From: Chloroflexota bacterium
GTDB taxonomy: Bacteria > Chloroflexota > Anaerolineae > 4572-78 > J111
Length of the DNA stretch: 34,099 bases
Reading direction: 5' to 3'
Assembly: GCA_020049115.1 (NCBI GenBank)
Contig: JAIFLK010000110.1
Span: 1-34,099, forward strand
Below the pieces are notes generated by a model. It had not been told where the DNA came from, made no database searches, and was given only the letters and a program-made list of their open reading frames with translations. A program made the position numbers and the translations under genes. Shown here in pieces: positions 1-34,099 of this stretch. Every line of letters starts with the position of its first letter. Position 1 is the first letter of the stretch.

Positions 1-3000
1 CGGCGGTCAACTTTACCGTTAGCGGTTAAGGGAATGGCTTCTAGTGGCATGAAGATGGAAGGAATCATGGAGTCGGGCAGTTTTTGTTTCAGGAACTGAC
101 GCAATTCATGGATGGACTCGGTGGTAGGCTGACGAAATACAATGTAAGCCACTAAGATTTTTTCGAAGTCACTTTGTTTATGAGCGATAATCACCTGTTG
201 CTGCACATTAGGATGTTGCCCCAAGATGGTGGCAATTTCGCCCAATTCTATCCGAATGCCGCGCACCTTAATTTGGTCATCCACCCGCCCCAAAATCTCT
301 AATAAACCGTTAGGCCGATACCGCCCCAAATCACCCGTGCGATAAAGCCAATCATGGGGGTCTTGGCGCGTGGGGTTGGGGAAAAAGCGGGCTTGCGTTT
401 CTGTCGGGTTATTAAGATAACCTAAACTACGAAATGGGGTGCGAATGACAATTTCGCCCATCTCGCTGATACCACACACGGTGTTAAATTCACTCATGAC
501 CAGAGCTTGGGTTTCAGGCATCGGGCGACCTACAGGCTGCACCCCAAAAGAAACCTCACCGTGCGGTACGGGATAATAACATTTAGCTAAGGTGGTTTCT
601 GTTGGCCCATATAAGTTTATTAGGTCGCCCGCTTGGGGGAAGGCGCGCCGCCATTGTTCCACTAAGGTTTGAGTCAGCGGCTCACCCGCTAAAAATAGGA
701 GTCGTAAATTTTGTAAGGTCACGCCTTTCGGGACAAGAGCGAGCCAAGTGGAAGCCAGGGAGGGAACGGTATGAAACAAAGTGATACGCTCCCGCTCTAG
801 CCAGGGCAAGAGTTGCCCAGGGCTGAGGTCAAGGTCAGGTGTGGGCAGGCACAAGGTCGCCCCGCTAATTAAAGGAGTGAAAATATCTCGTAAGACTACG
901 TCAAACGATAGCCCCGTTAATTGGGCGGCGCGGTCTTGTGGCCCAATATTAAAGGTGCGGCTTTGCCATTGGAGGAAATGAGATAACCCTTTATGACAAC
1001 CCAACACCGCTTTCGGGACTCCTGTTGTGCCAGAGGTAAAGAAAATATAGGCGGGTGAGTCAGGTGAAAGGGTTGGTATCGTGGCGGTGGCCTCAATTTC
1101 ACTTGCGCCCTCAATCATGCCGTTCATAGGGTCAACGAACATTAAGATATATTCATCCCACATCCAGGCATCTTCGAGGCGTTGCGGACCGACATAAATG
1201 ATGTAATTTACATTGGCTTGCTGTAACATCAATTGATGACGATAACTGGGCAGGTTCGGGTCAAGCATGAGTAACGTATTATTGCTGGTTAAAACGCCTA
1301 ACATGCTACTGATGAGGCCAAAACTTTTTTGACCCGTTACGGCAATCACTTCACCCTGACTAAATGGCACGATGACTTGGGCAAAAGTTTCGGCGGTTGC
1401 CACCAATTGGCGATAATTCCACTGTAGCGCGCCCTGTTTTATGGCGGGATGTTCGGGAATTTGGTCGCGCCAACGGGCAATCAATTCCGTTATCGGGGTT
1501 TGGCGCGGTTCGGGCAAGATTTCGGTGGGGTGAGGTATGGGGGAAGTGGGCGTAACCAAGGAGTAACGATGCAACGGTAAATCAGATGAAATAACAATTT
1601 GTTCCAATAAATATTCAAATTGTGCCAATAAATAGGCCATGCGCTCGGCAGAGAAGAGGGCGCGCTGATAGACTAAATCGAAAGTGAGGCCACTAGGTTT
1701 CTCCAGCACATATAAAGTCATGGAGAAATTAGAATCTAAATAGGGCAAGGAGTGGCGGGTGATGGTTAAATCAGCCAAATTAAACTGGGCCTGGGGCAAA
1801 TTGAGCAAATTGAGCATGACCTCAAAAATGGGGGAACGGCTGGGGTCGCGCGGGGGTTGCAGCACTTCCACTAGTTTTTCAAACGGTAATTCTTGGTGAG
1901 TGTAGGCTTCCAAAGTGGTTTGACGGGTCTGCCGTAAAAACTCACGGAAGGTTGCTGTTTTGACAATATGGCCGCGTAAAACCAAGTTATTAAGAAACAT
2001 GCCAATCATCTGTTCGGTTTCGCTTTGCTGGCGGGTGGCAATAGGTGAGCCGACAATAATATCATCCTGTCCACTGTAACGGTGCAGTAATAATTGAAAG
2101 GCAGCTAACAAGACCATAAACAAGGTGCAACCTTCGTTCTGGCTTAAGGTTTGTAATTTAACTGATAATTCAACCGATAAGGTTAACGTTTGATGCCCAC
2201 CGCTGAAATCTTGCTTGGGTGGGCGCGGCCAATCGGTGGGCAATTCTAACAGGGGCAACGTGCCACTTAATTGCTTTTGCCAATAGCCCACCTGCTTATC
2301 ATAAAACTCACCTTGCAGCCGTTGCTGTTGCCACATGGCGTAATCAACGTAATGGGTCGTTAGCTCAGGCAACGTGTTTGGGGTTTGATTTAAGCACGAT
2401 TCGTATAGGCTGAATAAATCTTGCCATAAAATCGACCTAGACCAGCCATCAAAAATGATATGGTGGAAATTGAATAATAAAACATGCTCATCAGCCGCCA
2501 TTTGAAACAGGCTGACTCTAAATAACGGTAACTGTTTTAAGTCAAAAGGTTTATGAGTATCCGCCAAAATAGCTTGGTTTAATTTTTCTTCTTGCTCTAA
2601 GGGAGGAAGGGGGCGAAAATCTTGATAATTGATAGTAACATCAACGTGAGGCTGAATCACGAGATAGGGCTGCCCCTCTTTCGTGAGGAAAGCTGTTCGC
2701 AGGATTTCATGCCGTTGGATAAGCAGGGGCAAAGTTTGCTCTAAAACCGCCCGTTTGAAAGTTCCCTGCAAATGTACCGCAATGGGCAAATTATAGGTGG
2801 CTTGATTGGGCGTAAGTTGGTCGATGAACCATAGCCGTTCTTGGGCAAAAGAAAGGGGTAGTTTTTGGTCACGGGGAATGATTGGGATACGCTGCCCCTG
2901 GCTTAAGAAAGCGATAAGTTCCGCTTTCCGTTCCGTTAATTGGGTGCGTAAGGTGGCATCAAGAGCATTTTTGGGTGCGCTAATTTTGAGGCGTTCGCCG

Positions 3001-3059
3001 TCAAGGGTGAGTTTAATGTCCAGGTTATGTAAGTGGGCTAAAAATTCGTTGGTGTTCAT
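1..3059 (-). CDS. Non-ribosomal peptide synthetase, TubC dock-C-A (3' end outside window)
   Basis: The gene runs off the left edge; about 1019 codons are visible with no stop. Residues 1-55 (MNTNEFLAHLHNLDIKL, then the APK and ERKAEL signatures) match the TubC-type N-terminal docking domain that receives the tail of an upstream synthetase. A complete condensation domain follows (about 65-500): SFAQERLWF, RHEILRTAF, the catalytic HHIIFDG at 199-205, YVDYAMW, HQELPFEKLV and RDPSRSP. The adenylation domain spans about 520 to the edge: TSGTTGVPK near 675, FDVVLRDIF near 718, YGPTETT near 820, RTGDLGR, and NGKVDR at the very edge. Specificity positions read by eye as D-V-R-H-F-A-L-L-A, which I cannot assign to an amino acid. 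A carrier domain is expected beyond the edge. The start ATG lies 2 nt after the upstream NRPS stop, and a GAGGAG in that gene's last codons probably serves as ribosome binding site, so the two genes are translationally coupled. Confidence 0.95.
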   Translation of the reverse strand, partial: MNTNEFLAHLHNLDIKLTLDGERLKISAPKNALDATLRTQLTERKAELIAFLSQGQRIPIIPRDQKLPLSFAQERLWFIDQLTPNQATYNLPIAVHLQGTFKRAVLEQTLPLLIQRHEILRTAFLTKEGQPYLVIQPHVDVTINYQDFRPLPPLEQEEKLNQAILADTHKPFDLKQLPLFRVSLFQMAADEHVLLFNFHHIIFDGWSRSILWQDLFSLYESCLNQTPNTLPELTTHYVDYAMWQQQRLQGEFYDKQVGYWQKQLSGTLPLLELPTDWPRPPKQDFSGGHQTLTLSVELSVKLQTLSQNEGCTLFMVLLAAFQLLLHRYSGQDDIIVGSPIATRQQSETEQMIGMFLNNLVLRGHIVKTATFREFLRQTRQTTLEAYTHQELPFEKLVEVLQPPRDPSRSPIFEVMLNLLNLPQAQFNLADLTITRHSLPYLDSNFSMTLYVLEKPSGLTFDLVYQRALFSAERMAYLLAQFEYLLEQIVISSDLPLHRYSLVTPTSPIPHPTEILPEPRQTPITELIARWRDQIPEHPAIKQGALQWNYRQLVATAETFAQVIVPFSQGEVIAVTGQKSFGLISSMLGVLTSNNTLLMLDPNLPSYRHQLMLQQANVNYIIYVGPQRLEDAWMWDEYILMFVDPMNGMIEGASEIEATATIPTLSPDSPAYIFFTSGTTGVPKAVLGCHKGLSHFLQWQSRTFNIGPQDRAAQLTGLSFDVVLRDIFTPLISGATLCLPTPDLDLSPGQLLPWLERERITLFHTVPSLASTWLALVPKGVTLQNLRLLFLAGEPLTQTLVEQWRRAFPQAGDLINLYGPTETTLAKCYYPVPHGEVSFGVQPVGRPMPETQALVMSEFNTVCGISEMGEIVIRTPFRSLGYLNNPTETQARFFPNPTRQDPHDWLYRTGDLGRYRPNGLLEILGRVDDQIKVRGIRIELGEIATILGQHPNVQQQVIIAHKQSDFEKILVAYIVFRQPTTESIHELRQFLKQKLPDSMIPSIFMPLEAIPLTANGKVDR

Positions 3060-3061
3060 AG

Positions 3062-5695
3062 TTACAACTCAAACTCCTCTCGTTCCTCAGAAATGTCAGA
3101 CATTTCTGATTTTATCAGGCCATCTTTTTCTAAATAGTGCGCGAATTGAGCGATGGTTACATGCTCAAATAAGGTGGCAATGGATAAATCAAGGTGTAAT
3201 TGCCCCATATATTGAGCTAATAAGCGCGTGGCTAACAGCGAATGTCCACCTAACATAAAGAAATTATCCTCAATGCCCACTTGCTTTAAATTGAATAATT
3301 CTTGCCAAATGTTCACCAATTTTTGCTCTAACGGTGTACGCGGGGCCACATAACGCGTGGTTAGCGTGAAAACGGGCGCGGGTAACGCCTTACGGTCAAT
3401 TTTACCATTCAGGTTTAAGGGTAACGCGTCCAACACCATGAATGCCGAGGGTATCATATAAGCGGGTAATTTTTGCTGTAAGAAACTCCGCCACTCCGAT
3501 ATGGCGGGCGCGGGCAGTTCATGCAATACCACGTAAGCCACAAGCCGCTTATCATTGGGTGTATCTTCGCGGGCAATGACCACCGCCGCTTTGACTTGGG
3601 CATGTTCCATTAAAGCGGTTTCAATATCGCCTAATTCGATACGGAAACCCCGAATCTTCACTTGGTGGTCAATCCGCCCCAAAAATTCAATGTTACCATC
3701 GGGCAGATAACGGGCTAAATCACCCGTTTTGTATAATCGCCCCTCGCCAAAGGGATTGGGGATAAATTTCTCATCGGTCAGGTCGGGACGGTTGAGATAC
3801 CCCCGCGCCACGCCTGCACCCGCAATGCACAATTCGCCAGGAATGCCAATGGGGGTGGGGTTGTGATAAGCATCAACCAGATAAATTTGGGCGTTGGCAA
3901 TGGGGCGACCAATGATGGGTTTAGGCGAGGTGGCGATGTCACACAGGGTTGTATCTACGGTACATTCAGTGGGTCCATAAACATTGTAAAACTTTTTGGT
4001 TTCAAATTGTTGTAATTGTTGCCAAGCCGTCTCATTCACGGCTTCGCCACCGATAAGGATGGTCTGTGGCTTAGGCATGGCGTTGAAAAATTGTGCCGAT
4101 GACAAGAGCAAACTTAATTGTGAGGGCGTGCAATCAAAGACATCTATTTGATGTGCTTGGAGATAGGCAAAGAGGGCTTCCTTATCAAAGCGCACCTCTT
4201 CGGGGGTGATGTCAAGTTGGTGGCCTTGTAACAATTGAATGAATTGTTTCACAGAGGTATCAAAGACAAATGAGCCATTCATGCTGACCCGCAACGGGGA
4301 TTTACCCGCAGAAGCATAAACCCCTTGTTGCAAGCCATCGTTAAGATTGATAACCGAAGCATGTTGAATCATCACCCCTTTGGGCTTGCCCGTAGAGCCA
4401 GAGGTGTAGATGACATACGCCAAACTGTGACCAGGATTTGTAGGATTGGCAAGATTTACAGGAGGATAAGCCGCGATTTGTTGCCAATCCGTATCCAACC
4501 AGACCAGGTGCGCCGTAGTCGGAGGCAGACTCGCCTGTAACCGTTTTTGACTTAATAAAACGGGCATGTTGGCATCTTCCACCATGAAGACCAATCTTTC
4601 GGCGGGGTAGGTGGGGTCAAGCGGCACATATGCCCCACCCGCCTTAAGGATACCTAACAACCCGACTATCATCTCCACTGACCGTTCCACACAAATCCCC
4701 ACCAACACGTCTGGCCCCACGCCTAACGATTGCAGATGATGGGCAAGTTGATTGGCGCGGCGATTCAATTCTAGGTAGGTCAATGACTCATTTTTGAACA
4801 CAACAGCCAGGTTGTCGGGAGTGCGCTCTACCTGCGCCTCAAATAACTGATGTATCCCTTTATCACGCGGGTAATCGGTGGCGGTGTCATTCCAGTCAAC
4901 TAAAATTTGCTGCTGTTCAGCCTCGCTCAATAACGGTAACTTGACAATCAATTCATGGGCATTGCTGACAACATGCGCTAATAAAACTTGATAATGGGTT
5001 AGCCAACGGCTGATGGTTTCGGCCTTGAATAACGCATTATTATAGTGCGCCTCTAGGGTCATTTCGCCATTTTTTTCCTCAATCGCATAAACGCTCAGGT
5101 CAAATTTAGCGGTTTTATTGAGAACAAGCAGGGTTGAAAGTTCTACACCCTCAATGGTATGGGTGATAGGCGGAACGTTTTGTAACAAAAATACCACTTG
5201 GATAAAGGGGCTATAGCTTAAATTTCGCTCAGGGTGAAGATGTTCCACCAGTTTATCAAAGGGCAATTCTTGGTGAGTATATGCTTCCAATGTGACCTGG
5301 CGCACCCGTTTTAATAGCTCTAAAAAAGTGGGGGCTTGGCTTAAATCGGTCCGCAGGACGATAGTATTGACAAAAAAACCAATTAAGTTATCTAACTCAG
5401 CCCGATGCCGATTGGCAACCATTGAACCAATCACCAAGTCGGTCTGCCCACTGTAACGATACATTAAAACCTCAAAAGCCGTCAACAAGGTCATAAATAA
5501 AGTGACCCCTTGCTGTTGACTAAATCCTTTAAGTTGCGCCACTAAGGGCGCGGGCAGTGTGGCAAAGAACGTGTCCCCTTGATAACTTTGCATGGCAGGA
5601 CGGGGATAATCTGTCGGTAATTCTAACAAGGGAGGCGCGCCAGACAACTGTTCACGCCAATAAGCCAATGATGTTTCAAGCATAGTGTTATTCAT
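3062..5695 (-). CDS. Non-ribosomal peptide synthetase, half C domain-A-PCP
   Basis: This 877-residue protein activates one amino acid and loads it on a carrier domain. Residues 1-250 are only the second half of a condensation domain: they start just before YWREQLSG and keep IGFFVNT, HQELPFDKLV and the RNLSYSPF region. The first half, with the HHxxxDG active site, is absent, so condensation by this protein alone is unlikely. The adenylation domain (about 275-770) is intact: YTSGSTGKPKG, FDTSVKQF, YGPTECT, YKTGDLAR and NGKIDRKALP. Specificity residues read as D-T-K-D-L-G-V-V-D, closest to the known Glu/Gln codes; this is a by-eye inference. The carrier domain carries LGGHSL with phosphopantetheine Ser819. 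The acidic tail SEEREEFEL ends 2 nt before the next NRPS and may be the docking peptide for its TubC-type domain. I infer an internal N-terminal deletion. Confidence 0.94.
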   Translation of the reverse strand: MNNTMLETSLAYWREQLSGAPPLLELPTDYPRPAMQSYQGDTFFATLPAPLVAQLKGFSQQQGVTLFMTLLTAFEVLMYRYSGQTDLVIGSMVANRHRAELDNLIGFFVNTIVLRTDLSQAPTFLELLKRVRQVTLEAYTHQELPFDKLVEHLHPERNLSYSPFIQVVFLLQNVPPITHTIEGVELSTLLVLNKTAKFDLSVYAIEEKNGEMTLEAHYNNALFKAETISRWLTHYQVLLAHVVSNAHELIVKLPLLSEAEQQQILVDWNDTATDYPRDKGIHQLFEAQVERTPDNLAVVFKNESLTYLELNRRANQLAHHLQSLGVGPDVLVGICVERSVEMIVGLLGILKAGGAYVPLDPTYPAERLVFMVEDANMPVLLSQKRLQASLPPTTAHLVWLDTDWQQIAAYPPVNLANPTNPGHSLAYVIYTSGSTGKPKGVMIQHASVINLNDGLQQGVYASAGKSPLRVSMNGSFVFDTSVKQFIQLLQGHQLDITPEEVRFDKEALFAYLQAHQIDVFDCTPSQLSLLLSSAQFFNAMPKPQTILIGGEAVNETAWQQLQQFETKKFYNVYGPTECTVDTTLCDIATSPKPIIGRPIANAQIYLVDAYHNPTPIGIPGELCIAGAGVARGYLNRPDLTDEKFIPNPFGEGRLYKTGDLARYLPDGNIEFLGRIDHQVKIRGFRIELGDIETALMEHAQVKAAVVIAREDTPNDKRLVAYVVLHELPAPAISEWRSFLQQKLPAYMIPSAFMVLDALPLNLNGKIDRKALPAPVFTLTTRYVAPRTPLEQKLVNIWQELFNLKQVGIEDNFFMLGGHSLLATRLLAQYMGQLHLDLSIATLFEHVTIAQFAHYLEKDGLIKSEMSDISEEREEFEL

Positions 5696-5697
5696 GG

Positions 5698-5775
5698 TTA
5701 TAATTCAAACTCCTCATGTTCAGCTAAAGCAACTTGCGGCTTCGCCGCAATGCTTTCAAATAATTGTTGGATACA
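5698..5775 (-). pseudogene. Orphan NRPS-like C-terminal tail (gene remnant)
   Basis: Just upstream of the 877-residue NRPS, the minus strand reads ...LAEHEEFEL-stop, followed 2 nt later by the next ATG. This mirrors the junction at 3057-3085, where EEREEFEL-stop is also followed 2 nt later by an ATG. The nucleotide match between the two junctions covers roughly 25 bp, including the stop and the GAGGAG that probably acts as ribosome binding site. The frame can be followed back only to a stop at 5776-5778 and is interrupted by a palindrome (5726-5756). I read it as the last codons of a lost upstream NRPS. The resemblance is short, so confidence is moderate. Confidence 0.5.
5726..5756. repeat. 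GC-rich palindrome in NRPS remnant
   Basis: A perfect 7-bp stem, TTGCGGC (5734-5740) with GCCGCAA (5744-5750), closes a TTC loop and is flanked by AAAGC and GCTTT outer arms. No T run follows on either strand, so it does not look like an intrinsic terminator. It appears to be a REP-like palindrome inserted in the remnant of the upstream NRPS gene. Confidence 0.65.
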
Positions 5776-5782
5776 TTAGAGT

Positions 5783-5898
5783 TTATACCGATTAAAAAAT
5801 CGTTGACATTTTGTAGGGGCAATGCCTTGTGCTTGCCCCCATTGTGGGCAGGGACAAGCCCTGGCCCTGCCCCTACGAAAATCATTAAATCGGTATAA
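5783..5898. mobile_element. MITE-like inverted-repeat element, TTATACCGATT ends
   Basis: The element is 116 bp with perfect 11-bp terminal inverted repeats, TTATACCGATT and AATCGGTATAA. A second inner inverted pair, TTTTGTAGGGGCA and TGCCCCTACGAAAA, and GC-rich arms follow. It encodes no convincing protein; a 76-codon reading frame across it is incidental. It occupies most of the roughly 300-bp gap between the sulfotransferase and the truncated NRPS. The rest of the gap (5899-5998) shows no gene or recognisable signal. Its position beside the NRPS remnant suggests a role in, or later arrival at, a rearranged site. Confidence 0.7.
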
Positions 5899-5998
5899 TG
5901 TCTATTTATCTTGGTGGTAAGGGGCAGTGGTAGAATTAAAAAACCAAGTGACATTATAAACTCACTCGGTTAAGCTGACAATATGATTTTCGGCCTAA

Positions 5999-6880
5999 TT
6001 ACTCATAACCATAGCGTTGCAGCGCATCGCGAAGAGACGCATTAAGAATTTGCTGCTGGGGCAAGGTTAATTGTTCCTTCCATTTATAATCAGCACTTTC
6101 CATTTTAAAGGAATGGATCGCCGTTTCAAACTCGGAACTCCAAGCTAAATCACAAAAATCAACAGCTTGTTGAAATAGTTTCACGGGCTGCTGACAAAAA
6201 TCCTCATAGCGAATTTCTAAGTAATCTTCTGGCGGGATAAGCTCTTTGGCTTTATCGGTGGCGGTCATGAGAATGTCCCATAAAATGCCACCTAAAGCAA
6301 CAAAGGATTGGTTATGGCGATGCCATAGTTGCTCCTGTTGTGGCGATAATTGCCCCCATTGCCAATGGTGTGGGCCATGCCACCCCTGCCACCAATCCAC
6401 ATTCAGCCATGAATTAACGACGGCGCGGCCATCGCGATAAATATGAATAAATTTTGCGTCGGGAAAGATTTCTTTGAGGAAACCAATCCGCGACCAACCC
6501 GTAATTTTAATCAATAAGCGCGCCCGATTTTCAGTCAGCATGGAGGCCATAACTTTTTGTAATCGTTTTTTGGTAATGGGCAATACATCTTCTTTGAGCA
6601 AATCACGCATGGGTTCGCCAAAACCATAACAATAATTGTCCCAAAAATTATAGGCTTCTACGGGATAAATCAGTTTGCGGAGATATTTTTGGGGTAAGGG
6701 CGCATCTAACAAGCGCATGGCGAGGTAATTGCGGTGGGGGTGTTGCGGGTACATTTCACAGGTGCGTGATAGCCACGCCACCTGGGAATGGTAGGAAAAA
6801 ATTTGGTGAAAAATAGTTGACCCACAGCGACCTGTGCCGATGACGAATATGGGTTTGGTGGCGGTAGAAATCATGCTCAT
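5999..6880 (-). CDS. Sulfotransferase family protein (PAPS-dependent)
   Basis: The predicted protein has 293 residues. It opens with KPIFVIGTGRCGSTIF (about residues 9-24), the glycine-rich loop that binds the 5'-phosphosulfate of PAPS in the sulfotransferase superfamily. FIHIYRDGRAVVNSW in the middle resembles the 3'-phosphate-binding region. Such enzymes move sulfate to a hydroxyl or amine of a carbohydrate, lipid or peptide; the acceptor cannot be read from the sequence. I chose the ATG at 6880, which has AAGGA about 10 nt upstream. A longer frame from a GTG at 6931 would start inside the repeat at 6902-7019 and add residues unlike the family. The gene sits between polysaccharide and NRPS genes, so the substrate could be either product. 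Confidence 0.88.
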   Translation of the reverse strand: MSMISTATKPIFVIGTGRCGSTIFHQIFSYHSQVAWLSRTCEMYPQHPHRNYLAMRLLDAPLPQKYLRKLIYPVEAYNFWDNYCYGFGEPMRDLLKEDVLPITKKRLQKVMASMLTENRARLLIKITGWSRIGFLKEIFPDAKFIHIYRDGRAVVNSWLNVDWWQGWHGPHHWQWGQLSPQQEQLWHRHNQSFVALGGILWDILMTATDKAKELIPPEDYLEIRYEDFCQQPVKLFQQAVDFCDLAWSSEFETAIHSFKMESADYKWKEQLTLPQQQILNASLRDALQRYGYE

Positions 6881-6901
6881 AAAGGGATTATCCTTAAATA
6901 T

Positions 6902-7019
6902 ACTCAGTATATCAAGATTTGTCACCCTCACCCCTGCCCTCTCCCAAAGGGCGAGGGAGTCTCTTGTCTCCCCTCTCCTGTGGGAGAGGGGCGGGGGTGA
7001 GGTGTTTGCGTAAGTCCTA
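6902..7019. repeat. Inverted-repeat element with mismatched ends
   Basis: The body carries a long imperfect inverted repeat: CCTCACCCCTGCCCTCTCCC near 6925-6945 pairs with GGGAGAGGGGCGGGGGTGAG near 6983-7001. The right end TTTGCGTAAGTCCTA (7005-7019) matches the termini of the elements at 8419-8670, 19157-19286 and 32761-32889. The left end CTCAGTATATCAAGATTT instead matches the end of the element at 29182-29275. It therefore looks like a chimera of two families, or one element inserted in another. No gene is present. Confidence 0.65.
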
Positions 7020-7032
7020 AGGTAGCTATTTT

Positions 7033-8394
7033 TTATTTTTTAATTAAAGGTAAATAAGTGAGGTAAGATAAATCAAGTTGGAAATAAATCCATTTGCTTG
7101 AGTCATCCGAGGGAAAAACCACATTCATAACATTACTTAACGGTGTTCCTGTGCGAGGAACAGATAGGCCAAAGCCAGAATATTTTACCTTATATTTCTC
7201 TAAATTTAACTTAAAGGGTTGGCTGAGATGAACTCCATCTTCTCCTGCGGGATATAACAATCCCGCAGAATTAATCAGGTAAAAACGGCCTTGTTTATCT
7301 TGAAATATGCGACTAAATTCGCCCACCTCCGTGGGAAGTTGGACATCATATAATAACTTGCCTGATGATGAAATGACTTTATGATGATATTCCCGTTCGC
7401 CTTGAGTAGTTGCGCCTAACTTATTATAAAGAACATGCATCTGTCCTTTGGTGTCAATGTAAGCATCCAGTTGAGCCGTCAACCAGGGTTCAGGAAATTT
7501 CGTCGTTGGAACTTCCTCTTGTAAGGTTAGCCGTTCAATGGGCTTTGTTTCCTGATAATTTGTTCGCCAATAGCTAAAAGCATTCAAGATGTAACTAAAT
7601 TCTTTATCTGCTGGTTTTTTATACCCCAAGGCTTCCCAACGCACATCACGGGTTGAAACAATTGAAAGTTGGTTATTTGGCTGAGGAAAAATATAACTAT
7701 AACAAAAACGATAATCTAGTTTGCTAGTTTGGGTAAGCCACTGTTTTTGTAATGGCAAGTAACAAGCCCAGTTGAATGAACCGCCCGCTTTTTGCCCGCC
7801 CACGCTGGAAAACACACAAAAATTGCCCTGCCCATCCATACCTGCTGCCTGATAAGGCCAATAGTCATTCACCTGATTAGGAATTATAGCTGACTCCATT
7901 TGAATAGTGTTACTCATAGGTTTACCCGACCAAATAGTGCCAGTTCTATTCGGCCAACCAGTGACATGGAGCGTTCCATCAGGCGAAGCCAACAAATTGA
8001 CTGGTTCTCGGCCTGACCCCCCTTTAGCAATTATCGGCCATGTTCCGTCAGCTTGCCGCCAAGCTAAACGCCATTCACGCGTTAAGTAACCCCGCCCCTC
8101 AACCGTGTAGGCTGTAAAAACGCCATCTTGGGTATGTACAATGCGCGTTTGATGCCCACCCCAACTATTGCCACCATCTCCCGTAACGGCTTTGGTCGTT
8201 ACGAGTTCTAACTTGGTTTGATAAATAGGGATTGCGGTATGGCCGATTAATGTTTGAGTGACTACCAAAGATGGCTTGAGGTTACCTGAAACAGCAGCCA
8301 TTTTTGTAGTAGCCACATGACTAGGATAAAGTAAATAGCTCAATTCGCTAATAATAATTAGGAATAAATTAGTTGTAAATAAGCGCAATGACAT
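7033..8394 (-). CDS. Secreted or membrane-anchored protein of unknown function
   Basis: I do not recognise this 453-residue protein. The N-terminus (MSLRLFTTNLFLIIISELSY) is a hydrophobic segment after one Arg, suggesting a signal peptide or anchor and an extracytoplasmic location. The rest is soluble, rich in aromatic residues and Gly/Asp, with recurring units of the kind ASPDGTLHVTG, GMDGQGNFCVFS, YIDTKGQMHVLY and QDKQGRFYLIN. These spaced D-x-x-G-x-h-h-h strands resemble beta-propeller or BNR-like blades, which is an inference from pattern only. The ATG at 8394 has a G-rich stretch immediately upstream. It lies downstream of the BcsB-like gene and upstream of the sulfotransferase, separated from each by repeat elements, so a role in processing or binding the polymer is possible but unproven. 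Confidence 0.8.
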   Translation of the reverse strand: MSLRLFTTNLFLIIISELSYLLYPSHVATTKMAAVSGNLKPSLVVTQTLIGHTAIPIYQTKLELVTTKAVTGDGGNSWGGHQTRIVHTQDGVFTAYTVEGRGYLTREWRLAWRQADGTWPIIAKGGSGREPVNLLASPDGTLHVTGWPNRTGTIWSGKPMSNTIQMESAIIPNQVNDYWPYQAAGMDGQGNFCVFSSVGGQKAGGSFNWACYLPLQKQWLTQTSKLDYRFCYSYIFPQPNNQLSIVSTRDVRWEALGYKKPADKEFSYILNAFSYWRTNYQETKPIERLTLQEEVPTTKFPEPWLTAQLDAYIDTKGQMHVLYNKLGATTQGEREYHHKVISSSGKLLYDVQLPTEVGEFSRIFQDKQGRFYLINSAGLLYPAGEDGVHLSQPFKLNLEKYKVKYSGFGLSVPRTGTPLSNVMNVVFPSDDSSKWIYFQLDLSYLTYLPLIKK

Positions 8395-8418
8395 GCCCCC
8401 CCATTTATACTCAAATTA

Positions 8419-8670
8419 GTAGGACTTACGCAAAATCCCCCCCCTCAGTCCCCCCCAAAGGGAGGGAAGTTTTACTCCCCAAAGATGGCAAAACCATCAT
8501 CATTCCCATGCATCCCTCAGTCCCCCCCAAAGGGAGGGAAGTTTTACTCCCCAAAGATGGCAAAACCATCATCATTCCCATGCATCCCTCAGTCCCACCC
8601 GAAGGGAAGGAAGTTTTACTCCCTCGCCCTGTGGGAGAGGGTCGGGGTGAGGGTTCTGCGTAAGTCCTAC
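8419..8670. mobile_element. MITE-like element with 14-bp perfect terminal inverted repeats
   Basis: GTAGGACTTACGCA (8419-8432) and TGCGTAAGTCCTAC (8657-8670) are exact inverted repeats bounding a 252-bp segment. The interior is C-rich at the left and G-rich at the right and contains a 72-bp tandem repeat. Plus-strand reading frames across it are products of the repeat and do not look like a gene. It fills the 314-bp gap between the BcsB-like gene and the unknown secreted protein; I see nothing else in that gap. Relatives are at 6902-7019, 19157-19286 and 32761-32889. No transposase is encoded, so mobility would depend on an enzyme elsewhere. Confidence 0.8.
8442..8623. repeat. 72-bp tandem repeat inside the MITE-like element
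   Basis: Units begin at 8442, 8514 and 8586, each with CCCTCAGTCCC. The first two are 72 bp and appear identical; the third stops after about 38 bp and carries several substitutions. The unit includes AAAGGGAGGGAAGTTTTACT and ends CATTCCCATGCAT. Because 72 is a multiple of three, it gives repeated peptides in several frames, which explains the apparent reading frames here. Confidence 0.85.
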
Positions 8671-8708
8671 AGGTGAAAATTTTTTCTGGTGGAAGGTTTC
8701 TAAATCCT

Positions 8709-11312
8709 TTACGGTTTCCTACGATAAAATCTTGCTATATTGAACGTAGGAATTGAAATATTCATCTTTTTTAGTCTGACAGAAATGAGAACGTAATATT
8801 TCTTCCAGGAAGAGCTAATTACAATCAAGATAACAATAAACATGGCGAGCGTTGCAGTGGCAATAACCGGAAACATCCATGAGGGACGCGCTTTAGGAGG
8901 GGGAGCAGCATTACTGGCTAATGGTTTAGAAATCTCAACGGTAGTAGTCATAGTATCTGTTTCAACCATGCTTGGAATAACTGTATTAGAGGTCACAGGG
9001 GGCGAGAAATCAATTTTTAAACTCCCCATGGTAATTTGAGTACCTTCAATGATAGCTAAAGAATACTTTAAGCGGCTTTGTAAGGAGGAGCTAATTAATA
9101 GCGTATTTGCTAACTGCAACCCTTCATTACTCGTACCCAAAACCATTAAAACACTATAATCGCCATTCCAGGGCAGAGGTACAATTTGCAAATAGCCGAT
9201 ATGAGTGCCTGTTATAATTCGTGGCCTGATACGCACCCCGTTCTCTATCGCTAGGTTACTGCCTGGTTCAAATGAGGCGGGCAGAATTTTTTTCAATTGC
9301 GAAACAATAGGTAACTCATTAGGTAAGCCAATCGCAATAAAATGATGATTTTGCCTTAGCTCTGCTGGTATATCGTCAGCAAAAGCAACTTTAAATTGCG
9401 CGATATTGGTTTGTACTCGCCTCCCCAAATTAAAAGCAATTTGAGTCGCAACATTCCAGGCAACTGAGTTGGTAGCAGGTAATAGAAATACAGTAGTTGT
9501 TAAGGTTTTATTAAAATCAAAAGGTGAAGGGTAATTTTGTAAGCTAAAAACGGATTTAATTTCAGGAGGATTTTTCTTCAATGGTAAATGAAATGAAGAA
9601 TCAGCCCATACTGTAAACCAAAAATCATCTGAATTTTGAACCATACATTTATTAGTGGTGTCGGGCATGAGGTTTGCCGAGACTACAAAGTCATTTGTTC
9701 CTGGATGAACCAACGAACGAGGGATATTCACTTTTAAGGTTGTAGGATTAGCCCCATCTGGCGTTAAACGGACACTCTTTAAGGAGCGATTATTTAATCT
9801 AACTGTAACATTTGAGGTTGAAAAATCAAATAAGGTACTGTGGTTATAAATTAAATTAAAATAAGCGGCATCGTTAATATAATAGCCCATCGGCATGTTA
9901 AAAGGGAAGTTGATTTTATTAACGCCACCATTCAATACAGTTTGTTCTTCATAACCTAAATCGCTCAAAGTTTGGTCAAAATCGGAAATATAGACAGTAT
10001 CATCTTGATTATAAAGGTCAGCAATAATCGCCAAATTAGGTTGATTAGAAATTCTTACTTCACCCGTACTGATGGCTTGGCCTGCTTTGAAGACCGCCAA
10101 GTCAGAATTACCCCCTACTACTAGGACTACTTTTTCTGGATTCCATGGGGAAACGGCCATCTGTATAATACCATCATCAGGTAAAGCAGCCGTAGCTTCA
10201 AAACCGACTTCACCAATGGGGGCTGGTAAAGTAACTTGTTGGAGTAAGGGAAATGCTTGGCTAGTGCCTATAAAAATTAAATGGGTTGATTCTCGCTGTT
10301 CTGCGGTTAGCTGACTAAGAGTTGTAGTTGAAAAAACTAAGCCACCTGCGGTCATTTGGCCGAAAGCATTGGCGGTGGCTAGGGCTGCTTGCAATTCAGT
10401 AGTCGTTGGCTTATCAGGTAAAACAAAGGTCGCTGGGTCTGACAGAAAGGTGTTTTGATAAATGGGGCGAGGTAAAAATTGTAAATCTATTAACGGGGTA
10501 ACGATTTTACGAGCTAAAACCAGGGTAGATGACGGCTCAATAACCACACTCAGAGTATTACAATCAGCACTACTGCTTTGAAATTTGAACCCCACTTCAT
10601 GGCGGCCATCAGCACTTTGAGGTATAAAAGCCGTCGCGCTAATGGGTAGAGAGAGTTGTTTATTTCCCAATTCAGTAATGGGTAACTCAGTTAAAAGCAC
10701 CCGATTAAATAGTACCTGTAATGAACCACTTGGCGTAACATTGGATAAGAGTGAAGTAATATTAAAATCCAAATTAAGTTCTGTTCCTGTAATCAATTGT
10801 TGGCTAGCAGGTAATCCAAGCCGAAGGGTATATGAGCCGAGTGGACTATTTAAAAGTTGTTCTTTAACTCCAAGCATCTCAAAACTAACTATATCAAAAT
10901 TATTTCGCTTTGAGGTGACTTGAGGACGAGTAGGGTCAATAGATGAAGTAATCAGGTTTGTTTGTGTAATGATGGGCGCAGGAGTTATTACTTGAGTTAC
11001 GGCAATAATACTATCAGATATAATTTTGGCCGGAATTATGGTAACACTGGCAGGAGAAACGGTATTACCCGATATGACTTGGTTGGAAATTATTGTAGTA
11101 GGAGAGATAAGAGGAGTAGATATTGCTTTGGTAGAGGTTATTGTAGCAGTTAAGGTAACGGGACGAAAAGTAATACTATTAGATGACGTTAATGGACTCA
11201 GTACAAAAGCCCCAGGTAGACCATTTTGGGCATAGTTCGGCTGAATGGCATATAACCAGATACAAAAGCTACTCAACAATAAGTAATATAGATGATGTTT
11301 TTGCATACTCAT
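8709..11312 (-). CDS. BcsB-like periplasmic polysaccharide synthase subunit
   Basis: The protein (867 residues) starts with a signal peptide (MSMQKHHLYYLLLSSFCIWL, cleavage probably near residue 29) and ends with one transmembrane helix (about 812-834) and a basic cytoplasmic tail, the topology of BcsB. The middle shows the BcsB pattern of alternating carbohydrate-binding-like and flavodoxin-like parts, including LPATNSVAWNVATQIAFNLG and HHFIAIGLPNELP. In cellulose synthases BcsB guides the emerging glucan through the periplasm beside BcsA. Here no BcsA with PilZ is visible; the nearest membrane glycosyltransferase is the GT2 at 13302-14465. Residues about 45-125 are an unusual Ile/Thr/Ser/Val-rich low-complexity stretch with repeated II(S/T/P) units, making the protein longer than typical BcsB. 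The product need not be cellulose. Confidence 0.87.
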   Translation of the reverse strand: MSMQKHHLYYLLLSSFCIWLYAIQPNYAQNGLPGAFVLSPLTSSNSITFRPVTLTATITSTKAISTPLISPTTIISNQVISGNTVSPASVTIIPAKIISDSIIAVTQVITPAPIITQTNLITSSIDPTRPQVTSKRNNFDIVSFEMLGVKEQLLNSPLGSYTLRLGLPASQQLITGTELNLDFNITSLLSNVTPSGSLQVLFNRVLLTELPITELGNKQLSLPISATAFIPQSADGRHEVGFKFQSSSADCNTLSVVIEPSSTLVLARKIVTPLIDLQFLPRPIYQNTFLSDPATFVLPDKPTTTELQAALATANAFGQMTAGGLVFSTTTLSQLTAEQRESTHLIFIGTSQAFPLLQQVTLPAPIGEVGFEATAALPDDGIIQMAVSPWNPEKVVLVVGGNSDLAVFKAGQAISTGEVRISNQPNLAIIADLYNQDDTVYISDFDQTLSDLGYEEQTVLNGGVNKINFPFNMPMGYYINDAAYFNLIYNHSTLFDFSTSNVTVRLNNRSLKSVRLTPDGANPTTLKVNIPRSLVHPGTNDFVVSANLMPDTTNKCMVQNSDDFWFTVWADSSFHLPLKKNPPEIKSVFSLQNYPSPFDFNKTLTTTVFLLPATNSVAWNVATQIAFNLGRRVQTNIAQFKVAFADDIPAELRQNHHFIAIGLPNELPIVSQLKKILPASFEPGSNLAIENGVRIRPRIITGTHIGYLQIVPLPWNGDYSVLMVLGTSNEGLQLANTLLISSSLQSRLKYSLAIIEGTQITMGSLKIDFSPPVTSNTVIPSMVETDTMTTTVEISKPLASNAAPPPKARPSWMFPVIATATLAMFIVILIVISSSWKKYYVLISVRLKKMNISIPTFNIARFYRRKP

Positions 11313-11337
11313 TAGTTAGTGCCATGACTTTTATTTT

Positions 11338-13239
11338 TTAAACAACATAACGTTCATACCACAAGCTAAACATGAGTAAATTCCAAATATTGTGGCTATG
11401 ATTTTGTCGCCCCTGCCAATGAGCTTGTAAAATTTGTTGCACCATGGCCGAGTCAAAAAAACCTTGTCGGGTTACTTGTTGCACTGATAAATGGTCGCCC
11501 ACCAAATCTTTTAAATCAGTTTTTATCCAACGGGCAACTGGTACATGGAAACCTGCTTTGGGGCGGGTTAAAATTTCGTTAGGCAAAACGCGGGTGGCAA
11601 TCCGTTTGAGTAAATATTTAAGGGTTAAGCCACGCACTTTCAGATGGCTTGGCAACCTGGTCATGAATTCCACCAGGCGCAAATCTAAAAACGGTACTCG
11701 CACCTCCAATGAATGAGCCATGCTCACGCGGTCAACCTTAGTCAACATATCGTCAGGTAGTTGTACCTTGCAATCGACATAAAGCAACCGATTGAGCATG
11801 TCATCGCTAGGGTAGCCATCAAAAATTTGTTGCATGAAAGTGACGGAAGGGTTTAATGAAGCCGCATGTTGCCGTAAATAGGCTGGATTATAAAGACGGT
11901 GCTTCATTTCTTCACTAAAAAAAGCTTTCCATTCAAAATGGGCGGGCAAAGGAGCTAAGGCACCGCCCGCCATAAACCGCTTAAGTTTGAAATCGAAACT
12001 CACTTTTTCATCGGAAGTAGGCACCAGATTAGCCAATTTAGGAATTAAGCCTCCGCCGATAAATTTAGGTAATTTACGGTAATAATGGGCGATTTTATCC
12101 GCTTGATAAGTATAATAGCCCCCAAAAAACTCATCGCCACCGTCACCACTGAGAATAACTTTAAGGTGTTTGGCGGCCATTTCGCTAATAGCATAAACCC
12201 CTACCGCCGAAGAATCGGCAAAGGGTTCGTCAAAATAATCCGAAATAGCGGCTACAATATCATGCGCCTTTGGCTTTAAGATAACTTCATGGTGGTCAGT
12301 TTTATAATGATTAGCGACAATTTTTGCGAAGGGCAATTCACTGTAACTTTCTTCCTCAAAACCTGCCGAGAATGTCCGCACGGGTTGGTTAGAAGCCTCG
12401 CTCATTAAGGCCACCACTAAACTGGAGTCAATCCCGCCACTGAGAAACGCCCCTAGCGGCACATCACTTATCATTTGGTCTTTGACAATTTGACGTAATA
12501 AATGAAGGAGTTCATCCTCTAGTTCACGCGTAGCTTGCTGTTTGACTCGTTGCGGGTCAGGTGTGGGATAATCCCAATATTGCTCAACGTTTATTTTCTT
12601 GGTGGTATTTTCATACGTTAAAATATGCCCTGGCAAAAGTTTCTTAATGCCGCTAAAAAGCGATTCGGGGCCAGGGACGTAATTAAGTGAGAGATAATTA
12701 TGCAGCCCAACGGGGTCAACCTGTCGCGCCATGCCGTCAGGTAATATGGCCTTAATCTCTGAGCCAAAAACCAAACGGTCATTTAATTGAGCGTAATACA
12801 AGGGTTTAATACCCACATGGTCGCGAGCTAAAATAAGCCGTTGGCGGCGTTCATCCCAAATAGCAACCGCAAACATGCCATTAATATATTTAACAAAATT
12901 GTCGCCTTCATCTTCATATAAATGAACAATTGTTTCAGTATCGGTATGGGTACTAAATTGGTGGCCTGCTCGCTCCAGTCGTTGACGTAACTCCAGAAAG
13001 TTATACAGTTCACCATTATAGACAATCCACACGGTGCCATCTTCGTTAGATATGGGCATACGACCACCCTCTACGTCAATGATAGAGAGCCGTCTTGAAC
13101 CTAAACCCACGTTTCCTTTAAGATAAAAACCGTTAGAATCAGGCCCACGCTTAACAATGGCATCCGTCATGGCTACCAAAATATCAGGCTCAACAGGACG
13201 TTGGGAGTCATAATAAACTTTGCCGCATATTCCACACAT
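11338..13239 (-). CDS. Asparagine synthase-like glutamine amidotransferase (copy 1)
   Basis: This 633-residue protein has the full class II amidotransferase plan. Cys2 of MCGICGK is the glutaminase nucleophile, and RGPDSNGF, NGELYNF and DTETIVHLYE complete the glutaminase domain (about 1-200). The synthetase domain follows with the ATP-pyrophosphatase loop FLSGGIDSS and LSGDGGDEFFGGY. Classic AsnB makes asparagine from aspartate, but paralogues in surface-polysaccharide loci amidate the carboxyl group of uronic acids (WbpS in Pseudomonas O-antigen is a known candidate example). The context, between a membrane GT2 and a BcsB-like gene, favours polymer amidation. It is clearly diverged from the two near-duplicate copies at 17191 and 20270, so it may act on a different residue or acceptor. 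Confidence 0.93.
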   Translation of the reverse strand: MCGICGKVYYDSQRPVEPDILVAMTDAIVKRGPDSNGFYLKGNVGLGSRRLSIIDVEGGRMPISNEDGTVWIVYNGELYNFLELRQRLERAGHQFSTHTDTETIVHLYEDEGDNFVKYINGMFAVAIWDERRQRLILARDHVGIKPLYYAQLNDRLVFGSEIKAILPDGMARQVDPVGLHNYLSLNYVPGPESLFSGIKKLLPGHILTYENTTKKINVEQYWDYPTPDPQRVKQQATRELEDELLHLLRQIVKDQMISDVPLGAFLSGGIDSSLVVALMSEASNQPVRTFSAGFEEESYSELPFAKIVANHYKTDHHEVILKPKAHDIVAAISDYFDEPFADSSAVGVYAISEMAAKHLKVILSGDGGDEFFGGYYTYQADKIAHYYRKLPKFIGGGLIPKLANLVPTSDEKVSFDFKLKRFMAGGALAPLPAHFEWKAFFSEEMKHRLYNPAYLRQHAASLNPSVTFMQQIFDGYPSDDMLNRLLYVDCKVQLPDDMLTKVDRVSMAHSLEVRVPFLDLRLVEFMTRLPSHLKVRGLTLKYLLKRIATRVLPNEILTRPKAGFHVPVARWIKTDLKDLVGDHLSVQQVTRQGFFDSAMVQQILQAHWQGRQNHSHNIWNLLMFSLWYERYVV

Positions 13240-13262
13240 AACTGTTTTCCTTACGATATATC

Positions 13263-13295
13263 AGCCATTATAAAGTTTAAAACCTTATAATGGCT
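13263..13295. repeat. Intercistronic palindrome (AGCCATTATAA arms)
   Basis: AGCCATTATAA (13263-13273) pairs exactly with TTATAATGGCT (13285-13295) around a core resembling GTTTAAAACC. It lies between the GT2 and the first AsnB-like gene. There is no T run after it on the transcribed (minus) strand, so it may act in mRNA processing or stability, or be a dispersed REP-like repeat, and not a terminator. Compare 15641-15675 and 22222-22248. Confidence 0.7.
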
Positions 13296-13301
13296 TAAAT
13301 A

Positions 13302-14465
13302 TTATTTAGTACGTTGAGTTGAACTCCAGATGTCAACTCGTTTACCAATGACCAGTTGATACCACCCCATCAGGCTGGCGATGTTGACTAAACAGAAATA
13401 AAACGGAATGCTAAACAACTTAAAAATTTTAAGTTGGGCAAAAGAGGTCTGTTTCAATCCCCAGGCACTCGCGGCCACCCCATAAAACAGGAGCTGTGCC
13501 TGAGTTACTAAGGCATAAAATTTATGCTTACGATAAAGCCCCAGGGAGCTAAGAAATAAACTGATTAACATCCAACAAACACTCCACCGCAGGAACTTAT
13601 GAGAAAAGATTTGGAGCGCATAAAAACCATGCACGACGGGATTAAATAAATCTCGGACTATCCACAAGCCCCATAACCCCTGCACAATCACCCGCACCTT
13701 ACGCCTAAATTCAGCTTGCTCAGTTGGGGCAACGGTTTCAAAAGCCAGGGCTTCGGGTTCAAAAACTAACCGATAGCCTTGCGAAATAACTCGCGTGGAC
13801 ATGATAAAATCGTCCCCTACGCCTGACGGAATAGTTTGGAACAGTTCCTTACGAATAGCCAGCATCGCCCCCGTTGCGGAGGTCATGTTGCCTGCTTTGC
13901 TTTGCATATTTTTCAGGGTACTTTCAAAATTCCAATAGAGTTGTTCGCCAAAACCAGCCGCTTTACTACCACTGCCTGAAATATACCGTTGATTCCCCCC
14001 CACACAACCCACGTCAGGGTCAGCAAATGAACTGACTAATTGTGTGAGTGCGTCAGGTTCATACATACTATTAGCATCAGAAAAAACTAAAACCTCGCCA
14101 CGAGTATAAGGCACGGTGGCATTTAAACTAGAGATTTTGCCTTGGCGAGGATAAGCAAATAATTGAATCCCTTTATCTTCATATTGCGCCACAATTTCAT
14201 TGGTGCCGTCACTAGAACCATCTGACCCAACAATGATTTCTAATCTGTCACGGGGATAATCCAAAGCCAAACTATTCTCCAATTTCGCGGCAATGATTTC
14301 AGCCTCATTGTAAGCTATAATAATTAGACTAATGTTAGGCGTTATCTCGGCCTTATGAATAGCTTTTTTGAACAATGCTCCCCGTGCTAATAATAATAAC
14401 GGAAAGCCAATATAGGTATAAAAAATGCCCCCTAGTGAAGCCCAAAAGAGTAAAAAATTTGCCAT
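13302..14465 (-). CDS. Membrane glycosyltransferase, family 2
   Basis: This 387-residue GT-A-fold enzyme has one N-terminal membrane helix (about 3-26) and about three at the C-terminus (from about 290), the general topology of processive synthases. The catalytic part holds ISLIIIAYNEAEII, VGSDGSSDGT, a metal-binding-type FSDANSMY (D-A-N), DDFIMSTRVISQGY and a RRKVRVIVQGLWGL segment where a Q-x-x-R-W-type motif is found in synthases. It probably adds a sugar to the lipid-linked repeat unit or polymerises; the sugar cannot be predicted. No PilZ domain is present. The stop of the upstream GT4 gene overlaps its start (TAATG), and a perfect AAGGAGGT sits in front, so translation is coupled and strong. 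It could be the partner of the BcsB-like protein. Confidence 0.92.
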   Translation of the reverse strand: MANFLLFWASLGGIFYTYIGFPLLLLARGALFKKAIHKAEITPNISLIIIAYNEAEIIAAKLENSLALDYPRDRLEIIVGSDGSSDGTNEIVAQYEDKGIQLFAYPRQGKISSLNATVPYTRGEVLVFSDANSMYEPDALTQLVSSFADPDVGCVGGNQRYISGSGSKAAGFGEQLYWNFESTLKNMQSKAGNMTSATGAMLAIRKELFQTIPSGVGDDFIMSTRVISQGYRLVFEPEALAFETVAPTEQAEFRRKVRVIVQGLWGLWIVRDLFNPVVHGFYALQIFSHKFLRWSVCWMLISLFLSSLGLYRKHKFYALVTQAQLLFYGVAASAWGLKQTSFAQLKIFKLFSIPFYFCLVNIASLMGWYQLVIGKRVDIWSSTQRTK

Positions 14466-15622
14466 TATACCTCCTTACGATTAGCAATGAGTTTTTTATA
14501 TAAAGCCACTAAACGGTCTGCCGTTTGTGGTAAGGCGTAATCTTGCATGGCACGCTCACGGGCTTTTTGGCCTAATTTTTGGCGCAAATTTTCGTCTGCG
14601 GCTAGGGTTAAAATGGCGGATTGTAATGAAGCAGGGTCATCAGGTGTAATGAGCCAGCCCGTTTCGCCATGCTCTATCACATCGGTGGTGCCACCCACTG
14701 GCGTAACGATGGCTGCTAATCCACTGGCAATAGCTTCAAGTAGGGAATTAGACAAACCCTCCGTAATGGACGGCAACACAAACATGTCGGCGGCCTGTAA
14801 ATAGGGCAATACATCATCAATCCGCCCCATGAACTTCACGCCTTCGCCCGCCGCAGCTCTGAGTTCTGCTTCCTGTGAACCTTTGCCTAATAAAAGTAAT
14901 TCGGCATCGGGGTGAACTTGGCGAATGTGCGGCCAAACGGACACAAGGTGATTAATGCGTTTTTCCGTTTCTAGTCGCCCCATGTAAACGGCAATCGGCC
15001 CAGAACCTAGGCCCAATGATTGACGTAAGGTTTGTTTTTGGCCAGGAGAAGTAGGGGTATAACGAGATAAATCAACCCCATTAGGAATAAAGAACCGCCG
15101 TTCAGGGGGTACGCCAATGTCGGCAATTTCTGCGTCAATTTCTTTACTAATGGTAATAAAAGCATCAATGGCTTGTTGAAAAATAAATAACCGTGTGTTA
15201 CTTAAATAATTCAACCGAATTTGGTATAAATCGCCAAACTGCCCGCCCCGTAATGATTTAGCCGCGATAGGAATACCCAATAAGCCCTTGGCTAACAGAG
15301 CAGTGGTGGCGGGAGAAAATAGACCATGCACATGCAAAACATCAGGGCGTAATTGTCTTAAAATGCGTAAGGTCGCTAGAGTAAAAATAATGGAGGCCGT
15401 CGGCACGGGGCCTGGAATGGGCGAGCGATAAACGGGTACATTGTTAATCACTTCATAAGATTTTAAAGGGGGTTGATAATTTTTGATTTGGCGAGTTAAG
15501 ACAGATAACTCAACCCCACGGGCTTGTAATAATGGGGCCAAGTTGGCGAGTTGTTGTTCGGCACCGCCCACAACGGGGTAGTAGCCGGGAATAATCATGG
15601 CAACGCGGATAGGTGAGTTCAT
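14465..15622 (-). CDS. Glycosyltransferase, family 4 (GT-B)
   Basis: This 385-residue retaining glycosyltransferase begins with a GT-B acceptor domain containing GYYPVVGGAEQQLANLAPLL and RPDVLHVHGLFSP. The C-terminal donor domain has AVYMGRLETEKRINHLV and the E-x7-E region SITEGLSNSLLEAIASG followed by GLAAIVTPVGGTTDVI. Such cytoplasmic enzymes transfer a sugar from a nucleotide donor to the undecaprenyl-linked oligosaccharide. Donor and linkage are not readable. It overlaps the GT2 gene by one base and follows the flippase gene across a short gap with a palindrome. Confidence 0.93.
   Translation of the reverse strand: MNSPIRVAMIIPGYYPVVGGAEQQLANLAPLLQARGVELSVLTRQIKNYQPPLKSYEVINNVPVYRSPIPGPVPTASIIFTLATLRILRQLRPDVLHVHGLFSPATTALLAKGLLGIPIAAKSLRGGQFGDLYQIRLNYLSNTRLFIFQQAIDAFITISKEIDAEIADIGVPPERRFFIPNGVDLSRYTPTSPGQKQTLRQSLGLGSGPIAVYMGRLETEKRINHLVSVWPHIRQVHPDAELLLLGKGSQEAELRAAAGEGVKFMGRIDDVLPYLQAADMFVLPSITEGLSNSLLEAIASGLAAIVTPVGGTTDVIEHGETGWLITPDDPASLQSAILTLAADENLRQKLGQKARERAMQDYALPQTADRLVALYKKLIANRKEV
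14469..14476 (-). promoter_or_regulatory. Perfect Shine-Dalgarno at a TAATG overlap
   Basis: On the minus strand AAGGAGGT precedes the GT2 start ATG (14463-14465), with 5 nt between the GGAGG core and the ATG. It lies within the last codons of the upstream GT4 gene, whose TAA shares its final A with the ATG. It fixes the GT2 start and indicates translational coupling. Confidence 0.85.
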
Positions 15623-15640
15623 ATTGGAATAGGTTCAGTA

Positions 15641-15675
15641 TAAACCTCATGGGTCTTAAAGACCGGTGAGGTTTA
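15641..15675. repeat. Intercistronic palindrome (TAAACCTCA arms)
   Basis: TAAACCTCA (15641-15649) pairs with TGAGGTTTA (15667-15675); inside, GGTCTT and AAAGACC extend the symmetry. It sits between the flippase and the GT4 gene. There is no T run typical of a terminator. Its central GGTCTTAAAGACC resembles the cores at 13263-13295 and 22222-22248, suggesting one repeat family with variable arms. Confidence 0.7.
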
Positions 15676-15700
15676 GCGAGAAATGCAAGTTTCAGTGAGG

Positions 15701-17158
15701 TTATCTTTTAGCCCGTACATTTTGAAATGTTTTGATACCATGATTGACTATCTCACGTTGTAGCCACCATAGAGCTAGAGCATAAACCACTGCGCCGACT
15801 AAAACGCTAACGGTTAGCTGGATAATGGGCATAAAGCCTTGTAAGAATTGTAATGAAGCTAAGACGGGAAAAATCATGACAATTGAGCCAATGATACCTG
15901 GACGTAATGATTCCGCAATCCTGTAGTATTGAATATTAAGCAAGTTAGAGACTACGACAGATTGGACAATAACACCTAAAAAAGCGAGAACCGCTTGGGC
16001 TTGAGCCACAGCCACGATAGTGCCATAATGCGAGGTCGCATACCACAAGACAGGAACGGTAAAGATAACCAGAAATAGATTAAGATGTATAACAAGTTCG
16101 GGTTTACCTTGACTTTTATAAACGCTACCATAATGATACGTAATGGAACGCAAGGTGGCATAAAAGGGAATGATTTGCATAACGGGAATCGCTTCCACCC
16201 ATTTTTGCCCAAAGGTGGTTAAAACTAAAGGTTCAGCCACCAACATTAAGCCTACGCCAATAGGGAAGGTAATAACCGTAACATAGCGTACAGTAATTAA
16301 CAGGGCTTTATTCATAGCTTCGGGGTCATCTTGTATTTTAGCATAAATAGGGAAGAGGACATTTCCTAAAATTGTGCAAAATTGCATGATGACTAATTCA
16401 GGGATGCGAAAGGCTAAGGTATAAACCCCTAAGGCAGCGGCATTGAGAAAATAGCCAATACAAAGGTAATCGGTATTTAGGAGAGTTGTCGCGAGAATAT
16501 TTCCGCCAATAATTCGTAAGCCGTAAGATAATAAGGGTTTCGCTAAAGTGGTTGAAAACTCAAGGGTTGGCCGCCATGAAGACATTAGCCACCAGATAGA
16601 AGTCTGAATGGCGGTGCCAATAATTTGACTAATGACAATACTCCAGGCCCCAAAACCAAACCAAGCCAAAACAATGGCAGATATGCCTCGACTGGAGGCT
16701 TCGGCGACTTGAGGCAGGATTTTATTTTTGAAGGCTAAATCTTTAATGAATAACGCCTCTTGAATACTACCCAAACTGGCTAAGGGGAAGTATAAAGCTA
16801 AAACTCTAGTAACACCCACGGCGCGGTCATCGGAGAAAAACATGCCCGCGAGCGGGGCAATGAGGAAAGTAAATAAACCTAGTGAAAACCCTGTCAGTAA
16901 GGATAACCAAAAAGCGGTATTGGTTAGTTTGGAGTCTTTCTTAAAGTAAATTAACGCAGTCGCTAACCCTAAATCTGGAAATTGAATGAAACTAATTAGC
17001 AGTAGAGCATATCCCGCCACACCAAAATCGTCTTTAGATAAAAGACGAGCAAGGATGATGGTGCTGATAAAGAACAAAAATTTACCGCTATAAGAAGACA
17101 AGTAGACCCAAAATGTACCGATAACCGTCGCATTCGCTAAACTAGGTTTTTGACTCAT
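15701..17158 (-). CDS. Wzx-type oligosaccharide flippase (MOP superfamily)
   Basis: The protein has 485 residues and is hydrophobic along its length, with about 12-14 membrane helices. The start GTFWVYLSSYSGKFLFFIST and LLSKDDFGVAGYALLLISF match the polysaccharide-transport/lipopolysaccharide-biosynthesis families of the MOP superfamily (WzxC-like). LGNVLFPIYAKIQDDPE in the middle is also typical. It is expected to flip the undecaprenyl-diphosphate-linked repeat unit from the cytoplasmic to the periplasmic face of the inner membrane, ahead of the Wzy-type polymerase encoded at 24503-26014. It lies 32 bp downstream of the second AsnB-like gene in the same direction, consistent with one transcription unit. 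Confidence 0.92.
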   Translation of the reverse strand: MSQKPSLANATVIGTFWVYLSSYSGKFLFFISTIILARLLSKDDFGVAGYALLLISFIQFPDLGLATALIYFKKDSKLTNTAFWLSLLTGFSLGLFTFLIAPLAGMFFSDDRAVGVTRVLALYFPLASLGSIQEALFIKDLAFKNKILPQVAEASSRGISAIVLAWFGFGAWSIVISQIIGTAIQTSIWWLMSSWRPTLEFSTTLAKPLLSYGLRIIGGNILATTLLNTDYLCIGYFLNAAALGVYTLAFRIPELVIMQFCTILGNVLFPIYAKIQDDPEAMNKALLITVRYVTVITFPIGVGLMLVAEPLVLTTFGQKWVEAIPVMQIIPFYATLRSITYHYGSVYKSQGKPELVIHLNLFLVIFTVPVLWYATSHYGTIVAVAQAQAVLAFLGVIVQSVVVSNLLNIQYYRIAESLRPGIIGSIVMIFPVLASLQFLQGFMPIIQLTVSVLVGAVVYALALWWLQREIVNHGIKTFQNVRAKR

Positions 17159-17190
17159 TCAATCCTCGACTTTAATTTTAGCAGGCTAAT

Positions 17191-19098
17191 TCAGTTTTTC
17201 TGGTTAGGCGGGTTTTGAAGAAAGGACTTGCTATCATAGTAATGTCTGGCCCAAGAATCGAGCATTAATAATCGCCATAACCAACCACCAAAATTACGTT
17301 TACTGTTGGATTGATGAGCATTTAAGAGACTTTCAACGCCTTTCGTATTCCACAAGCCGCGGTGGTGGGCTTCGTTGGATAAAAGCCGTTCACGGGCGAA
17401 TTTTTGCCCGGCGGGATCTTTAAACCAATCGCCTAAAGGTGCGCCAAAACCACGTTTAGCCGCTTGCTGAATTTGATTAGGCAACAATTTACGAGATAAA
17501 TCCCGCAAAGGAACTTTACCATGTTTGGAGTTAAATAACGTAGTACGGGGCAAACGCGCCGCCCACTCCACTAAACGGTAATCAATTAAAGGCGACCTGA
17601 CTTCAATTGAATGAGCCATGGAGGCGCGGTCTACTTTCACTAAAATATCATCAGGTAAATAGCTGGTGTAATCAAGCCATTGCTGACGCGCCATGAGAGA
17701 TTGGCTAGGATATTGTTGCCATCTATCCCATAAGGGTTTCCCAGTTTGGGGTAATAGGGCCTTAAAATCAGCCGTTAAAATCAAATCAAAGATAGGGTCA
17801 ATCGGGGGTTTATTTTGGGTTTCAGCCAGTCCGCCTGGCGGCAAAGTTGTTCGGGCTAACCAATAACTTACTAGCGATTGGCGTGGTAAAAGGGTCGAGA
17901 CTGCTTGAAGGGCTTGACCAATCGGGGCAGGCACCGCGTCGGCTAAACGCGCGCGCTTGGTTTTAAAATATTTGGTGTAACCACCAAAAGCCTCATCGCC
18001 GCCGTCCCCTGATAAAAATACAGTGGCATATTCTGCCGCTGCTTTACATAAATTAAAGGTAGGGATACTAGAAGAATCCCCAAAGGGTTCATCAAAAAAC
18101 CATGAGAGTTGGTCAACATCTTGGATGCTACTAGGGGGTTGGGGAATAATTTGTTGTTCTAAGCCCACATGCCGCGCTGTAGCGGTGGCTAATGAAACCT
18201 CATTATATTTCGCTTCATTAAAACCAATCGTGAGGGCTAAAGGGCGGACATTGGATTGGGCCGCTAGAGCCGTAATTAAACCACTATCTATGCCCCCCGA
18301 GAGAAAAACCCCCACTGGCACATCACTTCGTAGCCGAATTTGCACGGCGTTAGTCAGCAAATTAAGTAAATCATCTAATTGTTGCGGGGTCAGCACACTG
18401 ATACTTTCGTCATCATTAATGCTGACTTTCCAATAACAAGTCGATTGGGCGCGGTGTGGTTCAGCAAATGAACCACTTAAATAACAGCCTGGGGCTAGTT
18501 TCTGATACCCCTTAAAAATACAGGTTTCATTGGGTAAATAATGGAAAGCAAAATATTCTAAAATAGCGGCCTGGTTTAGTTCAAAGGTCGCGTCAGGCCA
18601 AGCTAACAATATCTTTAACTCGGAAGCAAAACGTAACTGACCAGGCAAGGTTTGGTAATAAAGTGGCTTCACGCCTAAACGGTCACGCGCCATGATGAAT
18701 GTCCCTACGACGGTATCCACAAAACAAAAAGCAAACATGCCATTTAGCTTGGAAATGGCGGCGGGGCCTTCAAGGGCTAATAAGCGGAGCAACACTTCGG
18801 TATCGGACGTGCCGCGAAAGGTTTCCCCTTTTTGCTCTAGTTCACGGCGTAACTCAACATAATTATAAATTTCGCCATTGAAATTTATCCAATACCGTTT
18901 ATCAGGCGAGGACATAGGCTGATGCCCTAATGGACTTAAGTCTAAAATACTTAAACGCCTAAAGCCTAACCCCCACCCAGGGCCACCTTCAAAACCATGG
19001 TCATTAGGGCCGCGATGTTGTAATAATTGGGATAAGTTGGCCTGAAGACGCTCAGACATTTGAATAGGATAGCCCATATAACCAAAAATGCCGCACAT
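17191..19098 (-). CDS. Asparagine synthase-like glutamine amidotransferase (copy 2)
   Basis: This 635-residue class II amidotransferase has Cys2 of MCGIFGYMG as glutaminase nucleophile, then QHRGPNDHGFEGG, NFNGEIYNYVEL and GTSDTEVLLRLL. Its synthetase domain carries VFLSGGIDSGL (PPi loop) and LSGDGGDEAFGGY. It closely resembles the protein at 20270-22174 over its whole length and shares the same upstream AGTTACCTTAACCTTTT (plus-strand reading), which supplies an AAGGTAA ribosome binding site. The pair therefore arose by recent duplication, with a methyltransferase between. In this polymer locus the likely job is amidation of a carboxylated sugar, not asparagine supply; that is inferred from context. 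Confidence 0.93.
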   Translation of the reverse strand: MCGIFGYMGYPIQMSERLQANLSQLLQHRGPNDHGFEGGPGWGLGFRRLSILDLSPLGHQPMSSPDKRYWINFNGEIYNYVELRRELEQKGETFRGTSDTEVLLRLLALEGPAAISKLNGMFAFCFVDTVVGTFIMARDRLGVKPLYYQTLPGQLRFASELKILLAWPDATFELNQAAILEYFAFHYLPNETCIFKGYQKLAPGCYLSGSFAEPHRAQSTCYWKVSINDDESISVLTPQQLDDLLNLLTNAVQIRLRSDVPVGVFLSGGIDSGLITALAAQSNVRPLALTIGFNEAKYNEVSLATATARHVGLEQQIIPQPPSSIQDVDQLSWFFDEPFGDSSSIPTFNLCKAAAEYATVFLSGDGGDEAFGGYTKYFKTKRARLADAVPAPIGQALQAVSTLLPRQSLVSYWLARTTLPPGGLAETQNKPPIDPIFDLILTADFKALLPQTGKPLWDRWQQYPSQSLMARQQWLDYTSYLPDDILVKVDRASMAHSIEVRSPLIDYRLVEWAARLPRTTLFNSKHGKVPLRDLSRKLLPNQIQQAAKRGFGAPLGDWFKDPAGQKFARERLLSNEAHHRGLWNTKGVESLLNAHQSNSKRNFGGWLWRLLMLDSWARHYYDSKSFLQNPPNQKN

Positions 19099-19156
19099 AG
19101 TTACCTTAACCTTTTTTGTTATAATTTCATCATGTTAGGTTTATCAATCAACCATT

Positions 19157-19286
19157 TAGGACTTACGCAAAAGCCAAGTCCCCCCCTTAATTCCCCCGAC
19201 ATCGAGGGAGATTTTGCTCCCTCTCCTTTATCCTCGTATGGGGATACGTAGGAGAGGGCTGGGGTGAGGTGTTGGCGTAACTCCTA
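19157..19286. mobile_element. MITE-like element, TAGGACTTACGCAA ends
   Basis: TAGGACTTACGCAA (19157-19170) and TTGGCGTAACTCCTA (19272-19286) are near-perfect inverted ends around about 130 bp without a gene. It lies between the methyltransferase and the second AsnB-like gene. The element at 32761-32889 is the same sequence type in opposite orientation, sharing a CCCCCGACATCG block, TTGCTCCCTCTC and AGGAGAGGGCTGGGGTGAGG. Confidence 0.75.
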
Positions 19287-19305
19287 TGAATGAACAAAGC
19301 ACTAC

Positions 19306-20196
19306 TTACACTTTTCTGGCACAAAGCATTATAGATAAATATTCCATTTGATTCTTATTATCAGCAAAAGCGTTATTCATGCCCGAATAGGCTTGGTTAT
19401 AATCCTTAGTTGTCTCAACGGCTACAATTGAAACATCTGTCCAGCCATGACGTTCAAGAATTTCTTGATATTGGTAGGGACGAATCCGATTGGGGCTACC
19501 TCGAAACCAAAACATATTATAAAACCAACTGGGGTATCTATAGATATTGTTTGGGTCTTGCCTGCGTATCCAGCGGGAATGGGTTTGTAAATCTACTTGG
19601 GAAATGAGGACTGCACCTGAGCGACATACGGTGCTTAATTGCGAAAAAGTTGTATTGATGTCATCAAAATGCTCAAAAGCGGCCTGGCTAAATACCAAAT
19701 CTATCGTAGCCTTTCCAAAAGCCGCCACAATATTAAAATCATCACGTAACACATAATTAAATTTCGAAAGATTGCCTACTTTAACTTCCTGCAATTGCGT
19801 TCTCAAAAAATCTATCTTCGCCTGACTATTGGTGCTTTTTATCTTTGCCAAAAACTGCTCATAAAAATCATCAGGAGTCGAGGCCATGAGGTCATTCACA
19901 TCGCAAGCATTGTATTGTGAACACCCCTGAGCAAGCAGGTAAAGCCCAACCCCAAGGTCAGAACCAGGTCCAAGTTCAAGCACATCTTTACCCACCAAAA
20001 AATCAGCCTCGTTGGTATATTTCCTAAGATGAAATAACCAATTTTCAACGACATTAATATCGTATCTTATACATTTTTCAATATCAGACATACCAAAAGG
20101 TTTGGGTGAAGAATACCCCCGAAAAATACTCTTCGTTTTAGCCGACGTTAAAAAAGCAATACCTGCGACATGGAAAAAAATATCTTGCAAAACCAT
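19306..20196 (-). CDS. SAM-dependent methyltransferase, class I
   Basis: This 296-residue protein carries VLELGPGSDLGVGLYLLAQG (about residues 70-90), the glycine-rich SAM-binding motif I, and LVFSQAAFEHFDDI further on, the usual motif around strand 4. It probably O- or N-methylates a sugar or the chain of the polymer; a capping function on the nascent polysaccharide is also possible. The acceptor is not predictable. I take the ATG at 20196, 7 nt after a GGAG; the GTG at 20199 gives only 4 nt spacing. It sits between two near-identical amidotransferase genes, so it may have been caught in the duplication or inserted between the copies. Confidence 0.87.
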   Translation of the reverse strand: MVLQDIFFHVAGIAFLTSAKTKSIFRGYSSPKPFGMSDIEKCIRYDINVVENWLFHLRKYTNEADFLVGKDVLELGPGSDLGVGLYLLAQGCSQYNACDVNDLMASTPDDFYEQFLAKIKSTNSQAKIDFLRTQLQEVKVGNLSKFNYVLRDDFNIVAAFGKATIDLVFSQAAFEHFDDINTTFSQLSTVCRSGAVLISQVDLQTHSRWIRRQDPNNIYRYPSWFYNMFWFRGSPNRIRPYQYQEILERHGWTDVSIVAVETTKDYNQAYSGMNNAFADNKNQMEYLSIMLCARKV

Positions 20197-20269
20197 CACT
20201 ATTCTCCTTTATTACCAAATCTGTAACCTACAACGAGGGTGTACCTCACGTCTTAATTTTTATCTTTAG

Positions 20270-22174
20270 CTATTTATGGTTAGGCAGGTTTTGCAGAAAG
20301 GCTTTGCTATCCAGGTAATTTCTGGCCCAAGCATCAAGCATCAATAATTGCCATAACCAACCACCAAAATCTCGGCCATTGTTAGCCCGTTGAGCATTAA
20401 GCACAGTTTCAACCCCTTTAGTGTTCCATAAACCGCGCTGATGGGCTTCATTGGATAAAAGCCGTTCACGAGCAAATTTTTGGCCTTCGGGCTGTCTAAA
20501 CCAATGGTCTAACGGCACGCCAAAACCCCGTTTTGCCCCTTGCTGCACTTGACTGGGGAGTAATTGACGGGATAATGCTCGCAAGGGCAATTTACCTTGC
20601 TCTGTATTAAGTAAGGTGGTGCGCGGTAGATGCGCCGCCCACTCCACTAAACGGTAATCTAGCAACGGAGAACGTACTTCAATGGAATGAGCCATAGACG
20701 CGCGGTCTACTTTAACCAAAACGTCATCAGGTAAATAGGCCGTATAATCAATCCATTGGCGGCGAGCAGTGGCAGAGGCACTAGGATATTGCGCCCATCG
20801 GTCCCACAACGGTTTGCCAGCTTGGGGCAAAAGTGCCTTGTAATCCGCCGTTAATACTAACTCAAAAGTGGGGTCAACGGGGATACGATTTGGGGTGGAG
20901 GCCAGGCCCGTAGAAGGCAAGTTTCGGCGGGCTAACCGATAACGAAATGCGGACTCGGCGGGGAGGAGGGTGGAAATGGCTTGCAGAGCTTGACCAATGG
21001 GCGCGGGGACGGCATCGGATAAACGGGCGCGCCTGGTTTTAATATATTTGTTATATCCGCCAAAGGCTTCATCTCCCCCGTCGCCTGATAAAAATACGGT
21101 GGCGTATTCAGCCGCCACCTTACATAAATTAAAAGTTGGAATGCTTGAGGGGTCACCAAACGGTTCATCAAAAAACCACGCGAGTTGGTCAACATCTTGT
21201 AAGCTACTAGGGGGTTGCGGGATAATTTGTTGTTCCAGCCCAACATATTTCGCGGTGGCTTGCGCTAATGAGATTTCGTTATATTTTGGCTCATCAAAAC
21301 CAATCGTTAAGGCCAAAGGACGCACATTGGCTTGGGCGGCGAGTGCCGTCACTAAACCACTATCAATACCACCTGACAGAAAAATACCCACTGGCACATC
21401 ACTACGAAGGCGAATTTGCACGGCATTGGTCAACAAACTAAGTAAATCATCTAATTGTGTCGGGGTTAATATAGTGACACTTTCATCGTCATTGAGGTTA
21501 ACTTTCCAATAACAGGTAGACTGAGCGCGGTGGGGTTCAGCAAATGAGCCACTTAAATAACAGCCTGGGGCCAGTTTTTGATACCCTTTGAAAATACAGG
21601 TTTCACTTGGTAAATATTCCAACGCGAAATATTCTACCACCGCCGTAGGGTTCAATTCAAAGGTGGCATCAGGCCAAGCCAACAAAATTTTTAATTCTGA
21701 GGCAAAACGTAATTGACCAGGTAAGGTTTGGTAATATAATGGCTTCACCCCTAAACGGTCACGGGCCATGATGAATGTCCCCGCGACGGTATCCACAAAA
21801 CAAAAGGCAAACATACCATTTAATTTAGAGATGGCTGAGGGGCCTTCTAACATTAATAAACGTAGTAATATCTCAGTATCTGACGTACCGCGAAAGCTCT
21901 CCCCTTTTTGCTCCAATTCATGACGCAATTCAACATAATTATATATTTCGCCATTGAAATTTATCCAATATCGTTTATCAGGCGAAGACATGGGCTGATG
22001 ACCTAATGGACTTAAGTCCAGAATACTTAGCCGCCTAAAACCCAACCCCCAACCAGGGCCACCTTCAAAACCCTCATCATTAGGGCCGCGATGTTGTAAT
22101 AAAGCAGATAAATTGGCATGTAAATGCTCTGACATGCGGATGGGATAGCCCATATAACCAAATATTCCACACAT
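20270..22174 (-). CDS. Asparagine synthase-like glutamine amidotransferase (copy 3)
   Basis: This 634-residue protein has the same plan as copy 2: MCGIFGYMG with Cys2, QHRGPNDEGFEGG, GTSDTEILLRLL, IFLSGGIDSGL and LSGDGGDEAFGGY. Runs of identical residues with copy 2 cover most of the first 270 residues; differences concentrate near residues 195-205 and 385-430. All catalytic motifs are intact, so both copies should be active. Differences between them may reflect acceptor choice or simple drift. The start is supported by the AAGGTAA ribosome binding site shared with copy 2. It is separated from the upstream GT4 gene by a perfect palindrome at 22222-22248. Confidence 0.93.
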   Translation of the reverse strand: MCGIFGYMGYPIRMSEHLHANLSALLQHRGPNDEGFEGGPGWGLGFRRLSILDLSPLGHQPMSSPDKRYWINFNGEIYNYVELRHELEQKGESFRGTSDTEILLRLLMLEGPSAISKLNGMFAFCFVDTVAGTFIMARDRLGVKPLYYQTLPGQLRFASELKILLAWPDATFELNPTAVVEYFALEYLPSETCIFKGYQKLAPGCYLSGSFAEPHRAQSTCYWKVNLNDDESVTILTPTQLDDLLSLLTNAVQIRLRSDVPVGIFLSGGIDSGLVTALAAQANVRPLALTIGFDEPKYNEISLAQATAKYVGLEQQIIPQPPSSLQDVDQLAWFFDEPFGDPSSIPTFNLCKVAAEYATVFLSGDGGDEAFGGYNKYIKTRRARLSDAVPAPIGQALQAISTLLPAESAFRYRLARRNLPSTGLASTPNRIPVDPTFELVLTADYKALLPQAGKPLWDRWAQYPSASATARRQWIDYTAYLPDDVLVKVDRASMAHSIEVRSPLLDYRLVEWAAHLPRTTLLNTEQGKLPLRALSRQLLPSQVQQGAKRGFGVPLDHWFRQPEGQKFARERLLSNEAHQRGLWNTKGVETVLNAQRANNGRDFGGWLWQLLMLDAWARNYLDSKAFLQNLPNHK

Positions 22175-22221
22175 AGTTACCTTAACCTTTTGCTATAGCT
22201 TCATTTGCGGACTATTTTAGC

Positions 22222-22248
22222 TCTTATAGGGTTTGAAACCCTATAAGA
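22222..22248. repeat. Near-perfect 27-bp intercistronic palindrome
   Basis: TCTTATAGGGTTT (22222-22234) is the exact reverse complement of AAACCCTATAAGA (22236-22248) with a single central G. It lies between the GT4 gene and the third AsnB-like gene. On the minus strand it is followed by GCTAAAATAG, not a T run. It might be an mRNA processing site, a protein-binding palindrome, or a dispersed repeat related to 13263-13295 and 15641-15675. Confidence 0.75.
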
Positions 22249-22260
22249 ATTTATGCACAT

Positions 22261-23385
22261 CTACTTAAGTCTGATTGAGTCATATAAAGCAATAAATTTC
22301 TTTATCCATTGGGCGGGGTCATGATGTTGGATAATATGGGCTTGAGCCGCCATGCCGCCTATTTTCATTTCGGAGGGATTATCTAAGTAATAATTCATGG
22401 CTCGTCCTAATTCCGTAGGACTTTTAGCAGGAACCACTATTCCTGCCTTACCTTTTACAATGTTAGGGGTATCATCAACATTGGTGGCAACTATTGGCAA
22501 GCCTGCGGACATGGCCTCCAACACTGACACAGGTAGCCCTTCCCATAATGATGAACTGATAAATAAATCACTTGCCCCTAATAATCGCGGAATATCGGTT
22601 CGCCGACCTAATAAAAAAGCATGGTTTTCTAAAGCTAACGCTTTAATCTGGGCTGATAACGGGTCGCGCAAATCTCCCCCGCCCGCTATCACTAAAACGG
22701 CTTGGGGGTGTTTTTGGTGAACAATGGCAAAACCATTCAATAAATCATCAAACCCTTTTTGTTCACTTAACCGCCCCACTGAAATCAATAAAGGACGGTT
22801 GGGGTCGCCCGTTAATTCACGCCTGACTTCTTGCCGTTCGGCGGCCGATAAGGTGGGCATCAAAGCAACCGCGCTAGGAATTGGCTCAATAGTGCGTCCC
22901 TTTAATCGTTCTTGATGGGCGGCGGCAGTCGCTTCCCCCACCGCCATTATTCGTGTTGCTACTTTGCGTAATACCATGGTCTCTAAGGGGCCGCCAATGG
23001 CATAAAAATTACTGCTTTTATCATATATTGCATTTCGCAACGAGGCGATGGTGGGTATACCTGCTAAACGTCCCGCCAACGTGCCAGTGATATTGGCATA
23101 TGTCAGGTGAGAATGAACCACATCAAATTGTTCCTGCCGCATAAACCGTGCCATTTGCAACACTCTCAGCGGGTCTAATGACAATCTTTTTAAGTGAGAT
23201 GGGAAAAAAACGACCTTTGCCCCCAGTGCCTCTAATTCTTCTTGGGTGGTGGTTTTATGGATACTAGAATTTAAACCAATCACGGTGAGTTTAAAATTAT
23301 ATGGACGAATGGCCTGAGCAAATACCACTTGCATTCTTTGCGCGCCACCAAAAGCTAGGTTATCAATCACTTGAACGATATTCAT
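22261..23385 (-). CDS. Glycosyltransferase, family 4 (GT-B)
   Basis: This 374-residue protein opens with VIDNLAFGGAQRMQ, the acceptor-side loop common in GT4 enzymes, then QFDVVHSHLTYANI. The donor domain has LISVGRLSEQKGFDDLL, SSLWEGLPVSVLEAMSAGLP (E-x7-E catalytic region) and a PNIVKGKAGIVVP tail. It is a cytoplasmic retaining transferase for the lipid-linked repeat unit; donor sugar unknown. It follows the acyltransferase gene by about 20 bp in the same direction, consistent with an operon. Confidence 0.93.
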   Translation of the reverse strand: MNIVQVIDNLAFGGAQRMQVVFAQAIRPYNFKLTVIGLNSSIHKTTTQEELEALGAKVVFFPSHLKRLSLDPLRVLQMARFMRQEQFDVVHSHLTYANITGTLAGRLAGIPTIASLRNAIYDKSSNFYAIGGPLETMVLRKVATRIMAVGEATAAAHQERLKGRTIEPIPSAVALMPTLSAAERQEVRRELTGDPNRPLLISVGRLSEQKGFDDLLNGFAIVHQKHPQAVLVIAGGGDLRDPLSAQIKALALENHAFLLGRRTDIPRLLGASDLFISSSLWEGLPVSVLEAMSAGLPIVATNVDDTPNIVKGKAGIVVPAKSPTELGRAMNYYLDNPSEMKIGGMAAQAHIIQHHDPAQWIKKFIALYDSIRLK

Positions 23386-23406
23386 GGGCAGTTTCCAAAG
23401 GTAATT

Positions 23407-24462
23407 TTAACTAATCATTAAGGCCAATTTATCGAAAAAATGGTTAAGGGAATTTTTCATTAGCGGGGAAAATCTTTTCTCAACTAAAACGTTCACCGCA
23501 TATGCTAACCCCATCATAAGAATTATGGTACTCCATAGAAGAATATGATTGTTGATGGTTGGGTAAGCAACATTAAATATCATAAAACCAATAAACTGGT
23601 GCAAAAGATAAAGTGGGTAGGTTAGTGAGCCAACTATTATCCAACGATTACGCCCAATAAAACCAGTTCGCTGTATTGAAACTAAAAATAATACTAAAAA
23701 AAAGCTAGTCACAAGTCCAGCAACAACGTAACTATTCATAGTTGTATTGTAAGTTTTTTCAAGTTCTGGCAGAATTTTAATAGAATTGTATATCGCCAAA
23801 CCCCATGAGGCAATAATTATGCCAATTTTCGTTAGAGAAATACCTTGCGACCAGACTAAAAAATACATTGCTCCCGCAATGAAATAGGGCGAGTAATCTA
23901 TGATAAAAAAACGGCGGAGTCTATTGATGTGCAGAATTTCAAAAATAAAGGAACATATCAACCATAAGATGAGGAAAAAACAGGCTTGGTTAATTTTTCT
24001 TAATGCAAGTATCACAATAACGAAGGCATAAAATCTAATTTCTATAAATAAAGACCAATATGCACCATCAATAGAATCTACCCCAATGAATCCGCTTAAC
24101 ATGGTCATGTTAATGAGGTATTGACTTATAGATGCCGAAAATACCGGCTGGCCTATCAAGATGGTTACTAAAAAAGTGATGGTACAACATGCCCAAAATG
24201 CAGGGTAAAGGCGTACTAATCTGGAAATCACAAAATTTCTGACACTCCCGCCACTAGCCGTCATGAGGATAACAAATCCACTGATCATGAAAAATAAATC
24301 AACCCCTAAATATCCATACTTGGCAATAGGAGCTAAGAGTGGGTAAGGCATGGCGGAGAATCCGTCGGCAGCATACCCTCTAAATGAGTAGTGAAAAAAT
24401 ACAACCAATAATACTGCAAAAAATCTTAAGAGGTCAATTTCATTAACTCTATTCTTAGTCAT
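23407..24462 (-). CDS. Acyltransferase family 3 membrane protein
   Basis: This 351-residue integral membrane protein has about ten helices. EIDLLRFFAVLLVVFFHY carries the conserved His of acyltransferase-3 proteins, and GYLGVDLFFMISGFVI and RLVRLYPAFW are further family signatures. Members move acetyl or other acyl groups onto sugars of surface polymers at the inner membrane. It most likely O-acetylates the polysaccharide made here. There is no fused SGNH domain. The neighbours are the GT4 gene on one side and the polymerase gene on the other. Confidence 0.92.
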   Translation of the reverse strand: MTKNRVNEIDLLRFFAVLLVVFFHYSFRGYAADGFSAMPYPLLAPIAKYGYLGVDLFFMISGFVILMTASGGSVRNFVISRLVRLYPAFWACCTITFLVTILIGQPVFSASISQYLINMTMLSGFIGVDSIDGAYWSLFIEIRFYAFVIVILALRKINQACFFLILWLICSFIFEILHINRLRRFFIIDYSPYFIAGAMYFLVWSQGISLTKIGIIIASWGLAIYNSIKILPELEKTYNTTMNSYVVAGLVTSFFLVLFLVSIQRTGFIGRNRWIIVGSLTYPLYLLHQFIGFMIFNVAYPTINNHILLWSTIILMMGLAYAVNVLVEKRFSPLMKNSLNHFFDKLALMIS

Positions 24463-24502
24463 TTATGATTAGCCCAATACATTATTACAAAAGCTGTGCT
24501 TA

Positions 24503-26014
24503 TTATTTAGTTAAAGCTTTAGCTTTTTGTGCCTCACTCAATTTGAAAACTATTTGTAATTCTCGTCTAGCGACATTTGGAACTGAAAACATAACCCCCC
24601 ATATGAGCCAATACATTCGAGAATAGGAGATATGACAAAATATTCCAGTCAACGAAAAACTGATGCCCGCAACAGCCAAAGCGATGGCCGTACCCGCCGA
24701 GTCAGGCAAACCCGCTTTGAAAAAATCTTGTCGGGCTTGCCATAATGACCATAGCAAGTAAATATTCATGCAACCAAACCAAGTTAAGCCCATTAACCCA
24801 AGTTCTGAGCCAAGTTGTAAGAATAAATTATGAGGCGCACTATTTTCACCTAAATCATCAAAAATACCTATCTGACGGGCATAACTTTGATAATGATAAG
24901 AAAAATGGTAAAAACCCACGCCTAAAAAAGGATGATCTTTGAACATTAACATTCCCGCTTGATTTTCACTCAAACGCCCCTTCAAGGATGCATCTTGGGT
25001 CACGCCTGCATCACTTGAAACAATTTTACCAAATGAACTCATTCTTTCCATATATTTAGTAGGAACGAGGGGAAGACAAAGAATAGATAAAAAAAGTATC
25101 ATCATCATTATTTTCGGGCTAGGGGGACGAAAAACGAACATTAGGAAAATTACTAAGACCATGCCCAAAAACGCGGAACGGGAGTAAGTTAAAATAATCG
25201 CCCCTAAACAGGCAATTAAGGCCCAACTGGCAAAAAAACTGTTGATGGGCTTTCGTTCAGTCCAAAAGGTATTCATGGCTAAAGGCAATAAAGCAATCAG
25301 AAATACAGAGAAATCATTAGGAGCAAAATTAGGGCCAGCTATCCGAAATTCACCCCCACCCTTCCCCATGTTACCCGTAATGGAGCGTTCTTGAGCCACA
25401 CTAAGACCACCATAATTATCTCTGTAATTTTGAGTAACTTCTTGATGAATGGCTAGGGTGCCTAAAATAATACAGACCACCATCAAAGCCCAAATAACCC
25501 GCCGTAAGGTTGCAGCGGTATGGGTAAAAATAGTGACAAAAATCGCAATAGCCATCGCTTTTTGATAGTGGTCTAAATTAGGCATAATGCGGTTAGGGTC
25601 AGCCGCATATAACATAGAACCCATCGTCATTGCGAGATACCAAACCACAAAAAAGGTAATAGGCCCCCAGCCTTTTGGCCTTTCACCATACCACCACCAG
25701 CGAAAAATAATCACGAAGATATAAAAAGCAAGGTATGGTAATAGAATAGAGGGCGTACCATGAAACTTCTGTAATACATCATTAAGATTAAGATACGTCA
25801 TAAAGACCAGAAATAGCAAGGGTTTCTCTGGGTCTAATAGGGCGATATTTACTGCATAAAGGCCAACGATAATGGCAACAATCCCATAAACGGCATACAT
25901 GGGGTTGGACATATTAACAATAGCTAAACCTAGTGTATTTCCTAAGGCAACAGCCAATAAACCCAATAAAATAGTAGCTATATTAACTTTAGATAAGGTC
26001 ATTTTAGATAGCAT
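24503..26014 (-). CDS. Wzy/WaaL-type O-antigen polymerase or ligase
   Basis: This 503-residue protein has about ten or more membrane helices with one large periplasmic loop (roughly residues 325-395). That loop contains SENQAGMLMFKDHPFLGVGF and ends in ENSAPHNLFLQLGSELG, the pattern of the O-antigen ligase/polymerase superfamily (Wzy_C). A basic loop with SITGNMGKGGGEFRIAGPN precedes it. Because flippase and chain-length genes are nearby, polymerisation of flipped repeat units is the likely role; ligation to another acceptor cannot be excluded. It lies 15 bp downstream of the Wzz-like gene, so the two are probably co-expressed. Confidence 0.91.
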   Translation of the reverse strand: MLSKMTLSKVNIATILLGLLAVALGNTLGLAIVNMSNPMYAVYGIVAIIVGLYAVNIALLDPEKPLLFLVFMTYLNLNDVLQKFHGTPSILLPYLAFYIFVIIFRWWWYGERPKGWGPITFFVVWYLAMTMGSMLYAADPNRIMPNLDHYQKAMAIAIFVTIFTHTAATLRRVIWALMVVCIILGTLAIHQEVTQNYRDNYGGLSVAQERSITGNMGKGGGEFRIAGPNFAPNDFSVFLIALLPLAMNTFWTERKPINSFFASWALIACLGAIILTYSRSAFLGMVLVIFLMFVFRPPSPKIMMMILFLSILCLPLVPTKYMERMSSFGKIVSSDAGVTQDASLKGRLSENQAGMLMFKDHPFLGVGFYHFSYHYQSYARQIGIFDDLGENSAPHNLFLQLGSELGLMGLTWFGCMNIYLLWSLWQARQDFFKAGLPDSAGTAIALAVAGISFSLTGIFCHISYSRMYWLIWGVMFSVPNVARRELQIVFKLSEAQKAKALTK

Positions 26015-26029
26015 AATGGCTGAACCTCG

Positions 26030-27163
26030 CTAATTATTGGAGAGCAAAACTGTTTTAGCATTATTTTGGTGGGTCCACTTTAAGGCAGTTTCAATTCTTT
26101 CCAGAATAATGGCTAAAGGTTCGCCTTCTTGATAAGGAGCTACCCCAATTTGAGGCTTTAGAAAAACAATGCGTTGCTCACTCTCGTTATCTAACGGTTC
26201 GAAATGGAGAGGCCGCATGAGAACTTTTCTGACTCGCTCAAAGCCATCCAAGGCCACTTTTCCCGTAATTTTAGGCAAAAAAATCACTAAACTCGTTTCA
26301 CCCCAATAAGCTATAACGGTCTCTTTGGCTATAATGCGTAATTCACTATGTAAAATTTCAGCGGTGCGGTCTAAAACGTCAACCCAAGTGGATTTTTCAT
26401 CCGTCTCTACCTCAATATTACCCAAACCCGTCAATTGGACTAAGGCTAAGGCCATGGGTTCATTTTTATTTTTAGTCACTTCTTCTTGCAAGAGTGCTTC
26501 AAAAGAACTCCAACTATGAACAGCATCCCCTAAACTGCCTGACTTTAATTGACTTACGACATTAAAAGCGGTTGAAAGATACTCTCGAATAAAAGCGAGG
26601 AAACTGCCCATAGCCAGCCCTACAAATACAGCCACTCCAGCATCACGACCAGGGGTCATATTTGTTGGGGTTGTTGATACGCTGGCTTTTTCAAGTTCCT
26701 GAATATCATAGACGGGATAAGACGTATGAATAAAATCAACCGAAATTCGCCCCAATTCATTGGCGAGTAAGGCCGCAATTTCTGGGTTAGGTCCTTCTAC
26801 GTAAATCTGTAATACACTGGCTTCAGGTAAAACCATGGCCTTCGAAACATATTTACCTCGCTCGTTGTCACTTAACTTAATGCCATCGGCTGCTTTTTTA
26901 ATGAAATTAGGGCTATTCATGACCTCAACAAACGTCGAAACAACCGAACGCTTATCCAACACATCCATGCTTCTAAGAATGACATCATCGGTGCTTGCTA
27001 AAAGCGCGGCAGAAGGGCTAACCACAAATCGCATGTAAGAACTACGATATAAGGGGATTGTTCGATAGGAATTTATTAACGCAGCGTTAAGGGCGGATAA
27101 AGTACAAAGCAATATTATCCACCAGCTACGCCGAGCCATTTTTAGAATCTCTTCTGCCTGCAT
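26030..27163 (-). CDS. Wzz-like chain-length protein fused to a degenerate GGDEF domain
   Basis: This 377-residue protein has a Wzz layout at the front: membrane helix 1 (about 14-31), a periplasmic part (about 32-172) with ISVDFIHTSYPVYDIQELEKA before the second helix, a Pro-containing stretch, and membrane helix 2 (about 175-193). Instead of ending there, it continues with about 160 cytoplasmic residues patterned like a GGDEF domain: PMALALVQLTGLGNI, then WVDVLDRTAEILHSEL, the hairpin AYWGETSLVIFLP, and IGVAPYQEGEPLAIILERIE. Aligned by eye, G-E-T-S-L replaces G-G-D-E-F, so diguanylate cyclase activity is not expected. It could sense c-di-GMP or a partner protein and adjust chain length. It lacks the Walker motifs of Wzc-type tyrosine kinases. 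It lies 11 bp after the GT4 gene and just before the polymerase. Confidence 0.88.
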   Translation of the reverse strand: MQAEEILKMARRSWWIILLCTLSALNAALINSYRTIPLYRSSYMRFVVSPSAALLASTDDVILRSMDVLDKRSVVSTFVEVMNSPNFIKKAADGIKLSDNERGKYVSKAMVLPEASVLQIYVEGPNPEIAALLANELGRISVDFIHTSYPVYDIQELEKASVSTTPTNMTPGRDAGVAVFVGLAMGSFLAFIREYLSTAFNVVSQLKSGSLGDAVHSWSSFEALLQEEVTKNKNEPMALALVQLTGLGNIEVETDEKSTWVDVLDRTAEILHSELRIIAKETVIAYWGETSLVIFLPKITGKVALDGFERVRKVLMRPLHFEPLDNESEQRIVFLKPQIGVAPYQEGEPLAIILERIETALKWTHQNNAKTVLLSNN

Positions 27164-27174
27164 AATACTAAACC

Positions 27175-28389
27175 CTATACTTGGCTAAAAATCTCATATA
27201 ATTTAGCGGTGTTAAGTTGTAAGTTAAAATCAGTTATAACCTTAACATGTCCTGCTTGGCCTAACTTTTTACCTAATTCTGGCGAATGATAGAGCCGTAA
27301 TAAAGCTGTTGCCAAAGCCTTAGCATCACGCTCAGGCACTAATAAACCTGTTTGACCATCTTTAATAAGTTCGGGTACACCTGAAAAGTTAGTACCAATG
27401 GTGGGCAATTGCATGGCTAAGGCTTCCATGAGAGCTACAGGGATACCCTCTTTTTTACCATCAGGCATGGTAATGCTGGGTAATACCATCGCGTCGGCCT
27501 GATTAAGCAACTTGCTTACCTCATGACGTGGTTGTAACCCCAATAAAGTGACCTGTTTTTCAAGACCCAACTTAGCAATAATCGCCTCTATTTGAGGCCG
27601 TCTATCACCTTCACCCACCAACAAACAGCGAAAATTAATATTTTGCGCTTTTAATTCTGCACAGGCTTCCACTAAATAAACCTGTCCTTTTCTTTCTTCT
27701 AAACTGCCTACACAGACAATAGTAAAGATTTCATTACGTTTATCGGTTTGACGCGGTTGAAATATAGTTGCATCAACGCCACAATAAATCACCTTAACTT
27801 TTTGGGTTAACGCCGTGCCATATAACTGGCGCAAAAACTCACGGTTATATTCAGAAATAGTAATGACAAATTTTGCTTCGCTAATCTTTTCAGCGAGCAT
27901 TTCCTGACTGACATGAATATCGTGAGCATGTGCCGTAAAACTATAAGAAATTCCCGTAAGCTGTTTGATAATATAAGCAGCTAAGGCAGGGTAGGTCGCC
28001 CAATGAGCATGGACATGGTGAATCCCTAAAGCCTGCATTTGGCGAGCCATTAAAGCGGCCAACGGCACAACAGTTAAGCATCGAAATAGGTTTATCGGAG
28101 AGGTTAAGTTACCACGAATGACTTGCCCATAAAGCGACACATATAACAAAGGGTGCCTAAAAAGCCAATAAAACTGGGCCATGAGCAGTTCTAAGGAAAA
28201 AAAAGAATTGTAATGCGCTCGTTCCACTAAGGCTTGGGCTTCAGGATGTTTTATGGTTTCATCTTGTTTGAATAACGGGAAAACATCTATTTTAAGACCC
28301 AGTTTTTCGAGTTCTAAAATTTCATAAAGAATGAAGGTTTCCGTTACTTTAGGGAAACGGGACATCATATAAGCTATTTTTCGTTCCAC
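27175..28389 (-). CDS. Glycosyltransferase, family 4, WcaL-like
   Basis: This 404-residue GT-B enzyme starts MSRFPKVTETFILYEILELE (from residue 8), the opening typical of colanic-acid WcaL-like transferases, and continues with HHVHAHWATYPALAAY and SFTAHAHDI. The donor domain shows IVCVGSLEERKGQVYLVEAC and the E-x7-E region KKEGIPVALMEALAMQLP. The start is a GTG directly after the upstream stop, with GGGGGTG about 8 nt upstream as ribosome binding site inside the end of the sugar-transferase gene. Tight coupling suggests it adds one of the first sugars after the priming step. Donor unknown. Confidence 0.92.
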   Translation of the reverse strand: MERKIAYMMSRFPKVTETFILYEILELEKLGLKIDVFPLFKQDETIKHPEAQALVERAHYNSFFSLELLMAQFYWLFRHPLLYVSLYGQVIRGNLTSPINLFRCLTVVPLAALMARQMQALGIHHVHAHWATYPALAAYIIKQLTGISYSFTAHAHDIHVSQEMLAEKISEAKFVITISEYNREFLRQLYGTALTQKVKVIYCGVDATIFQPRQTDKRNEIFTIVCVGSLEERKGQVYLVEACAELKAQNINFRCLLVGEGDRRPQIEAIIAKLGLEKQVTLLGLQPRHEVSKLLNQADAMVLPSITMPDGKKEGIPVALMEALAMQLPTIGTNFSGVPELIKDGQTGLLVPERDAKALATALLRLYHSPELGKKLGQAGHVKVITDFNLQLNTAKLYEIFSQV

Positions 28390-29124
28390 TTAATGCACCC
28401 CCTTTTGCATCACTACCGCAAGGACTGTCCGCAAAAGAATTTGGATATCTAACGATAATGAACGATGTTCAATATAGAAAATATCCAAATAAACCCTATC
28501 AATAAACTCCATGTTACCACGCCCCATAATTTGCCATAAGCCTGTAATACCAGGAATTACATCAAGCCGCTGAGTTTGCCATAAATCGTATGTTTCCGCC
28601 TGAAATGAGGTAGGGCGCGGCCCAACTAGGCTCATGTCTCCTAATAAAACATTTAATAATTGCGGAATTTCATCTAGGCTGGTTTTGCGGAGAAAACGCC
28701 CCACTTTAGTCACCCGAGGGTCTTTGGTAATTTTAAAGTCAGGCCATTTCAATTCATTAAGGTGGGCGTAGGTTTGTTTTAGCTCCTCGGCATTGTAAAC
28801 CATGCTACGGAATTTATACATTCCAAAACGCAGCCCACCTTTGCCTGTACGTTGTTGGGTAAAAAGCGCGGGGCCCTTGCGGTCTTCCAATTTAATGAGT
28901 AACGCACATATTACATAAAGTGGCGAAAGGAGTGGCATGGCAAGCACCACCATAATAACATCCATCACCCGTTTAGCCAGCAAATACGATCTTCCTTGTA
29001 GCCAAGGCTTACCCGTATTAAACTCTTCTAACCATTTATATTGTTGGAAGATACGCCGTTTAAAAATAAAAATATCTTGATATTGGACGCTCTTCGCTGG
29101 AATTGACTCTTCTGGTTTAGTCAT
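28390..29124 (-). CDS. Initiating polyprenyl-phosphate sugar-phosphate transferase
   Basis: This 244-residue protein is a minimal bacterial sugar transferase of the WcaJ/WbaP/PglC superfamily. It has a single hydrophobic segment (about 52-78) with an internal Pro, as in the re-entrant helix of PglC, then KFRSM near 104-108, the catalytic Asp-Glu in [10 protein letters not shown] (Asp151-Glu152), [10 protein letters not shown] and [12 protein letters not shown]. It transfers a sugar 1-phosphate from a nucleotide sugar to undecaprenyl phosphate on the inner membrane, starting the repeat unit. The multi-helix N-terminal domain of WcaJ-like proteins is absent. As the first polymer gene transcribed after the signalling block, it is a natural point of control. 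Confidence 0.94.
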
Positions 29125-29181
29125 ATGGAATTAATCAATGGAATAGCTTATCATGATGCCATCACCATGTCAAACATAGTT

Positions 29182-29275
29182 TCAGTATATCAAGATTTTG
29201 TCGTAGGGGTAGGGCTTGTCCCTACCCACCAGGGCGACCACAAGGGTACACCCCTACAAAGCTTGATATATTGAG
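29182..29275. mobile_element. Short inverted-repeat element, TATATCAAG ends
   Basis: TTCAGTATATCAAG (from 29181) and CTTGATATATTGAG (29262-29275) are inverted ends around about 94 bp, with inner arms GTAGGGGTAGGG... and ...CCCCTAC. It contains no gene and lies between the receiver-domain gene and the sugar transferase. Its left end recurs at 6902-6920. Confidence 0.7.
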
Positions 29276-29293
29276 TTTAGTAGCCATTTATAG

Positions 29294-29875
29294 CTATTCA
29301 AAGTAGGTTCCTAACCACATCGAAAAGAGAAAAAATATCATGGAGACGACAAATATGAGAATAAGATTGGTTTTTTGTTGGTTGGTGGTTTTTGTTTCCT
29401 CAAAATTATTAGAACCATTTTCAGTGACATACTCCGTTGTAACCGCCCAACGGCTTTCAATTCGTTTTAATTTTCCCCGCACACTTGCCAAAATATCGTC
29501 AGGTTCAGCCCCTTTAGCAATATAATCATCAACGCCAAGTTCCTTTCCTTGGCGAATATCTTCATTTGATAATTTTGCTGTTAGAAAAATAAAGGGAATA
29601 GAATTTAAATAAGGATTAGCCCTTACCTGATTAAAAAACTGATAGCCATCCATCACGGGCATCATAATATCTGACAAGATTAAGTCAGGTAAGCAATTAA
29701 ATTCCTTATTATTACCCTGAAATGCACCCTGGAGTTCTTCAAGTGCATGCTTACCATTTTGAGCTTTCCAAACTTTGTAGCCATCCATTTCCAAAGTTAG
29801 CTCAATGGCAAATGAAAACTCCGTGTTATCATCTACTACCATAATTAAGGCTTTATAATCACGACCTTTGTTCAT
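29294..29875 (-). CDS. Receiver-domain protein with C-terminal membrane anchor
   Basis: This 193-residue protein has a CheY-like receiver domain (about 8-135): Asp15-Asp16 in VVDDN, phospho-acceptor Asp69 in LILSDIMMP, Thr99 in IFLTAK and Lys121 in DDYIAKGAE, so all key residues are present. A polar linker (about 140-168) leads to one hydrophobic helix (about 169-190) near the end, which should tether the receiver to the inner membrane. There is no DNA-binding or enzymatic output domain. It is 27 bp downstream of the histidine kinase gene and just ahead of the polymer genes, so it may receive phosphate from that kinase and act on a membrane partner such as the sugar transferase or the Wzz-like protein; that link is inference. 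Confidence 0.9.
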   Translation of the reverse strand: MNKGRDYKALIMVVDDNTEFSFAIELTLEMDGYKVWKAQNGKHALEELQGAFQGNNKEFNCLPDLILSDIMMPVMDGYQFFNQVRANPYLNSIPFIFLTAKLSNEDIRQGKELGVDDYIAKGAEPDDILASVRGKLKRIESRWAVTTEYVTENGSNNFEETKTTNQQKTNLILIFVVSMIFFLFSMWLGTYFE

Positions 29876-29902
29876 GGTCTTTTATTTACATCCTGTTTTA
29901 AT

Positions 29903-32734
29903 TTATTGAGAAACTAATGCGGGAAGTTTAACTACAAAGGTACTACCCTTATTGGGCAAGCTATTTAGCTCTATTTTGCCATGATGAGCGTCAATAATTT
30001 CTTTAACAATCGCTAAACCTAGCCCTGTACCTGGGATGGTATGAGCAGAGTCAACCCGATAAAAACGCTCAAAAATACGAGGTTGATGTTCCAATGGAAT
30101 ACCAATGCCCGTATCAACTACTTGAATTATGACAAAGGCATGGCTATTTGTCAACTCCAATAAATTTTCTACTTCAACCACCCCACCCATTTGGGTATAT
30201 TTTATTCCATTTTCTACTAAATTAACGATAACCCGCTTCAACTGATTTTTATCACCTAAAACCATGAGTTGAGCCGCAGGTTTTTTCCATTTCAAGTTAA
30301 TTTGCTTAGTTTCTGCTAATGCTTTTAACTCTAAAATAGTTTCATCTAACAACTCACCTAAGTTAAGTGGTTCAGCCTTCATCTTAATAGTCGTAGCGTC
30401 AAATTGAGATAGTTCCAATATATTTTCTACTAATTGAGTCAAAATATTGGTTTGAGACTCAATGGCATTTAATAACTCAACCCGTTTTAAGGAAGGCAAA
30501 CGGTCATGATAATTTAATAAATTTTTCGCTTGCAGTTTGATAATTGAAAGGGGTGTTTTTAATTCATGAGTTATACCCGTCATAAAACGGGCTTTCACTC
30601 GCTCCACTTCCTTTAAGGCCGTTAAATCACTTAATACAATAACCGTACCAATGTCTTCCCCATGCTCATTTTTAACCTCGGCTGAGTGCGCCTGAATAGA
30701 TTGACCGTTGCCACTTTGGTCAAAGATATCGACAATGTGGGTCTGATTGGGTTTAGCCTCTTGCACAATATCACTAATACAACGCCATAAAGGGTGAACT
30801 AGTTTTTTAGGCTCAATCGCTAAACCTACCAAATCCTTTAACTTAAACTCTAACATCGCCTCAGCCACTTGATTAGCCATTAAAATATGATTATCAGCAT
30901 CAAAAACCAATAGACCATCAGCCATGCTCGCTAAAATGGCCTCGGTTTTCTCTTTTTCGTCCGCCAATAATCGAGTTCGTTCAATAACCATTTGCTCTAA
31001 ATGGCGATTAAATTTTTGCACTTCCGCAAATAAACGCGCATTTTCTACCGCAATCCCAATCGAACTAGCTACAGGTTGCACTAGCCGTAAATGTTGATAA
31101 TTAAACCAATTTGGTTGCTGGTGCATGACCTGCATCACGCCAATAATTTCACCCTTTACTTGTAAAGGCACACATAACATCGCCTTAGGCTGATAATTAA
31201 CCTTATTGGCTACATGCTTAAAATAATGATCTTCTTCAGACACATCCTCGGCAATATAAGTTTCACCCGTTTCAATCACATGTCCCGCAATTCCCTGGTG
31301 GCTGGGCAGCCGAAAACCCGCCAAAACATCTGCGCCTATCCCTGATGAAGCGGTAAGTTCTAGCTGCTGGCTTGATACATCTAATAACCATAAAGAAGCC
31401 ACTTCGGATTGCAATGAATTTTGGATTAGGGTTGTAGTTTGTTTTAATATTTGGTTTAAATCAAACGTGGAAGTCAGAGCCTGGCCAATTTCATTCAAGG
31501 CAATTAAATCATCAACCTGCTGCTGTACACCCTCTAATAAATACGCATTTTCAATCGCCACCGCAATAATCGCCGCCGCCGAATGAATCACTTGCCAATC
31601 AATCTCATCAAAAACTTCCCCTTGTTTATTAACCACCGCAATCACGCCCACTTCCTGTTCTCGGCTTAACATAGGCGTGTAGTGGATAAGATGACCAGGC
31701 GGAATAGCTTTTAGATTTAATTCAGGTTGACAATCGGCTAACACTTTAACAATCAAAGGTATTATTTCTTTTTGTTTTACCAAATAATGGATTTCATCTA
31801 GCGACTTAACCCCCATCACTTGAGAAACCCGTTGGCCGAAAACTGATGAAGCCGTAATCACTAACTCTTTATTTTCATTGAGTAATAATAAAACAACTAC
31901 TTCCGCCTTCGTCAGAGTAGAAAGTTTTTGTAATGATACCGCGAGGATTTCTTCCAAATTAAGAGAAGAATTAACCACTAAAGCCAATTCATTGACCAAT
32001 TGCAACCCATTATTACGCTGAGTGGTTAAACGGGTTTGGCTTTGGGCTTTGGCTTCAGCTCGCTTGAGGCGAACAACGGCCCGCACCCGCGACATAAACT
32101 CATCTTTCATAAAGGGACGTTTGATATAGTCATCTGCCCCCATGGTCAACCCATCACTCACCTCGTTTGAACCTCGATGATGAGCCGTTAATAAAATAAC
32201 TCCCATGTTTTTGGTTAATTCATCTGATTTTAAGATGCTCAACAATTCCAAACCACTCATCTTGGGCATTTGAATATCACTAATAACCAGCCCTGGTAGC
32301 ACAGTTCGAGCCTTTTCTAAGGCTTCCTGCCCGCTAGAAGCCAGGCTTAACTTAAATTCACTATCTTTGAACATATACTGAATTAAAAAACGGTTTTCAA
32401 TGACATCGTCTACCACCAAAACATGGTTTAAATCAAGATCAACCGTTTGAGTCGTTTGAGTCGTCGAAGCAGCTTTGGCTTCTGCCGATTTAGCTGGCTG
32501 GGGGATAAGCCCAAGCGCGTAGTTTAAAGCCGCTTGGACCTCACTTAAAGCCAGCCCCATATTTTGCAGCACAAGTTCTTCTGGTAATGAAATAGCCAAC
32601 TGTTGTAAAATTTCATACACCGGCAATTGAGCGCGGCCTATCACAGGCACACCATCAACCATTATAGCATTTAATTGAATAGGCTGGGTTAAAGTCACCA
32701 AGTTCACCATTGAATCTTCTCTAAGTTTAGACAT
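29903..32734 (-). CDS. DUF433-REC-GAF-GAF-PAS histidine kinase
   Basis: This soluble multidomain sensor kinase has about 943 residues and no membrane helix. In order: a DUF433-like region (about 17-76; IMVDGVPVIGRAQLPVYEIL then LALSEVQAALNYA); a receiver (104-222) with Asp110-Asp111, phospho-acceptor Asp154, Thr184 and Lys206; GAF1 (about 245-395); GAF2 (about 415-570); PAS (about 596-708); HisKA with His724 in GITHELKTPL; and a HATPase with VENGIKY, DTGIGIP (875-881) and GTGLGLA. Residue numbers count from a TTG at 32737; I prefer the next codon, ATG at 32734. An ATG at 32710 is a further alternative and would keep the DUF433-like part. The receiver lies before the kinase core, so the protein is probably itself a phosphorelay target. 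It heads the polymer cluster and likely controls it. Confidence 0.92.
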   Translation of the reverse strand: MSKLREDSMVNLVTLTQPIQLNAIMVDGVPVIGRAQLPVYEILQQLAISLPEELVLQNMGLALSEVQAALNYALGLIPQPAKSAEAKAASTTQTTQTVDLDLNHVLVVDDVIENRFLIQYMFKDSEFKLSLASSGQEALEKARTVLPGLVISDIQMPKMSGLELLSILKSDELTKNMGVILLTAHHRGSNEVSDGLTMGADDYIKRPFMKDEFMSRVRAVVRLKRAEAKAQSQTRLTTQRNNGLQLVNELALVVNSSLNLEEILAVSLQKLSTLTKAEVVVLLLLNENKELVITASSVFGQRVSQVMGVKSLDEIHYLVKQKEIIPLIVKVLADCQPELNLKAIPPGHLIHYTPMLSREQEVGVIAVVNKQGEVFDEIDWQVIHSAAAIIAVAIENAYLLEGVQQQVDDLIALNEIGQALTSTFDLNQILKQTTTLIQNSLQSEVASLWLLDVSSQQLELTASSGIGADVLAGFRLPSHQGIAGHVIETGETYIAEDVSEEDHYFKHVANKVNYQPKAMLCVPLQVKGEIIGVMQVMHQQPNWFNYQHLRLVQPVASSIGIAVENARLFAEVQKFNRHLEQMVIERTRLLADEKEKTEAILASMADGLLVFDADNHILMANQVAEAMLEFKLKDLVGLAIEPKKLVHPLWRCISDIVQEAKPNQTHIVDIFDQSGNGQSIQAHSAEVKNEHGEDIGTVIVLSDLTALKEVERVKARFMTGITHELKTPLSIIKLQAKNLLNYHDRLPSLKRVELLNAIESQTNILTQLVENILELSQFDATTIKMKAEPLNLGELLDETILELKALAETKQINLKWKKPAAQLMVLGDKNQLKRVIVNLVENGIKYTQMGGVVEVENLLELTNSHAFVIIQVVDTGIGIPLEHQPRIFERFYRVDSAHTIPGTGLGLAIVKEIIDAHHGKIELNSLPNKGSTFVVKLPALVSQ

Positions 32735-32760
32735 CAAGAAAAGAAAGATAGCCTAATAAA

Positions 32761-32889
32761 GCTTACGCAAGAACCTCACCCCAGCCCTCTCCTATGTATC
32801 CCCATAGGGGGATAAAAGAGAGGGAGCAACATCTCCCCCCGATGTCGGGGGGATTAAGGTGGGTAGACGCGCAATTGTGTAAGTCCTAC
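32761..32889. mobile_element. MITE-like element, inverted relative to 19157-19286
   Basis: GCTTACGCAA (32761-32770) and TTGTGTAAGTCCTAC (32875-32889) are partly decayed inverted ends. The interior, read on the minus strand, matches the element at 19157-19286 (CCCCGACATCG, TTGCTCCCTCTC, GGAGAGGGCTGGGGTGAGG). It occupies the gap between the degenerate GGDEF gene and the histidine kinase gene and holds no gene. Confidence 0.72.
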
Positions 32890-32905
32890 TTAAAATTCTT
32901 TATTA

Positions 32906-33757
32906 CTATACTTTATCACTCAATAAATTTTGAAATTTGCTTTCAGCTTGAGCCATAAGTTCTTCAAAAGTAAGGGCTTCATCAGGAAAAGTAGCTCCTC
33001 CACACATAATCGGAAAGCCAATTTTTTCTTTAGTAATGGTTTGGATATGCTCAATCAATGACGGTAATTCTTTAGCAGTTGTTTCTGGGCAGAAAATAAT
33101 GAGTTGACCATTTTCGCGTTGCTCAAAAATCAAGTCCGTACGGCGTAAATAATGGCTCACAATTTTCGCCATATTATTCACCATGTAATTATTAATCATT
33201 GATTTTTGCGCTTCTTGCACAATTTGATGTAAAGTCACTTTAATCGCTTGCGGGTCAGGCTTAATTACAATAAGGCTTAAAGAACGTTGATAATTACGAC
33301 TACGATACATCTCTGTTTGAATCTCGTCGTCAGCGTCATCAAAATGCCGAATTTGTTTATTTTTACTTTCAAAGGTAACTAGTTCAACCACATCTTCAAA
33401 ATCAATCAAAACTCGGCTAGTTTTCTGAGCAAAAAAAACACAGATTAAAATCAAACACAATTCTGTAATAAAAATGTAAGGATAAATCCCCGTTGACCAA
33501 GAATGTCCCAATCCTACCACTTCATAAATTACTTTACTTAAAATGTAAACAATAGACCAAAAACCTAATTGAGCAGAACTATTTGTTTTGGCTAAAGTAG
33601 GAAATATAATTGTGACAGCCACTGCAATAAAAGCGATAATATAGGCAACCCCATCCAAATTAATTGGCTTTGCGCTACTAACCCCCAAACGTTCAATATT
33701 AAACAAAATCGTGATACTCACAAAAAAAGCAATTAATGATAACCGTAAATTTCTCAT
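32906..33757 (-). CDS. Membrane protein with a degenerate GGDEF domain
   Basis: This 283-residue protein has about four membrane helices (near 5-22, 36-56, 66-82 and 92-111), a short linker and a cytoplasmic domain (about 143-283) that follows the GGDEF fold pattern. RTDLIFEQ leads into E-N-G-Q-L at 215-219 where GGDEF would stand, followed by IIFCPETT; then IGFPIMCGGATFPDEALTFE and AQAESKFQNLL match the C-terminal GGDEF region. Cyclase activity is not expected because the catalytic motif is lost. A receptor or scaffold role is possible, comparable in concept to PelD, a membrane protein with a degenerate GGDEF domain that controls Pel polymer synthesis. It is the first gene of the collinear block. 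The ATG at 33757 opens the frame. Confidence 0.87.
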   Translation of the reverse strand: MRNLRLSLIAFFVSITILFNIERLGVSSAKPINLDGVAYIIAFIAVAVTIIFPTLAKTNSSAQLGFWSIVYILSKVIYEVVGLGHSWSTGIYPYIFITELCLILICVFFAQKTSRVLIDFEDVVELVTFESKNKQIRHFDDADDEIQTEMYRSRNYQRSLSLIVIKPDPQAIKVTLHQIVQEAQKSMINNYMVNNMAKIVSHYLRRTDLIFEQRENGQLIIFCPETTAKELPSLIEHIQTITKEKIGFPIMCGGATFPDEALTFEELMAQAESKFQNLLSDKV

Positions 33758-33787
33758 AGCTTATCCATTTAGAAGCAGGCTAATTTA

Positions 33788-33821
33788 GTTGGAGTCCAAA
33801 TCTTCAGATTTCGACTCCAAC
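33788..33821. repeat. Strong hairpin, GTTGGAGTC arms
   Basis: GTTGGAGTC (33788-33796) pairs with GACTCCAAC (33813-33821), and inner AAATC pairs with GATTT around TTCA. It lies between the tnpB 3' end and the start of the degenerate GGDEF gene. It may be part of the insertion-sequence right end or a dispersed palindrome. No T run follows on the minus strand. Confidence 0.75.
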
Positions 33822-33881
33822 TTGTGGCCTTACTCACCATATATTTTTTCTACCTGTAAATTTTCAGGTGATAGAGATGGA

Positions 33882-33903
33882 GTCCAAAGCGGTACGCTTT
33901 GAC
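33882..33903. repeat. Hairpin, GTCcAAAGCG / CGCTTTGAC
   Basis: GTC-C-AAAGCG and CGCTTTGAC close a GTA loop. The flank TGGAGTCCAAA repeats the first arm of the hairpin at 33788-33821, so the two belong to one palindrome type. It lies 38 bp beyond the tnpB stop on the tnpB transcript side, where IS605-type elements carry structured right ends. Confidence 0.6.
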
Positions 33904-33940
33904 CCACTGCCCAAAGCACCGTTCTAAAAAACTTACTCAT

Positions 33941-34099
33941 TTATGACACAGGGTCATAAACAATGTTTAATTCCTGCTTCGCCGAGAACTGCCTTAATAA
34001 ATTAGGGCTTACACTCTCTCCACAGGCGTAAATTCCCGTTGAACTAACGGTATTTTTCAAGTTAATGGCCGCGTTCAAATCGCGGTCAAGGGTAAAGCC
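33941..34099 (-). CDS. tnpB: IS200/IS605-family TnpB (OrfB) C-terminus, partial
   Basis: Only the last 52 codons and the stop are inside the window. The translation contains FTLDRDLNAAINLKN, the RuvC-III-like D-R-D-x-N-A-A-x-N motif that ends TnpB nucleases, followed by a typical short tail (GIYACGESVSP, then LLRQ...). TnpB is the RNA-guided nuclease carried by these transposons. The zinc ribbon and the rest of the catalytic domain would lie beyond the right edge, so I cannot say whether the gene is intact. The 3' flank (33780-33940) holds two hairpins and could encode the end of the guide RNA scaffold. Confidence 0.85.
   Translation of the reverse strand, partial: GFTLDRDLNAAINLKNTVSSTGIYACGESVSPNLLRQFSAKQELNIVYDPVS

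Follow-up and report, generated by a model that had tools for sequence, protein, structure and literature searches.

Introduction

Cyclic di-GMP (c-di-GMP) acts directly on synthase-type machines for exopolysaccharides, i.e. those for cellulose, alginate, Pel, and PNAG. GGDEF domains form dimers and can be bridged by dimeric c-di-GMP through the inhibitory site (I-site, RxxD). Catalytically dead GGDEF domains serve as c-di-GMP receptors in PelD (PMC8461298, PMC7112168) and BcsE (PMC8461298). PelD binds the ligand through R-D-R residues, and in streptococcal PelD the domain has been lost in the absence of c-di-GMP (PMC8461298, PMC7112168). Among the co-polymerases of Wzx/Wzy systems, PCP-2 proteins alternate between oligomeric states, controlled by a tyrosine kinase, and the pseudokinase EcpK has been proposed to drive a PCP-2 protein through binding alone (PMC12004946). 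No description of a Wzx/Wzy co-polymerase with a c-di-GMP receptor domain was found in the open-access papers that were searched.

Here we describe a Wzz-type protein that continues into a degenerate GGDEF domain, encoded in a 34,099-nucleotide stretch of DNA from a Chloroflexota bacterium (contig JAIFLK010000110.1; hereafter the window). An earlier note, made from the sequence of the window alone, had pointed out this gene and had regarded its architecture as not known to be described. The open-access papers that we searched likewise contain no description of a Wzz-GGDEF protein; subscription papers, preprints, and domain-architecture databases, in which the combination may be listed without comment, lay outside the search.

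Domain architecture of the Wzz-GGDEF protein

The ORF contains 377 open codons with an ATG start and zero internal stops. Its features are as follows.

26030-27163, minus strand: Wzz-GGDEF protein, whole gene, 377 aa (ORF, Pfam, homolog profile, AlphaFold, Foldseek)
26573-27163, minus strand: Wzz/CpsC-type part, residues 1-197, with two TM helices (14-34; within 171-207) and a small extracytoplasmic domain (Pfam Wzz, TIGR01006, AlphaFold)
26042-26512, minus strand: degenerate GGDEF domain, residues 218-374 (homolog profile, per-member Pfam scans, AlphaFold, Foldseek)
26318-26338, minus strand: broken inhibitory site, R276-IIAKE-T282 for RxxD, with the Asp lost and a 3-residue insertion (alignments)
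26288-26302, minus strand: GETSL (residues 288-292) replacing GG[DE]EF (alignments)

The Pfam Wzz model matches residues 5-93 (E 8.8e-7, 29.6 bits against a cut-off of 25.5), and residues 5-198 give a match to the CpsC-type model TIGR01006 that falls short of the cut-off. In the AlphaFold model, which was built from 71 rows and has a mean pLDDT of 87.8, TM1 (residues 14-34) is followed by a small extracytoplasmic domain and a long TM2/linker helix (residues 171-207). The protein thus has both the Wzz profile and the two TM helices around an extracytoplasmic domain that characterise the Wzz/PCP superfamily, with the orientation of the helices taken from the family.

On the window protein alone, the Pfam GGDEF model matches residues 221-366 with E 0.0055 and 16.9 bits, below the cut-off of 23.8; because this single-sequence match is weak, an alignment of homologs was required. 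A profile of 71 homologs matches solved GGDEF chains, with E-values down to 1e-22, over positions 193-360, and the helix/strand order of residues 218-374 in the AlphaFold model is that of a GGDEF domain. The top Foldseek matches in the PDB are GGDEF proteins, with TM-scores (on target) of 0.76-0.80 for the isolated GGDEF domains of DosC and a T. maritima cyclase. These data confirm that the protein is a Wzz/CpsC-type co-polymerase followed by a cytoplasmic GGDEF fold. The earlier note, which had placed the end of the Wzz part at the second helix, had read the same domain from its strand/helix order and had suggested structure prediction as a check; its reading was borne out by the homolog profile, the AlphaFold model, and the Foldseek matches. 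Matches to the NCBIfam models SiaD and PleD reflect the GGDEF fold, nothing more. Promoter and terminator scans yielded no excess over shuffled sequences.

Distribution of the family

About 90 full-length homologs with the same architecture were identified, including one from the cultured Herpetosiphon aurantiacus, and each of the 71 homologs that were scanned singly matches both Wzz and GGDEF (71/71). Relatives occur in other genera of the window organism's family and order, and Herpetosiphonaceae carry the same architecture; the cultured members include H. aurantiacus DSM 785 (CP000875.1, gene from about position 4498670 onward), H. geysericola, H. giganteus, and H. llansteffanensis. In a sample of 396 genomes of the class, the architecture was found in about 30 genomes; one of these copies begins at a contig end and another, in G005, is broken. 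The latter (L230, G005:C4:37001-39400) contains stops or frameshifts, and its genome encodes at least one canonical cyclase.

About 70 loci with the architecture were recovered when roughly 85,000 species were scanned. Full-length relatives were almost exclusively from Chloroflexota, although the search relied on short patterns of a single subgroup, so that independent fusions in other phyla could have been missed; three were from assemblies with other labels and are, in our view, misbinned contigs. The patterns were drawn from a closer alignment of 7 rows, as an alignment of 20 rows contained no usable conserved stretch. A scan of genome contigs with the single protein found no relatives. The search across genomes that the earlier note had called for thus recovered the same domain order in many homologs.

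The distribution of fusions and domain-less proteins over a tree of the Wzz part requires about four to five changes. Domain-less proteins of a sister genus (G001 and G008) lie near the window protein inside the fusion clade, in a tree with several weakly supported branches, and this placement fits a secondary loss of the GGDEF domain.

Catalytic and inhibitory sites

The GG[DE]EF signature is absent from all 92 aligned rows, and the metal Asp, the guanine-site Asn, and the C-terminal Lys/Arg have been lost or vary across the family. In the window protein, the signature, the metal Asp, and the guanine-site Asn are all missing, so that the combination of GG[DE]EF and catalytic residues that defines a diguanylate cyclase is not present. 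The replacement by G-E-T-S-L had been read correctly from the letters in the earlier note, and the alignments support its prediction that the domain is catalytically dead.

The inhibitory site, by contrast, is mostly conserved in the family. Its Asp is present in 91 of the 92 rows, which makes it the best-kept residue of the domain, and its Arg in 86; an R-D-R triad, with the third residue being an Arg 28 residues past the I-site Asp, is present in 67. Part of this sample was gathered with a pattern containing RxxD, and in the 32 rows gathered by HMM or single-protein search alone the corresponding numbers are 31 (Asp), 27 (Arg), and 13 (triad). Judging from its spacing, the additional Arg may be the counterpart of the third Arg of PelD and PleD. 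The family thus carries the RxxD of I-site receptors of the PelD/BcsE type, and most of its members are likely to be c-di-GMP receptors.

The window protein does not carry this motif. It is the sole row of the 92 without the I-site Asp (Thr282 occupies the position), it carries an insertion of three residues between the positions of the Arg and the Asp, and it has also lost the Asp of DxxTG. Because of the lost I-site Asp and the insertion, c-di-GMP binding is unlikely here despite the presence of cyclases in the genome, and the domain is probably c-di-GMP-blind. The earlier note had suggested that the domain couples chain length to c-di-GMP or to a partner protein. Coupling to c-di-GMP is plausible for the family, in which no feature is better kept than the inhibitory site, but for the window protein coupling to a putative partner protein is the better reading.

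Gene cluster and neighbouring genes

The genes around the Wzz-GGDEF gene to which we refer below are as follows.

24503-26014, minus strand: Wzy-type polymerase (Wzy_C; Pfam E 4.7e-22; synteny)
27175-28389, minus strand: glycosyltransferase, conserved neighbour (sequence look and synteny)
28390-29124, minus strand: initiating sugar transferase (PHPT), conserved neighbour (Pfam Bac_transf E 2.9e-63; synteny)
29294-32737, minus strand: hybrid histidine kinase and receiver protein with a C-terminal hydrophobic helix (Pfam scan)
32906-33757, minus strand: companion protein, with 4 predicted TM helices and a degenerate GGDEF domain containing RRTD and no GGDEF signature (homologs, structure model, alignments)

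In about half of the 70 loci, Wzy comes after Wzz-GGDEF, and the usual order in these is companion, sugar transferase, (glycosyltransferase), Wzz-GGDEF, Wzy, and Wzx. Wzz-GGDEF is followed by Wzy in 36 loci, directly by a BcsB-like gene in 33 (about half of the loci, e.g. L101, L107, and L122), and by neither in one (manual count); the window contains a Wzy-type locus. A BcsB-like protein (8709-11312, minus strand; Pfam BcsB E 1.6e-58) is also encoded inside the Wzx/Wzy-type cluster of the window. Neither in the window nor in the related loci examined was a BY-kinase or other tyrosine kinase found, and the fused or adjacent BY-kinase by which PCP-2a and PCP-2b proteins are defined is thus missing from them, although a kinase may be encoded elsewhere in the genome.

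The companion pseudo-GGDEF gene heads the cluster in the window and in 32 of the 70 related loci. The window's companion alone gives no Pfam GGDEF match, even at E 10; some of its homologs exceed the Pfam cut-off, and the assignment rests on these homologs and a structure model. The gene pair between the companion and PHPT genes in the window, encoding a receiver protein (29294-29875, minus strand) and a large hybrid histidine kinase (29903-32737, minus strand), is not present at this position in the relatives. It is a possible alternative input to the co-polymerase.

Elsewhere in the cluster, three asparagine-synthase-like proteins are encoded (17191-19098, 20270-22174, and 11338-13239, minus strand), two of which appear to be close paralogs by a look at their sequences. 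An 877-aa peptide-synthetase-like protein (3062-5695, minus strand) is encoded at the far end, near a sulfotransferase-like gene (5999-6931), both likewise judged from a sequence look.

Association with cyclases

Genomes were regarded as cyclase-positive when they contained a PF00990 match of more than 100 bits. EAL, PilZ, and GGDEF contents were examined in six genomes, including that of the window organism, which contains canonical cyclases and EAL domains; no PilZ match was found in it, the assembly being only 56% complete. No canonical cyclase was identified in 12 sampled genomes with the fusion. Among the weak GGDEF matches in these 12 genomes are companion-like proteins as well as receiver proteins whose GGDEF domain is degenerate. 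Such receiver proteins (L200, L203, L211, L217-L219, L221, and L222) are common in Chloroflexota genomes without canonical cyclases.

The full R-D-R triad is present in 14 of the 20 members from cyclase-positive genomes vs none of the 12 from cyclase-negative ones (Fisher p 1e-4, ancestry ignored). Domain-less co-polymerases of the same group are from cyclase-negative genomes in 9 of 10 cases, compared with 12 of 31 fusions (Fisher p 0.009, ancestry ignored); this count omits a distant eleventh case, G528, the genome of which has cyclases. Shared ancestry could produce both associations. Independent contrasts mostly point in the same direction, but only 1 to 5 are available, which is too few for significance. 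The RxxD of the companion shows no significant link to cyclase presence (p 0.25).

These distributions also bear on the possibility that the domain is only a structural dimerisation or scaffold module that does not bind c-di-GMP in any member of the family, with RxxD being kept for folding or protein contact. Seven of the 12 cyclase-less genomes that keep the fusion have Arg as well as Asp at the RxxD positions, a further cyclase-less genome (G003) retains them in one of its two copies, and the window copy, if functional, functions without the site. Because the fusion persists in several cyclase-less lineages, the domain must have a c-di-GMP-independent role there. The restriction of the triad to members from genomes with cyclases and the concentration of domain loss in genomes without them argue against extending such a role to the whole family, even if shared ancestry could account for both, and we regard a purely structural role as rather unlikely.

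Proposed mechanism and its alternatives

Overall, we consider it probable, with modest confidence, that the family represents Wzx/Wzy co-polymerases in which a pseudo-GGDEF domain replaces the kinase, acting as a c-di-GMP receptor in most members and as a scaffold or a rewired domain in the window organism. The dead domain occupies the place of the tyrosine kinase that PCP-2 proteins carry or recruit. It may control how the co-polymerase ring assembles and comes apart, and thereby the length or output of the chains, through self-dimerisation within the ring or through dimerisation with the companion membrane GGDEF protein. In most relatives, c-di-GMP bound to the kept inhibitory site would bias or set the state of the ring. 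In the window organism, in which the site is broken, the domain may be a c-di-GMP-independent scaffold that receives its input from a partner, with the companion and the inserted membrane-anchored response regulator as candidates; alternatively, it may be on its way to loss.

Several observations weigh against this reading: the window copy has no I-site Asp although its genome has cyclases, the fusion is retained in the 12 cyclase-less genomes, and the cyclase association comes from few independent lineages. In addition, decay is possible, as the domain has been lost from sister proteins of the window's lineage. The more specific proposal that Chloroflexota control ring assembly and chain length in Wzx/Wzy co-polymerases not by tyrosine phosphorylation but by c-di-GMP bound to the fused dead GGDEF domain, with the help of the companion, and that the window lineage has turned to input from a partner protein, perhaps the inserted membrane-anchored two-component system, is put forward tentatively.

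That the domain is a functionless remnant in the window's species would agree with this copy being the most degenerate member (both the I-site Asp and the DxxTG Asp are gone), with its Pfam score of the weakest type and its long branch, and with the complete loss of the domain in the sister genus. The reading frame is, however, open to its end and the fold is predicted with confidence, albeit leaning on homologs, and we consider such decay improbable. An active diguanylate or other nucleotide cyclase fused to the co-polymerase would share the GGDEF fold, but with GG[DE]EF in 0 of 92 rows and no conservation of the metal Asp, guanine-site Asn, or C-terminal Lys/Arg it is very improbable and was rejected. 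An artefactual joining of a wzz gene and a GGDEF gene by misassembly or a frameshift, which the earlier note had named as a possible refutation and which the fragmented, 55.9% complete assembly might suggest, is refuted by the fact that dozens of independent assemblies, as well as the complete H. aurantiacus genome, contain the same fusion, and its probability is negligible.

The co-polymerase with a pseudo-GGDEF domain in place of the kinase recurs in many Chloroflexota, a phylum whose matrix biology has been little studied, which suggests an undescribed mode of polysaccharide control. If the Herpetosiphon protein binds c-di-GMP, the predominant polysaccharide pathway would have its polymer length or its output under direct, kinase-free second-messenger control. 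With the site kept, the site broken, and the domain lost, the family also provides a natural series on the roles of pseudo-enzymes after ligand loss.

Comparison with known systems

The Wzz-GGDEF proteins share the Wzz domain, two TM helices, a Wzx/Wzy cluster, and a cytoplasmic regulatory part beyond TM2 with PCP-2 proteins (Wzc, and CapA/CpsC with the separate kinase CapB/CpsD). In the latter, a BY-kinase is fused or adjacent, whereas Wzz-GGDEF proteins have a dead GGDEF domain and no BY-kinase was found nearby. In EpsV/EcpK and HfsA/HfsB, pairs of a PCP-2 protein and a BY pseudokinase (PMC12004946), a dead cytoplasmic domain likewise serves the co-polymerase, with a proposed binding-only action, but there it is a stand-alone pseudokinase of P-loop fold and here a fused pseudo-GGDEF domain.

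PelD (PMC8461298, PMC7112168) is similar in being a membrane-anchored dead GGDEF protein in a polysaccharide machine, with RxxD also present in most Wzz-GGDEF relatives, and the companion has a PelD-like topology of 4 TM helices followed by a degenerate GGDEF domain. The loss of the domain in some Wzz-GGDEF relatives resembles that in streptococcal PelD. PelD differs in belonging to a synthase-type system, in having a GAF domain, and in having no Wzz part, and the window copy differs from it in having no I-site Asp. BcsE of the cellulose system (PMC8461298) also has a dead GGDEF domain in which the catalytic residues are gone and the I-site is retained, but is a soluble protein of cellulose synthase. 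Alg44 (PMC8461298) is, like the proposed role of most Wzz-GGDEF proteins, a co-polymerase-type protein controlled by c-di-GMP, but it acts through a PilZ domain and in the alginate synthase pathway.
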